A stretch of 64,000 nt of DNA, taken from Hoyosella levis (GTDB taxonomy: Bacteria; Actinomycetota; Actinomycetes; Mycobacteriales; Mycobacteriaceae). Every line of letters begins with the position of its first letter. Position 1 is the stretch's first letter. Position numbers and translations under genes: made by a program. The DNA lies in contig NZ_BQYM01000001.1 of assembly GCF_026008515.1 (NCBI RefSeq), positions 310,001-374,000 of the forward strand. Reading direction: 5' to 3'. Under the pieces are notes generated by a model. The model saw only the letters and a list, made by a program, of their open reading frames with translations. It had not been told where the DNA came from and made no database searches. Below, piece by piece: positions 1 to 64,000 of this stretch.

Positions 1-312
1 CGCGTAGGCATTGGCGAGGGCGCGCCCGGTCACGTCACGACGATCATAGGAATAGCCGCGCATGTCGGCGTGCAGAATCCCGGCTCGACGGAGGTTCTCG
101 AACTCGTTGTACTTGCCGACGGCAGCGAAGCCGAGACGATCATAGAGCTCGCTGATCTTGTGCAGCGCCGTCGAGGGATTCTCCGCGACCAGCAGGATGC
201 CGTCGGCGTAGGCGAGAACGATGACGCTGCGGCCCCGGCCGATGCCCTTGCGCGCGAGCTCGGAGCGGTCGCGCATCACCTGTTCGGCGGATGCGTAGTA
301 CGGGAACGTCAC
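1..312 (-). CDS. prcA: Proteasome alpha subunit PrcA (partial, C-terminus outside window)
   Basis: This is the alpha-type subunit of the actinobacterial 20S proteasome, which forms the outer rings and gates entry to the chamber; it is not catalytic. The first 104 codons are visible, and the gene runs off the left edge. The start is GTG at 312, and the protein begins (M)[18 protein letters not shown], followed by the conserved [20 protein letters not shown] and [15 protein letters not shown] stretches typical of PrcA. The GTG overlaps the prcB stop as GTGA (309-312), so translation is probably coupled. It is the last visible gene of dop-pup-prcB-prcA; pafA would be expected beyond the edge, but that is inference. 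Confidence 0.95.
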
Positions 313-1178
313 GGTTGCTGGTCCTCCCCGGCGGATGCCCTGCGCTGGTTGATGATCTCCTCGGCGATCTGGCTGATCCGCTCCGCGGCAACCGCCTCCG
401 CCCCGGACCTCGTGATCACGGCCATCGTGGGATACAGCTGGCGGATCGCATCGAAGCCGCCGGTGGCGGTGTCATCATCGGAAGCATCGAACAGTGCCGC
501 GACCGCCGCGTGCTCGGCCTCCTCGCGCGGGAGCCCCTTGCGGTAGGTCTTCTTCAGCGCGGACCGGGCGAACAGGGATCCCGAGCCCACCGAGTAGTAG
601 CCGGCGTGCTCCTCGTAGCGCCCGCCCGTGACGTCGAACGACACGATCCGTCCTGCTGCGGCGTCGCTCGCGGCATCCACATCGAAGCCCACGAACAGGG
701 GCACCACCGCGAGACCCTGCAGGGCCGCGCCCAGGTTGCCGCGCACCATCGTGGCCAGGCGGTTCGCCTTGCCGTCGAGCGTCAGCGCCACGCCCTCGAT
801 CTTCTCGTAGTGCTCCAGCTCGACCGCGAACAGGCGCACCAGCTCGACCGCGACGCCCGCCGTTCCGGCGATGCCCACCGCGGAATGCTCATCGGTGATG
901 AACACCTTGTCGATATCGCGGCTCGCTACGATATTTCCCATGGTGGCCCGGCGATCACCCGCGATCAGCACGCCGCCCTCGAACGCGAGCGCGACGATCG
1001 TGGTGCCATGCGGCGCTAGGTCCTCGCTGCCACCACGCCCGTGAAGGTCAGCGGACCGGCTGCCCGGCAGGAGGTCGGGCGCATGGATGCGCAGGTAATC
1101 GCTGAACGATGACAGCTGCGAGTACCGCTGCGCCCCCGCGTCGCGCTGCATCATGCGCCACAGATCCTGCCCCGTCAC
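309..1178 (-). CDS. prcB: Proteasome beta subunit PrcB (catalytic)
   Basis: This is the catalytic beta subunit of the 20S proteasome, 289 residues, made as a proprotein. A propeptide of about 58 residues ends in HG. The mature chain then starts at Thr59 ([11 protein letters not shown]), the N-terminal nucleophile exposed by autocleavage. The GDRRATMGN motif carrying the catalytic Asp and the downstream DIDKVF region with the active-site Lys are present, as is the SDDDTATGG region near the C-terminal third. The start is GTG at 1178 and overlaps the pup stop as GTGA. The stop overlaps the prcA start in the same way, which suggests tight translational coupling of pup, prcB and prcA. Confidence 0.96.
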
Positions 1179-1363
1179 TGTCCGCCCTTCTGCACGTAGG
1201 CGCGCACGAAGTCCTCGGCATTCTCCTCGAGGACGTCATCGATCTCGTCGAGGAGATCGTCTGTGTCCTCGGTGACCTTCTCGACGCGCTCCTGGCCTCC
1301 GGTTCCCTGGGTGGCATCGTCGTCCTCGTTGCCACCGCCCCGCTTGATCTGCTCCTGAGCCAT
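1175..1363 (-). CDS. pup: Prokaryotic ubiquitin-like protein Pup
   Basis: Pup is the small, mostly disordered protein tag (62 residues) that is joined to lysines of proteins bound for the Mpa-proteasome. The sequence starts [11 protein letters not shown], has an acidic coiled-coil-forming middle ([26 protein letters not shown]) and ends GGQ. The C-terminal Gln means that Dop must deamidate it to Glu before PafA can ligate it. The start at 1363 is chosen because an upstream GAGGAGG ribosome site fits it and because the length matches the family (about 64 residues). A longer in-frame start at 1432 would add an extension foreign to the family. The stop overlaps the prcB start. Confidence 0.97.
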
Positions 1364-1514
1364 AGCGGCCACCTCCTCGATCGGTGCGTCTCGCCGGGGC
1401 GTCGGATCTCGTTCACCCGGGCGATAATTCAACAGTACCGGGAGACCACGACAACGTCCCGGAATGCCGGTGTTGTTCGCTCGCAGCGCCGGCGCCCCAG
1501 CCCACGCAACGCGC

Positions 1515-3014
1515 CTACTTGCCTAGCTGCTCGACGAGCTCGCGCGCGGACCCCACTGAATCGAGCAGGCCCTGGACATGGCGCTTGGTCCCCCGCAGTG
1601 GCTCCAGCGTCGGTACCCGCACCAGCGACTCCCCGCCCAGGTCGAAGATCACCGAGTCCCAGCTCGCCGCCGCGATATCCGCGCCGAACCGGCGCAGGCA
1701 CTCGCCCCGGAAGTACGCGCGCGTCGTCTCCGGCGGATTCGTCACCGCGCGCATGACCTCTTCCTCGCTGACCATGCGCTTCATCGACCCGCGCGCCACC
1801 AACCGGTTGTACAGGCCCTTGTCGAGCCGCACATCCGAGTACTGCAGGTCCACCAGGTGCAGCCGCGGCGCCGACCAGGCCAGCCCCTCGCGCTTGCGAA
1901 AGCCCTCGAGCAGGCGCAGCTTCGCCGGCCAATCGAGCAGGTCGGCGCAATCCATCGGGTCGCCCTCGAGCTTGCCCAGCACCTCCAGCCAGGTCGCTAC
2001 GACGTGCCGCGCACGCTCGTCATCGTCGCCACGCCGATCCAGGAATGCCAGCACCCGCTCGGCATACGCGCGCTGGATCTGCAATCCCGTCAGCTCGCGC
2101 CCATCGACGAGCTCCACCGTGGCCTGCAGGGTGGGATCGTGGCTGATCGCATGCACGGCGTCGACCGGATGGCGCAGCTGCAGGTCCGCGAAATCATTGT
2201 TCGCCTCCACCATGTCGAGCACCAGCGCGGTGGTCCCGACCTTGAGGTAGGTAGCAGTCTCGGCGAGATTGGCATCGCCGATGATGACGTGCAGGCGCCG
2301 GTACTTGTCGGCGTCCGCGTGCGGCTCGTCGCGCGTGTTGATGATGCCGCGCTTGAGGGTCGTCTCGAGCCCGACCTCCACCTCGATGTAGTCCGACCGC
2401 TGGGACAGCTGGAAACCTTCCTGGTCACCGTGCTGGCCGAGGCCAACGCGCCCCTGCCCGCAGATCACCTGCCGGGACGCGAAGAACGGCGTCAGCCCCG
2501 ACACGATCTTCGCGAACGGCGTCTCCCGCTTCATCAGGTAGTTCTCGTGGGTGCCATACGAGGCGCCCTTGCCGTCCACGTTGTTCTTGTACAGCTGCAG
2601 CCGCGGGTTTCCGGGCACGGACGAGCTGTAGCGCGCGGCGGCCTCCATGACGCGCTCCCCCGCCTTGTCCCAGATCACCGCGTCAAGCGGGTCCACGACC
2701 TCGGGGGCCGAGTACTCCGGGTGCGCATGATCGACATACAAGCGGGCCCCATTGGTGAGGATCATGTTCGCCGCGCCCACCTCATCGGCATCGATCACCG
2801 GCGCCGGGCCGCTGTAGCGCCCCAGGTCGAAGCCGCGCGCATCACGCAACGGGGACTCGACCTCGTAGTCCCACCGGGTCCGCCGCGAGCGCGGTACCCC
2901 CGCCGCCGCGGCATAGGCGAGCACCGCCTGGGTCGAGGTGAGGATCGGGTTCGCGGACTTGTCATCCGGCGAGCTGATCCCGTATTCCACTTCCGTGCCC
3001 ATGATGCGCTGCAT
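1515..3014 (-). CDS. dop: Pup deamidase/depupylase Dop
   Basis: Dop is a glutamine-synthetase-fold enzyme that deamidates the C-terminal Gln of Pup and also removes Pup from substrates. The protein has 499 residues, the usual length. It opens [18 protein letters not shown] with the conserved GTEVEYG nucleotide/metal motif, then has the [45 protein letters not shown] and RDEPHAD motifs of the Dop/PafA family. [14 protein letters not shown] and the C-terminal [16 protein letters not shown] block are also present. The start at 3014 aligns with the family N-terminus. In-frame codons continue upstream to about 3470, but they would add an unrelated low-quality extension. It lies 151 bp upstream of pup and is probably the first gene of the operon. 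Confidence 0.96.
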
Positions 3015-3147
3015 GGGTCCAAAGCCTAGGCGATCTCCCTGACGGAAGGGGCGCCCGGGCACGACAGCGAATGCGTGGCAATGGCTTCGCGCGGACGAGT
3101 AGCATCCGGATTGGAAGATCATCAACCAAGCCAAGGAGGCACGCGCC

Positions 3148-3534
3148 ATGCGAGCAACACGCCGGATCGCTACCGCCATCGCACTCATGCCAGCAGCGGC
3201 CATCCTCGGCGCCCCCACCGCGCTCGCCGACCACTGGAGCGAATGCGAGCAGATCTGTGCCGCGGAGGACACCTCCCTCTCCGCGACCGCCGTCAACGCC
3301 GGCATCGCCACCGCCGTGCTCATCCAGGGCGCCGACCCCGAGATGGAATGCCGCGCCGACCCCGCCGAGGCTGGGCTGGCCATCAAGGAGGACGGATGGG
3401 TGCCCGTTGACGAGTCCGGCACCGCGATCGTCGTCCTCGAAGGAGCAGTAGCGGGCGAGGTCTCCATCACTTGCGCTTACCCAAGCTCTGACGTGTTCTG
3501 GGCGACGCACGCCGATTCTGTGGCGCTGAGCTAG
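3148..3534 (+). CDS. Small secreted cysteine-containing protein, unknown function
   Basis: This 128-residue protein has a clear Sec signal peptide: positive MRATRR, a hydrophobic core, then the PTALA site with cleavage predicted before Asp27. The mature part is about 100 residues with four cysteines (two close together near the N-terminus in the SECEQIC motif, one at MECRAD and one at ITCAYP), so two disulfides are likely. A strong AAGGAGG ribosome site lies about 8 nt before the ATG. I do not recognise the family. The gene is divergent from dop and convergent with mpa, so it interrupts a locus whose other genes are all on the minus strand. A long inverted repeat follows its stop. Confidence 0.8.
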
Positions 3535-3563
3535 CTGGACCCGGAAGGGCTCTAGGCCAGAAT

Positions 3564-3620
3564 CCTATGAAGCTCAACGATCGCGGGCGTTCCTGTCCGG
3601 TTCTCGTTGAGCTTCATAGG
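3564..3620. terminator. Perfect 17-bp inverted repeat between convergent genes
   Basis: The left arm CCTATGAAGCTCAACGA (3564-3580) and right arm TCGTTGAGCTTCATAGG (3604-3620) are perfect reverse complements around a 23-nt loop. The element sits between the stops of the secreted-protein gene (+) and mpa (-), so it could act as a bidirectional terminator. There is no T-run on either side. The arms are not especially GC-rich, which is unusual for this genome. Confidence 0.65.
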
Positions 3621-3648
3621 CGGATTCCGGCGCCCTCTAGCCCTAGGC

Positions 3649-5403
3649 CTACAGGTACTGGCCGGTCTGGGACTCGGTGTCGATGGCCCGGCTAGTGCTG
3701 GCGTTCTTGCCGGTGACAAGAGTGCGGATGTAGACGATGCGCTCGCCCTTCTTGCCGGAGATGCGAGCCCAGTCATCGGGGTTGGTGGTGTTGGGCAGGT
3801 CCTCGTTCTCGGAGAACTCGTCAATGATCGAGTCAAAGAGGTGCTGCACGCGAAGCCCGCGCTTGCCGGTGTCGAGGAACTCCTTGATGGCGAACTTCTT
3901 GGCCCGGTCGACGATGTTCTGGATCATCGCGCCGGAGTTGAAGTCCTTGAAGTAGAGGACTTCCTTGTCGCCGTTGGCGTAGGTGACCTCGAGGAAGCGG
4001 TTGTCGTCGGTCTCGGCGTACATGCGCTCGACGACGCGCTCGATGATGCCGTGCACGCAGGCGTCCCGGTCGCCGCTGAACTCGGCGATGTCCTCCTCGT
4101 TGATCGGCAGATCGCTGGTGAGGTACTTGGAGAAGATGTCGATCGCGGCCTCGGCGTCGGGGCGCTCGATCTTGATCTTGACGTCGAGGCGACCAGGGCG
4201 CAGGATCGCGGGGTCGATCATGTCCTCGCGGTTGGATGCACCGATGACGATGACGTTCTCGAGCCCCTCGACACCGTCGATCTCGCTGAGCAGCTGGGGC
4301 ACGACGGTGGTCTCGACGTCGGAGGAGACTCCGGAGCCGCGGGTGCGGAAGATCGAGTCCATCTCGTCGAAGAACACGATGACGGGCGTGCCTTCCGATG
4401 CCTTCTCCCGCGCGCGCTGGAAGATCAGCCGGATGTGCCGCTCGGTCTCGCCCACGAACTTGTTGAGCAGCTCGGGGCCCTTGATGTTGAGGAAGAAGGA
4501 CTTGGCTTCCTTGGTGTCCTCCCCGCGGACCTCGGCGATCTTCTTGGCGAGCGAGTTGGCGACAGCCTTGGCGATGAGTGTCTTGCCGCAGCCGGGAGGG
4601 CCATAGAGCAGAACGCCCTTGGGCGGGCGCAGCGCGTACTCGCGGAAGAGATCGCGGTGCAGGAAGGGCAGCTCGACGGCGTCGCGGATCTGCTCGATCT
4701 GCCGGGAGAGGCCGCCGATGTCGTGGTAGTCGACGTCGGGGACCTCCTCGAGCACGAGGTCCTCGACCTCGGCCTTGGGGATGCGCTCGAAGGCGTAGCT
4801 CGATTTGGTGTCGACGAGCAGGGAATCCCCGGGGCGCAGGGCCCGCGTGGGGGTATAGGGGTCGAGATCCACGGGGTTGACGAGAGGATCAGCGAGCCAG
4901 ACGACGCGCTCCTCATCGGCGTGCCCGACCACGAGGGCACGGTGGCCGTCGTCGAGCAGCTCGCGGAGCGTGCTGATCTCGCCGACCTGCTCGAACGATC
5001 CCGCCTCGATGATCGTCAGCGCTTCGTTGAGGCGGACCGTCTGCCCCTTGCGCAAGGTGGTGGCATCGATGTTCGGGGAGCATTGCAGGCGCATGCGGCG
5101 CCCGGAGGTGAACACGTCGGCAGTCTCATCATCCGGAATGCCCACGACGACGCCGTAGCCGCTCGGTGGCTGCCCGAGGCGGTCGACCTCCTCGCGCAGG
5201 TTGAGCAGCTGCTGGCGCGCTTCCTTGAGCGTGTCGAGGAGCTTGGCGTTGCGGGCGGTGAGCGACTCGATGCGCGCCTCTAGCTCGCGGACCCGCTGCG
5301 GGTCGGCAGCGAGCTGGCGGCGCAGGCCATTGATCTCGGACTGTAGGTCCGTGATCTCACGATTCAGTTCTTCGCGGTCGCGGGGACGTTCTGACGTGCT
5401 CAT
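3649..5403 (-). CDS. mpa: Proteasome-associated AAA ATPase Mpa/ARC
   Basis: Mpa is the hexameric unfoldase that binds pupylated substrates and threads them into the 20S core. The protein has 584 residues. In order it has an N-terminal coiled coil (about 10-70, [19 protein letters not shown]) that binds Pup, a double OB region, then the AAA module. Walker A is GPPGCGKT near 270, Walker B is [10 protein letters not shown] near 342, and the RPGRLDVKI region follows. It ends GQYL, the C-terminal motif with penultimate Tyr that docks into the proteasome alpha ring, so coupling to PrcA is directly supported. A GGGAGGAG ribosome site precedes the ATG. It is separated from dop by the small plus-strand secreted gene, so it is probably transcribed on its own. 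Confidence 0.97.
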
Positions 5404-5768
5404 GGGCGTCTCCTCCCGTTATGGTCCTCCCACGCTACCGGCGATGCGCGAGTAGCGGGGAGTGACGCGCGTCTACCCGGTACAACAAGGGTCCCCGAGC
5501 GTCGATTCCGGTCTTGCCCGCTGACGATCATGATCTCAGGGCATTCTCAGGCAGCACTGGCCACTGTCCTCGCAAAGCCCGCGATCGACGTCTGCGGCGC
5601 CGAGTCGAACTGTAAGTGGCCAATCAGACCCACCAGGAACCGGAATCACGGAATTGCCAAGCACTCACAGACACTTTTGCCCGATTCTGCTGAAAAATGT
5701 GTGATCTGCATAACAGAATGGGGGTAGTTCGTGGATTAGCGGACCAGGACGCCGAGGAGGTGGCCCGG
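5404..5768. promoter_or_regulatory. Divergent intergenic region, mpa / unknown gene
   Basis: This stretch of about 365 bp between divergent genes must contain the mpa promoter (-) and the promoter of the gene at 5769 (+). Its right half is richer in A+T than its surroundings. I cannot assign -35/-10 boxes with confidence. A 65-codon open frame at 5530-5727 has no ribosome site and no recognisable product. Confidence 0.4.
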
Positions 5769-6311
5769 GTGAGCCTCACAGTGACGTGCTTGACTCCTCC
5801 GGAATTGTTCCGTGCGGCAGCGTTGCGCTTCCAGCCGGGGCGACGGCACCGCATGAACGTCGAGTTTCGCAACGAGGACGGGGCCCGCGTCCATGACTCG
5901 ATCATCCTCGACTGCCAATGGACCGAGGATGCCGTGTCCATGGTGCTGATCCTCGAGCAGGGCCAGCGGGTGCATGTCGACATCCCCGACACCGCTCCCG
6001 GATCCGCGCGGGCCGCCGTCGTCGTCGCGCCAACAACGCTGTCGATCCCGCTGCTCGTGCGCGGTGTGGAGCGCTGGTTGATGTGGCAATCGAGCAGCGA
6101 CGAATGGAACTCGGGCACCGGGCCTTTCGACCATCTCGCCCCGCTGCGGCGGCAACCGCTCGCCTGGCGCCAAACCCTTGCCCAGCATGCCGAGAACCGT
6201 GAATGGGCGCTCGTGCTCTCCCACATGCGCGATGCGCTGCGCCCGCTCCACGGGGACACCCTCGTCTGCACCGCCGCCGTGATGTTCGACGTCAACGGCA
6301 CCGTTCCGTAG
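5769..6311 (+). CDS. Hypothetical protein, 180 residues
   Basis: I do not recognise this protein. It is soluble, without signal peptide or membrane segment. It begins (M)SLTVTCLTPPELFRAA and contains a beta-rich middle (NVEFRNEDGARVHDSIILDCQW, followed by VSMVLILEQGQRVHVDIPD) and a Trp/His-rich helical C-terminal half. The GTG start at 5769 is preferred because GAGGAGG lies 8-9 nt upstream. In-frame ATGs at 5697 and 5718 lack a ribosome site. The gene is divergent from mpa and convergent with the SWIM-SNF2 helicase. Coding is supported by length, a sensible composition and the ribosome site only. Confidence 0.65.
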   Translation: MSLTVTCLTPPELFRAAALRFQPGRRHRMNVEFRNEDGARVHDSIILDCQWTEDAVSMVLILEQGQRVHVDIPDTAPGSARAAVVVAPTTLSIPLLVRGVERWLMWQSSSDEWNSGTGPFDHLAPLRRQPLAWRQTLAQHAENREWALVLSHMRDALRPLHGDTLVCTAAVMFDVNGTVP

Positions 6312-6318
6312 CCGCAGG

Positions 6319-6374
6319 GCTGGCGGGCTGGTCGGCTGGCGGGCTGGCGGGCTGGCGGGCTGGCCGGCTGGCGG
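6319..6374. repeat. Seven tandem copies of an 8-bp unit (GCTGGCGG)
   Basis: Seven head-to-tail 8-mers, mostly GCTGGCGG with GCTGGTCG and GCTGGCCG variants, start just after the stop of the hypothetical gene at 6311. This is probably slippage-prone, so copy number may vary between strains. A comparable GC-rich tandem array flanks the inverted repeat at 56781. Confidence 0.85.
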
Positions 6375-6377
6375 GGC

Positions 6378-6447
6378 AAACGCGATAGAAGCTGCTGGAA
6401 AACCGCCGCAGTTTCCCGTGCTTTTGCCGATTTCCCGTGCTTTTGCC
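6378..6447. repeat. Degenerate relative of the AAACGCGATAGAAACTG hairpin plus two direct repeats
   Basis: Positions 6378-6394 read AAACGCGATAGAAGCTG, 16 of 17 identical to the left arm of the perfect hairpin at 56781-56828. A right-arm remnant CAGTTTC follows at about 6409. It then changes into two direct copies of TTTCCCGTGCTTTTGCC (6412-6428 and 6431-6447). The element lies between convergent genes, as at the 56.8-kb site. Confidence 0.7.
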
Positions 6448-6466
6448 AACAATGCGAGGACTCGGC

Positions 6467-9400
6467 CTACGTGAACAGGCCGCGGATGTCGTCGGCGGTG
6501 AGGGCATTGCTGAACCCGGCACCGTCATCGAGAACGTTGCTCGATAGCTGCGCCTTGCGCTGCTTGAGCTCCGCGACCTTTTCCTCGATGGTGCCGCGGG
6601 AGATCAGCCGATAGACGTTGACGGGGCGGGTCTGGCCGATGCGGTGCGTGCGGTCGACGGCTTGGGCCTCGGTGGCGGGGTTCCACCAGGGATCGAGGAT
6701 GTAGACGTAGTCGGCCTCGGTGAGGTTGAGGCCGAATCCCCCGGCCTTGAGGCTGATGAGGAACACCGGCGCGGCTCCCGAGCGGAACGCGTCGATGACC
6801 TTGCCGCGGTCACGCGTGCTGCCATCGAGATAGGCGTAAGGGATGCCAGCGCTATCGAGGCTCTGGCGGACGAGCGCGAGGAAGCTGGTGAACTGGCTAA
6901 ACACGAGCGCGCGGTGGCCACCAGCGATGATGTCGTCGAGGTGCTCGTGGAGGATCTGGATCTTCGCGGATGGCACCCGCTCGTGGGCGGGGTCGACGAG
7001 GGCGGCGTGCAGGCTGAGCTTCCGCAGCGTCGTCAGCGATTGCAGGATGGTGATGCGATGCTTGTCGATGTCGTCGACGAGCCCGAGGATCTTCTGCCTC
7101 TCCCGCTGCAACCGTGTGTCGTAGGCCTTGCGGTGCTTGGGGTGGAGGGGGATGTCGAGGAGGGTTTCCTGCTTGGCGGGCAGATCGCTGGCGACAGCCT
7201 CCTTGGTGCGGCGGCGCAGCAGGGGCGCGATGCGGCGCTGCAACTGCCCGAGGCATTCGGTGTCGCCGATCTTCTCGATGGGCTCGGCGTAGGTCTGCTT
7301 GAAGGACCGCGGGTTGGGGAACAGGCCGGGCGCGGTGATGGCGAGCAGCGACCACAGTTCCATGAGGTTGTTCTCGATGGGGGTGCCGCTGATGCCGAGC
7401 TTGAAGGGGGCCGGGACGGTGCGGCAGCAATTATGGATCTTGGATTGATGGTTCTTCGCGATCTGCGCCTCGTCGAGGATCAGCCCGGACCAGGAATGCT
7501 CCTGGTGGGCTTCGTTGTCGAGCCGGAACAGCGTGTAGGAGGTCACCACGATATCCGCGCCCGACGTGGTGGCGTCGAGGGTGGTGCGACGCTTGCCGAG
7601 CGTGTCGGTGAGGGTGACGACGGTGAGGCCCGGGGTGAAGCGCGCGGCCTCGTCGGCCCAGTTGGGGACGACGCTGGTGGGGGCGACGATGAGGAAGGGC
7701 GGCGCGCCAGGATGCTGCTCGCGGGCGTGGGCGATCAGGGTGAGGGTTTGCAGGGTCTTGCCCAGCCCCATGTCGTCAGCGAGGATTCCGCCGAGCTTGT
7801 TGCGCCACAGGAAAGCGAGCCAGTCGTAGCCGTCCTGCTGGTAGGGGCGCAAGGTGGCCCGAAGCCCGTGGGGCAGATCGGCGGCGGTGGGCCTGTCGGT
7901 GCGCATGGCGGTGATGTGCCGGTCCCATTCGGCGGCTTGCTGGCCGACCACGCCGCACTCGACGAGCTCGTCCCACCAACTGATCTGGTAGCGGTTGATG
8001 CGCAGCCCGTCACCAGGCTTGTCGGTGAGCGCCTTGGCCTCGCTGATGAGCGAGCGCAACGCATCAAGCTCGGGACGATCAAGGGTGAAGTACGCCCCAC
8101 CAGGCAGGATCATGCGGGACTCGCCGCTGTCGAGGGCGCGGAAGACATCGGGGAACGCGAGATTGGTGCCGTCGACACTGACCGCCACATCGAGGTCGAA
8201 CCAGTCTGACTGCCCGGTCAGGTGCGTCGTGGACAAGGTGATGGCAAACGTATCGTCGGCGTCGCGGAACTCGGGGATCTCGCCGGAGATCTCGACGTCG
8301 ACGCGGGCAAGCTCGCGCAGCGGCGGCAGGATGTCCTCGACGAGGGTGACGGTGTCCATGCCCTGATAGGCCGTGGGCTCCAGGGAAACCAGCGTGCCGA
8401 TACTGCGGGCCACCTCCTGCTCGGCCGCGGGGTCGCGGATCCCGTCCGGCTCGATCGGGTCCAGCACGGGAAAGTCCGCGACCGTGTCGTCGATCCGGTA
8501 GCGCCAGGAGCAGAGGCTCGCCGCGCGATAGTCGCTGTCAAAGACCAGTTCCACCAGCAGACGGGGGCCCGTGACCTTCGGCGGGGAGAACGACTCGTCC
8601 CTCGACCGGATCGCGGCGCGGGCCCGCAGCCGCGGGTAGTACGCGGTAGCAAACCGGTGCGCATCGGCAGCGGGCACGGATAGTGGATCCGCGTCGAGCA
8701 CCGCGGGCCGCAGTGGCTCGGGCACTCCCGCCGGGCAGGCAGCGAGATGCAGGCAGCCCAGGTCGTCGCGATACGCGACGCCATGCCCCTCGGCACCGAG
8801 GAACCCGATCGGCCGCAACAGTGGAACGGTCCCCGCGGTACCCGCCGGATCCGCCCCCGGTGGCACGCTCGCCTCGATCCGCAGGTCGCCGCCCTCGCAG
8901 CGCTGCACATCCAGCGTCAGCTCCGCGGGCGGATGCAGATCCACCATCGCCCAGTCCCGATCCCGGTCCAGCAGCACGACGCCGCTGCCCAGGAGATCCA
9001 GCAGGATCGGCCAGAACCGGATGCTGTGGAACTCGGCGAGATCAAGCTGCCCATCAAGAGCCGAGCCGCGCGCCCCGCCCCGCCCCGCCTGGTAGACGGC
9101 ATGGAATTCCCGCAGCAACCTCAGCTGCTCCCCGTCGATGGTCATGCGATGCTGCACATAGGGCAGCTCGTTCCATGAGATCGCCGTGGACAGCCAGCCC
9201 CGACGGCCCTGTGTGACCAGCCGTGCCACCAGTCGCGTCCCCACCATGCCCGCCCGCTGCTGGGCCGACGTCAACGGCTGCGCGGCCAGCTCCATGCCGA
9301 GTATCGCGCTCTCCGGCGGAGGCTCATCGTCGGGCAGCAGCCCGGCCAGCGCCTGCTCCCACGCCGCGAGCTGCAGGGCAGGCTCGGACTCGCGCACCGC

Positions 9401-9697
9401 ATCCACCGCCGTGGCCACCAGCGCGACCGTGTGCTTGCAGTCCTGCCGCATCGGGCAGCTGCACCGGCCATGATCGAATCGCAGCTCGCCGCCCACCACG
9501 GTGAATACCGCCGAGGTGCGGTACGAGTTGCGGCCACTGCCAGCGACGATACCGCGCAGCGCGGAGGCTGCCGCGTCCCAGGAATGGTCCTGCACGGCGC
9601 CATCGCGGGCATATCCCATGCCACGCCAGAACGTCGCCTCCCCCACGAGCGAACGGAGGGTCACGGTAGGGAAATCTCGAAGCGCGGCGGGCAGCAC
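6467..9697 (-). CDS. SWIM-domain SNF2-family DEAD/DEAH helicase
   Basis: This 1076-residue protein is a RapA/HepA-like SWI2/SNF2 ATPase, expected to remodel or translocate on DNA-protein complexes. A SWIM zinc finger lies near the N-terminus (CSCPMRQDCKH: Cys79, Cys81, Cys87, His89). A long bacterial SNF2 N-terminal region follows. The helicase core has DDMGLGKTLQTL (motif I, near 641), a DEAQ box (LILDEAQIAKNHQSK), GTPIENNLMELWSLL, and the second RecA lobe with LDGSTRDRGKVIDAF, LISLKAGGFGLNLTEADYV and DRTHRIGQTRPV. The GTG at 9697 is the likely start, without a strong ribosome site. In vivo partners are unknown, and no restriction or defence genes adjoin it here. Confidence 0.93.
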   Translation of the reverse strand: MLPAALRDFPTVTLRSLVGEATFWRGMGYARDGAVQDHSWDAAASALRGIVAGSGRNSYRTSAVFTVVGGELRFDHGRCSCPMRQDCKHTVALVATAVDAVRESEPALQLAAWEQALAGLLPDDEPPPESAILGMELAAQPLTSAQQRAGMVGTRLVARLVTQGRRGWLSTAISWNELPYVQHRMTIDGEQLRLLREFHAVYQAGRGGARGSALDGQLDLAEFHSIRFWPILLDLLGSGVVLLDRDRDWAMVDLHPPAELTLDVQRCEGGDLRIEASVPPGADPAGTAGTVPLLRPIGFLGAEGHGVAYRDDLGCLHLAACPAGVPEPLRPAVLDADPLSVPAADAHRFATAYYPRLRARAAIRSRDESFSPPKVTGPRLLVELVFDSDYRAASLCSWRYRIDDTVADFPVLDPIEPDGIRDPAAEQEVARSIGTLVSLEPTAYQGMDTVTLVEDILPPLRELARVDVEISGEIPEFRDADDTFAITLSTTHLTGQSDWFDLDVAVSVDGTNLAFPDVFRALDSGESRMILPGGAYFTLDRPELDALRSLISEAKALTDKPGDGLRINRYQISWWDELVECGVVGQQAAEWDRHITAMRTDRPTAADLPHGLRATLRPYQQDGYDWLAFLWRNKLGGILADDMGLGKTLQTLTLIAHAREQHPGAPPFLIVAPTSVVPNWADEAARFTPGLTVVTLTDTLGKRRTTLDATTSGADIVVTSYTLFRLDNEAHQEHSWSGLILDEAQIAKNHQSKIHNCCRTVPAPFKLGISGTPIENNLMELWSLLAITAPGLFPNPRSFKQTYAEPIEKIGDTECLGQLQRRIAPLLRRRTKEAVASDLPAKQETLLDIPLHPKHRKAYDTRLQRERQKILGLVDDIDKHRITILQSLTTLRKLSLHAALVDPAHERVPSAKIQILHEHLDDIIAGGHRALVFSQFTSFLALVRQSLDSAGIPYAYLDGSTRDRGKVIDAFRSGAAPVFLISLKAGGFGLNLTEADYVYILDPWWNPATEAQAVDRTHRIGQTRPVNVYRLISRGTIEEKVAELKQRKAQLSSNVLDDGAGFSNALTADDIRGLFT

Positions 9698-10087
9698 CCG
9701 GCCAACCTACCGGAGGAATCGATGCGGCGAAACGGAGCGAGTGGCCTCCCCTTCGATGCCGCCGCCGATGCCGACGCCGATCGTGAAGATCCAGCCACAT
9801 CCTGCGCGGCTGGATTTACATGATCGAGGCGGGGCACCAGCGACTCGCGCGTGGCAGTATCCAGGTATGGCCTGCCTCGCCCGAGCAATCACCCCCGGCT
9901 CTCGATCTCATGCCGAACTCGTGCGGCCTGCCGAGCGATGCGCCACGATCCCGCCGCGAGTGTGCGAATTCCGTCAGGGTTATCGGCGCAACCTGTCATT
10001 TCTCGCACTCTCGCTGGGGTCCGCCCTGGCTCAGGCGCCCGAATTCTCGCGCATATGCCGAGCCGACCGTACGCCCGGAGGTGGAAC
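9698..10087. other. Gene-poor 390-bp region
   Basis: I see no convincing gene here; the open frames lack ribosome sites and family features. It contains a short stem (9789-9796 with 9808-9815, ATCCAGCC/GGCTGGAT) and the first copy of the 61-bp hairpin element at 9954-10014. It is divergent (SNF2 left, methyltransferase right), so it must hold both promoters. Confidence 0.5.
9954..10014. repeat. 61-bp hairpin element, copy 1
   Basis: The first 24 bases (beginning CCGCGAGTGTGCGAA) are identical to copy 2 at 10848-10908. The last 22 bases (ending TCGCACTCTCGC) differ from it at two positions. The 15 bases between differ almost completely. The two ends form an imperfect hairpin (GCGAGTGTGCGAA against TTCGCACTCTCGC, where this copy reads TCTCGCACTCTCGC). 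The element ends 73 bp before the methyltransferase start. Confidence 0.85.
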
Positions 10088-10816
10088 GTGAGTGATCGCG
10101 CACGGAGCTTCGGCGAGGCTGCGGCCAGCTACGACCAGGTGCGTCCGCGCTACCCGCGGGAGCTGCTCGCGCGGATGCTGCCGACCGGGCCCGGGGTCAT
10201 CGTGGATTGCGGCGCGGGAACAGGCATCCTCACCGCCGAGCTCGTGGCGCTCGGGCACGAGGTGATCGCGGTGGACCCGGACGCGCGCATGCTCGACCGG
10301 CTGCGGGCGGTGCTGCCCAGTGTCACGGCGCTGGAGGGCCGGGCTGAATCAATGCCGCTCGCCGATGCCACGGCCACGGCGGTGGTGCTCGGGCAAGCCT
10401 GGCACTGGGTGGATGTGGCTGCGGCCTCGCGGGAGGTGGATCGTGTGCTGGCGCCCGGCGGGTCGTTGCTCTTGCTGTGGAACATCCGCGACGAGGCTGT
10501 GCCGTGGGTGCGGGAGCTCACCGGGATCATGCAGCGCAGTCCGGCGGAGGACATGCTGCGCGGCGAGGGCCCCCGCGTGGCGGCGCCCTTCACCCAGGAG
10601 GCCGCGGCGACGCACGAGTGGGCGCGGACCCTCACGCCCGATGAGCTTCGGGAGCTGGTGCGCAGCCGGAGCAATTACCTGGTGGCCAACGCTGCAGAGC
10701 GTGCCGAGGTGGATGCGCGGATCGAGGAGTTGCTGGCATCGCATCCTGATCTGCGCGGCCGGTCCCGCATCGAGCTGCCCTACCTCACCCATGCGTACCG
10801 GTACCGCCGGGCCTGA
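10088..10816 (+). CDS. Class I SAM-dependent methyltransferase
   Basis: This 242-residue protein belongs to the ubiquinone-biosynthesis/small-molecule methyltransferase type. Motif I is VIVDCGAGTGILTAEL, motif II the acidic loop VIAVDPDARML, and the post-motif segment is EGRAESMPLADATATAVVLGQAWHWV, with REVDRVLAPGGSLLLLWN as motif III. The start at 10088 (GTG, encoding SDRARSFGEAAASYDQVRPRYP) follows GGAGG at about 8 nt. Longer in-frame extensions would read through the 61-bp repeat and are unlikely. The substrate is unknown. The gene is bracketed by direct copies of a 61-bp hairpin element at 9954 and 10848, an arrangement worth noting for mobility or regulation. Confidence 0.9.
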   Translation: MSDRARSFGEAAASYDQVRPRYPRELLARMLPTGPGVIVDCGAGTGILTAELVALGHEVIAVDPDARMLDRLRAVLPSVTALEGRAESMPLADATATAVVLGQAWHWVDVAAASREVDRVLAPGGSLLLLWNIRDEAVPWVRELTGIMQRSPAEDMLRGEGPRVAAPFTQEAAATHEWARTLTPDELRELVRSRSNYLVANAAERAEVDARIEELLASHPDLRGRSRIELPYLTHAYRYRRA

Positions 10817-10847
10817 ATCGCTCGACCCGGCTGCGGGAATCCTCGCC

Positions 10848-10908
10848 CCGCGAGTGTGCGAATTCCGTCAGCCTTTCTCACGATCGCTGTCGTTTTTCGC
10901 ACTCTCGC
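10848..10908. repeat. 61-bp hairpin element, copy 2
   Basis: It has the same length and orientation as copy 1 (9954-10014), with identical 5' 24 bases, near-identical 3' 22 bases and an unrelated 15-base middle. It lies 31 bp after the methyltransferase stop. It runs into the neighbouring hydrolase gene, supplying that gene's stop codon (10868-10870) and about its last 13 codons. Confidence 0.85.
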
Positions 10909-11857
10909 GAGCCAGGGACCCGGGACTCACAGCCCCCACCGCCGGAACCATATCGACGGCGGTGAAGTCGTCGCGGGTGCGGGCGATCGTGGCTTCCTGG
11001 TAGTGGCCGGACTCCTTGCGGTGCAGGGATTCGGCGAGGAGCTCGGCGAGGGTAGGGCGCATGTGTGCCCACATGTGGCCGTGGTTGCGTATGACGGTGA
11101 TGGCCGTGCTTCCCGGGTGGCGGGTGTTTCGCCGCAGCACGGCGTCGATGTGGTCGGAGTGGCTGGTGAGCGCATCATGCACGCCGATGATGTCGTGCCA
11201 GGTGGTCGCGGGATTCAGGGTGTCGGGCAGCTCATGGAAAGACTTGCGCCGCATGATCATGGAGCGGCGGAGCTTGCTGAGCGGGTCCATTGTCGGCGCG
11301 GGGTGCTCGTGGTCGTGGGGATCGAAGTCGCCGACGATGGTCTCGATGGCGTCGCGGACGATGGGGCCCTCGCGGCGGAGCATGTGGACGGCGCGCAGGA
11401 CGTGGCGGTGCAGGCCGTCCATCGTCCCGACGGACGAGAGGGTGACGAGGTGGTCGGCGTGGTCCTGGAGGGACTCGGCGACGGAGTAGGCGACAATGCC
11501 GCCCCAGGACATCCCCGCAACGTGGAGCGGGTCGGGGTGGATCCGCGCGAGGGCGTGGGCGTGGCTGTCGGCGAACCTGCGGCGGTCGGTGCGGCGGTGG
11601 ACATGGTCGGCCATGGGCGCGATGATCGGGCGCTCGAGGTGCTGGGCGTAGGACCAGAGGTACCGCTGGCCGAGGGTGGTGTTGGGGGTGGATCCGAAGC
11701 CGTTGTAGATCACCACGGGCTGCACGTGCTCGAATCGCCGGTTGAGGAGGTAGAAGCGGAACTTATCGCCGGAGGTGCGGTCCGTGGCGACGTTGTACTG
11801 GGTGATCTCGTCGCGGAAGGTGTGATAGGCCGCACCGAGGTGGTCCGTTTCGTCCAT
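10868..11857 (-). CDS. Alpha/beta hydrolase-fold protein
   Basis: This 329-residue protein has a nucleophile-elbow motif GMSWGG (in LHVAGMSWGGIVAYSVAESL), with VVIYNGFGSTPNT likely forming the oxyanion-hole strand and NHGHMWAHMRPTLAELL holding the probable catalytic His. The substrate is unknown. The start MDETDHLGAAYHTF at 11857 is preferred; the longer frame from 12103 runs through the intergenic repeats and looks non-coding. The ribosome site is weak. The last residues (RESAKNDSDREKG) are encoded inside copy 2 of the 61-bp element, so the native C-terminus was probably altered by that element. Confidence 0.82.
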   Translation of the reverse strand: MDETDHLGAAYHTFRDEITQYNVATDRTSGDKFRFYLLNRRFEHVQPVVIYNGFGSTPNTTLGQRYLWSYAQHLERPIIAPMADHVHRRTDRRRFADSHAHALARIHPDPLHVAGMSWGGIVAYSVAESLQDHADHLVTLSSVGTMDGLHRHVLRAVHMLRREGPIVRDAIETIVGDFDPHDHEHPAPTMDPLSKLRRSMIMRRKSFHELPDTLNPATTWHDIIGVHDALTSHSDHIDAVLRRNTRHPGSTAITVIRNHGHMWAHMRPTLAELLAESLHRKESGHYQEATIARTRDDFTAVDMVPAVGAVSPGSLARESAKNDSDREKG

Positions 11858-12049
11858 GCGTCCATTATCGTGGGTGGGCGAGCCATGGCCACTCGGGAGG
11901 GGTGGCCAGCTTCTCGCAGGGGGATGTCGGGGAATCGCGCTACAGTTCCGGGCTGGTGCGGCCATTGGCGCGATGGTCAGCCTGGCTGCATGCTTGGAGG
12001 CGACGGTCCTGGTCCGATGAACCTGGAGCATGCGTTGTCTCCTGGCATG

Positions 12050-12106
12050 GCAAGCACCGTAGCAAGCAATAGTCCCGGGCAAGCACGAAACCGCAAGAGG
12101 CAAGCA
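12050..12106. promoter_or_regulatory. Cluster of GCAAGCA heptamers upstream of the FHA-SEDS operon
   Basis: Four exact GCAAGCA copies (12050, 12062, 12079, 12100) and a GCAAGAG variant (12093) lie on one strand within 57 bp, ending 30 bp before the FHA gene. Repeated short sites just upstream of an operon suggest an operator or promoter-proximal binding array. The function is inferred. Confidence 0.45.
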
Positions 12107-12135
12107 GCAGCAGGAAACGGTCAGGAGTTCACGGC

Positions 12136-12939
12136 ATGGACGTACTCGTCATCATGGTGTTCCTCGCGATCATCGCGGGCGCCTCGTGGTGGGCGTGGCA
12201 GCAGGCCCGCGCGCGTGCCCTGTCGTCGGTGGCTCGCGGCGCGGTCGCCAACCTGGTGCGCGGCGCCGAGTCTCGCCTGCCCGAGGAGCCTCTCGATGCG
12301 CTCATCCACCGCATTGGCGAGCAGATCCTGCGCAAGTCCGAGCGGACGCTGAGCACCCGGGTGCTGCCCGAGAGCGTGGTGCTGATCGTGGCGCCCGAGG
12401 TGGCGAGCAGGATCACCAGGAACTGGGATTCGTTCACTGATGATCTCGCCAACTATGTGCTGTCGTCCGCGGCCGATGAGGACTACATCACCGGCGACGT
12501 GCGGTTCACCCTCGCGGAGAACGAGCGGTTCCACCGGCGTCGTGTCGATACCATCCTGAACAAGTCAGCCGCTCCTGCCGGTGCCCGGGTCCGCCGCTCC
12601 GCGCCGCGCCCCACCGGTGATGTCACGCAGGTGGTCGGGCGCGCGCAGTGGTTGATCGAACCGCCCTCGGGCAAGGCTGTTCCGATCTCGGAGGGCCGTG
12701 CGTGGAAGATCGGGGCCGGGGGCACGTGCGACATCATCATCAACGAGCCGATCGTCAGCCGCGAGCATGCCAGCATCACCGCGAAGGGCGACTCGCTGAC
12801 CATTACTGACTTGTCGAGCACCAACGGGACGTGGCTCGACAAGAAGAAGCTCGACCGCCCCCTCACGATCACCAAGGACACCACCATCGATCTCGCTGGA
12901 CGCGTCCCGGTTCGCTTCGTCCATCTCGCGGCGCTCTAG
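12136..12939 (+). CDS. Membrane-anchored DUF3662-FHA protein, FhaA-like
   Basis: This 267-residue protein opens with one hydrophobic helix (about 2-20, VLIMVFLAIIAGASWWAW). A DUF3662-like region follows (about 30-140, with RTLSTRVLPESVVLIVAPEV and NWDSFTDDLANYVLSSA). A C-terminal FHA domain (about 170-260) has the phosphothreonine-binding signatures WKIGAGGTCD, SREHASI and SSTNGTWLD. In mycobacteria FhaA is a phosphopeptide-binding regulator of peptidoglycan synthesis. Here it leads an operon whose third gene is a SEDS-PBP fusion, so it probably recruits or regulates that synthase. The N-terminal membrane helix is unusual. AGGAG lies about 9 nt before the ATG. Confidence 0.9.
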   Translation: MDVLVIMVFLAIIAGASWWAWQQARARALSSVARGAVANLVRGAESRLPEEPLDALIHRIGEQILRKSERTLSTRVLPESVVLIVAPEVASRITRNWDSFTDDLANYVLSSAADEDYITGDVRFTLAENERFHRRRVDTILNKSAAPAGARVRRSAPRPTGDVTQVVGRAQWLIEPPSGKAVPISEGRAWKIGAGGTCDIIINEPIVSREHASITAKGDSLTITDLSSTNGTWLDKKKLDRPLTITKDTTIDLAGRVPVRFVHLAAL

Positions 12940-12949
12940 CGGGCCGGCG

Positions 12950-13354
12950 ATGATCAACAACTTCCTCGCCCATGCGGCTGTCCTCATCATCGCTCTGCCC
13001 CTTCTCGCGCACGTGGTCCTGCGCGAGCGTCCGCCGAAGGAGGTCTCCCGGGCCTCCGGAAACGCACCGGTAGCAGGTTCGGGACGGGCAAGCGGCACAA
13101 AGGGAGCCCCGCCGAGCACGAAATCGGCCACGGGAGCGAAGGCACGCCGTTCCGGCAGCGACGGGACCGGTTCGCGATCGCTCGCCACGCGAATGCTGGG
13201 CCTGCCTCCCGAGGGCAAGCCCCCTAGCGGAAAACCCACCAGCAGCAAGTCCCCCAGCGGAAAATCCACCGGCGGAAAACCCACTAGCGGCAAGCCCGAT
13301 GCCAAGGATGGCGCCAAGAAGGGCCGTGGCGGCACGACGAAGCGGACGCGATGA
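12950..13354 (+). CDS. Small membrane-anchored, Lys/Pro/Ser/Gly-rich protein
   Basis: This 134-residue protein has one N-terminal membrane helix (MINNFLAHAAVLIIALPLLAHVVL). A long, highly basic and disordered tail ends in about six imperfect five-residue repeats of GKPTS type (about residues 88-118), encoded by a 15-bp tandem repeat near 13213-13300. I do not recognise a family. It lies 10 bp after the FHA gene, and its stop overlaps the start of the SEDS-PBP fusion as ATGA. Co-translation suggests it works with that enzyme, perhaps as a scaffold binding DNA, nucleotides or acidic cell-wall polymers, but this is inference. Confidence 0.8.
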   Translation: MINNFLAHAAVLIIALPLLAHVVLRERPPKEVSRASGNAPVAGSGRASGTKGAPPSTKSATGAKARRSGSDGTGSRSLATRMLGLPPEGKPPSGKPTSSKSPSGKSTGGKPTSGKPDAKDGAKKGRGGTTKRTR

Positions 13355-16017
13355 CTTCCACTACTGTGCCCGACCCCAGTGCCTCCACTGGCCCGCGCTG
13401 GACTTGGCATGAATCGCCGGTGGCCTCGACGTCCACCCGTGAATGGCGGATGGCGCTGCTCGTAGCGGCATCGAGCGGACTGCTGGTGCTCACCTCGCTG
13501 GGCAGGCTCGGCTGGCCGCTGGGGCAGGGCATCCTCCTGCTGATCGCTTCCCTGGTGGCACCGCTGCTGCTCACCGTGGCGGTGCGCGCGGCAATCGGCC
13601 CGCAGGTCTCCCTCGCGATGCCGTGGGCAGCGTGGTTCCTCACCTGCCTCGGCCTGGTCACCGGCTTCCGGCTAGCGCCGGGCAGCTTCATCACCACCAT
13701 GCTGTGGCTTGGCCTCGCGGTCACCGCGTTCGTCGTCTCGGCGCTGTTCACCAGCCGCTGGCATCCGCGGGTGTCCCGGCTGCACGCCGCGATGATCGCC
13801 GCCCTCGGCCTGGCCCTGATGGCGCTGCCGCTGGTGCCGTCCTTGGCCTACACAGTGGGCGAGGTGCGTGCCTGGATCCAGCTCGGCCCGTTCACCGCGC
13901 AGCCCGTCGAGTTCGCGCGCCCGCTCATCGTCATCTCCGTGGCGTTGCTGGCATTGTCGACGGCCTCGTCATTCCGCAAGGCCACCAAGCAGACCATCGC
14001 GATCACTGCGGTGCCGCTCTTCGCGGCCGGGCTGCTCGCGCTCTACCTCGACGATCTGGGCCCAGCGCTGGCGATCTTCGCGGGCGGTGCCACGATCATC
14101 ACGCTGTGCCTGCCCAAGATGCGCTACGCCCTGTGGCTCGCCGGGGCCGGTGCGGTGCTGCTCGGGCTGGTGTATCTGGTCTCGGGCAAGGTGCGCGACC
14201 GTGTATCCGAGATATGGGAGCCCGTTCTTCCTGATGGCAGCATCCGGCAGAACGGGATGGCGCAGATGGCTCTCTCGCGCGGGGGCTGGTTCGGCAGTGG
14301 CTTCAACCGCGGCAATCCCACTGTGGTGCCCGTGGTGGAGAGCGACTATGTGCTCGCTGGCATTGGCGAGGAGCGCGGCTACGTCACGCTGTTGGTGATC
14401 GTTGCGCTGTTCCTCGTGATCAGCCTCGCCGGGTGGTACTCGGCGCTGCGTGCTCGCACGCTGGCGATGCGGCTGATCACGGCAGGGCTGACGGCGATGT
14501 TCAGCATCCAGGCTGCCTACGTCATTCTCGGCAATCTCGGCGTGGTGCCCATGACGGGGATGGTCACGCCATTCCTGTCGAAGGGCGGCAGCGCGCTGAT
14601 CGGCATGTGGTTCACGATCGGCCTGATCGCGGGCGCTGGTTCCCGGGCGGTCAATCTCAATGCGCCGCGCAGCGAGCGGGATCTCACCCGGCGCATCGCG
14701 CGCGTCACCCCAGGCATCCCCGCGTTCTGGGTGCTTGTCGTCGCGGGCACGGTCATTGCCACGGCCGTGGTGGATCCGTTGCCCGCCTCGCAGTTCGGCA
14801 GCTTCGTGCCGCTCGACAAGCGCAGCGACCTGCTGGCCCGCGATGGCCAGGTGCTTGCGAGCACCACCCACGATGCGAGCGGGACCAGCCGGACCGTGCA
14901 TCAGGTGGCGGGAATGACCGATGCCAATCAGCGCTTGATCAGTGTCGTGGACAATCGCATCCAGGAATGGCCGAATTGCGGTAGCTGGTGGCGGCTGATG
15001 CTCGATCTTGACTGCCCGCCGCAGCCCGCTGTCTCCGCGCTGTCGCCGACGGTGCAGGCCGCTGCGCGCGACGCTCTCGGCGGCGTGTCCGGGGACGTCG
15101 TTGTCCTCGATACCGCCACGAGCTCGGTGCTCGCGGCCTACTCGACGCCTGATGCTTCCGGGCGCTGGGGCAATGGGCATCCGGCGCTGGCCGCGGACTC
15201 CGCGCCCGGTTCCACCTACAAGATCATCACAGCGGCCGCGGTGCTCGATGCCGGGCTGGAGGGGCAGACCGAGAGCCGCTCCGAGTACACCCCTCCCGGC
15301 GGCTTCGGCACCGTCCACAACCATGATCTTGGCCCTGCCGGCGGAACCCTGGAGGAGGCACTGGCCGAGTCCTCCAACACCGCTTTCGCGGAGCTCGCCA
15401 TCGAGATCGGAGCCGACCGGATCCGCGGGATGACCGATGCGATGAGCGGCTGGGACAACGACGGCACCACGTTCGCCAGCAGGCCCGTGGCGCTCGGTGG
15501 GCTCGGCGACCCCGATGCGATCGCTCGCACCGGTTTCGGCCAGCAGGATGTGCGTGCCACTCCCCTCGCTATGGCGCACGTCGCAGCGATCGTCGCCACC
15601 GGAGGCACGAGCAGCCCGCCCCGCTCCATCATCGGTGCGTGCCGCGGCGACCGCTACGCCCCGACCGATGCACCGGCTCGCGAGCGTGTCATCGAGCCCG
15701 AGGCAGCACAGCGCATCCGCGAGGGCATGGAGCTCTCCGTCAGCACCGGCAACGTGCCCGCCCTATACGGGCTCACCGAGGACATCGCCGCCAAGACCGG
15801 AACCGCCGAGAACAGCGACGGCCTGTACGACGGCTGGATCGTCGCCATCGCTCCGGTGGAGGGCAGCAACATCGTCGTCGCGGTGCGGGTCCTCGCGGAC
15901 TCCGCGACAGGAACGGACCGGGGTGGCGCTAGCAGTGCCGGACCCGTCGCCGCTTCGGTACTGCGCGCCGCGATCGCCGACCGCGGCGCCAGCACTAATC
16001 CCTGCGCCGGCAACTAG
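13351..16017 (+). CDS. SEDS glycosyltransferase-class B PBP transpeptidase fusion (RodA/FtsW + PBP2-like)
   Basis: One 888-residue protein holds both halves of a peptidoglycan synthase. Residues about 30-440 form a multi-spanning SEDS domain with the characteristic GGWFGSGFNRGN and ESDYVLAGIGEERGY segments; Asp332 in the latter matches the essential SEDS aspartate. GMVTPFLSKGGSALIG is also typical. After a further membrane helix (about 460-478, FWVLVVAGTVIATAVV), a periplasmic linker leads to a penicillin-binding transpeptidase domain. It has SxxK at Ser621-Lys624 (STYK), SxN at Ser674-Asn676 (SSN) and KTG at Lys815-Gly817. SEDS polymerases and class B PBPs normally act as separate partner proteins; here they are one chain. 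It is the last gene of an ATGA-coupled operon. Confidence 0.96.
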   Translation: MTSTTVPDPSASTGPRWTWHESPVASTSTREWRMALLVAASSGLLVLTSLGRLGWPLGQGILLLIASLVAPLLLTVAVRAAIGPQVSLAMPWAAWFLTCLGLVTGFRLAPGSFITTMLWLGLAVTAFVVSALFTSRWHPRVSRLHAAMIAALGLALMALPLVPSLAYTVGEVRAWIQLGPFTAQPVEFARPLIVISVALLALSTASSFRKATKQTIAITAVPLFAAGLLALYLDDLGPALAIFAGGATIITLCLPKMRYALWLAGAGAVLLGLVYLVSGKVRDRVSEIWEPVLPDGSIRQNGMAQMALSRGGWFGSGFNRGNPTVVPVVESDYVLAGIGEERGYVTLLVIVALFLVISLAGWYSALRARTLAMRLITAGLTAMFSIQAAYVILGNLGVVPMTGMVTPFLSKGGSALIGMWFTIGLIAGAGSRAVNLNAPRSERDLTRRIARVTPGIPAFWVLVVAGTVIATAVVDPLPASQFGSFVPLDKRSDLLARDGQVLASTTHDASGTSRTVHQVAGMTDANQRLISVVDNRIQEWPNCGSWWRLMLDLDCPPQPAVSALSPTVQAAARDALGGVSGDVVVLDTATSSVLAAYSTPDASGRWGNGHPALAADSAPGSTYKIITAAAVLDAGLEGQTESRSEYTPPGGFGTVHNHDLGPAGGTLEEALAESSNTAFAELAIEIGADRIRGMTDAMSGWDNDGTTFASRPVALGGLGDPDAIARTGFGQQDVRATPLAMAHVAAIVATGGTSSPPRSIIGACRGDRYAPTDAPARERVIEPEAAQRIREGMELSVSTGNVPALYGLTEDIAAKTGTAENSDGLYDGWIVAIAPVEGSNIVVAVRVLADSATGTDRGGASSAGPVAASVLRAAIADRGASTNPCAGN

Positions 16018-16021
16018 CAGG

Positions 16022-16921
16022 CTATTCGCTGGAGCGTTCCTCCAGACCGCCGAGGGTGATCACGTACTCGCTGGTCTCCTCGTCGAACTCGACGGAGTAG
16101 GTGGTGGGGAAGTATCCGTCGCGCGTGAAGGCCTCGGGCTGCGGGATGTCCTGCTCCAGGGAGGGCTTGCCGAGCAGCCATTCCCGGGTGATCATCGGCT
16201 CCACGAAGATGAACTCGCCGTCCCAGCTGCCCATGATGAGCGTGGACTCGAAGACGTACTCGCCAGGGACGAGCTCGTCGGCGCTATCGAGCCAGTGCAC
16301 GCCCATGTTCGGCACGCCCTGCATCTCGATCGGAGGCTCCGGCGGCACCACGTAGCCCTCAGGCATGTAGGGCTCGTCGGGAAGGTTCGCGGCCTTCGCG
16401 GTGAATTCCGGATCAGTGGGCATGATCTCGGCGACGTCGGTCTCGTCGATCATGAAGAAGTGCATATCGAAGTGGGGCTTGTCGAACAGGCCGGGCGGCT
16501 CGTGGCCGCCACTTGCCCAGTCGAGCGACACATGGTTGAACATGGTGGATCCCGCGCTCTCGGGCAGCTCGAGCGTCCACACCGTCGGGGGCGCGTCCGG
16601 ATCATCGGGCAATCCCTCGAGGGCATCCTCGGTGATCCGGATTCCCACCTCGCGGGGGTTGTCCTCGGCGTCGACGGTGACGAAGGCGCTGGCCTCGCCC
16701 TCGCCCACCGTGACAACAGGCCCGCGCTCGAGGTTTGCGCCGGGTTGCTCGTCCGCGGCGGTGGTCGTGTCACTCGGCGCGGTGGTGGTGGTTTCACTGC
16801 CCCCAGTGGTGGTGCCTCCAGCGCTGGGCTCGGTGTCGTCGCTGCCGCAGCCGGCAGCCAGCACGGCGAGGGTGATGGCGCTCGCAGCGAGCGACCGTCC
16901 TCGCAGCACGGTGGTGGTCAT
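16022..16921 (-). CDS. Lipoprotein, DUF5602/TTHB210-like
   Basis: This 299-residue predicted lipoprotein starts MTTTVLRGRSLAASAIT with the lipobox LAAGC, so lipidation is expected on the Cys near residue 24. A Thr/Ser-rich linker of about 50 residues follows (GGTTTGGSETTTTAPSDTTT). A globular domain contains FDKPHFDMHFFMIDE and GVPNMGVHWLDSADELVPGEYVFES, resembling the TTHB210-like DUF5602 family; the family call is from memory of the motif. The start at 16921 has AAGGA upstream. In-frame codons extend to 17035 but would bury the signal peptide. The stop lies only 5 bp from that of the SEDS-PBP gene. The ligand is unknown; His and Asp clusters could bind metal. Confidence 0.82.
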   Translation of the reverse strand: MTTTVLRGRSLAASAITLAVLAAGCGSDDTEPSAGGTTTGGSETTTTAPSDTTTAADEQPGANLERGPVVTVGEGEASAFVTVDAEDNPREVGIRITEDALEGLPDDPDAPPTVWTLELPESAGSTMFNHVSLDWASGGHEPPGLFDKPHFDMHFFMIDETDVAEIMPTDPEFTAKAANLPDEPYMPEGYVVPPEPPIEMQGVPNMGVHWLDSADELVPGEYVFESTLIMGSWDGEFIFVEPMITREWLLGKPSLEQDIPQPEAFTRDGYFPTTYSVEFDEETSEYVITLGGLEERSSE

Positions 16922-17083
16922 GGTGGTGGTCCTTCTCCGACGGTGCGCGGCCTCGGATGGCCGTGCTCCCACCGGTAATCTTGCGCGCTTTTCGCACGAA
17001 TAGGGAGAGTTTCCAGGTCTATTTTCCTCCGGCATCAGCTTTTTAGAGACCCACGCTTCTGCTTGGCTCGTTTTTCTCCAGGT

Positions 17084-17554
17084 CTAGCGCTGTTCGTCCA
17101 CGCGACGATGCTGCAACCACCACGCCACCGCCGTGGCAAGGAGGAGCAACAGCGCGATGGCCAGGGGCGGCGAGTAGGTGAAGGCACGCCACCAGGCAGT
17201 CAGGATGGCGATACCACCGAGTGAATAGATGGCAGCCCATGCCGCGCATCCAACGAGCATGGCGATCAGGTAGCGGACGAATCGCATGCGGGTCGCACCG
17301 GCAGTCGCATTGACGGCGGTCTGCAATCCAATGGTGAGGAAGGAGGCGGTGACAGCGGGTGGCCCGTAGCGATCGATGATGGCGCGGGAACGCTCGAGCC
17401 GCGGCTCGATGCGGGCGCCGAGACGCGTCCGGTACAGGCCCGCCCCGAGGAGCCGTCCAAGCCAATAGGTGGCCTGGGCACGGAGGAAGACGATGCCGAA
17501 CAGGGCGAGATACACCACGATGAAGGGATGCCCGGAGAGGAAGCTGTACTCCAT
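17084..17554 (-). CDS. DedA/SNARE-associated family membrane protein
   Basis: This 156-residue membrane protein has three to four hydrophobic segments and the DedA-like middle region (YWLGRLLGAGLYRTRL and RYGPPAVTASFLTIGLQTAVNATAG). It fits small DedA relatives thought to act in lipid flipping or membrane homeostasis. The start MEYSFLSGHPF at 17554 follows a GGGGAGGAG ribosome site; the longer frame from 17647 lacks one. The overlapping frame at 17043-17615 was rejected because its product is not membrane-like. A 10-base direct repeat TCCAGGTCTA occurs at 17012 and 17077, the second covering the stop codon. Confidence 0.8.
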   Translation of the reverse strand: MEYSFLSGHPFIVVYLALFGIVFLRAQATYWLGRLLGAGLYRTRLGARIEPRLERSRAIIDRYGPPAVTASFLTIGLQTAVNATAGATRMRFVRYLIAMLVGCAAWAAIYSLGGIAILTAWWRAFTYSPPLAIALLLLLATAVAWWLQHRRVDEQR

Positions 17555-17706
17555 GGGCTCCTCCCCTGGTCCGTCCGTGCCCGGCAGTCGTCCCGATACT
17601 AGTGCGCGCCGCCACCGAACGGGGACTCTCGATCCCGTACCGGGCAAGCGGTGATCCGCGCTGATAGCGTCAGCCGCAGGGTTTGTTGCTGGCCGAGGGA
17701 GGGTCC

Positions 17707-19443
17707 ATGCGTCGCGGTCTCGTGGTCCGGGTGATGCTCGCAGGAGTCGTGGGATCTTTCACGCTCGCGGGAGCAGGTAGCGCGGCAGCGCAGTCATCCG
17801 CCGATGATTTCGAGTTCGATGGTGTCGAGGCGGTGTACCTGCTCGAACGTGATGCCGAGGGCCGCGCGCGCATGCACGTCACCGAGACGTTGACCGCGGT
17901 GTTCCCGGACCGCGACCAGAACAAGGGAATCGTGCGGGGATTGCCGCGCAAGCATGACGGCCATCCGCTGGGCACCGAGGTGGAATCGGTGACGCGCAAC
18001 GGCGAGCCGGAACCGATCTATTCGGAGACCAGCGAGGGCGACGAGCTGCTGGTCGCCACGGGCACGGATGATTTCCTGCGGGGCGAGCAGGTCTTCTCGA
18101 TCGAGTACCGGATGCGCGATGTGATCGACGACGTCGGCGGCGCGCAGGAGTGGTACTGGGATGTGCTTCCCGCGGGATCGGCGCAGCCCTATGGGCCCGT
18201 GACCGTGACGCTGGAGCTTTCGCCGGAGGTGGCCGGGCTGTTCGACGGCCGCGCGCGCTGCCTGGAGGGCGCGGAGGGCTCGACGCGGGAATGCGAGGTG
18301 AGCATCGACAACGACGAGGTGCGCTTCACCTCCACGCGGCCGCTTCGCGAGGGCGAGGGCATGACAGTCGTCGCGGGCTTCGCCGAGGGCGCCTTCGAGC
18401 CCTACACGGAGGGAACGCTGGGGGTGGTCGCGTCCGCGCTGACCGGCGCTGCTGCCCTGCTCGCGGCGGGAGCTCTGGCGCTGGCCATCCGGATCCGGGC
18501 CACGGTCGGGCGATCGGTGCCCCGGAGCAGCGCTATCACCGCCTCGTACTCGGTGCCGCAGGAGCTCTCGATCCTGCGGATGGCCGCTATCCACGGTACG
18601 ACGATGGAAGCGCGAGCAGTCCCGGCACAGATCGTCGATCTCGCGATCCGCGGCGCGATCCGGCTAGTCGAGGTCGAGAGCGGCCAGGACCATAAGTATC
18701 GGGCGGAGCTGGTGGATCCGACCGGCCTCGACGCGGACGAGCAGGAACTCATCGATGCCTTGTTCCCCGCGGGCAACACGGTCCACGATCTCAGCGAGCC
18801 CAGCTCGAGCACCGCGAGCGCGATCGCTGCGCTGCGCCGCCGGATCAAGGAGGAGGTCGTCACCGACGGCTACCGCCGAAAGGTGCCGGTGCCGCGGGGC
18901 GTGGTCGCTGCGGGTGCCGTGGCGCTCGCGGGAGCGGTGGCGGCGATCATCGCGCTCGCCATCCTGGGACCGGACTGGCGGATCGCGGTCGCCATCGGCG
19001 CAGTGGTGGTTGCTCTGCCCGCGATCGTGCTGGCGTTCGATATCCGGCCCCTGACCGAGAAGGGCCGGCCCGTGGTGGACCAGCTCGACGCGACGGCAAA
19101 ATACTTCGACTCGGTGGGATCCGCGCGCACCAGCACGCACGGCACGGGCGATCTGCCCGGCAGCGAGTTCCCGGTCATCGAGTTCCATGAGCGCGCCCTG
19201 CCGCAAGCCATGCTCTGCGGGGCCGCGAAGGACTGGGTGGAGCGCTTGTCCGACAAGTACGAGGCCGAGGGCGTCGCGCCGCACTGGTTCATCGGTCCCC
19301 GCCCCTTCAGCCCCGTCGTGTTCATCGCCATGCAGGGTGGTTTCGGGTCGACCGGGGCGCAACCGGCCGCCGGCGCCGCAGGCGGGTTCAGTGGCGGCTC
19401 GGTCGGCGGCGGCGGGGGCGGCGGCTCGGTCGGCGGGCGGTAG
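17707..19443 (+). CDS. DUF2207 membrane protein with Gly-rich C-terminus
   Basis: This 578-residue protein has a signal peptide (MRRGLVVRVML through GSAAAQ). An extracellular beta-rich domain of about 200 residues follows (YLLERDAEGRARMHVTETLT, with IEYRMRDVIDDV). Next come a membrane helix near 240-260, a cytoplasmic region, a hairpin of two further helices near 400-440, and a tail that becomes almost pure Gly/Ser (GGSVGGGGGGGSVGG). This is the layout of DUF2207 predicted membrane proteins, whose function is unknown. The ATG at 17707 follows a GAGGGAGGG ribosome site. It converges with the condensation-like gene, with 36 bp between stops. Confidence 0.88.
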   Translation: MRRGLVVRVMLAGVVGSFTLAGAGSAAAQSSADDFEFDGVEAVYLLERDAEGRARMHVTETLTAVFPDRDQNKGIVRGLPRKHDGHPLGTEVESVTRNGEPEPIYSETSEGDELLVATGTDDFLRGEQVFSIEYRMRDVIDDVGGAQEWYWDVLPAGSAQPYGPVTVTLELSPEVAGLFDGRARCLEGAEGSTRECEVSIDNDEVRFTSTRPLREGEGMTVVAGFAEGAFEPYTEGTLGVVASALTGAAALLAAGALALAIRIRATVGRSVPRSSAITASYSVPQELSILRMAAIHGTTMEARAVPAQIVDLAIRGAIRLVEVESGQDHKYRAELVDPTGLDADEQELIDALFPAGNTVHDLSEPSSSTASAIAALRRRIKEEVVTDGYRRKVPVPRGVVAAGAVALAGAVAAIIALAILGPDWRIAVAIGAVVVALPAIVLAFDIRPLTEKGRPVVDQLDATAKYFDSVGSARTSTHGTGDLPGSEFPVIEFHERALPQAMLCGAAKDWVERLSDKYEAEGVAPHWFIGPRPFSPVVFIAMQGGFGSTGAQPAAGAAGGFSGGSVGGGGGGGSVGGR

Positions 19444-19478
19444 GCCCGTGGCCGACGTGGCCCGCCGCAAGGGAAGCG

Positions 19479-20852
19479 CTAGACGACCTGGAGGAGCGGC
19501 CTGGTGCCAGCGACCGAGCGCAACGGTGTTCGCGGGTCGCTGTGGGCAAAGTTGCCGAGGAAGTTGAGGAATCGTTGCAGGTGCGCGGCGATCTCCTCGT
19601 GGATGTAGAGGTGGGGGTTCGCCTCGATGTCCAGCGCCAGCTCGCCAGCGTGGTCGTAGCGCAGGGTGACGACGAGATCGTGAACGAGTCCGTCGGTGAG
19701 CGCGTGGCTTATCGCGGTGGTGCCGTCGATCGGGACGGTGGGATCGGCGAGAGCGAGATTGATCGTGGGACCGAACGCGTGGGCGTGGTCGCCGATCAGC
19801 CCGTGCTCGCGGATGATGTCATCGTTGCGGAAGCGCTGGTGCGCGATCGCTCCGGCGATGCTGTCGCGCGCCGCGCGGATGGCCTGGGCGATGCTGGTGT
19901 TCTCGTTGATGCCGGTGCGCAGCGGGACGGTGTTGCCCAGTGCGCTCGCCGATCGACGGATCGCGATCCGGGTGCGCGCGGCGACGGGCAGCGTGAGGGT
20001 GGTGTCGCGGGTTCCGGTGATGCGGCTCACGTAGCCGGCGAAGGCCGCGGTGACGATCGCGGCGACGGTGCTGCCGGAGTATTGCGCGATCTCATCGATC
20101 ATCGCGGCAGTGTCACCGGGGATCGTCGCCGACTTGCGGATGGTCGCCACCGAGGCTGGCGCGGTCGTGCCGGCGAGGCTGATGGCCTCGGTCGCGCCGT
20201 CGAGAGTGGTGGCCCAGTAGTCGCGGTCCTCGTCGTAGGCATCCGAGCCACGGTAGGCCTGGTCCTGCTCGATGAGGTCCGCGATGGGCAGGCCGCTGAA
20301 CGCTGGGACTGCCCGGTCGGCGAGCGTGGCGTTGTGCACCTGCGCGACACGACGAAGGAACAGCTGGCATGATGCCGGATCGGCGATTATGCGGTGGGCC
20401 CTCATGTACCAGATGTGCTGGCCTGGCCCGATCGCGAGCAGCGCGGTGTCGAGGAGCGGGCCGTTGAGAATGTCGACCGGGGTGGAGCGGTGGAGGCACA
20501 TCCAGTCCTGGGCCGCGCCCGCGGGATCGTCCTCGCCGGTGAGGTCTACGACGGCCAGGCCTGCGCCGCGCGGGGCGCTCGTGGTCCCCTGATAGGGCCA
20601 GCCGTCATGCTCGACGATGCGCGTGCTGGTGAATCCGAGCTCGTGGGCGGCCCGGTCGACGGAGCGTGCCAGGAGGGCGATGTCGAGCGGCCCGTCGATG
20701 GTGACGTAGCGGGTGAGGCAATCGGGGACGCTGGGGCTCATGCGTTGCACGAACCATGCGTTGGCTTGCGATGCCGTGAGCGGGATGCCATGGCCGCCCC
20801 GGGGTGCGGGCTTCTCGTCGCGCGTGCTGCCTTTCACACTGTGACTATCCAT
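19479..20852 (-). CDS. Free-standing condensation-like protein with degenerate active site
   Basis: This 457-residue protein is a single NRPS-type condensation (C) domain without A or T partners. Its N-terminal half aligns by eye with the first C domain of the NRPS encoded nearby (IPLTASQANAWFVQRMSPSVP against [31 protein letters not shown] against MHHVTIDG). The catalytic HHxxxDG motif is changed to HRIIADP: the second His is Arg and the final Gly is Pro. Normal condensation chemistry is therefore doubtful. It may be a structural or carrier-binding partner, or catalyse something else. The start at 20852 has a G-rich ribosome site; a longer frame begins at 20954. It is divergent from the PHA-synthase-like gene. 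Confidence 0.88.
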   Translation of the reverse strand: MDSHSVKGSTRDEKPAPRGGHGIPLTASQANAWFVQRMSPSVPDCLTRYVTIDGPLDIALLARSVDRAAHELGFTSTRIVEHDGWPYQGTTSAPRGAGLAVVDLTGEDDPAGAAQDWMCLHRSTPVDILNGPLLDTALLAIGPGQHIWYMRAHRIIADPASCQLFLRRVAQVHNATLADRAVPAFSGLPIADLIEQDQAYRGSDAYDEDRDYWATTLDGATEAISLAGTTAPASVATIRKSATIPGDTAAMIDEIAQYSGSTVAAIVTAAFAGYVSRITGTRDTTLTLPVAARTRIAIRRSASALGNTVPLRTGINENTSIAQAIRAARDSIAGAIAHQRFRNDDIIREHGLIGDHAHAFGPTINLALADPTVPIDGTTAISHALTDGLVHDLVVTLRYDHAGELALDIEANPHLYIHEEIAAHLQRFLNFLGNFAHSDPRTPLRSVAGTRPLLQVV

Positions 20853-21185
20853 CGAGCCCCCCGAAGCGTTACAGGCATACCGTCTTGTCGTCGCATTGCT
20901 GGTGATCCGTAACCAATCGTGGCGGGGATTGGTGCATCTCGTCACGTGGAGCAACCGTGCTCGTGTTTTCTACCCTAATTGATGAGGGTTTTGCTGACGA
21001 TCCGTCGATTGCATGACACTAGTTCTCGGGGCGCGGCGGCTTTGTCCGGTGTGGTGTTGTTCACCCATGGGTTACGCCACCTAAACCTACTGTGACAAAA
21101 TGCCTCATTAATAGCGGTCGCACGCTTCACGGCAACCCAGCACTGCCTTGCCACGACTTGCCTGTCCCAGAAGGAGCCCACCAGC
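20853..21185. promoter_or_regulatory. Divergent promoter region of the NRPS locus
   Basis: About 333 bp, notably more A+T-rich than the rest of the window, separates the condensation-like gene (-) from the PHA-synthase-like gene (+). It contains the 10-bp palindrome ACCCATGGGT (21063-21072) within GTTCACCCATGGGTTAC, a possible operator, and an AT-rich stretch around 21090-21112. I cannot define the start sites. Confidence 0.45.
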
Positions 21186-22388
21186 ATGAGCGCCAGCCTC
21201 GACCTCCCCGCGGCTCCCCCGGCCACCACAGCAGCCAACCAGCCACCGCGCGCCACCGCGCGCACGCTCGCGGCCCGGCTTGGAGCGCCGAGCGCGCTGG
21301 CCTCCAGGGTTCCGAGCGTCAGGGTTCCTGCCGTCAAGCTTCCCACGGCTGCGCGCAATGCCTGGAACCTCACCCTCGGCGAGGGCCTCGAGCCCTATAC
21401 GCCCACCCCGTCCCGCGTGATCGACGACGGCCCCCACCGCACGCTGCGCAAGTACGACGTGCCCGCGGACGGCAACCACGACGACCATCCCGTGCTGCTC
21501 GTGCCGCCGCTCGCGGTCGACATCTCCTGCTTCGACCTGCGCCCCGAGCAGAGCCTCGCCCAGCACCTCATCGATACCGGCCACGCGCCCTACGTCATCG
21601 ACTACGGCACCATCTCCTTCGCCGACCGCGACCTCGGGTTCGAGGAATGGATCGACGACATCATCCCCGCGGCCATCAAGCGTGTCTCCGCCGAGAATGG
21701 CGGCAAGCCGATCGATGTGGTGGCCTGGTGCCTGGGCGGAACCATGACCCTGCTCTCCGCCGCCGCGCACCCCGAGCAGCAGATCCGTTCCATCGCCACC
21801 GTCGCCACCCCCATCGATTACGCGAAGCTGCCCAACCTCGTGCCCCTGCGCACGGCTGCCCGCTTCACCGGCGGACGATTCACCACCTATGGCACGAAGC
21901 TGATGGGCGGCATGCCCTCTCCCTTCGTCAAGCTGACCTTCCGTGCCACCGCGTTCCAGCGGGAACTGAAGAAGCCGTGGTTCATCGCCCGCAATCTCGG
22001 CAATACCGAGACACTCGCGCGGATGGAATCCATCGAGCGCTTCATGGGACAGATGCCTGGCTACCCCGGGCGGCTCTACCTGCAGCTGTGGCAGCGCATC
22101 ATGCTGCGCAATGATCTCGCCAAGGGGCAGCTCATCCTCGGCGATCGGCGCATCGACCTCGGACGGGTGAACAAGCCGGTTCTCGCGATCGCCGGCACCG
22201 GGGATGCCATCACGTCGGTTCCCGCTGCCCGCCACCTCGGCACGGTCCTCACCGGTTCCCCCGGGGTGCGCTTCGAGACCGCGCCAGGCAGCCATCTCGG
22301 TGTGCTGGCGGGGCCCGGAGCGCCCGAGCACACCTGGCCGCACATCGATGCGTTCCTCGCCGAGCAGCAGGCTGCGGCCAACGCGTAG
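21186..22388 (+). CDS. PHA-synthase-like alpha/beta hydrolase with Cys nucleophile
   Basis: This 400-residue protein resembles class III PhaC-type enzymes. The nucleophile elbow is VVAWCLGGT, with Cys182 in the GxCxGG-like site. The other likely triad residues are Asp340 (IAGTGDAITSVP) and His370 (PGSHLGVLAG). VLLVPPLAVDISCFDLRPEQSL matches the PhaC region ahead of the active site. True PHA synthases join hydroxyacyl-CoA units. In this location an acyl transfer or release step on the NRPS product is an alternative, and the evidence is context only. AGAAGGAG precedes the ATG. Its stop TAG abuts the NRPS stop on the other strand with no base between. Confidence 0.88.
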   Translation: MSASLDLPAAPPATTAANQPPRATARTLAARLGAPSALASRVPSVRVPAVKLPTAARNAWNLTLGEGLEPYTPTPSRVIDDGPHRTLRKYDVPADGNHDDHPVLLVPPLAVDISCFDLRPEQSLAQHLIDTGHAPYVIDYGTISFADRDLGFEEWIDDIIPAAIKRVSAENGGKPIDVVAWCLGGTMTLLSAAAHPEQQIRSIATVATPIDYAKLPNLVPLRTAARFTGGRFTTYGTKLMGGMPSPFVKLTFRATAFQRELKKPWFIARNLGNTETLARMESIERFMGQMPGYPGRLYLQLWQRIMLRNDLAKGQLILGDRRIDLGRVNKPVLAIAGTGDAITSVPAARHLGTVLTGSPGVRFETAPGSHLGVLAGPGAPEHTWPHIDAFLAEQQAAANA

Positions 22389-25300
22389 CTAGCCGGTCCC
22401 TCGCTCCGCCAGCTCGATCCTGCCGCTGGAGCCGAGGCGGGCGCCGAGCCCGAGGCGGATCAAGCGACCACCAGGGCTAGTGGCGTGCGGGTCCGCGACC
22501 AGGGTGGCGGCGGTGCTCCCGGCTCCGGAGACGAGATGGCTAGCGAGGCCAGCATCGCAGGCGTATAGCTGTCCGGCAGTGGCGGGCGCGAGCTGCTCGT
22601 CGAGTATGCGCAGGGTGATGCCTGGTGCTGGCTCGATGCCGCGCGCGTCACCGTGCAGCAGGATTCCAGCAAGATCCGGGCCCGTGGCGTCGATGAGGGC
22701 GTCGTCGAGGTCGATGGTCGAGCCCATGGAGAGCGCCTGGATGATCGCCATCTGTCCGGCCGGAGCGCTTCCGGGCCCGGTGAGCAGCGCGGCGCCAAGC
22801 TGGGTGAGGGCGATCGATTCGCCACCGTGGGGCACGATGATCGCTGGGGTCGTCTCGCGCAGGGGATGCGGACGGTCGTAGAAGGTGACCGGGCTCGCGG
22901 GTTGCTGCTTGATCTGTGTCGCGGTCGCCGCATCGCCGAGCAGGATCCATTCGGTCGCCTCGGATCCAGCCGTGCTGTCCTCGTCGAGGCCGATACCGAG
23001 GTCGGACCGCGTGGTCGCGGCGGGTGTTCCTTCGGTCATCACGATCGTCGCGCCAGTCTTGACCACGGCGAGCAGCGCGACGACCAGCTCCAGGGACGGG
23101 GGCACTGCCACCCGCACTGTGGTGCCGGCCCGGGCACCGCGGCCAAGGAGCAGCCGGGCGAGGCGCGATGACCTGCGATCGAGGTTGCGGAACGTGAGCT
23201 CGGAGTCGTTGCGGCGGGCGGCGATGGCAGTCGGACCATTCTCGATGGCCGCCTCGATGGCTTGCAGGAGCGTAGCGGGCGCGCCTGCCACCGCCTCGCC
23301 CTCGATCCGTTCCGGGGAGAGCACCGGCGCCGCGTCGGCCACCCCATCCTCGTGCCCGGCCAGCGCGATGTCGCCCACCGTCGTCCCTGGACTGGTAACG
23401 AGCGTCTCGAGGATGGTGGCGTACCAGGCGGCGATGCGCCGGACAGTCTTCTCCTCGAAGAGGTCCCGTCGATACGTGATGCTGCCGCTCAACCTGTTCT
23501 CGTCCTCGACGATGCCAAAGGTGAGGTCGGTCTTGGCGACGTGCAGGCCGTGGTCGAGCGCCGCGATCTCGAGCCCGGCGAACGTGGCCGTGCCTGGCCG
23601 GGCGCGGTCGACCGAGAGCAGCACCTGGTAGACGGGGCTGTGGGTGATCGGGCGGCGCGGCATCACGGCGTCCACGATCGCCTCGAATGGCACGTCCGCG
23701 TGCGAGTAGGCGGCAATATCGGCACGCCGTGCCTGGCTGATCACTTCCGCCGCGGTGGCGGTGGGGTCGATAAGGGTGCGCAGCGGGAGGGTGTTGACGA
23801 ACATCCCCACGAGGTCAGCCAGCGCTGGGTCGCTTCGCCCCGCCGTGGGGGTGCCCACGACGATGTCGCTGCTACCGGTGATGCGGGCGAGCAGCACGGC
23901 CAGTGCCGCGTGCAGCACCATGAACGTGGTGGTTCCGGTTTCCCGCGCAGTCGCCGCGAGTCCCTTCTCGAGGCCCGGGGCCAGTGGCAGGTCCACGGCA
24001 CCGCCATCCGCCGCGGGAATGGCCGGCCGGGGCTTGTCGAGCGGCAGATCGAGCACATCGGGTGTCCCGGCGAGAGCGCGCCGCCAGAACGTGATCTGCT
24101 CGGACCACAACGAGCCCGGATCGCGCGGGTCGCCAAGCAGGTCATGCTGCCAGGCCGCGTAGTCGAGGTAGCTGATCGGTAGTGGCTCCCAGCCAGGTTC
24201 GGTGCCAGCGGCGCGGGCGGCATAGGCGGAGATCATGTCACGCACCAGCGGCGGGATCGATTCGCCATCGGCGGCGATGTGATGCACCACCAGCGCGAGG
24301 ATGTGCTCGTTGGTGCCGGTGCTGATCACCTCGATCCGGATGGGCGCTTCGGAGGTGACGTCGAAACCCCGGCCAACGAGGCCGAGGAGACCGTCGGTGG
24401 CGTCTGCGGGAGCGAGCGAGAGCTCGGTGAGCACGGTGGCGCTCACCGCCTGGGTGTCGAGGACGCGCTGGTACGGTTCCCCGGCCTCGCTCGGGAAGAT
24501 GGTGCGCAGCATGAGGTGGCGCTCGAGGATGTCCTTGACCGCAGCTCTCAGGGCTGCACGGTCGAGGGTGCCGCGCAGGCGCAGGGCGACCGGGATGTTG
24601 TAGGTCGCGAGCGCAGGGTCCCACCGGTTGAGGATGTGCATGCGTTCCTGAGCCGGGGAGAGCGGCGGATGCGCTGGATGAACGCGGGGCGCGAGCGGCG
24701 GTCGTGCCGGGCCGGTGGCTCGCTCGTCGAGGATGCTGGCAAGCCCCGCGATGGTGGGCTGCTCGAAGATGTCCTGGGCGCGCAGGGTGGTACCGGTAGC
24801 GGCGCTGGCGCGGGCGACGACCTTCAGCGCGGTGAGCGAGTGTCCGCCGAGCTCGAAGAAGGAGACATCGGTGCTGGCGTTCTCGATTCCGAGGACGTCG
24901 ACGAAGATGCCGGCGAGCAGTTCCTCCGTACCGGTCGCCGGAGCCACGATGCTGCCCGTGGAGGGCCGTGCTGCGGGCGCGGGCAGTGCCCGGCGGTCGA
25001 TCTTGCCGCTCGCGGAGAGCGGGAACTCCGGCAGCGCGATGATGTGGGCGGGGATCATGTAGTCGGGCAGCGTGCTGGCCAGCGCGGCTCGTGCCGTGCG
25101 GGGGAAGTCCTCGTCGAGCGAGCTGGTGGCGGCGTAGGCGATGAGCTGGTCGCCCTCGGCGACGACGAGTGCCTGGTTGACGGTGCCGAGCGCGAGGAGA
25201 GCCGCCTCGATCTCGCCGAGCTCGATGCGCAGGCCACGGATCTTGACCTGGAAATCGGTGCGCCCTAGGTAGTCGAGGGCACCGTCGGAGCGCCAGCGCA

Positions 25301-28300
25301 CGAGGTCACCGGTGCGGTACAGCCGTCCCCCCGCCGCGAAGGGATCCGCGACGAATCGCTGCGCGGTCAGCCCGGGCAGGTTGCCGTACCCGCGAGCCAC
25401 GGGCAGCCCGCCGATGTAGAGCTCACCAGGCAGTCCGGGCGGGACCGGGCGCAGCCAGTCGTCGAGCACATGCAGGCGGGCGTTCGCGATCGGGGTACCG
25501 ATCGGGGCCGGATCGATGTCGGGGCCGACAGTCCAGCGCGCGACGATGTCGGAGGCCTCGGTGGGCCCGTAGCTGTTGATGATGCGCACGCCGCGGTCGA
25601 TGAGCTCGCGGACCATGTTCATGCGGATGGGCTCGCCGCCGAGGTACACGGTGCGCAGGCCCGCGAGGATGCTGTCGTTGTCGGCCTCGACGAGTGCTTC
25701 GAACGCGCTGGGGGCCATGTTCGCGAGCACGATGCCCTCGTCCGCCACCGCGCGCAGGATGCTGGCGGGGTCGAATCGCGGCTCGGCGAGGTGGAGGGTC
25801 GCCCCGAGGCACAGCGCGGACCACACCTGCTTCTGGGTGAGGTCGAAGGTCGGCGCGGACGCGACGAGCACGCCTTCCCCGGCCAGGACGTCAAGCTCGC
25901 CGAGGTACCAGTGGAGGGTGTTGAGGATGCCTCCGATCGGCACCAGGGTGGGCTTTGGCCGACCCGTGGATCCCGAGGTGGTGATGACGTATCCCAGGCG
26001 ATGGCGGGCGCCGGGATCGGTCCATCGATCAGGCAAGATGCCGGGCATCGAGCCCGGGGACATCGAGCCCGGCGGCATCGTGCCGATGGTGATGGCGCGG
26101 CCGGGTCCGATCGCTTCGCTGTGCTTCCAGCCGGGCAGGCAGGCAACGATGCTCGCGCCAGTGTCCTCAAGGATCGTGGCGATGCGGGCAGGGGGCAGGG
26201 TGGGATCCACCGGTAGGTACGCGGCCCCGGCCTTCCAGGCAGCGACCATGCCGACGATCCAGGCACGGGACCGGGGTACCGCGAGCGCCACGACATCCTC
26301 GGGGCCGATGCCCCGCTCGATCAGCTGGTGCGCGATCTGCCCGGACCAGTGTTCCAGCTCGGCATAGGTGAGGGAGCCATCGGCGGCCGCGACCGCTCGG
26401 GCCCCGGGCCGCTGGCGGGCCTGCTCGCGGATCAATGCCAGTGGCGTCGCGGGAGGAGTTGCCGTGGTGCCTGTCCCCCATTCGGCGATCTGCTCGCGCT
26501 CGCGGTCCGTGAGCAGCGGGTGGTCGCGCAGCGGGGCCGCGGGGACCGTGGTGACGTGATCGATGAGGAGGAGGAGCCGATCGACGAGCACCTCGATGGT
26601 GTGGTGATCGAACAGCTCTGCCGCGTAGGTAACGATGACCTCGCGGGGCGCATGCTCGGTCGGCTCGGTGATGGTGAACTGCAGGTCGAACTTCGCGGTC
26701 GCGCCATCGGCGTCGAGGAACTCGGCTTCGAGCCCGGCGAGCCGCAGCACTGGCACGGCTTGGTTCTGGAACGACAGCATCACCTGGAAGAGGGGCGTGT
26801 GCGCGCGGGACCGCGGCGGATCCACGGCATCGACGACCTGCTCGAACGGAACATCGGTGTGGTCGAACGCCTCGAGGTCGACGCGGCGCGCCTCCGCGAG
26901 CAAGTCCTCGAAGGATTGGCCGCCATCGACGCGCAGGCGCAGCACGAGCGTATTGACGAACATGCCGACGAGGTCGTCGAGCGCGGCCTCGCCCCGTCCG
27001 GCGATGGGGGTGCCGATGGCGATATCGGTAGTGCCGGATTGCGTGGACAGCAGCGCGGCGAGCACGGCGTGCATTGCCATGAACGGCGTCGCGCGGTGCT
27101 CGCGCGCGAGGCTGTTGAGGCGTTCGATGGCTTCCGCGGGAAGGGGCGCGCGGTAGGTAGCGCCGCGCGTGCCCTGGCGGGCGGGTCGGGGGCGATCAGT
27201 GGGCAGCGGCAGTAGCTCGGGCAGCTCAGCGAGCTGGTCCGTCCAGTAGCCCAGCTCCGAGGCCGCGAGCGAGGCGGGATCGCTGGGGTCCCCGAGGACC
27301 AGGCGCTGCCAGATCGCGAAGTCCGCGTACTGCACGGGCAGCGGGTTCCAGCCAGGCTCGAGCCCATCGGTGCGCGCCTGGTACGCGAGCATCAGGTCAC
27401 GGGCCAGCGGCGCCATGGACGCGCCGTCCGCGGAGACATGGTGCACGGCGACGGCGAGGATGTGCTCGTCCGTGTCGCTGATGCTGATCAGCGCGGCGCG
27501 CATCGGGATAGCGGCACTGGTGTCGAAGGCTGTCGTCACGATCTCCATCGCGTGGCCATGCGCCTCGGCGGCGCTCGCGGCGGCGAGGTGCTCAAGACGT
27601 GGCGCGCGCTCGACCGGCAGGATGACCTGGATGGGCCCGTTCGGTGTGCTCGGGTAGAGGGTGCGCAGTACCTCGTGGCGCGCGAGGACGTCGTCGAGGG
27701 CAGCGCTCATGGCATCGACGTCGAGCGTGCCGCGCAACCGGATGGCCAGCGGGATGTTGTAGACGGCGTTGCCGGGGTCGATGTCGTTGAGGATGCGCAT
27801 GCGCTGCTGCGCGAGCGACAGGGGAAGCTCGGCGGGCCGATCCATGGGCGCGAGCGGAACGCGTGTTGTCGAGCCTCGCCGCCCCAGGCGAGCCGCGAGC
27901 TCGACGATGGAGGGGGCATCGAAGAGGTCGCGCACGCTGATGGCCACGCCAAGCGCATCGCTGGCCCGGGCCGCGGCCTTGGCCGCGGACAGCGAGTTGC
28001 CACCCAGGTCGAAGAAGCTGGTGGTGGTACTGATCTGGCGGGTGCCCAGCACGTCGGCGAAGACGTCGGTGAGCAGTTCCTCGGTAGGCGTGGCGGGCGA
28101 TCGATGCTCGGTGCTGGTGCTGGCGAAGTCGGGGCGCGGCAGGCGCGCGCGGTCGAGCTTGCCGTTGACGGTGACGGGCCATTCCGCGACGAGCAGGATC
28201 TGCGTGGGCACGAGGTAGGACGGGGCGCGGCGGGCAACGTGGGCGCGGACCTCGTCGATATCGATGCCGGGGCTCGTGGCGGTGATGTAGGCAATGAGGT

Positions 28301-31300
28301 GGTCACCGAGGCTCTCGTCACGGTGCACCATCGCCACGGCCGCGGTGACTCCGGGGTGGCTGGCGATAATCGCCTCGGCCTCGCCGAGCTCGATCCGCAG
28401 GCCGCGCAGCTTGACCTGGAAATCGGTGCGTCCCAGGTAGTGCAGGGCATGGTCGTGGTCCCAGCGCACGAGATCGCCGGAGCGGTACATGCGTTGCCCT
28501 GGCTTGCCGTAGGGGTTGGCGACGAACCTGGCCGAGGTCAGGTCGTGCTGGCCGAGGTAGCCGCGGGCCTCCCCCACCGAGACGATGTAGAGCTCGCCGG
28601 GGACCCCGACGGGGACCGGCCGGAGCCGCTCGTCGAGGACGAGGACCGCGTTGCCAGCGATCGGGCGCCCAATGGTGACGGGCTCGCCGGCGCGCATCGC
28701 ACCGGTGGTGGTGGTCCAGATCGTGGTCTCGGTGGGGCCGTACAAGTTGTGCATGGCCACGTGCGGGGCCCAGGTGTCGACGAGTTCTGGCGGGCATGCC
28801 TCGCCCGCGACGGCCAGCGCTCGCAGGTGCGGCAGGTCGCTGGGCAGGCCCAGCGATGCGAGCACCGAGGGGGTGAGGAACGCGTGGCTGATGCGCTGCT
28901 CGGCGAGGACCGCGGCGAGCGGCTCGCCGGCGGTGATGCTCGGCGGCACGATCACGGTAGTGGCGCTCGCGCACAATGCCATGAGCATCTCGAACACGGC
29001 TGCGTCGAAGCTGGGCGAGGCCAGGTGGGTGACTCGGGAGTCGCGGCCGACGCCAAGCAGGCGCAGTTCCTCGCGGGCCACGGTCGCGAGCCCGGCGTGG
29101 GGCACCATCACGCCCTTGGGGACGCCGGTGGAGCCCGAGGTGAAGATGACGTATGCCGCGTTGGCGGGACCGAGCGGGCCGCGTCGCTCGCGTGGCTTGA
29201 TGCGGAGGCCAGGTGCGACCGACACGCGATCTCGCGTGGTGGGGTCGTCGAGGTCGAGCTGCCGCAGGCCACCGGGCAGCGGGGCGCCACCGCTGGTGAT
29301 GCCGAGGATCGCCCCGGAACGGCGGATCATGTCCTCGGCGCGCTCGGGCGGATGGGCCGGGTCGACCGGCAGGTAGGCCGCGCCCGTCTTCGTGACCGCC
29401 CAGATGGCGGAGAGGGTGGCGAGGCCGCGGCCCGCGGAGATGGCGACAACTGTCTCGGGGCCCGCGCCCTCCTCGATCAGGATCCGGGCGAGCTGATTGG
29501 TCGAGGAGTCGATCTCGGCGTAGGTGTGGGACCGGTTCTCCGCGACGATGGCGATGTGGTCCGGGGCCCGATCGACGGCCTCGGCGAGGATCTCGGGCAG
29601 CAGGAGCGCGGGACCGGGCTCGGCGCCGCGCGCGGGGACGAGCGCTCCAGCCTCGGCTGGGCGCAGCATCTCGATGCGCGAGACGATCGTTGCCTCATGC
29701 TCGGTCACGGTCATGAGCAGCGCGATGAGTCGCTCGGCGAGCCTATCGATCGTGGCGGCATCGAACAGGTCGGTGGCATAGACGAGCCGGGCGGTGGCGC
29801 CGATGGGAGTTCCCTCCTCGCTGGCGCGTTCCTCGACGTCGACCGTCAGGTCGAACTTGGTGACGTCCACGTCGATCCCGGCGGGCTCGATGATGATGCC
29901 GGGGAGCTCGATGCGGGCCTCCCGCGCCTCGCCGACCGCGAGCGCCACCTGGAACAGCGGCGCGTGGGCGGCGGTCCGTTCGGGCGCGAGCGCTTCGACG
30001 AGCGACTCGAACGGGACATCTGCGTGGCTGAACGCGTCGAGGTCACGGTCGCGGATGTCCTGCAGGACCGTGGCGAAGCTCGCGTCGGGGTCGATCACGG
30101 CCCGCAGCACGAGGGTGTTGACGAACATGCCGACGAGCTCGTGGAGTACCTCGCTGGCGCGACCTTCGATGGCCGTGCCGATGGCGATGTCCCGCATCCC
30201 TGACATGCGCGCGAGCAGCACCGCGAGCGCCGCGTGGTACACCATGAAGGGGGTGGCGCCATGCGCCTTGGCGAGCGAATGGATGGCCTGGTGCAGGCTG
30301 GCCGGGATGGGCCTGTCGATGCGCGCGCCCGAAGCGGTGCGCTGCGCCGTGCGGGGCCGATCGGTGGGCAGCTCGAGCACGGGCGGCAGGTCGGCGAGCA
30401 CGTTCTCCCAGTGGTCGAGCTGCGCGGCCAGCCGGGTTCCTGGCCTGGCCGTGTCGCCGAGCACCTCCCGCTGCCAGAGGGCGTAGTCGATGTAGGTGAC
30501 AGGCAGGGGCTGCCAATCGGGAGGGGTGCCGCCACAGCGGGCGTTGTAGGCGGTGAGCAGGTCCCGGGCCAGCGGTGCCAGGGATGCGCCGTCGAGCGCG
30601 ATGTGGTGAGCCACGATGCCGAGCACGTGGTGGTCGTCGTCGAGGCGCCACAACGCTGCGGCGAACGGTGCCTCGGCGGCGACGTCGAAGGTCGTGGTAG
30701 CGAGCGCGATCATGTCCTGGCGCAGCGCTTCGCCGCGGGTAAGCCGGGGCTCGAGAGCGATGCGGGTGGCCTCATCGACGACCTGGACCGGCCCGTCCGG
30801 CGTGGAGGGATAGCGCGTCCGAAGCGTCGCGTGCCGCTCGACGACATCGCGCAGCGCCTGCTCGAGCGCATCGGTGTCGAGGATTCCGGTGAAGCGGATG
30901 GCGAAGGGGATGTTGTACTCGGCAGCGCCAGGGGCGTACTGGTTGAGGATCCACATCCGTGCCTGGGCGAAGGACAAGGGCGCGTGGTCAGGTCGTGGCC
31001 TGGCCTCGACGGGCGGCAGCGCCTCGGTGCCCGTTCTCGCGGCGATAGCCCGCGCTATCCCGCGCACCGTCGGCGCCGCGAAGAGATCGCGGATGGTGAC
31101 CTCGCTGCCGGTCGCCTCGCTGATCCGGCCAAGGACCCTGATCGCAGCGAGGGACGTACCGCCGAGGTCGAAGAAGCTCGTGCTCGCGCCCACCCGCGTG
31201 GTTCCGAGCACGTCGCCGATGACTCCCGCGACGAGGCGCTCGAGCTCGCCCTCGGGCTCGATGATGTCCTCGATCTCCGGTTCGAGGTCCGGGGCGGGCA

Positions 31301-34300
31301 GGGCGCGCCGGTCGACCTTGCCGTGGCTCGTGGCCGGGATCTCCTCGAGGACCATGATCGCGGCGGGAACCATGTAGTCGGGCAGGACAGAGGCTAGGCG
31401 GGCCCGGATCGATGCGGGCTCCCGAGCGGCGCTGGGCTCGTCGTCGCCGACCGTGACATGGGCGATGAGGCGGTCCCCGAGGTCGCTGTGGTGGTGCATG
31501 GTCACGACGGCCTGGGTGATGCCGCTGATGGACAGCAACGCTGCCTCTACCTCGCCCGGCTCGATGCGGATACCGTTGATCTTGACCTGGAAGTCGGACC
31601 GTCCGAGATAGACAAGCTCACCGTCGGTGCGCCAGGCCACGAGATCACCGGTGCGGTAGAGCCGGGCGCCGGGGCTGCCGAAGGGATCGGCGACGAACCG
31701 CGAGGCAGTAGTACTGGCCATCGTGCGGTAGCCGCGGCCCACCCCGATGCCACCGATATAGAGCTCGCCGGGGGTTCCCGGGGGCACGGCACGAAGGCGA
31801 TGGTCGAGGACGCGGAGCGTGGTTCCCGGGATGGGTCCGCCAATGGGGACGGGCTCGGTGCGCCGGGTGAGGACATGGGCGGAAGCGACAGCACTCGCCT
31901 CGGTCGGGCCATACCCATTGATCACGGTGGTGCCCTGCTCGAGGAGCAGGTCGAGGAATCTAGCGCGCGGCTGCTCGCCACCGAGGGCGAGCGCGCGAAG
32001 GCCAAGCAACTGGTGGTCCCGGTCTCGCTCGAGGAGGATCTCGAACGCTGTGGGTGACATGTTCGCCATGGTCGCACCGCCCGCTTCGCGCATGGCTTCG
32101 AGGATCTGTCGTGGATCGAAGCCGTGGTCCGGCAGCAGCAATGTCGCGCCCGCGGCAAGGGGTCCCCAGACGTTCTTCTGGGTCAGATCGAAGGTCGGAG
32201 GTGAGGCCACGAGCGCGATATCGGTGGGCGCGATGCGCATCGAGCTCATGTACCAGCGGACCGTGTTGGTGATGCCGGCCATGTCAACGAGGGTGGGCTT
32301 GGGCATGCCTGTGGTACCGGAGGTGGAGATGACGTAGCCAAGCCGTTGCGCTGGCAGGCTCCGCGCCGCGTGGTGGGCGTGAGCGCCTTGCGCGGGCATC
32401 GGTTCCACCCTGCCCAGGAGGCTGATGCCGATCGGTCTGCCAAGCCTCGCGACCAGTTCCGACTGGCCCCCATCGATCACCGTTGCGCGAGCGCCCATCG
32501 TGGCGAGGATCGCTTCGATGCGTTCGGCGGGGGCCTCGGGATCAATGGGCGCGTAGGCGGCGCCACGCTTCCATGCGGCAAGCATTCCAACTATCCATGC
32601 GGGCGAGCGCGGAAGCAGCAGTGCGACGATGTCGTCGGGGCCGATCCCGTGCTTGGCGAGCTCGGTGGCAAGCAGGTCGGACCGCTCGTCGAGCTCGCGG
32701 TAGGTGAGGGTGCCTGCCGGATGCCGGATCGCGAGGGCGTCTGGCTGCTCGCGGACCCGATCGCTGATGTCGTCGAGAATGCTGCGCCCGGAATCGCTTG
32801 CGGCCGGGCGGGCGAGCGCCGCGAGGGCTTGCTGCTCGACATCGAGGAGGATCGGCGCGTCACCGATCCGCGCCCCCGGCTGGTGGACGAGCTGCTCGAG
32901 GAGCTGGATGAACCGTTGCAGCATCGCGCGGGCGGTGCGCTCGGTGAAGAGGTCGGTGGCGTAGGTGATCTCGATGTCGTACCCGGCGTCTCCCGTGGCG
33001 CCGCTCATCAGGCCCTCGCTGAGGGTGAATTGCAGGTCGAACTTGGCGGTGCCGGTATCGATCGCGCGGGCAGAGACCTCGAGCTCGCCGAGCTGCACCG
33101 CCGGGATCGCGAGGTTCTGGTAGGTCAGCAGCACCTGGAACAGCGGCGCATGAGCCGCTGTCCGGGCAGGGTCGATCGCGTTCACGATCATCTCGAACGG
33201 CACATCGAGCAGGTCGAACGCTGTGGCATCGCGGGATCGCACGCTGGCGAGGTGCTCGTCGAAGGTGTGGTGCGCATCCACCTGGGTGCGCAGGACCGCC
33301 GTATTGACGAGCAGGCCGACGAGATCGTCGAGGGCCGCATCACCACGTCCGGCTACCGGGGTCCCGATAGCGATGTCGTCCTGCCCGCTGATGCGCTGGA
33401 GCAGCACGCTCAGCGCGGCGTGCACCACCATGAACGGGGTGGCTCGATGCGCCCTGGCCAGCTGCTCGATGGCGTGGTGCAGGGGCGCATCGATGGTGCC
33501 GCGGACTGTGTCGCCCGAGCCGGAGAGCGCGCTGGGGCGAGGCTTGTCGGTGGGCAGGGCCAGCGCCTCGGGAAGGTCGTCGAGGATCGCGCGCCACTGG
33601 TCGAGCTGCTGGCCGGCGAGGCTGCCCGGGTCACCGGCGTCGCCGAGCATCTCGCGCTGCCAGAGGGTGTAGTCGACGTATTGCACGGGCAGCGGCGCCC
33701 AGGACGGCCGGGAACCGGCGCGCCGCGCCTGGTAGGCGAGCATGATGTCGCGGGCGAGCGGCCGCATGGAGGAGCCATCGGCGGCGATGTGGTGGGCGAC
33801 GAGCACGAGGTGGTGGCGCTCCGGCGCCTCGCGCAGCAGCACTGCCCGCCAGGGCAGCTCGCGGGTGACGTCGAACCCTTCGGAAGCGATCGCCGCCATT
33901 CGGCTGTCGACGGTGCCGGGCTCGATGTCCTCGGGGAGCAGCCGCGGCGACGTCCCGGCGGGGTGGATGAGCTGCACCGGTCCCTCGCCCGTGTTGGGGT
34001 AGGTGGTGCGCAGCGCCTCGTGGCGGTCACTGATGTCGGAGAGCGCATGCTCGAGCGCATCGAGCTCGAGGTGCCCATCGAGGACGAGGGCGAACGCGAT
34101 GTTGTAGAGCGGCGACGTGGCATCGAGCTGGTTGAGGAACCACATGCGTTCCTGCGCGTGCGACAGCGGGATCGGGCCGGTTCGGGCGCGCGGCTCCAGG
34201 GTGGGACGGCCCGGGGCGGCGCGAGCAGGCGCCGGAGTGTCATCGATCCGCGCCGCGAGGGACTCGACGGTGGGATTGTCGAAGAGGTCCCGCACGGTGA

Positions 34301-37300
34301 TGGTGCTGCCCAGCGCGCTGTTGATCCGGGCCACGGCCATGGTGGCATTGAGCGAGTTGCCGCCGAGCTCGAGGAACGAGTCGTCGGCGCCGAGGGTGGT
34401 GGCACCGATGACATCGGCGAAGACGTCCGCGATGGCCTGCTCGGTGCCCGCGCGGGGCGGCCGGGACGGAGTGCTGTCGAGATCGGGCTCGGGCAGCCGG
34501 TCACGATCGATCTTGCCGTTGACGGTGAGCGGCACCGCCTCGAGCGGGATGATCCGCGCGGGCACCATGTGCGAGGGCAGGATCGTTGAGGCGTGCACGC
34601 GCAGCACCGCTGGGTCCACGGCGTTCGGCTCGCCAACCGCGGTGCCGGGATGCGCGGGCGTCACGTAGCTGACGAGGCGCTGCGCACCGTTCCCGGAGCG
34701 AACGGCCACAGTGATGGCGGTCGCCACGGCGGGGTGCCGCTCGAGCGCGGCGTCGATCTCCCCGAGCTCGACGCGCAGGCCGCGGATCTTGATCTGGTGG
34801 TCGCGGCGCCCGATGTAGGACAGCTCGAGGTCGCCTCCGGTGCCACGGATCCACCGCACCCGGTCGCCCGTGGAGTACAGGCGCGTGCCCGGTGCGCCGA
34901 ATGGATTGGCCACGAACGCCGCGGCGGTCAGCCCGGGCCGGGCGTGATAGCCGCGGGCGAGGCCGGGCCCGGTGATATAGAGCTCGCCGGGCACCCCGAT
35001 GGGGACGGGCCTCAGCTGGCTATCGAGGACGACGGCATCGGTGCCGCGGATGGGGCCGCCCATGGTGACGGGGTTCTCCGGCGCGAGCGGATCGGAGATC
35101 GCCACCATGATGGTGGTCTCGGTCGGGCCATAGCCGTTGTGCAGGCACCGTCCGGGCGCCCAGCGCGCGACGAGGGTGGCGGGCACGTCCTCGCCGCCCG
35201 CGCACAGGTGCGCGAGACCGGGCACCGCGCTCGGCGCCATGGTCGCGAGCACCCCTGGGGTAATGAACGCATGGGTGACATCGTGCTCGCGGATCAGCTT
35301 CTCGAGCGGCTCCCCCGCGTAGGTGTCGGGCGGGGCGACGATCAAGTGCGCGCCCGTGCCGAAGGCCAGCAGGTACTCGAGGACGGCAGCGTCGAACCCG
35401 GGCGACGAGACATGCAGCACTCGGCTGGCGGGCGAGACGCTGTAGCGCTGCTGCTGCTCATCGCGGAAGTTCGCGAGCCCGCGGTGGGTGACGGCCACGC
35501 CCTTGGGGGTCCCGGTCGAGCCCGACGTGTAGATCAGGTAGGCGCAGGAATCCGCCCTGGGCTGGCGTGGTGCCTCGCTGGCAGCGAGCGGCTCGGCGGC
35601 GCGCTGGCCGATACGGTCGCGCGTAGCGGGATCGTCGAGGACGACCCAGTCGATGGTGGCGGGCAGGCTGCTACGATGCGCGCTCGTCGTCACGCCGATC
35701 GCAGCGTCCGCATCGGCCAGCAGATGCTCGATGCGGTCCCTGGGGTAGCGGGGATCAATGGGCAGGAAAGGCAAGCCGCTCCGGGCGATGGCCCACATCG
35801 CGACGAGCGCCTCCCAGGAGCGCGGCAGGGCGATCGCGATGGGCTGCTCCACGTCGGCTCCACCGCGCGCGACCAGGAGCTCGAGGAGGTGCCGCGCGAG
35901 CTGGCTGGATGCCTGGTCGAGCTGCGCGTAGCTGTAGGACTGGCCGCCGTCGGTGACCGCGGGCGCCACGGGGTTCCGGCGCGCGGTGGCGGCGAGGATC
36001 TCGCCGAGCGGGAGGGGTACCGAAGCAGGAGGCCCCTGCACGGGCGCGAGCGCGGCCCTCTGCTCCTCCTCGAGGATGTCGGTGTCGCGCAGCAGCAGGG
36101 TCGGGTCGCTGGCGAAGGCCGCGAGCAAGCCCTTCAGGCCGTGGAGCAGAGCGCGCGCGTCGGCCTTGGTGAAGGTGGCCTGCTGGTACTTGGCGCGCAG
36201 GGTGATCCCGTCCTCGACCAGAGCGACGAGCGCGAAGGGATAGTGGGTCGCGTCGGTGACGCGAACGCCTCGGAGCCGCAGGCCCGCGAGGTCGGTGTCG
36301 GCGGTGATCCCGGCACGGTCCACGGGATACGACTCGAACACCGCGAGGGTGTCGAACTCGGCGCCGTCCCCGACTGCCGAGACGATGGCAGCGAGGTCGG
36401 TGTGGTGGTGGTCGAGCATGCGGGCCTGCTGGTCATGCACGCGGCGCAGCAGTTCGGTGATGGTGTCGGCGGGGTTGATCCGGACCCGCACCGGAACGGT
36501 ATTGATGAACAGCCCGATCGTCTGGTCGATGCCCGGCAGGTCCGTGGGGCGGCCTGAGACGGTGGCACCGAAGACGACGTCCTCGCGGTCGAGCAAGCGG
36601 GCTACGAGGAGACCCCAGGCCGCCTGGATGATCGTGTTGGTAGTGATATTGAGCGACCGCGATGTGGCCTCGATCCCCTCCACGAGCTGCGTGGGCAGAG
36701 GGACGTCGAGGTCGGCGGCCTCGCCCTCGGAGCCGCTGGCCTGGCCGAGCGGCGCGAGAAGCGTGGGCTCGGTGCTTCCCTCCAGCATTCGCGACCATTC
36801 CGCCACGGATTCCGAGCCAGGCTTGCCCTGGAGCCACTCGAGGTAGTCGCGGTAGGCCCGCCCGGGTGCCGCGCCTGCGCCAGAGGGCCCTAGGACGTAG
36901 AGGGTGAGCAGGTCGCGCACGAGCAACGGCAGTGACCAGCCATCGACCAGGATGTGGTGGCAGGTGATGATCAGCGCCTGCTCGCCGGTGCTGGCCCGCG
37001 CGAGGACGAGGCGCAGCAGAGGCGGCTCAGCGAGGTCGAACGGCGCGTGGCGCTGCTGCTCCGCGAGCTCCTCGAGCGCTTCGGGGCCCGCGAGGTCGTC
37101 GTGCTCGGACCACGGCACGGTCGTCTCATGGACGATGACCTGCCGGGGCGGAGCGCCAGTGGTGGCCGGGAAGGCGGCGCGCAAGGCAGCGTGGCGCGCG
37201 AGCAGTTGCTGCGCGGCATCGTGAAGGCGGTCCGCATCGACCGTGCCGCCGAGCTCCAGAATGATCTGGGTGGTGTACACATCGCGGGCCGGGCCGGAGA

Positions 37301-40300
37301 GCTCGGCGTGGAATCGCAGCCCGGACTGCAGCGGGGCGAGCGCAACGATGTCGTCGATGCGGCGATAGCGCCGCTCGAGGTCGTTGATCTCGTCCTGGGT
37401 GATCGAAACGAGCGACAGGTCGGACGGCGTGAGGCCCCCGGCGCCGGGGGTCGCGAGGTGCGCCGCGATGGCGCGCATCGCGTCGGTCCAGTGCGCGACG
37501 AGCCTGGCGGCGACGGTGCTGGGCAGCACATGGGTCGCATGGTCGAATCGGGCGACGAGTCGTGGTCCGTCGGGTGACTCCTCGATGTAGGCGTTGAGGT
37601 CGAGGGCTGCTGCCATGGCCATGGCAGGGTCGGCGAAGCTGTTGTGGCCCGATGCCTCCGCGGCCGGGATCCAGCCCTGCTGCCGCAGCTCGTCCGGAAT
37701 CTCGAAGGTAGTCAGTCGGCCCAGATAGTTGACGCTGGCCTGCGGCGTTGTGGAAATCCCTTCCGGCGCCTCGCCCGCAGTGCCGGGATAGCGGAGCAAG
37801 CCGTAGGTCATCCCCTTGCCCGGGATGGCAGCGATCTGCTCCTTGATGCGCTTGAGGGCATCCCCGATGGGCGGCCGCGCGGCGAGGGCGGCCTCGATAT
37901 CGATGCCACCAAGCTCGAGCCGGACCGGGAACAAGGAGGTGAACCAGCCGACTGTTCGGGAAACGTCCGCACCGGGCAGGATCGATTCCTCCCGGCCATG
38001 CCCCTCGGTGAGCACGGTGACGTCCGAAGGGGTGATCCCATGCTCTGCCCTGAGCTTGTTGATGCTGACCGCCACGGCGGTCATGATCGCCTCATTGATG
38101 CCGCCGCGGTAGGCGACAGGGAGACGCTCGAGGAGCATGGTGGTCACCTCGGGCGGCAAGCATGCCCGGATCGTCCGGGACGTGGCGACGGTGTCGCGGC
38201 GCGGGTCGAACGGCACATCGAGCAGCGGGATCCCTGCCGTGGCGAGCTGCTCCCGCCAGGTCTCCACCGTGGCTCCGGCGCGGTGTTCCTGGGCAAGCTC
38301 GGCGAGGCCGTGCGCCCAGCGGCGCAACGACGTCCCACCCCGAAGCGATGGTTCCGCGCTCACGGGCTGGGCAGCGTTGGCCCGCGAGCGCTGGGCGCCG
38401 ATCATCGCGAGGTCTGGGAGCAGGATCCGCCAGGAAACGCCGTCGATCGCGAGGTGATGGACCACGATCAGAAGCCGTCCCGCGGCCCCGGGGCAGGTGA
38501 ACCAGACGAGCTGCAGGATCACGCCCTCGAGCGGGTCGAGCCGCTGGGCCGCCGCGGCGAGCTGGGCACCGACGAGAGCATCGAACTCCTCGCTGCCTGG
38601 CGCCGCGCTCGCGACGATGTGATCGAGCAGCGGGGCGACCCTGCTCTCCCCCGGCTGGCGGATCACCAGGCGCGGGGCGCCGCCTGGGTCGACGAGGATC
38701 AGGCGCAGGGCATCATGGCGGTCGACGAGATCCTGGAAGACTTGCTCGATCTCGGTGCGGGTGGCGGACTCCGGCGTGGTGACGAGCACAGCCTGGCTGT
38801 AGCTGCTGTAGCTGCCCCGCTCGAGCATCCAATGCCCATTGGGCAGCAGTGGCGCGCTGCCCACGGGCCCGCCGGGCAGCTCCGCAAGACGAGGCTGGGA
38901 GGCGCGATCATCCCGGACGGCGACCTTGGCGAGCTCAGCGACCGTCTGGCGCTCGAACACCTGCCGGGGGGTTATGAGGTATCCGGCGTCGCGCGCCCGG
39001 GAAACGAGCTGCATGGAGATGATGCTGTCGCCACCGAGCGCGAAGAACGAGTCGTCGACGCTGGCGTCCTCGATGCCGAGGACCTGCGCCATGATGCCCG
39101 CGAGGGCCTTCTCGGCCGGCGTGCGGGGCGCGACTGCCCCGTGGCCCGTCGTGGCCGGAGCGGGGGCGGGCAGCGCGTTGCGATCGACCTTTCCGCTCGC
39201 GGTGAGCGGCATGTCGTCGAGCAGGACGATCTCATCAGGCACCATGTACAGCGGCAGCGCGGCACCGACCCAGGATTGCAGGTCCGCGACACTGGTGCCG
39301 GTGCTGGCGAGGACGGCATGGGCGATGAGCCGCTGGCCGCGATCGGTCGCTCGCACCGTTGCCACGGCATTGGTGACGTCGGGATGCGAGGCGAGAACGG
39401 CTTCGATCTCGCCGAGCTCGATGCGCTGGCCGCGGATCTTGACCTGGAAGTCGGTGCGGCCGATGTAGTCGAGCATGCCGTCGTCGCGCCACCGCACCAG
39501 ATCGCCGGTGCGGTACATGCGCGTGCCGGGCGGGCCGTGCGGCGAGGCGATGAAGCGGTCCGCGGTGAGGTCGCCGCGGCCATGGTAGCCGCGCGCGATC
39601 TGCGAGCCAGCGAGGTATAGCTCGCCGGCCGCCCCGATGGGAACCGGCTCGAGGAACCTATCCAGCACGTACGCCTGCGCGTTGGCGACGGGGGCACCGA
39701 TGGGAACGGAGCGATGTGGCATCGTGTCGATGCGCGCGGCCGTGGCATGCACCGCGAACTCAGTGGGGCCGTAGAGGTTGTGCAGGTGGGCGTTGCTGAA
39801 CTGGTGGAAGCGCGCCGCGAGGTCCGCCGGCAGCGATTCCCCGGCCGCGAGCACGAGGCGCAGCGACTGGCATTGGCAGGAATCGGCGGTGGCGACGAAT
39901 GCAGCCAGCATCGAGGGCACGAAGGACGTCGCGGTGACCGCGTGCCGCTCGATGAGCCCAGCGAGCTCCGCGGGATCACGGTGCGCGTCCGGCGGGGCCA
40001 CGATCACCGTGCCGCCGCTGAGCAGTGGCACGGTCATCTCCCACAGCGACACATCGAACGTCGGTGGCGTCTTGTGGAGGATGACGTCATCGTTGCCGAA
40101 GCCGTAGTGGTCGATCAGCCAGGCAGCTTGGTTGACGATGGCGCCGTGGCTGACCGCCACGCCCTTGGGCTTGCCCGTCGAGCCGGAGGTGAAAAGAATG
40201 TAGGCGAGCGTGCCAGGCAGGACCGGTCCGCGGAGCTCGCCGGGGCGCAGCGGGCTAGCATCGTGGCCTCGCACGCGGGCCTCGAACTCCGCATCGTCGA

Positions 40301-42068
40301 CGGCCATGACCGGCTCGGCCCGATGGGAGATGGCGGGGAGGTCCGCCTGCTCGACGAGGATGCACGTCGGCGCTGCCGAATCGAGGACGTAGTCGATCCG
40401 TTCGCGCGGATGATCCGGATCCACGGGCACGTACGCGCCGCCAGCCTTGAGGATCGCCCAGAACGACACCAGCATGGCGGCGGAACGCCGCTGGGCGACT
40501 GCCACTCGCCGCTCCGGGCCCACGCCCGCATCGATGAGCAGTCGTGCGAGCTCGGAGGATTGATGGTCGAATGCCTCGTACGTCCAGCGGGACGTGGCAT
40601 CGATCAGCGCGCTGGCGCGGGGCGATCGCTGCGCGGAGCGGGCCAGCATGCCCGGAAGAGTGGCATCGCCGGGGATGCCGAGGCGTCGCTGGTTCCAGAC
40701 CGTGAGCACGAGGGCGCGCTCGTTGTCATCGAGCAGCGGGATGGCGGTGGCCAGCGTGCCGGGGTCCGCGACGGCGAATCGGCGGAGCAGCTCCATGAAC
40801 CGGTGATAGTGGCGGTCGAGCTCCGCCGCGCTGTACCGCTCGGGGTTGGCCTCCAGATCGATGTGCGTGCGCGCCGTGCCCGAGGACGAGTACATGTTGA
40901 CGGCGAGATCATCGACCGGCCCGGTGGAGAGCACGTTGATGCGTCCCACGACGTCACCGAACCGCACATCGGGCCGGAACATCATGATGTTGACCATCGG
41001 CCCGAAGAAGCTGCGATCCGCCGCCGCTGGACCGTTGCCGCGCTGGATATCCTCGAAACGGTACTGCTGGTGCCGCAGCGCCCCGACCAGTTGCGTCTGC
41101 GTCGACTGCAGCAGCTCACCGATCGTGGTCCCGGGGCGCACGGACAACCGCAGCGGGACGATGTTGGACATCATCCCCCCGGAGGCGCGGGCCGACCGGG
41201 TGGTGCGCGCGGTGACGGGCAGGCTCAGCACGATCTCGTCCTGCCTCGTGAACTGCGCGAGGTAGGTCGCGAGCGCGGCGATGGAGAGGGGCGCGATGGA
41301 GCTGTTGAACCGTCGCGCGGATTCCTCGAGGCCTTGCTCGAGATCAGCATCGAGGGGCGCCGAGGCGATGCGGCTGACGGCGCACGCGGGGGCGGAACGC
41401 GTGGCGAGGGAAGCGGGGTCGGGCAGGTCCTCGGTGTAGGCGCGCCAGTACTCCTCGTCGCGGCGGCGCCGCGTGGATGTGGCGTAGGCGGCTTCATCCT
41501 CCTGCAGCTCCTGCAGCGAGTTGGCGGGAACGGGCTTGGCGGGCACGCCCTCGAGCAGTGCCCCGTAGATCGTGGCGGCCCGATTGAGCAGGGTGTTCGC
41601 GCCGAAGCCGTCGATGGTGACGTGATGCATCCGCGTGTACCACCAGTGACGGCCTGCCTCGACCGTCAGGAGGTACGACACCGCGAGCCGGTCATTGACG
41701 ATGTCGATCGGCGTGGAGCTATCCTGCCGCATGAACGCATGCGCTGCTGATCGCGGCTCGGGCTCGTGGGAGAAGTCGATCGGGACGATGTGGTCATTGA
41801 TCCCGGGATCCACGAGCTGGTACGGGGTTCCATCGGACTCGATGATCCTCAGGTAGCCGGAACCAAGCTCCCGGCCTGCCTGCTCGGCCGCCTGGCTCAG
41901 CAGCTCACGATCGATCGGCCCATCGAACTCGATGTACATCGCGATGTTCAGCGGCACGTCGGGATTCACCCGCTGGGCAAGCCACATCCCGTGCTGCGCC
42001 GGCGAGAGCGGAAACGCATGCGGGGGCACAGCGCCACCAGGACTGCCGCCCAGTGCTGCGTCGTTCAT
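22389..42068 (-). CDS. Six-C-domain nonribosomal peptide synthetase, no terminal T or TE
   Basis: This 6559-residue multi-domain synthetase makes a peptide from about five activated amino acids. Order: C1-A1-T1-E1, C2-A2-T2, C3-A3-T3, C4-A4-T4, C5-A5-T5, C6-decayed A. C domains keep HHxxxDG (C1 His148-Gly154; C2 near 1705; C3 2759; C4 3821; C5 4876; C6 5930). Carrier serines are Ser1015, 2572, 3639, 4692 and 5744. E1 (HHLAIDG near 1203, EGHGREE, NYLGR) implies that residue 1 becomes D, and C2 looks DCL-type. Hand-aligned codes: A1 DVWSLALVH, A2 DALFCGGIM, A3 DLKNAGGAV, A4 DAFFAALIW, A5 DLKNYGSDI; substrates not assigned. The start at 42068 has AAGGAG; 42110 is also in frame. No MbtH gene is visible. 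Confidence 0.97.
22392..23330 (-). other. Vestigial adenylation domain at the NRPS C-terminus
   Basis: The last 313 or so residues of the NRPS (about 6247-6559) retain outer A-domain blocks. These are [38 protein letters not shown] (core A2), [30 protein letters not shown] (A5/A6 region) and [20 protein letters not shown], where YRTGD (A7) should be. The P-loop A3 (TSGSTG), the substrate-binding A4/A5 (YGPTE), the A7 Asp and everything from A8 on are missing. It stays in frame to a normal stop, so it is a decayed but still translated domain that cannot activate an amino acid. Confidence 0.85.
37700..38970 (-). other. Epimerization domain of NRPS module 1
   Basis: This part of the NRPS, directly after carrier Ser1015, has the E-domain signatures [32 protein letters not shown] and NYLGRL. 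It converts the first carrier-bound residue from L to D. No other module has an E domain, so only residue 1 is predicted to be D. Boundaries are approximate. Confidence 0.85.
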
Positions 42069-42297
42069 GCGGCTCCTTATCGCTGCCCCGGCCTTGCCAC
42101 CATTGTCCACGCCTAGCGGAGCGATGGCCGCTGGCCAGGCTCTGGGGGCAACCGCCGCGTACCCGCGCGGACTGTGACCACCAGCACTCCATGCATGTAC
42201 GTTACAACTACTTCACACTATGTCTGTTAAGTGGCAGGGATACTGTAGCTATCACCGCGCGGGCGCTAGCCACGGTGCCCGGCACGCCGTCATCCTG
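42069..42297. promoter_or_regulatory. Divergent region, NRPS / DUF202 gene
   Basis: It holds the NRPS promoter (-), with the ribosome site AAGGAG at about 42072-42077 on the minus strand, and the promoter of the DUF202-HNH pair (+). The segment 42190-42260 is A+T-richer than its surroundings and is the likeliest promoter position. No clear operator was seen. Confidence 0.4.
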
Positions 42298-42735
42298 ATG
42301 CCCACCGCACGGCGGGCACATCGCCAGAACGGAGAATCGTTGCGCCCCGAGAAGCATGCGCCTGACGAACACGTCGATGACGAGCCGCTGACCGAGGCTA
42401 CCCGGCCCGACGAGCGATTCACCCTAGCGAGCGAGCGCACCTTCCTGGCCTGGATCCGCACCTCACTGGGCCTCATGGTCGCGGGCGTCGCGCTCATCCA
42501 CGTCGTTCCCGAGTTCGCGAACGAGACGATCCGCAGCCTCATCGGCGGCTCGCTCGTCGTGCTCGCGGGCACCGCCGCCGCAGCGGGCCTCGCGCGCTGG
42601 CACGTCGTCGAGAGAGCCCTGCGCACGGGATCCGATATGCCTGGCAGCAAGCACCTCGTCGCGCTCACCACGGTGGTCGTGCTCGTGTCCGCCATCGCGG
42701 TGATCGCCATCATCGCCGACGCGATGTCCGCCTGA
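42298..42735 (+). CDS. DUF202 family membrane protein
   Basis: This 145-residue protein has the DUF202 (YidH-like) signature ERTFLAWIRTSLGLMVAGVAL, then two more membrane helices (LIGGSLVVLAGTAAAAGLA and LTTVVVLVSAIAVIAIIA). The function of the family is unknown. The N-terminal 40-odd residues are hydrophilic and acidic. The start is uncertain: the ATG at 42298 has no ribosome site, while a TTG at 42340 lies 5 nt after GGAG and would give 131 residues. The HNH nuclease gene begins 2 bases after the stop, so the two are very likely co-transcribed. Confidence 0.85.
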   Translation: MPTARRAHRQNGESLRPEKHAPDEHVDDEPLTEATRPDERFTLASERTFLAWIRTSLGLMVAGVALIHVVPEFANETIRSLIGGSLVVLAGTAAAAGLARWHVVERALRTGSDMPGSKHLVALTTVVVLVSAIAVIAIIADAMSA

Positions 42736-42737
42736 CC

Positions 42738-43865
42738 ATGCCCGGCCAGCCCGCGAGCCCGACGCCGCCGGACCCGCGCGGCACCGAGGATTCGATCGCG
42801 CTCGCCCAGCGTATTGTTGCTCTGCTCGAATCTGGCGCCCGGCAGTCCACCTACAAGCTCGCCACGCTGCTCGCCCTGATCGACGAGGCCGTCGAGAACC
42901 CGGTACCGGGCTCGGCAGAGCTAGCGGTCACCGTCCCCGCGCTCGCGCAACGGGTGATCGCCTACTACTGGCCGCAGGTGCAGCCCTACAGCCCCAGCGG
43001 CCCACTCCGGCAGGGATGGGCCCAGGGATCATCGCCAGGTCCGGGCCGCGGCATGCCGCGCATTCCCCGGTTGATCGAGGAGGCCCGCGCCGCGCTCCGC
43101 GCCGAGGGGCATGCCACTGCCGGCCACGCGCGCGAATCGGGCTCGCCGATCTACCAGCGCCTGGTCCGCGAGGTCGCGTACCAGCTGGCCCGGAACCCGC
43201 TCACCTACCTGCAGACGCCCGTGCGCGTGCCACAGGGGGCGAGCACGGATTTCCTCTTCGATGCCAGCGGTTTCCACAACTCCATCAGCCGCGCCGCCCT
43301 CGACGCCCACGGCCCGCTCGTCCTGCGCCCGGGAGTGGCCGCCGCGCTCCGCGAATGCGCTCCCCTGCTGCGCCCCGTCGTCGAGATGACCTGGATCGCC
43401 GATATCGTGCGGTTCAACGCCGCCGAGCTCGACCAGGAGGATCTCGCGGGATTCCTCTTCGGCGCTGACCGCTCGTCGCTGATCCGGTTGCACGACCCCC
43501 TGCGCGATATCCAGCACGGCCGCTGCTTCTACTGCGATGCTCTGCTGCGCGCCACGCCCCATGTCGACCACGTGCTGCCGTGGTCGCGCATACCGCTCGA
43601 TGGCACCGCGAACCTCGTGCTCACCGATGCGCGCTGCAACGGCAACAAGCTCGCCATGCTGCCAGTGCGCGATCACCACGAGCGAGCGATCGCGCGCCCC
43701 GGCTCCCTGCTGCGCGAGCTCTCCGCGGCGTCGGGGCTGCCGGTCCTGCTCGACCGCACCACCGATGCGGGAACCGGCATCTACACCACGATCCCCACCG
43801 GGACGTTGCTGTGGCGGGGCCGCGATTCCTACGAGATCCACCAGCGGCGGCGCGGCACGGGCTAG
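42738..43865 (+). CDS. HNH endonuclease domain protein
   Basis: This 375-residue protein has a C-terminal HNH nuclease domain (about 250-310). GRCFYCDALL has a zinc-binding Cys pair, PHVDHVLPW holds the first catalytic His, and ANLVLTDARCNGNK gives the Asn and the second zinc/metal region. The N-terminal 200 residues are helical and unrecognised. Proteins of this build occur both as housekeeping and as defence nucleases. The only partner here is the DUF202 membrane protein, whose stop is 2 bases upstream. No methylase or restriction partner is visible. Confidence 0.85.
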   Translation: MPGQPASPTPPDPRGTEDSIALAQRIVALLESGARQSTYKLATLLALIDEAVENPVPGSAELAVTVPALAQRVIAYYWPQVQPYSPSGPLRQGWAQGSSPGPGRGMPRIPRLIEEARAALRAEGHATAGHARESGSPIYQRLVREVAYQLARNPLTYLQTPVRVPQGASTDFLFDASGFHNSISRAALDAHGPLVLRPGVAAALRECAPLLRPVVEMTWIADIVRFNAAELDQEDLAGFLFGADRSSLIRLHDPLRDIQHGRCFYCDALLRATPHVDHVLPWSRIPLDGTANLVLTDARCNGNKLAMLPVRDHHERAIARPGSLLRELSAASGLPVLLDRTTDAGTGIYTTIPTGTLLWRGRDSYEIHQRRRGTG

Positions 43866-43874
43866 GCGGGCGGG

Positions 43875-44207
43875 CTAGCCGGCAACGGGCACGGCGGCGT
43901 CGCCGATCGCCTCGAGCATTACTCCGTGCTCGAAGCCACCGCGCTCGGCGCGCTTCTGCGCTGCCACGAGCTCGAGCTCGAGCCGCCCGTGACCATGCTG
44001 GGCCAGCAGGGAGAGCAGCACCTCGTACAAGTCGGCGGCCTCGTCGAGCACCTCGTCGGGATGGGCCTCGGTCAGCTCGGAGCATTCCTCGCCGAGCTTG
44101 CGCAGCAATGCGGCACGCCGCTCGTCGCCATCGACCACATGCACCCGCGGGTCCCTTCCGGAGGCGCGGATGATGTGCGGGATGTGATCGCGTACCAGCT
44201 TGCTCAT
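43875..44207 (-). CDS. MazG-like NTP pyrophosphohydrolase
   Basis: This 110-residue all-alpha protein has the metal-binding pattern of MazG/phosphoribosyl-ATP pyrophosphohydrolase relatives: KLGEECSELTEA (EExxE) followed by VLDEAADLYEVLLSLLAQHG (ExxD). It begins MSKLVRDHIPHIIRASG, the common start of the phosphoribosyl-ATP-diphosphatase-like housecleaning group. It probably hydrolyses non-canonical nucleoside triphosphates. The stop is 9 bp from the convergent HNH gene. Confidence 0.85.
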   Translation of the reverse strand: MSKLVRDHIPHIIRASGRDPRVHVVDGDERRAALLRKLGEECSELTEAHPDEVLDEAADLYEVLLSLLAQHGHGRLELELVAAQKRAERGGFEHGVMLEAIGDAAVPVAG

Positions 44208-44364
44208 GACCCCGATTTCTACCCGACGCGCCGCGCCGCGGGACCAGAACGCCGAAGTTGCCTCCCTCCCGGGTCCACCGAGGACCGCGGTGCGGGCGGC
44301 GCGGACATCGCCCGGGCGGTATTGTCATGCCAGCGAGCCGACGGATCAGGGAGGGAGCAGCACG

Positions 44365-45477
44365 ATGGCCGATGACCCGCGCGCCACCCGCTCCGGCGAG
44401 CCCGCGACCGAGCGTGCGGCACCGACTCCGAGCGATATCCGCCGCTGGCGCCGCTACCTCGCCAATGAGCGCGCCGAGGCCGCGGTGTACATGGATCTCG
44501 CCGAGCGCCGCACTGGCGAGGAGCGGGAGATCCTCCTCGCCCTCGCCCACGCCGAGGGCCGCCACGAGGCGCACTGGCGCCAACTCCTCGGCGATCACGT
44601 CGGCATGCCCCTGCGCGGCGATTTCCGTACCCGGATGCTCGGGTTCCTTGCCCGTCGCTTCGGCTCTGTGTTCGTGCTCGCCCTCGTCCAGCGGGCCGAG
44701 AAGCGATCGCCGTACGCATCCGATACCGATGCCACGAGCGCCATGACGGCCGACGAGCACATCCATGAGGAGGTCGTGCGCGCGCTCGCCACCCGCGGCC
44801 GCAACCGGCTCTCTGGCACGTTCCGCGCCGCCGTGTTCGGCGCTAACGATGGCCTGGTGTCCAACCTCGCGCTCATCCTCGGCTTCGCGGGCAGTGGCGC
44901 GGGCAACGAGGTCATCCTGCTAGCGGGCGCGGCCGGCCTGCTCGCGGGCGCGATGTCGATGGCGGCCGGCGAGTACATCTCGGTGCGGTCGCAGCGGGAG
45001 CTGCTCGAGGCGTCCACCCCGAGCCTTCACACACGGGACGCGGTGCCTGATCTCGACGTCAACGAGAACGAGCTCGCACTGGTCTACCGTGCTCGGGGCA
45101 TGTCCCCGGCGGAGGCCGAGCAGCGGGCCACCGATGTCCTCGCGGGGCTCCGCACGGACGATCCTGATGGGCAACCGAGCGCGGAATCGCACGAGACGGT
45201 GGGCACCGCGGTGCGTGCTGCACTGGCGAGCTTCGGGTTCTTCGCCTCCGGTGCCATCATCCCGGTGATCCCCTACGCCCTTGGCGTCGAGGGCTTCGCG
45301 GCCTTGATCACCGCGTGCATGCTCGTGGGCATCGCGCTGATCGCCACGGGCGTTGTTGTTGGCCTGCTCTCCGGCGGCCCGCCAGCCAAGCGCGGCCTGC
45401 GGCAGCTCAGCATCGGGTACGGCGCCGCAGCACTCACCTACCTACTCGGGCTCGCGTTCGGCACCACGATCGGTTGA
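44365..45477 (+). CDS. Ferritin-like domain-VIT1/CCC1 transporter fusion (MbfA-like)
   Basis: This 370-residue protein joins an N-terminal ferritin/rubrerythrin-like four-helix domain (about 25-115; ANERAEAAVYMDLAERR, and LALAHAEGRHEAHW with an ExxH metal motif) to a VIT1/CCC1 membrane transporter (about 145-365; FRAAVFGANDGLVSNLALILG and AGAMSMAAGEYISVRSQREL). MbfA-type proteins export iron or manganese and protect against metal and peroxide stress. The start at 44365 follows GGAGGGAG; an in-frame codon at 44200 is less likely. Its last 36 bp overlap the 3' end of the convergent antiporter gene. Confidence 0.9.
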   Translation: MADDPRATRSGEPATERAAPTPSDIRRWRRYLANERAEAAVYMDLAERRTGEEREILLALAHAEGRHEAHWRQLLGDHVGMPLRGDFRTRMLGFLARRFGSVFVLALVQRAEKRSPYASDTDATSAMTADEHIHEEVVRALATRGRNRLSGTFRAAVFGANDGLVSNLALILGFAGSGAGNEVILLAGAAGLLAGAMSMAAGEYISVRSQRELLEASTPSLHTRDAVPDLDVNENELALVYRARGMSPAEAEQRATDVLAGLRTDDPDGQPSAESHETVGTAVRAALASFGFFASGAIIPVIPYALGVEGFAALITACMLVGIALIATGVVVGLLSGGPPAKRGLRQLSIGYGAAALTYLLGLAFGTTIG

Positions 45478-47136
45478 TCCCTCGCCCGTGCGCCGCTCGT
45501 TGGCAACGAGCTCCTCGAGCAGCTCCACGGTGGCATCGGCGGCGATCCGGAACGGCTCGAGCACCACCTCGATGCCCGCCCCCGCGAGATCCAGGGCGTC
45601 ACGCTCATGGTGCGCGGTCACCACGATCCGTCCCGGGAAGGCGTGATGACGCAGCCCGTGCAGCAACGCCCGGTTCACATCCGCGACGGGCACTGTGCTG
45701 ATGACAGCGCGAGCGGTGTCGAGCGGCAACGTCTCCAGGAAGTGGACGTCCTCCGCGCACCCGAACACCACCTGCATGCCGTGCCTGTGCCGATGCTTCA
45801 CGCGGAAGGGATCGCAGTCCACCGCGAGCACCCGCCAACCGTCCGAGGTCAGCCGATCCGCGATCCGGCCACCAAAGCGGCCCAGCCCGTAGAGGATCAC
45901 GTCGCACGGGGGCCTCTCGGGCGTCGGCCGGCGCACCCGGCCCTGCGTCCGATCGAACCGCTCGAGCCACGGCCCGATCCGCCGGAAGATCTGGTGCGAG
46001 TACAGGATCAGGTACGTCGATCCGCCGATGGTGATCAGGCCGACCACCGTGATGAGGCTGACCGTGGCATTGGTGATATGCCCCAGGCTCAATCCGAGCG
46101 CGGCCAGGATCAGCGAGAACTCCGAGATCTGCGCGACCGTCAGGCCTGCGAGGAACCCCACTCGCACGGGATAGCGCATCAATGCCATGATCACCATCAC
46201 GATCAGGGGATTGCCCACCAGGACGAAGATCGAGAGCACGATGGCCTCGCCGATCTGCTCCCCCGCGTCGGTGAACTCTAGCTGCGCGCCCAGGGCGAGG
46301 AAGAAGAACAGCAGCAGGAAATCCCGCAGGCTCACGAGCCGGGCTCCGAGCGCGTCGCGGTACGGCGTGGAGGCTAGCGACATGCCCGCGAGGAACGCCC
46401 CCACCTCGGAGCTGAAGCCCAGCCAATCGCTGACCGCGGCAATGGAAACCGCGTACGCGACACCGAACAGCACAAGCAACTCCTGCGAGCGCGCTACCGA
46501 ATGCAGCAACCGTGGCAGCACCAGCTTCATCAGCAGCACTATGCCAACGACCAGTGCCGCGCCCTTCGCGATGACCGTGATGATGTCGGCGCGCATCGAT
46601 CCGCTCGATTCCTGCCCGAATGCCGTCAAAACGATCATCACCGCCACGACGACGATGTCCTGCACGATGAGGAAGCCCACCGCGATGCGGCCGTGCAGAT
46701 GGTCGATCTCGCGCTTGTCGGACAGCAGCTTGACGATGATGATCGTCGACGAGAACGTCAGCGCCACTGCCACATACAGGGCGGTCACCGTGTCCATGCC
46801 CAGCAGGCGCGCGATGCCGAAGCCGATGATCGACGTGAACGCGACCTGTCCGAGCCCGGTCGCCAGCGCGACCGGACCGGTACTTCGGATCAGATGGATA
46901 TCGAGCCGGAGCCCCACAAGGAACAGCAATATCGCGATGCCCAGGTGGGCCAGCAGCTCGATCGTGCCATCGGCGGTCACCCAGCCCAGGCCTACCGGGC
47001 CAACGAGGATGCCAACACCGATGAACGCCACGATCAGGGGTTGCTTCAGCCAGACGGCGAGCAATGCCGCAATAGCGGCCACGGCAAGGATCCCGGCGAT
47101 GAGGGGAAAGTCATTGACCTGCATCGGCGCATCCAT
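45442..47136 (-). CDS. CPA2-type cation:proton antiporter with RCK/TrkA-N domain
   Basis: This 564-residue protein has about 12 membrane segments of the Na+/H+ exchanger fold (residues 1-385; AVALTFSSTIIIVKLLSDK, and FGVAYAVSIAAVSDWLGFSSEVGAFLAGMSL). A cytoplasmic Rossmann RCK domain follows (about 410-530, CDVILYGLGRFGGRIADRL). It resembles KefB/KefC-type K+ efflux or Na+/H+ antiporters under nucleotide control. The start may be 47136 or the second Met at 47124; neither has a strong ribosome site. The 3' end overlaps the convergent ferritin-VIT gene by 36 bp. Confidence 0.9.
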   Translation of the reverse strand: MDAPMQVNDFPLIAGILAVAAIAALLAVWLKQPLIVAFIGVGILVGPVGLGWVTADGTIELLAHLGIAILLFLVGLRLDIHLIRSTGPVALATGLGQVAFTSIIGFGIARLLGMDTVTALYVAVALTFSSTIIIVKLLSDKREIDHLHGRIAVGFLIVQDIVVVAVMIVLTAFGQESSGSMRADIITVIAKGAALVVGIVLLMKLVLPRLLHSVARSQELLVLFGVAYAVSIAAVSDWLGFSSEVGAFLAGMSLASTPYRDALGARLVSLRDFLLLFFFLALGAQLEFTDAGEQIGEAIVLSIFVLVGNPLIVMVIMALMRYPVRVGFLAGLTVAQISEFSLILAALGLSLGHITNATVSLITVVGLITIGGSTYLILYSHQIFRRIGPWLERFDRTQGRVRRPTPERPPCDVILYGLGRFGGRIADRLTSDGWRVLAVDCDPFRVKHRHRHGMQVVFGCAEDVHFLETLPLDTARAVISTVPVADVNRALLHGLRHHAFPGRIVVTAHHERDALDLAGAGIEVVLEPFRIAADATVELLEELVANERRTGEGSTDRGAEREPE

Positions 47137-47204
47137 CCGTGGACGAGTCCTGCCTGGTCTCTACCTTCTCATAGGCGCTGGTCCGGGGAAAGAGCGCGCA
47201 AGGC

Positions 47205-48476
47205 CTACTCGGGCGGCGCGGCAGGCCCTTCCACTGGCTCCGCACCGGCGGGAACGAGCCGCACCGGCACCTCCGGGAAACTCCCTGACGTATCGATCCG
47301 CTGGGGAGCGCCACCCTCGAGCACCAGTGGCGATCGGTGCGCCACTGTCACGCTGGTGATGTCGTAGCACTGCGGGGCGAGCGCGAGCACGATATGCCCG
47401 GTCGCTGTCGCTGGCCGGGTCGTATACGACTCACCCGCGCTGGGCTCGCATGGCACTAGCTGCAGGCTGGCACCAGGCACCACCGCTCCCGTTCGCGCGT
47501 CCAATACCTTCAGCGACCCAGCCCGCCATGCCTCGCCGAGACCGCCAGGCCCGTCGAAGAACCGGATCTCCGCGGGTGATTCCTGGCCGGAGCCATCGAT
47601 CATCACATGGCGCATCCCCTCGGGCACGGGGTAGGCGTTCTCGGGCAGTGCACCGAGCGTGAAGTGATAGCAGCCGGGAGGTCCTTCGAGGACGAGCCGA
47701 CCTGCTTCGTCTGTCGTGCCGGTGAGGGTCGTGATCGGTTGGACGGGTTCCGGGCCGGTTGGGGCGTCGCAGGCCTTGAGCAAGTGGGCGTGCACCTCGA
47801 CGCCGACGATCGGCGAGCCACCTAGCGTTCGCGCGACCACTTCGAGCGGCGCCGCCTCGGGCGCTGCTTGCTCCGATGCTCCGGCGAGATGACGACCATC
47901 TGGCTCGGCTGGCGCGGGCTCCACAGGCGGCTCGACTGGGGACGGCGGGGGCTCCACAGGCGGCTGCTCGGCTGGTGCGGGCTCGGCGGGAAGCTGCTCG
48001 GTAGGCGGGGGCTCCACAGGCGGCTGCTCGGCGGGAGGCTGCTCGGTAGGCGGGACCGGAGCGGGTGGTTCCACCGCTACGGGTGGCTGCGGAGCGGGCG
48101 CTGGTGCGGGAGCGGGCGCTGATGCTGGGGGTCCATCGAGAATAAGGATTGGCGGAGGCTCAGCCACCACACGCGCCGGGGATGGCACAGCGTTTCCTGG
48201 GGTAGCGGTGGGCTCCGGGGCAGGCTGGGCATCACCGGCCCCGGGATCAGCAGCGCCGGCAGCACCCGCATCCGGAACTGCCTCCGCAGGTACGGAATTG
48301 GCCACGGTTTCGGTGGTGGAGTCGAGCGTCAGCGGACTGTAGTTGTACACCATCTCGGAATCCGGCGAGCTGCACGCGGCGGCGAGGGCAGCTCCTCCGG
48401 CCACAAGCGCCAGCGGCACGCCGCGCCAGACCGGGCGTCCCGGCGAGTGCATCATTCTGTCACCCACGCTGATCAC
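47205..48476 (-). CDS. Proline-rich lipoprotein with two Cys-containing beta domains
   Basis: This 423-residue predicted lipoprotein has the lipobox AALAAAC near residue 35. A long Pro/Glu/Ala-rich stalk follows (about 100-195, repeated [15 protein letters not shown] units) that could span the cell envelope. Then come two prealbumin-like or carboxypeptidase-regulatory-like domains, each with a Cys pair ([11 protein letters not shown] with [19 protein letters not shown] with APQCYDITS). The C-terminal half is clearly paralogous to the protein at 49678-50571. GTG at 48476 is the frame start, and the ATG at 48455 is an alternative. Function unknown; a surface adhesion or ligand-binding role is possible. 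Confidence 0.82.
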
Positions 48477-48674
48477 TCCCCTGCTGGCGTTGCTGCGTCA
48501 GTTGATATTTCACTCTCCAAGCAGCATTAATGCACGCATCCACGGGCCGTGCCGCGCAAACGACCCTGGATCGTGACTGCACTGTTACCGGCCATTCCCG
48601 GTGCGCGACCGCAACAGGTTCTCCTACGCTGTGGGGGACGAATCCTTCATTGCTCAACCAGCGAGGTACCTGTC

Positions 48675-49673
48675 TTGACGCCATCGTTCGTTCCTCGCGG
48701 TGCCCGGATGCTCGCGCGCACCGCCGATGCGGTGCTCGAGGGCACCGTGGTGGGGAGCTTCTCGTCGCTGGGCCTGTCCGCGCGCCGCGCCCTGCCAGCA
48801 TGGCCGGGCGATCCGGAACTGCATGCGCTTCGCGACAAGACAGTGCTCGTGACCGGCGCCGGTTCCGGCATCGGTGCCGAGTGCGCCCGGCAGCTCGCGA
48901 TGCTCGGGGCCCGGGTGCTGCTCGGGGTGCGTACCCCGAGCAAGGGAACCGCGACCGCATCGTGGATCCGGGAAACAGTGCCGGGTGCCGACATCGATGT
49001 TGTGGACATCGACGTCGCTGATCTCACCTCGGTGCGCCGCGCGGCCCGCCATGTCCTCTCCGTGGAGCCCCGGCTGGACGTCGTCATCCACAACGCGGGC
49101 GTGCTGCCGAAGGAGCGGGAGCTCACCGCTGACGGCCACGAGGTGACCCTCGCGACGCACGTCCTCGGCCCGCTGCTGTTGTCGGAGCTGCTGCGCCCGG
49201 CCCTGCGCGCATCCGGCACCAGCAGGGTCGTCTTTGTCTCCTCCGGCGGGATGTACACGCAGGGCCTGGCCGTCGACGATCCCGAGTACGCGCAGGACGA
49301 GTACAAGGGAGCGGTGGCATATGCCCGCACCAAGCGCATGCAAGTGTCCCTGGTGCCGCTGCTCGCGCACCGGTGGGCATCGGACGGCATCGCGGTGCAC
49401 GCGATGCACCCAGGCTGGGCGAACACTCCCGGCGTGGTCGATGCGCTCCCTGGGTTCCACCGCCTGATGCGCCCGCTGCTGCGCGACGCGCGCGCCGGGG
49501 CCGACACCATCGTGTGGCTCGCGGCCGCGCGGCCCGCCCCGGAGTCCGGGCACTTCTGGCACGATCGCCATCGCCGTTCCCCGTTCCGGCTGCCCGGCAC
49601 CAAGCACGACGAGCACGACGTGATGCGGCTGTGGGAGTTCTGCCGTGGCGTGCTCGACCTGCCAGTGCGCTAG
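48675..49673 (+). CDS. Short-chain dehydrogenase/reductase
   Basis: This classical SDR of about 332 residues has the Rossmann motif TVLVTGAGSGIGAECARQL, NAG in VVIHNAGVLP, the catalytic YxxxK as YARTK, and the PGWANTPGV loop. A roughly 40-residue N-terminal extension precedes the Rossmann fold. The start is uncertain: a TTG at 48675 has GAGG 10 nt upstream, and an ATG at 48708 is the alternative. The layout resembles dehydrogenase/reductase SDRs related to retinol dehydrogenases. It lies between the two paralogous lipoproteins but on the opposite strand. Confidence 0.87.
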   Translation: MTPSFVPRGARMLARTADAVLEGTVVGSFSSLGLSARRALPAWPGDPELHALRDKTVLVTGAGSGIGAECARQLAMLGARVLLGVRTPSKGTATASWIRETVPGADIDVVDIDVADLTSVRRAARHVLSVEPRLDVVIHNAGVLPKERELTADGHEVTLATHVLGPLLLSELLRPALRASGTSRVVFVSSGGMYTQGLAVDDPEYAQDEYKGAVAYARTKRMQVSLVPLLAHRWASDGIAVHAMHPGWANTPGVVDALPGFHRLMRPLLRDARAGADTIVWLAAARPAPESGHFWHDRHRRSPFRLPGTKHDEHDVMRLWEFCRGVLDLPVR

Positions 49674-49677
49674 CCGC

Positions 49678-50571
49678 TCAGCAGGTCCCGGGCCGCTGAT
49701 CATCCTGCCTGATCAGGATGACGTCCTCGTAGGACTCGCCCTCGGGGGTGAACCTGGTGCCTGCCGTCGGCGCGCACGGAGCCGTGGTGCCTGCCACTCC
49801 CACCGCGTCGTAGCACGTGCTGGCCAGTTCGAGGTTGATCATGCCGGCGTCATTGGATGGGGGCGTGATGTAATCCATGCCGCTGGTCTCGCAGCGCTGC
49901 AACCGAATCGCGAGGCCATCCATCGGCTCATTGCTCTCGACGTCAAGGACACGCAGGGAGGTGTCCACGACATCCTCGGGGAGGCGGGCCGGGCCATCGT
50001 AGAACTCGAACGGAACGGTCAGCGTGTCGTCGTCTCCCGTGATCTCCCCACCGAAGAGGCCCGACGGCACGGGCAAGTGGGCGGTGGGCGCTTCCGTCAG
50101 CGCGACGCTGTAGCAGCCCGGCGCGAGGCCCTCGATCGTCGACGAGCCATCGGGGCCAGTGGTGCCGCGCGCGGCGAACCGTGGGTTGAGGTCAGCACCG
50201 GGGCCTTCGGAGTAGCACGCATCCATGGCCGACACGGTGAACTTCACGCCGGGCACCGGGGCCTCGCTGGTCGTGGTGGCGGTGACGACGAGCTGGCCCG
50301 CGGCCGGGTCGCCAGAGCCGCGATGCGCGGTGGGCTCGCTGGTCATAGCCCCCGGACCAGTCGTGGGCGCCTGCCCGCTGGGCGCCTGGGTGGCGGGGCG
50401 CTGGGACTCGGCTTCCGGGGTCCCGGCTTCCGGGGAATCGGCTTCCGTGGAATCGGGTGCAGGGGAATCTAGCGACGCGGATGCGCCAGGATCGGTGCTG
50501 GTGCCGCAGGCGGTGGCGAGCGCGAGCCCGGCAGCGAGGATGGCGACGGCGAGCGTGTGGACGGAGCGCAA
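49678..50571 (-). CDS. Lipoprotein paralogous to the 47205-48476 protein
   Basis: This 297-residue predicted lipoprotein has the lipobox LALATAC (Cys near 22) and a disordered Ser/Pro/Glu linker to about 90. Two beta domains follow with the same Cys plan as the 47.2-kb protein (MDACYSEGP with APGCYSVAL; LQRCETSG with STCYDAVG). Both share [30 protein letters not shown] and a LxVLD start to domain 2. The stalk is shorter and lacks the PPVEPPP repeats. The start is TTG at 50571 with GAGGG upstream. The stop is 5 bp from that of the convergent SDR. Confidence 0.85.
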   Translation of the reverse strand: MRSVHTLAVAILAAGLALATACGTSTDPGASASLDSPAPDSTEADSPEAGTPEAESQRPATQAPSGQAPTTGPGAMTSEPTAHRGSGDPAAGQLVVTATTTSEAPVPGVKFTVSAMDACYSEGPGADLNPRFAARGTTGPDGSSTIEGLAPGCYSVALTEAPTAHLPVPSGLFGGEITGDDDTLTVPFEFYDGPARLPEDVVDTSLRVLDVESNEPMDGLAIRLQRCETSGMDYITPPSNDAGMINLELASTCYDAVGVAGTTAPCAPTAGTRFTPEGESYEDVILIRQDDQRPGTC

Positions 50572-50706
50572 TGGTCCCTCTTTCTCGGTGATGGCATCTT
50601 CACCCTCTTATCGCTCCCCGCCGGTGATCTTGTTAGCGCCGACGAGTGATCCGGGCCATGTGTTCACCGAACTGTGACCCGCTACCCCTCCGGCCGAGTG
50701 CCTGGA

Positions 50707-51417
50707 TCAGCCGCGATCGAGCCGGGCGAGGGTCTTGCGAAGCCCTCGGCGCGCGGACTCCGCCAGCTCAGGAACGCTGATCGCGTGCTCGATGCGGGAG
50801 GGGGTGATCCCGGTCGTGGCGAAGGTTCGCGGGTGCGCGAGGAGCATGCGGAATATCTCGGCGACGGTGACGTCATGCGGGGCCCGGGCGAGCGGCTCGA
50901 GCACCCCGTCCGTGGGCACTGTCGCTGGCTGGAGCACGCGGGCGTAGTACCCGCATCGGCCGGTATCGATCATGCGGGCGATGATGGCTTTGTCCCCGGC
51001 GTGCATGCTGAGCTTGTAGCAGGGCTCGCGGGGCTGGGTGACCTGGATGACGGCCCCGCCCCAGGTGCAGGTATCGCCGATGCGGACGGTGTCCTCGGTC
51101 ATGCCGCTGATCGTGACGTTCTCGCCGACGCCGCCCTCCCGCAGCGGATAGCCGTCGGTTCGCCACAGGTGGTAGTGCGCGACCGGGTAGAGGTAGATCG
51201 CCTTGTCGGGGCCGCCGTGCACCGCGGTATCGGCTTGCTCATCGCCATCGAGGTTGTGCTGGTGAAGCTCGATGGTGGCGCTGTCCACGCGATGCTTGCT
51301 GATGGCGCTGCGCACGTCCTTTCCGCCCAGCGTGCCGAGCAGCGCAGGGCGCCCGACGTGGACGGCGAGAATACGGGCAGGCTGCGGGCGGGAAGGCTCC
51401 TGCGGGCGGGGTTCCAC
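50707..51417 (-). CDS. MOSC domain protein, YiiM-like
   Basis: This 236-residue protein has the YiiM/MOSC signatures HGGPDKAIYLYPVAHYHLW, GGVGENVTISG and IQVTQPREPCYKL, whose Cys is the likely molybdenum/sulfur ligand. YiiM proteins are molybdenum-cofactor enzymes that reduce N-hydroxylated bases. The C-terminal helical part is the 3-alpha domain common in this group. The GTG at 51417 follows TAGGAA. It lies 11 bp after the DUF2993 gene and is probably in one operon with it. Confidence 0.88.
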   Translation of the reverse strand: MEPRPQEPSRPQPARILAVHVGRPALLGTLGGKDVRSAISKHRVDSATIELHQHNLDGDEQADTAVHGGPDKAIYLYPVAHYHLWRTDGYPLREGGVGENVTISGMTEDTVRIGDTCTWGGAVIQVTQPREPCYKLSMHAGDKAIIARMIDTGRCGYYARVLQPATVPTDGVLEPLARAPHDVTVAEIFRMLLAHPRTFATTGITPSRIEHAISVPELAESARRGLRKTLARLDRG

Positions 51418-51428
51418 GGGTTCCTAGC

Positions 51429-52145
51429 CTAGAGCGCTTCCTGGAAGTCGGCGAGCGCGAGATCGGAACCGGTCAGGGTGACCTCCACGCCTGTCTCGGT
51501 GACGGTGACAGCCGTGGCCGAGAGGCCCTCGGGCAGGGCTCCCACGGACTGTCGCGCCCCGCCCTTGATGGCATCGGTGATGGGATCCGGGAGGGGCAGG
51601 CCGAGGATCTCGGCGTTGCCGAGGTCGATGATGACCTCTCCGTCCTCGATGCGCGGCGTGGCGTCGACGGTAGCGGTTCCACGCATGAGCTCGATGACGA
51701 GAGCCTCGCGCGCGGGCTGCGGGACCACGCCATCGATAGTGACGCTCACGCCGGGGAGGATGGAGACATCGCCGCCATCATTCTCCTGGATAGCCTGGAA
51801 GATCGTGTCCGCCGTGATGCGGGCGGTGACCGTGACATCAGCAGCTACGGGGTTCTCTCGGTCGGTGATGTCGATGTCCGCGAGGTCGATCGATAGAGCA
51901 GAGCCGCGCAGGTCGCCCGCTCCGATCGTGCCGCTGTCGATCGAGAGGGAATCAATGCGATCGTTGATGAGGGCAGGGAGCAGAGGCTGCACCCCGAATG
52001 AGGTGCTTGGATCGGATTGCCAGGCCTCGCCGAGCGGTTCCTGGATGTCCTGGCCCACGACGTAGCGTGTGGCGATCTCTGCTGCTCCCGCGATGATCGC
52101 GAGAAGCACCAGGAGCGTGATGACGGCCTTGAGCAGCCCGCGCAT
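51429..52145 (-). CDS. DUF2993/LmeA-like envelope protein
   Basis: This 238-residue protein has an N-terminal signal/membrane anchor (MRGLLKAVITLLVLLAIIAG) followed by a lipid-binding-type beta domain: FGVQPLLPALINDRIDSLSIDSG, then LADIDIT, and EILGLPLPDPI. It fits DUF2993. The mycobacterial member LmeA binds lipids and helps lipomannan elongation, so a mannolipid or lipid-binding role is a reasonable inference only. AGGAAGGA precedes the ATG. It lies 63 bp downstream of the GDPD gene and directly upstream of the MOSC gene. Confidence 0.85.
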   Translation of the reverse strand: MRGLLKAVITLLVLLAIIAGAAEIATRYVVGQDIQEPLGEAWQSDPSTSFGVQPLLPALINDRIDSLSIDSGTIGAGDLRGSALSIDLADIDITDRENPVAADVTVTARITADTIFQAIQENDGGDVSILPGVSVTIDGVVPQPAREALVIELMRGTATVDATPRIEDGEVIIDLGNAEILGLPLPDPITDAIKGGARQSVGALPEGLSATAVTVTETGVEVTLTGSDLALADFQEAL

Positions 52146-52208
52146 GCGTGTTCCTTCCTGTTCGCATTGGAGTGGCGTGAGGCCGGGGGGAGGATCCGGC
52201 GAGCACGG

Positions 52209-53042
52209 CTAGTGCTGGGCCTGCGCCCGGTCGGCAAGCACGGCGGTGAGGGTGTCGGGCCGATCGGTGACGATGCCGTCGAGCCCGAGATCGAGCAGGC
52301 GATTCATCTCGGCCGCGTCGTTGATCGTCCACGCATGCACTTCGATGCCCAGGTCATGACAGAGGTCGACGAATCGCCGATCGACGAGCGTCTGGCCACG
52401 GTAGCGCAGCGGGACCTGCGCCATGTGGCCCCACGCGACCCTTCGGAGCAGGCTCAGCGGCGGACGCAGCGGCCGGGCAAGCCGCGAGCCTGCCCAGACC
52501 GCGGCCACACCGACCCGGGTGAGGGCGGCCGCGGGCAGCTCGCCACCGCGGGAGAACAACCGGCGCAGCCGGTGCAGCCGCCGCGTGGAGAACGAGGCGA
52601 TGCTGACACGATGCCGGGCGCCCGCCGCGTCGATGGTGGCAACGAACGGCTTGACCGCGGCATCGGACTTGATGTCGATGTTGAAGCGGGCCTCGGGCAG
52701 CTCCCGCAGTGCCGCATCGAGACGAGTGACGGCCTCGCGGCCATTGACGCGCACATCGGCGAGCTGGGACCAGGAGAGGTCGCGCACCGAGCCATCCGAG
52801 CCAGCGACGCGGGCCAGGGTCTCGTCATGGTGCACGATGACCACGCCATCGCTGGTCGCGTGCACGTCGATCTCGATGTAGCGGTAGCCGTGCTCCGTGG
52901 CGGCGCGCATGGCGGCGAGCGTGTTCTCCAGCCCATCCCATTCGCCGATGTGCCAGCCGCGGTGGGCGAAGGCGCGCGGCCGCGGCAGTTCCAGGTAGCG
53001 CGCCGCTGGCGTGCTGGGTTGGCTCTGGCGGTGCGGTCTCAT
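52209..53042 (-). CDS. Glycerophosphodiester phosphodiesterase
   Basis: This 277-residue cytoplasmic enzyme splits glycerophosphodiesters to glycerol-3-phosphate and an alcohol. It has AHRGWHIGEW and ENTLAAMRAA, the metal site EIDVHATSDGVVIVHHDETLAR (Glu, Asp, His), and RFNIDIKSD. The end has VHAWTINDAAEMNRLLDLGLDGIVTDRPD, all typical of the GDPD family TIM barrel. No signal peptide was seen. It is divergent from the alanine symporter and probably leads the run GDPD-DUF2993-MOSC. Confidence 0.93.
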   Translation of the reverse strand: MRPHRQSQPSTPAARYLELPRPRAFAHRGWHIGEWDGLENTLAAMRAATEHGYRYIEIDVHATSDGVVIVHHDETLARVAGSDGSVRDLSWSQLADVRVNGREAVTRLDAALRELPEARFNIDIKSDAAVKPFVATIDAAGARHRVSIASFSTRRLHRLRRLFSRGGELPAAALTRVGVAAVWAGSRLARPLRPPLSLLRRVAWGHMAQVPLRYRGQTLVDRRFVDLCHDLGIEVHAWTINDAAEMNRLLDLGLDGIVTDRPDTLTAVLADRAQAQH

Positions 53043-53172
53043 ACCGTCCAGTGTGCCGGTGCGGAGTGATCGGCGCGATCAATGACTGGGGTTCGCACGG
53101 ACCTCACATGGTTTTCACAGTTGGTGACCAGTTCGAAGCGCGACCGTGACACCACGCGTATACATTTCAGCA

Positions 53173-54603
53173 ATGTCCAACATCGCAGAGTTCGCCGACG
53201 CGCTCGAGTCCGCGCTCGGCACCGTCTCCAGCTACGTGTGGGGCCCGTGGCTGCTGATCCCGCTGCTGCTCGGCACCGGCCTCTACCTCACGATCCGACT
53301 CGGTGGCCTGCAGTTCCGGAAGCTGGGCCCTGCACTCCGCCTGGCGCTGATCGAGCGCCACGACGACGGCGGCACCGGGGACATCTCGCAGTACCAGGCA
53401 TTGACGACCGCGCTCGCCGCCACGGTGGGCGTCGGCAACATCGTCGGCGTGGCCGCGGCGATCGGCCTCGGTGGCCCGGGTGCCCTGTTCTGGATGTGGG
53501 TGACCGCCCTCGTCGGCATGGCGAGCAAGTACTCGGAGGCTTTCCTCGGCGTGCGATTCCGCGTGACCGACGCCAAGGGCGAGCAGTCCGGCGGCCCGCA
53601 GTATTACCTGTTCCGCGGCATACCGAACCGCTTCGGGCTCGTGCTGAGCCTGCTGTTCGCCGTGTTCGCGGTGCTCGCGTCGTTCGGCATCGGCAACATG
53701 ACGCAGAGCAACGCAGTGGCTGCCCAGATGGACAACGCGTTCGGTATCGCGCCGCAGATCACGGGCCTGGTGCTGTTCGTGCTGACCGGGCTGGTCCTGA
53801 TCGGCGGCATCAAGTCCATCGGCCGCGTCACCGCGGCGTTCGTGCCGATGATGATCGTGCTGTACCTGGCGTGCGGCACTCTGATCCTGGCCCTCAACGC
53901 CAGCGCCATCCCGGGCGCGTTCGGGATGATCTTCTCGGAGGCGTTCACGGGGCAATCCGCCATGGGCGGCCTCCTCGGCTCGGCCTTCCTCTACGCGCTG
54001 CAGCTTGGCGTGGCTCGAGGCATCTTCTCCAACGAGTCGGGAATGGGATCGGCGGCCATCGCGGCAGCGGCGGCCAAAACGACGCATCCGGTGCGGCAGG
54101 GCCTGGTCTCGATGACGCAGACCTTCATCGACACGATCATCGTGGTGACGTTCACCGGCCTGGTACTGATCACCACGGGCGTGTGGGAGGGGGACCGGGA
54201 AGCATCCGGAACCATGACCGCTGACGCGTTCGATGCTGGCCTGCCTGGCGATTGGGGCCACTACGTGGTGGCGCTGAGCATCGCTTTCTTCGCTTTCTCG
54301 ACCATTCTCGGCTGGTCGTACTATGGCGAGCGCTGCGTGGAGCGGCTCGTTGGGCGCCGGGGGGTGGTCCCTTATCGCGCGGTGTTCACCGCCATGGTTT
54401 TTGTCGGTGCGGTGTCCCAGCTAACTCTGGTCTGGACATTCGCTGATGTGCTGAATGGATTGATGGCCATTCCAAATCTTATTGGCCTGCTCGTTCTCTC
54501 CGGGCTCGTGGCGCGGGAGACGAGGCACTACCTGGCCAATGACCCGCAGCTGCGGGCAAGCGCGAGGGACGTCGATGCGTTCATGGTGGGCGCCCGGAAA
54601 TAG
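53173..54603 (+). CDS. Sodium:alanine symporter (AGCS family)
   Basis: This 476-residue membrane transporter takes up alanine or glycine with Na+. The AGCS signatures are LPGHPF-free but clear: GDISQYQALTTALAATVGVGNIVGVA, GALFWMWVTALVGMASKYSEAFLGVRFR, GVARGIFSNESGMGSAAIAAAAAKT and the GWSYYGERC region near the C-terminus. The ATG at 53173 has no obvious ribosome site, and an ATG-like frame start at 53146 adds nine residues. The gene is divergent from GDPD and is followed by a long inverted repeat at 54632. Confidence 0.93.
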   Translation: MSNIAEFADALESALGTVSSYVWGPWLLIPLLLGTGLYLTIRLGGLQFRKLGPALRLALIERHDDGGTGDISQYQALTTALAATVGVGNIVGVAAAIGLGGPGALFWMWVTALVGMASKYSEAFLGVRFRVTDAKGEQSGGPQYYLFRGIPNRFGLVLSLLFAVFAVLASFGIGNMTQSNAVAAQMDNAFGIAPQITGLVLFVLTGLVLIGGIKSIGRVTAAFVPMMIVLYLACGTLILALNASAIPGAFGMIFSEAFTGQSAMGGLLGSAFLYALQLGVARGIFSNESGMGSAAIAAAAAKTTHPVRQGLVSMTQTFIDTIIVVTFTGLVLITTGVWEGDREASGTMTADAFDAGLPGDWGHYVVALSIAFFAFSTILGWSYYGERCVERLVGRRGVVPYRAVFTAMVFVGAVSQLTLVWTFADVLNGLMAIPNLIGLLVLSGLVARETRHYLANDPQLRASARDVDAFMVGARK

Positions 54604-54631
54604 CTCCGAGGGCAATCGCGCCCCACTGAAT

Positions 54632-54688
54632 GTGACAATTCGGAACCCCACGTCACAGCCATTTGCGCTAGGGCGTGGGGTTTGTCAC
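54632..54688. terminator. Two-part inverted repeat after the alanine symporter gene
   Basis: The outer arms GTGACAA (54632-54638) and TTGTCAC (54682-54688) enclose the inner arms AACCCCACG (54644-54652) and CGTGGGGTT (54674-54682), with a 21-nt loop. It lies 29 bp after the stop, so it is a likely transcription terminator. No T-run follows, as with the other hairpins here. Confidence 0.6.
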
Positions 54689-54735
54689 CAAAAGGTGCAA
54701 ACCGCATACGCCTTGTCGTAGCTTTAATCCTCGTG

Positions 54736-55128
54736 AACGAGGAACGACCACGCCAGCCCAGCGCACGCCACACCGAGCGCCAGCCGCCGCGCTCGGTGGG
54801 CCGGAGCGGTGCGCACGAGCAGCCCGACACCCAGCCGCTCGCGATCTCCGACTACGCCCAGATCTTCGGCACGCCCGGCGCCCCGAATGGCTACGACCCC
54901 GAAACCGGTCGACCCTACTCCGACCGGGGCAACCTCGCGGTCGGCGTGCTCAACCTGATCCTCCCCGGCGCTGGGCGCCTGTATGCCGGGCACTACGTGA
55001 TCGGCCTCCTCCAGCTCGTCCTCGCGCTCCTCACCTGCGGCCTTGGTCACGCGTGGAGCTTCATCGACGGCATCATCACCCTCGTCAACGGCGGCACCGA
55101 CGCCTCGGGCAGGCCATTGCGCCCATAG
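54736..55128 (+). CDS. TM2 domain membrane protein
   Basis: This protein has about 130 residues: a polar N-terminal 60 residues (with YAQIFGTPGAPNGYDPETGRPYSDRG), then a TM2 domain with two helices. They lie in NLAVGVLNLILPGAGRLYAG and HYVIGLLQLVLALLTCGLGHAWSFIDGIITLVNG. TM2 proteins are small membrane proteins of unknown role. The start is uncertain: the GTG at 54736 (VNEERPRQ) has no clear ribosome site, while the ATG at 54682 lies inside the preceding hairpin. The SDR-DUF2867 gene follows after 55 bp. Confidence 0.78.
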   Translation, partial: NEERPRQPSARHTERQPPRSVGRSGAHEQPDTQPLAISDYAQIFGTPGAPNGYDPETGRPYSDRGNLAVGVLNLILPGAGRLYAGHYVIGLLQLVLALLTCGLGHAWSFIDGIITLVNGGTDASGRPLRP

Positions 55129-55183
55129 CGGAAAACCGCATCACCACCCATTGCCACTCCCCTCTCCCCGGTAGCGTGGATGC

Positions 55184-56674
55184 ATGGCGGACACCTCCTC
55201 GGCACACACCACGCGTTGCCTCGTCACTGGCGCCACTGGCTACATCGGCGGACGCCTCGCACCCCGACTGATCGAGCAGGGAAACGCGGTTCGCGTCCTT
55301 GCCCGCACACCCGAGAAGCTTCGCGACGTTCCCTGGGCTCGCGAGGCCGAGATCGTCCAGGGCGACCTGACCGATATCCACAGCCTCGAAGAGGCCTGCC
55401 AGGGCATTGATGTCATCTACTACCTCGTGCACTCGATGGGTGGAGACACGCGCTTCGCCGACACCGAGCGCCAGTCCGCGCTCAATCTCGTCCATGCCGC
55501 TGAGTCGGCCGGGGTGCAGCGCATCGTCTACCTCGGCGGGCTGCACCCGCCCCGCGGCGAACTGTCCCCCCACCTGCGTTCCCGCGCCGAGGTCGGCGAC
55601 ATCCTGCTCGGCTCCACCGTGCCCACCATCGTCCTGCAGGCCGGTGTCGTCATCGGATCCGGATCCGCCTCCTTCGAGATGATCCGTCATCTCACCGACA
55701 GGCTTCCCGTCATGGTCACCCCGAAGTGGGTGAAGAACCGCATCCAGCCGATCGCTATCCGCGACGCGCTGCACTACCTGCTCGCGCTCGCCGACCTGCG
55801 CACCGCGGCGGGCGAGAACCGGACCTTCGATATCGGTGGTCCCGACGTGATGCAGTACGGCGAGATGATGCAGACCTACGGGGAGATCGCCGGGCTCCCC
55901 CGCCGCCACATGCTCGTGGTTCCCGTCCTCACGCCCCGGCTTGCCGGGCATTGGATCAACCTCGTCACTCCAGTGCCCAAGGCGCTCGCGATGCCGCTGA
56001 TCGAATCGCTGCAATGCGAGGCGATCGCCCACGAGACCGACATCAAGGACTTCGTGCCGCCACCTGCCGAGGGCCTCACCCCATACCGGCGCGCCGTGCG
56101 ACTGGCTCTGCAACGGATCGACGACGGCGACGTCGAGACCCGATGGTCCAATGCCTCGGTGCCGGACGCGCCCGCGGAGAAGCTTCCCTCCGATCCGGAT
56201 TGGTCCGGCGAGACCGTCTACACCGATATTCGCCGCCAGGAATGCGCGGCACCCCCCGAGAAGCTGTGGGAAGTCGTCGAGGGCATCGGCGGCGAGAACG
56301 GCTGGTACTCCTTCCCCCTCGCCTGGTCGGTCCGCGGCTGGATGGACCGCCTCGTCGGCGGCGTGGGCCTGCGCCGGGGCCGGCGCGACGCGCGTCACCT
56401 CTACAAGGGAGAAGCACTCGACTGGTGGCGCGTCGAGGAGATCGAGCCGACCAAGCTGCTGCGCCTGCGCGCCGAGATGAAGGTGCCCGGCGGCGCCTGG
56501 CTGGAGATGCGCGTCCACCCCTTGGGCACCGGGTCGCAGCTCGATCAGCGCGCCATCTTCTTCCCCAAGGGGCTTGTCGGGCGCCTCTACTGGTACTCGA
56601 TCTTGCCGTTCCACGGCGTGATCTTCAGTGGCATGGTGAAGAACATGACTCGCACCGCCGAGCGCTCCAGCTAG
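55184..56674 (+). CDS. NAD(P)-binding SDR with C-terminal DUF2867 domain
   Basis: This 496-residue protein has an N-terminal atypical SDR/NmrA-like domain (about 10-290; CLVTGATGYIGGRLAPRL, VIYYLVHSMGG, RIVYLGGLHP) and a C-terminal DUF2867 domain (about 335-490; GGENGWYSFPLAW, MDRLVGGVGLRRGRRD, LYKGEALDWWRVEEIE, and LPFHGVIFSGMV). The substrate is unknown; the combination is common in actinobacteria. No strong ribosome site is apparent. GC-rich tandem repeats begin just after its stop. Confidence 0.88.
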   Translation: MADTSSAHTTRCLVTGATGYIGGRLAPRLIEQGNAVRVLARTPEKLRDVPWAREAEIVQGDLTDIHSLEEACQGIDVIYYLVHSMGGDTRFADTERQSALNLVHAAESAGVQRIVYLGGLHPPRGELSPHLRSRAEVGDILLGSTVPTIVLQAGVVIGSGSASFEMIRHLTDRLPVMVTPKWVKNRIQPIAIRDALHYLLALADLRTAAGENRTFDIGGPDVMQYGEMMQTYGEIAGLPRRHMLVVPVLTPRLAGHWINLVTPVPKALAMPLIESLQCEAIAHETDIKDFVPPPAEGLTPYRRAVRLALQRIDDGDVETRWSNASVPDAPAEKLPSDPDWSGETVYTDIRRQECAAPPEKLWEVVEGIGGENGWYSFPLAWSVRGWMDRLVGGVGLRRGRRDARHLYKGEALDWWRVEEIEPTKLLRLRAEMKVPGGAWLEMRVHPLGTGSQLDQRAIFFPKGLVGRLYWYSILPFHGVIFSGMVKNMTRTAERSS

Positions 56675-56675
56675 C

Positions 56676-56762
56676 GGCCGGGCCTGGTGCCACCGGGCCA
56701 GAGCTGGCCGGGCCTGGTCCCCACCGGGCCTGAGCTGGCCTGGCCTGGTGCCCACCGGGCCA
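56676..56762. repeat. About three tandem copies of a 30-31-bp GC-rich unit
   Basis: The units start GGCCGGGCCTGGTGCC or close variants, at 56676, 56706 and 56737. They begin immediately after the stop codon of the SDR-DUF2867 gene. They are probably non-coding and variable in copy number. Confidence 0.8.
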
Positions 56763-56780
56763 AACGCACGGGATACCGCT

Positions 56781-56828
56781 AAACGCGATAGAAACTGCCC
56801 TGGATTTTCGACAGTTTCTATCGCGTTT
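56781..56828. terminator. Perfect 17-bp inverted repeat (AAACGCGATAGAAACTG family)
   Basis: The left arm AAACGCGATAGAAACTG (56781-56797) and right arm CAGTTTCTATCGCGTTT (56812-56828) enclose a 14-nt loop. It lies between convergent genes and between two GC-rich tandem arrays. The right arm ends in TTT, and as a bidirectional terminator it would serve both neighbours. The same arm recurs, decayed, at 6378. Confidence 0.7.
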
Positions 56829-56834
56829 GTGCTG

Positions 56835-56906
56835 GCTGGGTCGGCCGCCGGGCGCTGGGTCGGCCGCCGGGCGCTGGGTCGGCCGCCGGACGCTGGGTCG
56901 GCCGCC
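56835..56906. repeat. 3.8 tandem copies of a 19-bp unit
   Basis: The unit GCTGGGTCGGCCGCCGGGC starts at 56835, 56854, 56873 (one change) and 56892 (partial). It lies right after the inverted repeat and just before the 3' end of the ABC transporter gene. Confidence 0.85.
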
Positions 56907-56947
56907 AGCCCCACCCCCACACCGACGCGGGCTAGCCCCTGTGCCTG

Positions 56948-58906
56948 CTAGATCTCGGCGCCGGCGAACTGGCTCATGTACAGGCGATGGTAGGCGCCCC
57001 GCGCCTCGAGCAGCTGATCGTGCGTGCCCTGCTCGACGATGCGCCCCTGCTCCATCACGAGGATCACGTCCGCGTCCCGGATGGTGGAGAGCCTGTGCGC
57101 GATGACAAACGCGGTGCGATCAGCGCGCAAGCGGCTCATCGCCTGCTGGATGAGCAGCTCGGTGCGCGTATCGACAGAGCTCGTGGCCTCGTCGAGGATG
57201 AGGATCTGCGGCTTGGAGACGAAGGCGCGGGCAATGGTGATGAGCTGCTGCTCGCCCACGCTGACCGTGCCGGTGTCCTCGCCGAGGTTCGTGTCGTAGC
57301 CGTCGGGCAGGGTGCGAGCAAACCGGTCGACGTACGATTCCTGCGCCGCCTCGACCACTTCCTCCTCGGTCGCCTGCGCGGACCCGTACCGGATGTTCTC
57401 GGCGATGGTGCCACCGAGCAGCCAGGTGTCCTGCAGGACCATGCCGATGCGCGAGCGCAGGTCCGCGCGAGTCATGCGCCGGATGTCCACGCCGTCGATG
57501 CGGATCGCGCCTTCGGTGACGTCGTAGAACCGCATGATCAGGTTGACCAGCGTCGTCTTGCCCGCCCCGGTAGGCCCGACGATCGCAACCATGTGGCCCG
57601 GCTCGACCACCAGCGACAGGTCCTCGATCAGGGGCTGGCCAGGGTCATAGCGGAAGGAGACGCGATCGAACTCCACGCGGCCCCGCAGCGCCGGGCTGGC
57701 ACCACCCTGATCCGCCCCGGCCTTGTCAGCGACGGGCTGCTGCTGCGCGTCGGCGGGCTCCTCGTCCGCATCGAGCAGCTCGAACACCCGTTCCGCGGAA
57801 GCCACCCCGGACTGCAGCACGTTCACCATCGAGGCGAGCTGCGAGAGCGGCTGGGTGAACTGGCGCGAGTACTGGATGAAGGCCTGCACCTCGCCGAGGC
57901 TCATCGAGCCAGTGGCCACGCGCATCCCGCCGACCACCGCGACGAGCACGTAGTTGATGTTGCCGAGGAACATGATCAACGGCATGATCAGCCCGGACAG
58001 GAACTGGGCCTTGAACGCGGACTGCTGCAGCTCGCCGTTGTGCTCGTCGAAGCGTGCCTGCGCGACGTCCTCCTGGCCGTAGGCGAGCAGAAGCTCGTGG
58101 CCGGTATGGGATTCCTCGACATGCGCGTTGACCGATCCGGTGTGGCGCCATTGCCCCACGAAGTGCGGCTGGGCGCGCCGCATGATGACCGCGGCGACGA
58201 GCAGCGAGAGCGGCACGGTGAGCAAGGCGATCGCGGCGAGCAGCGGCGAGATCCACAGCATCATCCCGAGCACGGCGACCACGGTCAGCAGCGCGTTGAG
58301 CATCTGGCTGACGGTCTGCTGCAGGCTCTGGGAGAGATTGTCGATGTCATTGGTGACGCGACTGAGGGTGTCGCCGCGCTGGTTGCGGTCGAAGTAGGCC
58401 AGCGGCAGGCGGTGGATCTTGGACTCGATGCTGGCGCGCAGCCCCCGGATGACGTTCTGCACCACGGTGTTGAGCAGGTACGCCGCGCCCCAGGCGCACA
58501 TCGCGGCGACGAGGTAGACGAGCAGCGCGACGATCATGACCTGGCCCAGCGCGGTGAAGTCGATGCCCTGGCCGGGAGTGACATCCATGCCGGACACCAT
58601 GTCGGCAAACGTGTTCTCGCCGGACTGGCGCAATTGCTCGACCGCTTGCGCCTGGGTCGCTCCCGCGGGCAACTGCCTGCCGATGATGCCGTTGAAGATG
58701 ATGTCGGTGCCGTAGCCGAGGATTCGCGGTCCTGCAGCATTGAGCAGGACCGATACGACGATCAGCGCGATGATCACGGAGAGCGCGAAGCGTTGCGGCG
58801 CGAGCAGGCCGAGCAGCCTGCGGGTGGACGCCGCGAAGTTCATCGCCTTGGCGTTCGGGTTGCCGCGGCTGTCCGCGGCGCCACCCATGGGTCCGGGGCG
58901 GGTCAT
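56948..58906 (-). CDS. ABC exporter half-transporter, catalytic-Glu subunit
   Basis: This 652-residue protein has six membrane helices (about 35-370) and a C-terminal nucleotide-binding domain: Walker A GPTGAGKTT near 443, and Walker B ILILDEATSSVD near 570 with the catalytic Glu. The signature is TVSVGEQQ near 548, where LSGGQ is usual. With the upstream half-transporter (ATGA overlap, 58903-58906) it forms a heterodimeric exporter. Its Glu would complete the active ATP site with the partner's FSGGQ, while its altered signature belongs to the inactive site. The substrate is unknown; drugs or lipids are usual for the family. Confidence 0.95.
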   Translation of the reverse strand: MTRPGPMGGAADSRGNPNAKAMNFAASTRRLLGLLAPQRFALSVIIALIVVSVLLNAAGPRILGYGTDIIFNGIIGRQLPAGATQAQAVEQLRQSGENTFADMVSGMDVTPGQGIDFTALGQVMIVALLVYLVAAMCAWGAAYLLNTVVQNVIRGLRASIESKIHRLPLAYFDRNQRGDTLSRVTNDIDNLSQSLQQTVSQMLNALLTVVAVLGMMLWISPLLAAIALLTVPLSLLVAAVIMRRAQPHFVGQWRHTGSVNAHVEESHTGHELLLAYGQEDVAQARFDEHNGELQQSAFKAQFLSGLIMPLIMFLGNINYVLVAVVGGMRVATGSMSLGEVQAFIQYSRQFTQPLSQLASMVNVLQSGVASAERVFELLDADEEPADAQQQPVADKAGADQGGASPALRGRVEFDRVSFRYDPGQPLIEDLSLVVEPGHMVAIVGPTGAGKTTLVNLIMRFYDVTEGAIRIDGVDIRRMTRADLRSRIGMVLQDTWLLGGTIAENIRYGSAQATEEEVVEAAQESYVDRFARTLPDGYDTNLGEDTGTVSVGEQQLITIARAFVSKPQILILDEATSSVDTRTELLIQQAMSRLRADRTAFVIAHRLSTIRDADVILVMEQGRIVEQGTHDQLLEARGAYHRLYMSQFAGAEI

Positions 58907-60636
58907 GGTGCTCCATCCGTTGCCATCTGGGACTCGACCGTCTCGCGGTACTCCCCGCAGCTCGCGAGCAGCTCGTCATGCGTTCCCATGCCTACGATGC
59001 GGCCGCCATCGATCACGATGATCTGGTGCGCGTCGCGGATCGTGGCGATGCGCTGGCCCACGAGCACCACTGCGGCGTCGGCGATGCGGGTCGCCAGCGC
59101 GGCTCGCAGCCGGGCATCGGTGGCGACATCGAGCGCGGAGAACGAGTCGTCGAACAAGTAGATCGCGGGCCGGCGCACCAGGGCCCGGGCGATCGCGAGG
59201 CGTTGCCGCTGCCCGCCGGAGAAGGTGGTGCCGCCCTGGCTGACGGGGCTGTCGAGCTGGAGCGGCAGCGCGCGAACGAAGTCCTCGGCCTGGGCGATCC
59301 GCAGGGCGTCCCACAGCTCCTCCTCGGTGGCGTCGGCTCGCCCGTAGCGCAGATTGCTCGCGATGGTGCCGGAGAAGAGGAACGCGCGCTGGGGGACGTA
59401 GCCGATGCTCGCGCGCAGCGCCGTGGGCTCGAGCTCGCGCGCGTTGGTGCCGCCGACCTTGATGGTCCCCTCGGTCGCGTCGATCAAGCGCGGGATGAGC
59501 TGCAGGATGGTGGTCTTGCCGGATCCGGTGGCGCCGATGATGGCAGTGGTGGTGCCCGGCTCGACGGTGAAGGTGATGTGCTCGAGGACGGGCTGCTCCG
59601 CCCCGGGATGCTGGAAACCGACCTCGTGGAACTCGATGCGGCCAGGCTGGGGCTGGTCGGTGCGCGGCTGGAGGGCGCGGACGATCGTCGACTCGGTGCG
59701 CAGGACCTCACTGATGCGATCGGCGCTGACGGCTGCGCGGGGCACCTGGGAGGCCATGAAGGTCACCATCATGATCGACATGAGTATGAGGATGAGATAG
59801 CTGAGCATCGCGGTCAGCGAGCCCACTTGCATGCGGCCTGCCTCGATCTCCTGGCCGCCGAACCAGATCACCGCCACGGAGGTGATGTTCATGATGAGCA
59901 TCACGGTGGGGAACGCGAGCGCCATGAGCCGCCCCACCCCGAGCGCCGTATCGGTGAGGGCATCGTTCGCGGTGGCGAAGCGGCGGGACTCCCATCGCTC
60001 GCGGACGAAGGCCCGGACCACGCGCACGCCCGTGATCTGCTCGCGCAGCACTTGGTTGATCGCATCGATGCGGGATTGCATCACGCGGAATCCCGGGATC
60101 ATGCGGGCGATGATGGTGCCCATGGCAAGGGCGAGCGCTGGCACGCTGACCGCGATGATCCAGGAGAGCCGCAGTTCCTCGCGCAGCGCCATGAAGATGC
60201 CGCCGACCGCCATGATGGGCGCGACGACGAGCAAGGTGAAGCTCATCAGGACGAGCGTCTGCACCTGCAGGACGTCGTTGGTGTTGCGCGTGATCAGCGA
60301 GGGCGCGCCGAAGGTGCCCATCTCGCGGGCGGAGAAGCCGGTGACTCGGCGGAACACATCGCGGCGCACGTCGGCGCCGAAGGCGGTCGCGGTGCGCGCG
60401 GCGAGATAGACGGCACTGATCGTGCAGGTGATCTGCACGAGCGCGACAGCCAGCATGACGGCGCCGATGCGAACGATGTAGGCGATGTCGCCCTCGGTGA
60501 CGCCGTTGTCGATGATGTCGGCGTTGAGGCTCGGCAGGAACAGCGCTGCGAGAGCGCCGAGGAGCTGCAGGGCGATGATGCCGGCGATCGCGCGCCGGTA
60601 GCGGGGCAGGTAGGTCCGTAGCAGGGCAACAAGCAT
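58903..60636 (-). CDS. ABC exporter half-transporter, degenerate-site subunit
   Basis: This 577-residue protein has six membrane helices (about 15-310) and a nucleotide-binding domain: Walker A GATGSGKTT near 367, canonical signature FSGGQRQR near 472, and Walker B IYLFDDSFSALD near 496. Asp replaces the catalytic Glu, so this half contributes the inactive ATP site of an asymmetric pair. The stop overlaps the start of the second half-transporter (ATGA). It is divergent from the lytic transglycosylase. Confidence 0.95.
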   Translation of the reverse strand: MLVALLRTYLPRYRRAIAGIIALQLLGALAALFLPSLNADIIDNGVTEGDIAYIVRIGAVMLAVALVQITCTISAVYLAARTATAFGADVRRDVFRRVTGFSAREMGTFGAPSLITRNTNDVLQVQTLVLMSFTLLVVAPIMAVGGIFMALREELRLSWIIAVSVPALALAMGTIIARMIPGFRVMQSRIDAINQVLREQITGVRVVRAFVRERWESRRFATANDALTDTALGVGRLMALAFPTVMLIMNITSVAVIWFGGQEIEAGRMQVGSLTAMLSYLILILMSIMMVTFMASQVPRAAVSADRISEVLRTESTIVRALQPRTDQPQPGRIEFHEVGFQHPGAEQPVLEHITFTVEPGTTTAIIGATGSGKTTILQLIPRLIDATEGTIKVGGTNARELEPTALRASIGYVPQRAFLFSGTIASNLRYGRADATEEELWDALRIAQAEDFVRALPLQLDSPVSQGGTTFSGGQRQRLAIARALVRRPAIYLFDDSFSALDVATDARLRAALATRIADAAVVLVGQRIATIRDAHQIIVIDGGRIVGMGTHDELLASCGEYRETVESQMATDGAP

Positions 60637-60877
60637 GACGGCTCCTTCCTGGCGAGTGCCGCACCGGCGATTGTTTCACGGTGTTGACGGCGCGGCACGA
60701 GGATCGTCCGTAGGGAAACAAGCGTCACACTGTCCACTATTTGAGAGTTCCACTACTTGACCCCGCCCCAGCACCAAACAGGCGCCCCGGCACCACCACG
60801 AGAAACACGCTGGCCGTTATCAAAATGTGTTGAAAACGATCCCGAAAAGCATCCGGCGTGTCAGGCTGCTCACTGCC

Positions 60878-61486
60878 ATGAAGAGACTCACAGCAATCCT
60901 CAGCACCACCGTGGCCGCTCTCGGCGCCTCCGCCGCGCTCGCGAGCCCCGCAACCGCCAACGCGCCAGGGAGCTTCGAGCCCTGGCTGCAACGCTCGGCC
61001 GCCCAATGCTCCGGCATCAGCGCCAGCGTCCTCGCCGCCCAGATCCACGCGGAGAGCGACTTCAACACCCGTGCCGTCAGCCGCTCCGGCGCCATGGGGC
61101 CAGCCCAGTTCATGCCCGGCACCTGGGCGATCTGGGGCACCGACGGCGACGGCAACGGCTCCGCCGACCCCTACAGCATCCCCGACTCCGTCATGGCGCA
61201 GGGCCGCTTCATGTGCCACCTCTACGGACAGACCTCCGCGGGCGTGAACAATGGCACTATGCGCGGGTATGCCCTCGACCTCGCCCTCGCTGCCTACAAC
61301 GCCGGCCTCGGCGCCGTCCAGCGCGCCGGCGGAATGCCCTCTGGCGGGGAATACTCGACCCAGACCCAGCCCTATGTAGCCAAGATCAAGGCTCTCGAGC
61401 CGCGCTACCGCTACCTCGACGGCGGTGCCAGCCCGCTCCACCAGGCGGGCTTGGACTTCGGCTCGCTCGCCGGGCTCCCCTTCTAG
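60878..61486 (+). CDS. Secreted lytic transglycosylase (SLT/lysozyme-like)
   Basis: This 202-residue exported protein starts MKRLTAILSTTVAALGASAAL with cleavage likely after ATANA. It has a goose-lysozyme-like SLT domain: VLAAQIHAESDFNTRAVS with the catalytic Glu, GAMGPAQFMPGTWAIWG, LALAAYNAGLGAVQRAGG and TQPYVAKIKAL. It cleaves peptidoglycan glycan strands. An upstream in-frame ATG at 60827 would add 17 residues in front of a good signal peptide and is less likely. A strong GC hairpin at 61527 follows. Confidence 0.92.
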   Translation: MKRLTAILSTTVAALGASAALASPATANAPGSFEPWLQRSAAQCSGISASVLAAQIHAESDFNTRAVSRSGAMGPAQFMPGTWAIWGTDGDGNGSADPYSIPDSVMAQGRFMCHLYGQTSAGVNNGTMRGYALDLALAAYNAGLGAVQRAGGMPSGGEYSTQTQPYVAKIKALEPRYRYLDGGASPLHQAGLDFGSLAGLPF

Positions 61487-61526
61487 GCCACCACGACACC
61501 CGATCACCGCTGCTCCCCCGCCCCTC

Positions 61527-61557
61527 GCGCCCAGCCGGACCCGACCCGGCTGGGCGC
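61527..61557 (+). terminator. Likely terminator of the transglycosylase gene
   Basis: A perfect 12-bp GC stem, GCGCCCAGCCGG (61527-61538) and CCGGCTGGGCGC (61546-61557), with a 7-nt loop, lies 40 bp after the stop. The following sequence is only weakly T-containing. Confidence 0.7.
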
Positions 61558-61752
61558 GCTACACTTCCTGGCCTCGCGCCCGGCCGACCTGGCGCTGCGG
61601 CGCGGGCAGGGGGATCCACAGGGCGAATCCGCCAAATCGTTGATGCTTCAATTTGATTGGCGCTAGACTCGGCTCGAGGCCGCCGCGATGTGATCCGCGC
61701 CACGATCTCGGAGGATTCCCCGGTCCCGCCGGATAGAACCGGCCCGCCCTGT

Positions 61753-61786
61753 GGATGGCCCGCATCAGCGTTGCTGCGGGCCATCC
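61753..61786 (-). terminator. Likely terminator of the desaturase fusion gene
   Basis: A perfect 12-bp stem, GGATGGCCCGCA (61753-61764) and TGCGGGCCATCC (61775-61786), with a 10-nt loop, lies about 50 bp beyond the desaturase stop on the minus strand. Confidence 0.65.
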
Positions 61787-61791
61787 CCCCG

Positions 61792-61842
61792 GGACATCAG
61801 GTTCTACTGGACATCAGGATCTACTGGGCAGCAGGATCTACT
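61792..61842. repeat. Three tandem 17-bp repeats reaching into the desaturase stop codon
   Basis: The units GGACATCAGGTTCTACT, GGACATCAGGATCTACT and GGGCAGCAGGATCTACT run from 61792 to 61842. The last unit contains the minus-strand stop codon (CTA at 61838-61840) of the desaturase fusion gene. The units carry one to three changes between them. Confidence 0.85.
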
Positions 61843-63928
61843 GGTCGTAGTCGACGTCGACCTGGTGCGTGGTCGGCCGCGCCTGGCAGGTCAGGATGTA
61901 GCCGTCCGCGACCTCATCGTCGGTGAGCGCGTAGCGGATGTCCATCTCCACATCGCCTTCGATCAGCTTGGCGCGACACGTTCCGCAAGCCCCTCCCATG
62001 CAGGCATAGGGCGCGTCGCCTCCAGTCTGCAGCACGGTGTCGAGGACTGTCTCGGGTCCAGAGCTGACCCCGTTGAAGAGCTCGCCATCGATCCTCGCGG
62101 TCACCGCCGCCACCACCCCATGCATGGCCGTCGGCGGCGAGGACGTGGCGAAGAACAACTCCGAATGGAGCGTCGCGGGATCGATCCCGGCGGCCTTGAG
62201 CTCCTCGGTGGCGCGGTCGATCAGGTCCTGCGGCCCGCACAGGAACCACGCGTCGATGCTGTCGCGCCCCGTTCCCGCGCATTCCACGATCTCGTCGGGC
62301 CGCAGCCGCCGCATCCGCACCGTCTCGTGCTCTCCGTCGAGCGCGGGCTCCTTGCCGGTGGTCAGGAAGTGATTGATCCGCAGTCGGCCCTCGAACTTCT
62401 CGGCAAGCGTGGTGAGCTCGTCGGCGAACATGGTCTGGGCGCGGGACTTATTGCTGTAGAGCAGGGTGAACCGGGCGTTCTCGTCGCGCTCGAGCGTGGT
62501 GGTGATCATGGCGAGGATCGGAGTGATGCCACTGCCTGCCGCGACCGCCACGTAGTGGGTGGTCGTGTCCGTGGGGGCGTGGTCGAGGGTGAAGCGCCCC
62601 GAGGGCGGCAGCACGTCCAGCACGTCGCCTCGGCGCGCGCTCGAGACGAGCTGGTGGGAGACGGTGCCGCCCGGTATGCGCTTGATCGCGATGCGCACGC
62701 GCCCGGAGTCCACGGAGGAGCAGATCGAGTAAGTGCGGCGGTGACGCTCCCCGTCCACGGTCAATTCGAGGGTGAGGTGCTGGCCTGGAACGAAGGCGAA
62801 CTCATCCTTGAGCTCGTCGGGGATGTCGAAGGTGAGGGAGACCGCGTCGTCGGTGAGCGGAAGAACCTCGTGGAGGGCGAGCTTGCGGAACTCCGCCCGC
62901 GACGCGGATCCCTCCTTGAGGTTGTGAGTGATATGCCGCCAGGCGCGATACTCGTCGGGCGTGAGCTCCGTGCCGAAGGTCTTGGTGATCGCGACATCGG
63001 CATCGAGGTAGCCGTCCTCGTTGCGCCTCCACGCGGTGATGTAGCGATAGAACGGGATGGCCGGGTGCAGGTGGTGCACGAGGTGATAGTTCTGGTAGAG
63101 CAGCGCCGGGGTGAGCAGCCATTCCATGCCGACGCGGACGCGGGTGGCGCGGTAGCGGTTCTGCTTGTGCGTCGCCTCGAGGCCGTGGTGGGGCAACCAG
63201 TCGAACCACCAGGCCAGGGCGGTGAGCGCGATCCGCTGCGGGATGATGTACATGACGAGCAGGTACCAGCCGAGCCCCGACATGATCAGAGCGCCGTAGA
63301 CAACGGCGGACAGCGCCAGCAGGAATACCGATTCAGCGACCTCGGTGCGCGGGCGACGGATGACCGGGCGCTCGTCCTTGTCGAGGATCCCCTTCCAGTG
63401 GAAGGCTCGGGGCAGGTAGAACAGCACGTACCAGACGTCGATCGTGGCCCAGCGGAACGGCAGCTGCCACCACGGGCCGTGGCTCGTCCAGGCATCCGGG
63501 TCCTCGGTCATCGGCTCGTTGGTGTTGCGGTGATGCTCGATATGGATATAGCGGATCAGGGGGAACGAGGCGTAGCTGGCCACGAACGGCACCGACAGTC
63601 GGCCGAACACCTCGTTGACCCAGGTGTGGCGGCTCACGGCGTGGTGCGTGGCATCGTGGAGCACGGTGAACATGGTGAAGTTGACGACGGCATGGAGCGG
63701 GATGGTGATCCAGGCGCTCACCCCGGCTCCGAGCAGGAGCCAGGCGACGAATGCCCACCAACCGATGCCCGCCGCCCATAGCAGCACCGTGGGGACGGCG
63801 ATCACAGGCAGGGGGATGCCCGGATCAGGCACGCCATGCCGGGGCGCGGGCGCGTCCTGCTGGTTTGGCCGGGCTGGCTGGCCTGGCGAAGCGGATCCGC
63901 CAGCTCCGGGGGGCGCCAAGCTGCTCAT
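61838..63928 (-). CDS. Membrane fatty-acid desaturase fused to ferredoxin reductase and [2Fe-2S] ferredoxin
   Basis: This 696-residue protein is probably a self-sufficient di-iron desaturase or hydroxylase. Residues about 45-300 form the membrane domain with His boxes HDATHH (91-96), HIEHH (129-133) and HLVHH (282-286). Residues about 345-600 form a flavin/NAD(P)H reductase domain (RRTYSICSS flavin site, AAGSGITPILAMI nucleotide loop, DAWFLCGPQDLI). The C-terminal plant-type ferredoxin has Cys643, Cys648, Cys651 and Cys681. The reductase-ferredoxin half resembles PaaE-type electron-transfer modules. The start at 63928 (MSSLAPPGAGG) has GGAG upstream; a longer frame reaches 63988. The lipid substrate is unknown. 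Confidence 0.93.
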   Translation of the reverse strand: MSSLAPPGAGGSASPGQPARPNQQDAPAPRHGVPDPGIPLPVIAVPTVLLWAAGIGWWAFVAWLLLGAGVSAWITIPLHAVVNFTMFTVLHDATHHAVSRHTWVNEVFGRLSVPFVASYASFPLIRYIHIEHHRNTNEPMTEDPDAWTSHGPWWQLPFRWATIDVWYVLFYLPRAFHWKGILDKDERPVIRRPRTEVAESVFLLALSAVVYGALIMSGLGWYLLVMYIIPQRIALTALAWWFDWLPHHGLEATHKQNRYRATRVRVGMEWLLTPALLYQNYHLVHHLHPAIPFYRYITAWRRNEDGYLDADVAITKTFGTELTPDEYRAWRHITHNLKEGSASRAEFRKLALHEVLPLTDDAVSLTFDIPDELKDEFAFVPGQHLTLELTVDGERHRRTYSICSSVDSGRVRIAIKRIPGGTVSHQLVSSARRGDVLDVLPPSGRFTLDHAPTDTTTHYVAVAAGSGITPILAMITTTLERDENARFTLLYSNKSRAQTMFADELTTLAEKFEGRLRINHFLTTGKEPALDGEHETVRMRRLRPDEIVECAGTGRDSIDAWFLCGPQDLIDRATEELKAAGIDPATLHSELFFATSSPPTAMHGVVAAVTARIDGELFNGVSSGPETVLDTVLQTGGDAPYACMGGACGTCRAKLIEGDVEMDIRYALTDDEVADGYILTCQARPTTHQVDVDYDQ

Positions 63929-64000
63929 GGTGGCTCCGATCTCGTGGGGCGCGGGACCATGCCTCGCCGATGGTCCGAAACGTACCAAATCCCCTGCGAT

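Follow-up and report, generated by a model that had tools for sequence, protein, structure and literature searches.

An 888-residue reading frame of Hoyosella levis carries both a SEDS polymerase domain and a class B penicillin-binding protein (PBP) transpeptidase domain, which raises the question of whether this single chain takes the place of the RodA–PbpA pair in the organism or works beside it, and in what role. The frame lies in a window of 64,000 nucleotides (contig NZ_BQYM01000001.1, positions 310,001 to 374,000), and the features of the locus, in window coordinates, are as follows.

12136–12939, + strand: FHA-domain protein, 267 aa, tentatively FhaA-like, with an N-terminal transmembrane (TM) helix (residues 1–23) followed by a cytoplasmic FHA domain (PF00498, E 3.5e-15)
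12950–13354, + strand: small protein, 134 aa, with a single N-terminal TM helix (residues 1–28) and a basic Lys/Ser/Gly-rich tail
13351–13354, + strand: ATGA overlap (from the sequence), the start of the fusion lying on the stop of the upstream 134-aa gene
13351–16017, + strand: single-chain SEDS::class B PBP fusion (ORF reading, Pfam)
13684–14631, + strand: SEDS domain, Pfam-matched part, residues 112–427, with predicted catalytic Asp332 (PF01098, alignments)
14647–14790, + strand: Arg-rich linker (about residues 433–452) and PBP-type TM helix (about 449–480) (hydropathy, sequence)
14791–15096, + strand: reduced pedestal, about residues 481–582, with Cys543 and Cys555 (PbpA alignment, cysteine survey)
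15097–15963, + strand: transpeptidase domain, residues 583–871, with S621xxK624, S674xN676, K815TG817 and Cys764 (PF00905, alignments)

The fusion starts at an ATG, contains no internal stop and has a calculated mass of 92.1 kDa, slightly below the value near 93 kDa given in an earlier note on this DNA. That note had also described one frame with both domains, and this was confirmed by ORF reading and by Pfam matches to PF01098 (E 7e-41, 140.8 bits against a cut-off of 26.4) and PF00905 (E 5e-35, 121.6 bits against a cut-off of 22.1). The PF01098 match, above its curated cut-off and accompanied by the conserved loop-4 Asp, identifies the N-terminal half as a SEDS protein, and the PF00905 match with SxxK, SxN and KTG motifs and no GT51 domain in the Pfam scan identifies the C-terminal half as a class B PBP. 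Asp332 sits in VVESDYVLAGIGEE and pairs with the Asp of the FtsW 'HTDF' motif in the PDB alignment, the motifs of the fusion align with the solved FtsW and PbpA sequences, and D332, S621-x-x-K624, S674-x-N676 and K815-T-G817 are invariant across six divergent relatives; the catalytic residues named earlier were thus found at the numbers given and in register with the SEDS and PBP families. Hydropathy analysis predicts one TM helix following the Arg-rich segment, consistent with a cytoplasmic linker. The last SEDS helix contains M419 and the linking helix V461, and no ATG, GTG or TTG codon lies between these two residues, making a separately started PBP half unlikely.

The ATGA overlap suggests translational coupling, and the FHA protein, the small membrane protein and the fusion apparently constitute a three-gene operon in which the fusion is last. 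The 134-aa protein gave no Pfam match and is conserved in Lolliginicoccus lacisalsi; its slot is occupied by a short FhaB-like FHA protein in two other genomes of the family (G193 and G271), a short FHA-like gene being seen at this position in L087. Among the FHA homologues FhaA_N scored above cut-off in that of Dactylosporangium alone, the match in the Hoyosella homologue being weak and below cut-off. A gene for an SNF2 helicase is located near the fusion, and neither a kinase nor a phosphatase is encoded in the window cassette. Elsewhere in the window are Pup-proteasome genes (309–5403, − strand; proteasome subunit, Pup ligase-family protein and proteasomal AAA ATPase), a stand-alone condensation-domain protein (19479–20954) that is kept in the other genus members, and a 6573-aa non-ribosomal peptide synthetase (NRPS; 22389–42110, − strand), which lies about 6 kb from the fusion on the opposite strand with six genes intervening.

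A single-frame fusion is present in all four Lolliginicoccus/Hoyosella genomes, the proteins of the other three (Lolliginicoccus suaedae, L. lacisalsi and Hoyosella rhizosphaerae) being 96, 93 and 67% identical to that of the window. With both domains in one ORF and kept in related genomes, this is a natural SEDS–PBP fusion; the same frame in four independent assemblies excludes chance read-through or assembly error and upholds the earlier statement that no frameshift separates the halves. In comparisons within the genus dN/dS was 0.06–0.10 for the whole ORF, 0.03 for the SEDS half and 0.07–0.12 for the transpeptidase half, the comparison with the 67% identical relative being near saturation at synonymous sites. 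Both halves of the fusion are under purifying selection.

Profile searches of the contigs of the genome identified three SEDS loci, namely the fusion, an FtsW on contig C11 and a RodA on contig C6, and the strongest PF00905 loci lie near the latter two, corresponding to FtsI and PbpA, respectively. The C6 locus has the canonical gene order FhaA, FhaB, PstP, RodA, PbpA, PknB. The earlier note had proposed looking for separate rodA and pbpA genes beside pknA/pknB as the means of distinguishing replacement from a second synthase, and their presence indicates that the fusion is an additional synthase. FtsW, RodA, FtsI and PbpA are also retained in four further fusion-bearing genomes (G001, G003, G193 and G347).

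Both halves of the fusion are closer to the elongation pair than to the division pair of the same genome, the SEDS half scoring 102 bits against RodA and 78 against FtsW and the transpeptidase half 105 bits against PbpA and 54 against FtsI; the top PDB match was Mycobacterium PbpA. Identity to the RodA–PbpA pair is about 25% for the SEDS and 30% for the transpeptidase half. In phylogenetic trees the fusion and its relatives, here termed type A, form a single clade with support of 98/97 for the SEDS half and 100/99 for the transpeptidase half, showing a single origin of the lineage. Members of the genus, and likewise the Rhodococcus copies on plasmid pLW2 and in G347, fall into the same groups in both trees, which fits one fusion event followed by common descent. 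Long branches were observed for G193 and for the most distant member, G501. In the SEDS tree the type A clade lies outside both sampled RodA and sampled FtsW, neither clade including the SEDS half, and the tree therefore does not reveal the cellular role. No usable pattern emerged from a mixed SEDS alignment.

Type A fusions occur in members of the genus, in Rhodococcus (including the conjugative plasmid pLW2), in Dactylosporangium and in a few further genomes. Within the family they were found in 10 of 401 genomes (four in the genus, four in g6 and two in g4), a count that excludes G378, whose DNA shows adjacent but separate rodA and pbpA genes; a 1542-aa open frame in G054 was similarly rejected, since reading the DNA revealed separate ORFs. 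One further type A fusion, that of G501, was found in an order-wide sample of 299 genomes, and scans of viral contigs found no relatives. A hit was also obtained on the plasmid of R. fascians D188, a virulence plasmid; the LW-XY12 plasmid was used as plasmid representative and the D188 plasmid was left out.

The cassettes of G193 and G271 run from an SNF2 helicase through a small gene, an FHA protein and a short FHA-like protein to the fusion. In Rhodococcus (closely similar cassettes of pLW2, G279, G286, G347 and G352) and Dactylosporangium (L055) a Ser/Thr kinase joined to DUF4407, a PP2C phosphatase and an FHA protein are encoded ahead of the fusion. With these genes the cassette looks like the fhaA-fhaB-pstP-rodA-pbpA-pknB locus copied in a rearranged order. 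The kinase fused to the membrane domain DUF4407 (L049:4968-7454, L083:5174-7588, L055:5146-7527) lies upstream of the PP2C, FHA and fusion genes, and a second DUF4407 gene is present in L083. Directly 3' of the Rhodococcus fusion gene is a conserved protein of 279–290 aa (L049:12396-13235, L083:12701-13573) with no Pfam match. The FHA gene and the fusion of G352 form a single 1205-aa frame (L084:4396-8013), whereas in a near-identical relative the frame is broken between the two (L085:9139-12195), so the longer frame may be either a real triple fusion or a sequencing difference. PADLOC matches in the plasmid cassette were confined to generic kinases and phosphatases, with nothing for the fusion or the FHA protein, and lend no support to its being a defence system.

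Alignment with PbpA shows that the pedestal of the fusion is shortened, and neither of the pedestal/dimerisation domains PF03717 and PF21922 was detected in the window fusion at E 1e-3. PF21922, the PbpA dimerisation domain, was weak in the relative G193 and strong in canonical PbpA. Four extracytoplasmic cysteines (C543, C555, C764 and, just past the transpeptidase domain, C885 in the window protein) occur at matching positions in six of seven divergent type A members, the seventh, G501, apparently having only the last two. This set is absent from PbpA of the same genome and from RodA::PbpA fusions at canonical loci, and C543–C555 and C764–C885 would be the likely disulfide pairs. AlphaFold2 models had a mean pLDDT of 46.1 for the whole fusion (five-row alignment) and 40.5 for residues 440–888, values at which neither the position of the pedestal nor disulfides could be supported.

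Taken together, these data lead us to favour, with a probability of roughly 0.7, the reading that the fusion descends from an elongation (RodA–PbpA) pair and serves as an accessory peptidoglycan synthase in one chain, under FHA- and phosphorylation-dependent control. The SEDS half would polymerise lipid II via Asp332, and its predicted cytoplasmic C-terminus would lead through the short Arg-rich linker into the PBP TM helix and so to the transpeptidase, with Ser621, outside the membrane. Stoichiometry would be fixed at 1:1, and by analogy with SEDS–class B PBP synthases and with active engineered RodA–PBP2 fusions a single molecule should make strands from lipid II and cross-link them. SEDS–class B PBP pairs are normally controlled by partner recognition and by activation through the PBP pedestal and SEDS loop 4. 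In E. coli this activation is thought to pass via contact of the pedestal with loop 4 (PMC8078798). The fusion has only a reduced form of this activation-transmitting pedestal, which a Cys543–Cys555 disulfide probably stabilises, and tethering may partly take over from pedestal–loop 4 activation. The FHA partner would imply phosphothreonine-dependent control, the neighbouring FHA protein probably acting as reader of Ser/Thr phosphorylation. The phosphorylation would be supplied by host kinases and PstP in the genus, the window cassette lacking such enzymes and thus presumably resting on those of the host, and by the kinase and PP2C of the cassette itself in Rhodococcus and Dactylosporangium. 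It is possible, although we would not give it even odds, that type A stands alongside RodA and FtsW as a SEDS lineage in its own right, the third. It would then be a cassette that is portable and self-contained, with an FHA reader and in many cases a dedicated kinase and phosphatase, and the normal recognition and allosteric activation between SEDS protein and class B PBP would be superseded by a covalent tether together with a small pedestal held by a disulfide.

A division- or stage-specific synthase with a role like that of FtsW–FtsI would be in keeping with the position of the type A SEDS clade, which is not within RodA, and with the preference of the fusion for the NCBIfam ftsW model over the rodA model (158.9 against 111.3 bits). 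However, RodA of the same genome also ranks the ftsW model higher (255.8 against 208.4 bits), making this ranking uninformative, and with both halves nearer to RodA and PbpA and the FHA neighbour FhaA-like we consider a division role unlikely. The NRPS in the window, together with NRPS sequence near the locus in relatives and the plasmid location of other type A members, is what might be expected of a resistance or bypass synthase tolerating a wall-targeting compound, such as the product of that NRPS or one met by the plasmid hosts. The NRPS is, however, on the other strand beyond six genes, none was recognised among the genes listed beside the Rhodococcus, Dactylosporangium and G193 copies, and no resistance-specific motif was seen, so that this explanation appears quite improbable. 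Weak scores against RodA and PbpA models and the reduced pedestal could also reflect a decaying or inactive copy kept merely as a scaffold, yet the invariance of all catalytic residues in divergent relatives and dN/dS values of 0.03–0.12 by region render this highly implausible.

Natural single-ORF SEDS–PBP fusions have been mentioned previously, with citation of the Rhodococcus RHA1 genome (Nygaard 2023; PMC10449877), and like the window fusion they join a SEDS polymerase and a transpeptidase in one ORF; the general kind is already known and the novelty that the earlier note attached to it was overstated. That mention is a single sentence describing no sequence family. An earlier description of type A, of the cysteines or of the FHA/kinase cassette was not found in the literature searched, a scope outside which many subscription papers fall, and type A is apparently a lineage of actinobacterial fusions not described before, carried in part on plasmids. 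A separate fusion type on Rhodococcus plasmids (R. pseudokoreensis, WAY2 and R. oxybenzonivorans) has a full PF03717 pedestal; two such full-length fusions with a normal pedestal (L050:5979-8819, L051:5994-8819) are unrelated in origin to that of the window. In other families of the phylum, RodA::PbpA single ORFs of 919–1022 aa lie by fhaA, fhaB, pstP and pknB (L196:8272-11037, L197:8036-10795, L198:3354-6422 and L200:7679-10519). Like type A they unite RodA and PbpA in one ORF, but they group with canonical RodA and PbpA, stand at the canonical locus and do not have the set of cysteines typical of type A, and their occurrence at two places in the trees indicates that such fusions arose more than once.

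The canonical RodA–PbpA pair shares with the type A fusion the enzyme order and the FHA/phosphatase/kinase context and is the best-matching ancestry for both halves, whereas the fusion is one chain, belongs to a separate SEDS clade, has a reduced pedestal and four extracytoplasmic cysteines, and is extra to the canonical locus. Engineered fusions of E. coli RodA and PBP2 are active (PMC6207328, PMC10449877) and have the topology expected of type A, the SEDS C-terminus being joined to the PBP N-terminus and TM helix with the transpeptidase outside, but consist of E. coli proteins with a man-made linker and a full-size pedestal. Class A PBPs also combine polymerase and transpeptidase in one polypeptide, although their polymerase is a GT51 domain and that of the fusion a SEDS domain.

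Type A is best read as a duplicated, portable, phosphosignalling-linked synthase of the elongation type. Fusion of RodA and PbpA types has apparently taken place several times in the phylum, suggesting that tethering the partners at 1:1 is a solution reached repeatedly. The type A protein occurs naturally as one chain, has a reduced pedestal, is maintained by selection alongside the ordinary pair and is linked to FHA, kinase and phosphatase genes. It is thus suited to asking whether the SEDS–PBP interface is needed once the partners are tethered, and how phosphorylation controls a wall synthase. That plasmids carry a wall-synthesis cassette also prompts one to ask what benefit it brings them.

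Follow-up and report, generated by a model that had tools for sequence, protein, structure and literature searches.

A nonribosomal peptide synthetase of Hoyosella levis ending in a degenerate adenylation core, the probable first subunit of an assembly line split within module 6

The synthetase gene and its surroundings

The window analysed here, a stretch of 64,000 nucleotides from contig NZ_BQYM01000001.1 of Hoyosella levis, carries on its minus strand a nonribosomal peptide synthetase (NRPS) gene that is a single open reading frame with one stop codon, spanning 22389..42110 and encoding 6573 amino acids. Analysis with Pfam and HMM profiles gave the layout Cstarter-A-T-E-C-A-T-C-A-T-C-A-T-C-A-T-C-A*, in which A* stands for a degenerate adenylation core. 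The first condensation domain, C1 (40719..42023, minus strand), is of the EntF/MxcG-like starter type and falls in a separate starter clade in the C-domain tree; the product is therefore probably N-acylated. The E domain of the HMM layout follows T1 (37476..38858, minus strand). The final carrier domain, T5 (24711..24941, minus strand), has its serine, Ser5758, within the motif FFELGGHS. It is followed by C6 (23358..24677, minus strand), a C domain in an LCL-type position whose HHIAADG motif, at residue 5943, is intact. The residue numbers of the original prediction, Ser5744 and 5930, were about 14 too low.

C6 ends at residue 6251, leaving 322 residues of the NRPS, about 295 of which are adenylation-like. 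In this segment, A* (22392..23276, minus strand), the Pfam AMP-binding profile matches only the first 74 residues of the A-like stretch (profile positions 2–76 of 384), and our own A-domain HMM is matched at profile positions 5–151 and 316–378 of 496. The N-terminal part is still recognisable; the TSGSTG P-loop and the YGPTE region have been lost or changed, the A4–A5 motifs are missing and the RTGD of motif A7 reads RLGL. The chain terminates at the boundary between Acore and Asub, before A8. The inventory of losses given in the original prediction (TSGSTG, YGPTE, the A7 aspartate and A8–A10) is thus borne out. As in the trans-complemented inactive A domains of the albicidin type, the core motifs needed for activation are missing, and, as in the first subunit of a split-module system, the protein closes with an intact C domain and a degenerate A domain that stems from the split module. 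To judge from these motifs, C6 is active-looking, A* would be unable to adenylate and nothing local completes module 6.

The stop codon of the NRPS gene (22389–22391) abuts that of a convergent gene (stop at 22386–22388) for an α/β-hydrolase of the class III PhaC type (21186–22388, plus strand), which has a cysteine in its nucleophile box, WCLGG. Models of A, T and E domains found no match in any frame of 17000–22420, which takes in the next 5.4 kb beyond the NRPS. The reading frame, the domain profiles and this downstream search confirm the earlier description of an NRPS ending in an intact C6 and a decayed A domain, with no T or TE. A frameshift or an assembly error hiding a T-TE end was rejected on the same absence of downstream matches and on the conservation of the downstream gene.

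Beyond the hydrolase gene lies that of a stand-alone condensation-like protein (19479–20954, minus strand) related to EntF/MxcG-type starter C domains. In each of the six species compared, its HHxxxDG motif is degraded, to HRxxADP or HHxxADP, and we regard it as a conserved pseudo-C protein that accompanies the PhaC-like hydrolase with or without the NRPS. Another stand-alone C-domain protein, of about 630 residues and with the motif HHIAVDR, is encoded at 12431–14326 of locus L216 (G000:C7), with no NRPS gene adjoining. The genome designated G046 has no NRPS at the site between the hydrolase gene and a DUF202 gene; a gene for a PhoD-like phosphatase with a Tat signal is found there instead (offset 34754–36274 in the joined loci L110/L111; G046:C1, from 170000).

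AlphaFold models of C6-A* and of A* alone have pLDDT values of 75 and 76, respectively. The C6-A* model matches C-A didomains over its full length, with a relative orientation of C and A* that is unreliable, and the A* model superimposes on the A domain of SyAstC with a Z-score of 26.6 (289 residues, 2.9 Å), as a miniaturised core, a likeness that may be biased because the input alignment included intact A domains. A* is thus predicted to keep a shortened Acore fold.

Conservation and origin of the degenerate adenylation core

Full-length A* was also found, among the 201 family genomes searched, in two further species of this genus, with identities of 61% and 38%. In these sister species, Lolliginicoccus lacisalsi (G020) and Hoyosella rhizosphaerae (G063), A* has the same end point, C6 is intact and the same convergent hydrolase is present. 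Because the same remnant with the same end recurs in two other species, a chance origin is excluded. The remnant predates the split of the three species, which refutes the suggestion that it is recent. Between this strain and L. lacisalsi, the dN/dS ratio of A* is 0.28 (YN00) to 0.44 (NG86) and that of C6 is 0.085 to 0.22, with C6 and A5 near 0.1–0.26. These ratios point to weak purifying selection on A*, relaxed and not neutral, and, together with the shared end point, they uphold the alternative suggestion that the remnant is retained. A* nevertheless evolves faster than C6, and its persistence could be due in part to tolerance alone.

The genome to which the window belongs contains a second synthetase, on contig C9, adjoining fusA and tuf. 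Its first gene encodes 6743 residues in a layout identical to that of the window NRPS, with a C-A* end likewise; its second gene begins 186 bp further on with a complete A-T and has a TE at its end. This gene pair is also found in three genomes of Hoyosella proper (G050, G067 and G024); in L. lacisalsi and H. rhizosphaerae the contig reaches only into the beginning of the second gene. At the tuf locus where these genomes have a split pair, G046, a fourth species of the genus, has one unsplit NRPS of 11,190 residues, whose sixth module is an ordinary C-A-T. The sixth module is thus complete in this relative, as had been asked of homologous synthetases, whereas the relatives with the window-type NRPS themselves keep the C-A* end.

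In the C-domain tree, C1, C3 and C5 of the window NRPS group module by module with those of the C9 first subunit, and C4 groups with its C9-type counterpart for the H. rhizosphaerae copy. C6, whose phylogeny had been proposed as a check, falls among ordinary elongation (LCL-type) C domains, within which its placement is unresolved. On this tree the two synthetases are largely colinear. They differ in that the C9-type NRPS has its own second subunit adjacent to it and in their binding codes, which, as read by a motif script that is not a validated predictor, diverge clearly at modules 1 and 3; the window line would therefore make a different peptide. A family of NRPSs common to all strains studied except pathogenic Mycobacterium, with an unknown product, has been reported (PMC5550956), and the C9-type NRPS of the Mycobacteriales is possibly the same family.

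Placed singly in the A-domain tree, the window A* has a branch of length 9.64 and an uninformative position. Taken together, the three window-type A* sequences group with the intact module-6 A domains, these being A6 of G046 and the first A domains of the second subunits (support 100), and all seven A* sequences form one clade (support 99). Since degenerate sequences give long branches, BLAST was used as an added check: the best intact matches of every A*, whether window-type or C9-type, are module-6 A domains. Every A* of the window/C9 group ends at the Acore/Asub boundary. We conclude from the trees and the BLAST matches that A* is a remnant of a split module 6. The possibility that it is left over from a private sixth module, since lost, was rejected on the same grounds.

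Subunit junctions and candidate second subunits

Nine A*-ending subunits other than the window-type ones are directly followed by a gene starting with an A domain; the A-T is seen in seven of these genes and contig ends cut the other two. Comparable junctions occur in other genera. NRPS subunits of Prescottella equi, Rhodococcus sp. OK519 and Nocardia niigatensis end in a C domain and a tail of 290–306 residues with a degenerate A domain, and the next gene, about 100–285 bp on, has a complete A-T start. At other Rhodococcus junctions (loci L141, L143, L148, L152, L154, L199 and L212), the C domain is followed by a tail of ~105 residues and the next subunit has a head of ~115 residues before its A domain. 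This tail and head are homologous to each other (hhalign 99.5%, E 1.6e-22), and hhalign finds both weakly similar to the first 50 residues of A domains; they are possibly an undescribed pair of docking domains. The sequences suggest that adenylation-derived segments may serve as docking elements where a C domain is parted from its A-T. The open-access literature searched yielded no account of a C-A*/A-T junction between subunits, which does not prove that none exists.

Next to the window-type NRPS there is no A-T-starting gene; in all three genomes carrying this NRPS, the convergent hydrolase gene is there instead, and none of the three has a second subunit linked to it. However, L. lacisalsi and H. 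rhizosphaerae, which have both types of first subunit, contain two second-subunit fragments each. One fragment from each, on G020:C12 and on G063:C8, are orthologous to one another (66% identity, 100/100), and no counterpart of this pair was found in G046, G024, G050 or G067. This extra second subunit is found only alongside the window-type first subunit, in two genomes, and by this co-occurrence the two fragments are the best candidates for its partner. Both are incomplete, the start (A-T) and the end (TE) lying beyond the contigs.

The assembly from which the window comes holds no ortholog of this pair; all of its C and A domains are accounted for, and long DNA matches are only about 65–70% identical, the level of a paralog. 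The sole second subunit in this genome is that on contig C9. We infer that the partner in this strain has been lost, is unassembled or has been replaced by the C9 second subunit. The idea of a separate T-TE gene elsewhere, raised with the original prediction, thus holds in part for the relatives, through their extra second-subunit fragments, but not for this genome, which offers the C9 second subunit alone.

Other parts of the genome contain further NRPS-related genes. A small cluster at 5301–11735 of locus L217 (G000:C14) comprises an A-T protein, a probable cytochrome P450 and a C-A-T protein; its stand-alone A-T is a conceivable donor in trans. This cluster and an A-T-C gene with an ATP-grasp-like neighbour on contig C5 look like separate systems that are still possible trans donors. 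Among the other TEs of the genome, two lie within other NRPSs and one looks like that of Pks13, beside FadD32. A probable type II thioesterase is encoded at contig C9:174322–174999 (locus L126), with no NRPS gene adjoining.

Interpretation of the C-A* end

Overall, we consider it probable that the window NRPS is the first subunit of a two-subunit lipopeptide assembly line in which module 6 is split as C6-A*/A-T. C6 and the worn A* would form the C-terminus of subunit 1, and the working A6-T6 the start of subunit 2, which would hold the later modules and the TE. Acting in trans, C6 would join the acyl-pentapeptide carried by T5 to the aminoacyl group that is bound to T6 of subunit 2, and the chain would then pass on to the TE of that subunit. 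A* would activate nothing; its persistence is probably due to a part in keeping the C-A core platform folded, in docking the incoming A-T, or both, and so it may be a docking scaffold. It was originally proposed that a pentapeptide leaves by an unusual route at the end of the line. That proposal is unsupported, given that in paralogous and more distant C-A* synthetases a second subunit with an A-T start comes next, and unusual release is the less likely explanation.

Were C6 a truly terminal, releasing domain of the glidonin or rhabdopeptide type, the acyl-pentapeptide would be released onto a free amine or water or cyclised, and A* would only stabilise the fold, as in the glidonin synthetase. 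There, the C domain of module 13, with an inactive A* as its neighbour, loads putrescine, and A*-T lends the protein stability (PMC10587159); the lack of an own second subunit in the present assembly fits such a scheme. We nevertheless regard it as unlikely, for a subunit that starts with an A domain comes after each of nine homologous C-A* ends, the extra second subunit is present in relatives that carry this NRPS, and C6 groups with elongation C domains. Moreover, the glidonin termination module, C13-A*-T13-TE, is alike in that an inactive A* comes after a C domain close to the NRPS terminus, but the reverse in what survives: there, Acore has disappeared from A* while Asub remains, and T-TE come next, whereas in the window NRPS Acore is kept and Asub, T and TE are gone.

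The absence from this assembly of an ortholog of the G020:C12/G063:C8 pair would also be expected if the partner gene had been lost in this strain, the line were non-productive and A* and C6 were on their way out. Such orphaning seems to us decidedly improbable: all 6573 codons are open, the dN/dS ratios of C6 and A5 relative to L. lacisalsi mean that decay, if any, is very recent, and the C9 second subunit could substitute. Release of the chain in trans by the convergent Cys-nucleophile hydrolase or the stand-alone C protein was considered because each of the three genomes with this NRPS has both of them next to its end. They are, however, also side by side in G046 and three Hoyosella genomes without it, and the hydrolase family has members in 76 of the 121 genomes sampled; in none of the six species compared does the stand-alone C protein have an intact HHxxxDG. 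We therefore think release by either protein very improbable, and a role as dedicated release factor was rejected, as both occur without this NRPS.

The split line has partial precedents. In the albicidin, cystobactamid, ramoplanin and enduracidin systems, a non-functional A domain is complemented in trans by a stand-alone [A-T] protein (PMC8949500). The likeness lies in an A domain of the main line that has decayed and an amino acid supplied by the A-T of another protein; the difference is that the window A* ends its polypeptide, with no T after it, and that the A-T would head the next multimodular subunit instead of being a stand-alone didomain. In syringomycin synthesis (SyrE/SyrB1; PMC8949500), one module is likewise distributed over two proteins with A-T in trans, but SyrE, unlike the window NRPS, retains a T-TE of its own and lacks any remnant of an A domain. 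For docking by A*, kutzneride is the nearest precedent: as cited in PMC10587159, its non-functional A* is said to be necessary for the stand-alone A domain KtzN to deliver its amino acid; from that account KtzN is a lone A domain, whereas the second subunit of the split pairs described here opens with a complete A-T.

A broader reading, which we offer tentatively and think doubtful, is that degenerate adenylation cores act as docking platforms at C/A-T breaks throughout the NRPSs of the Mycobacteriales and that here the window and C9 first subunits both engage a single second subunit by means of their related A* ends, one back half thus giving two lipopeptides.

Genome-mining tools would take a gene such as this for a complete or a broken pentapeptide line. 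If the C-A*/A-T junction is real, many NRPS products of the Mycobacteriales are currently mispredicted, and the pseudo-A domain would be a docking element to set beside the COM, β-hairpin and PAX types. The junction would also offer NRPS engineers a natural break point within a module.
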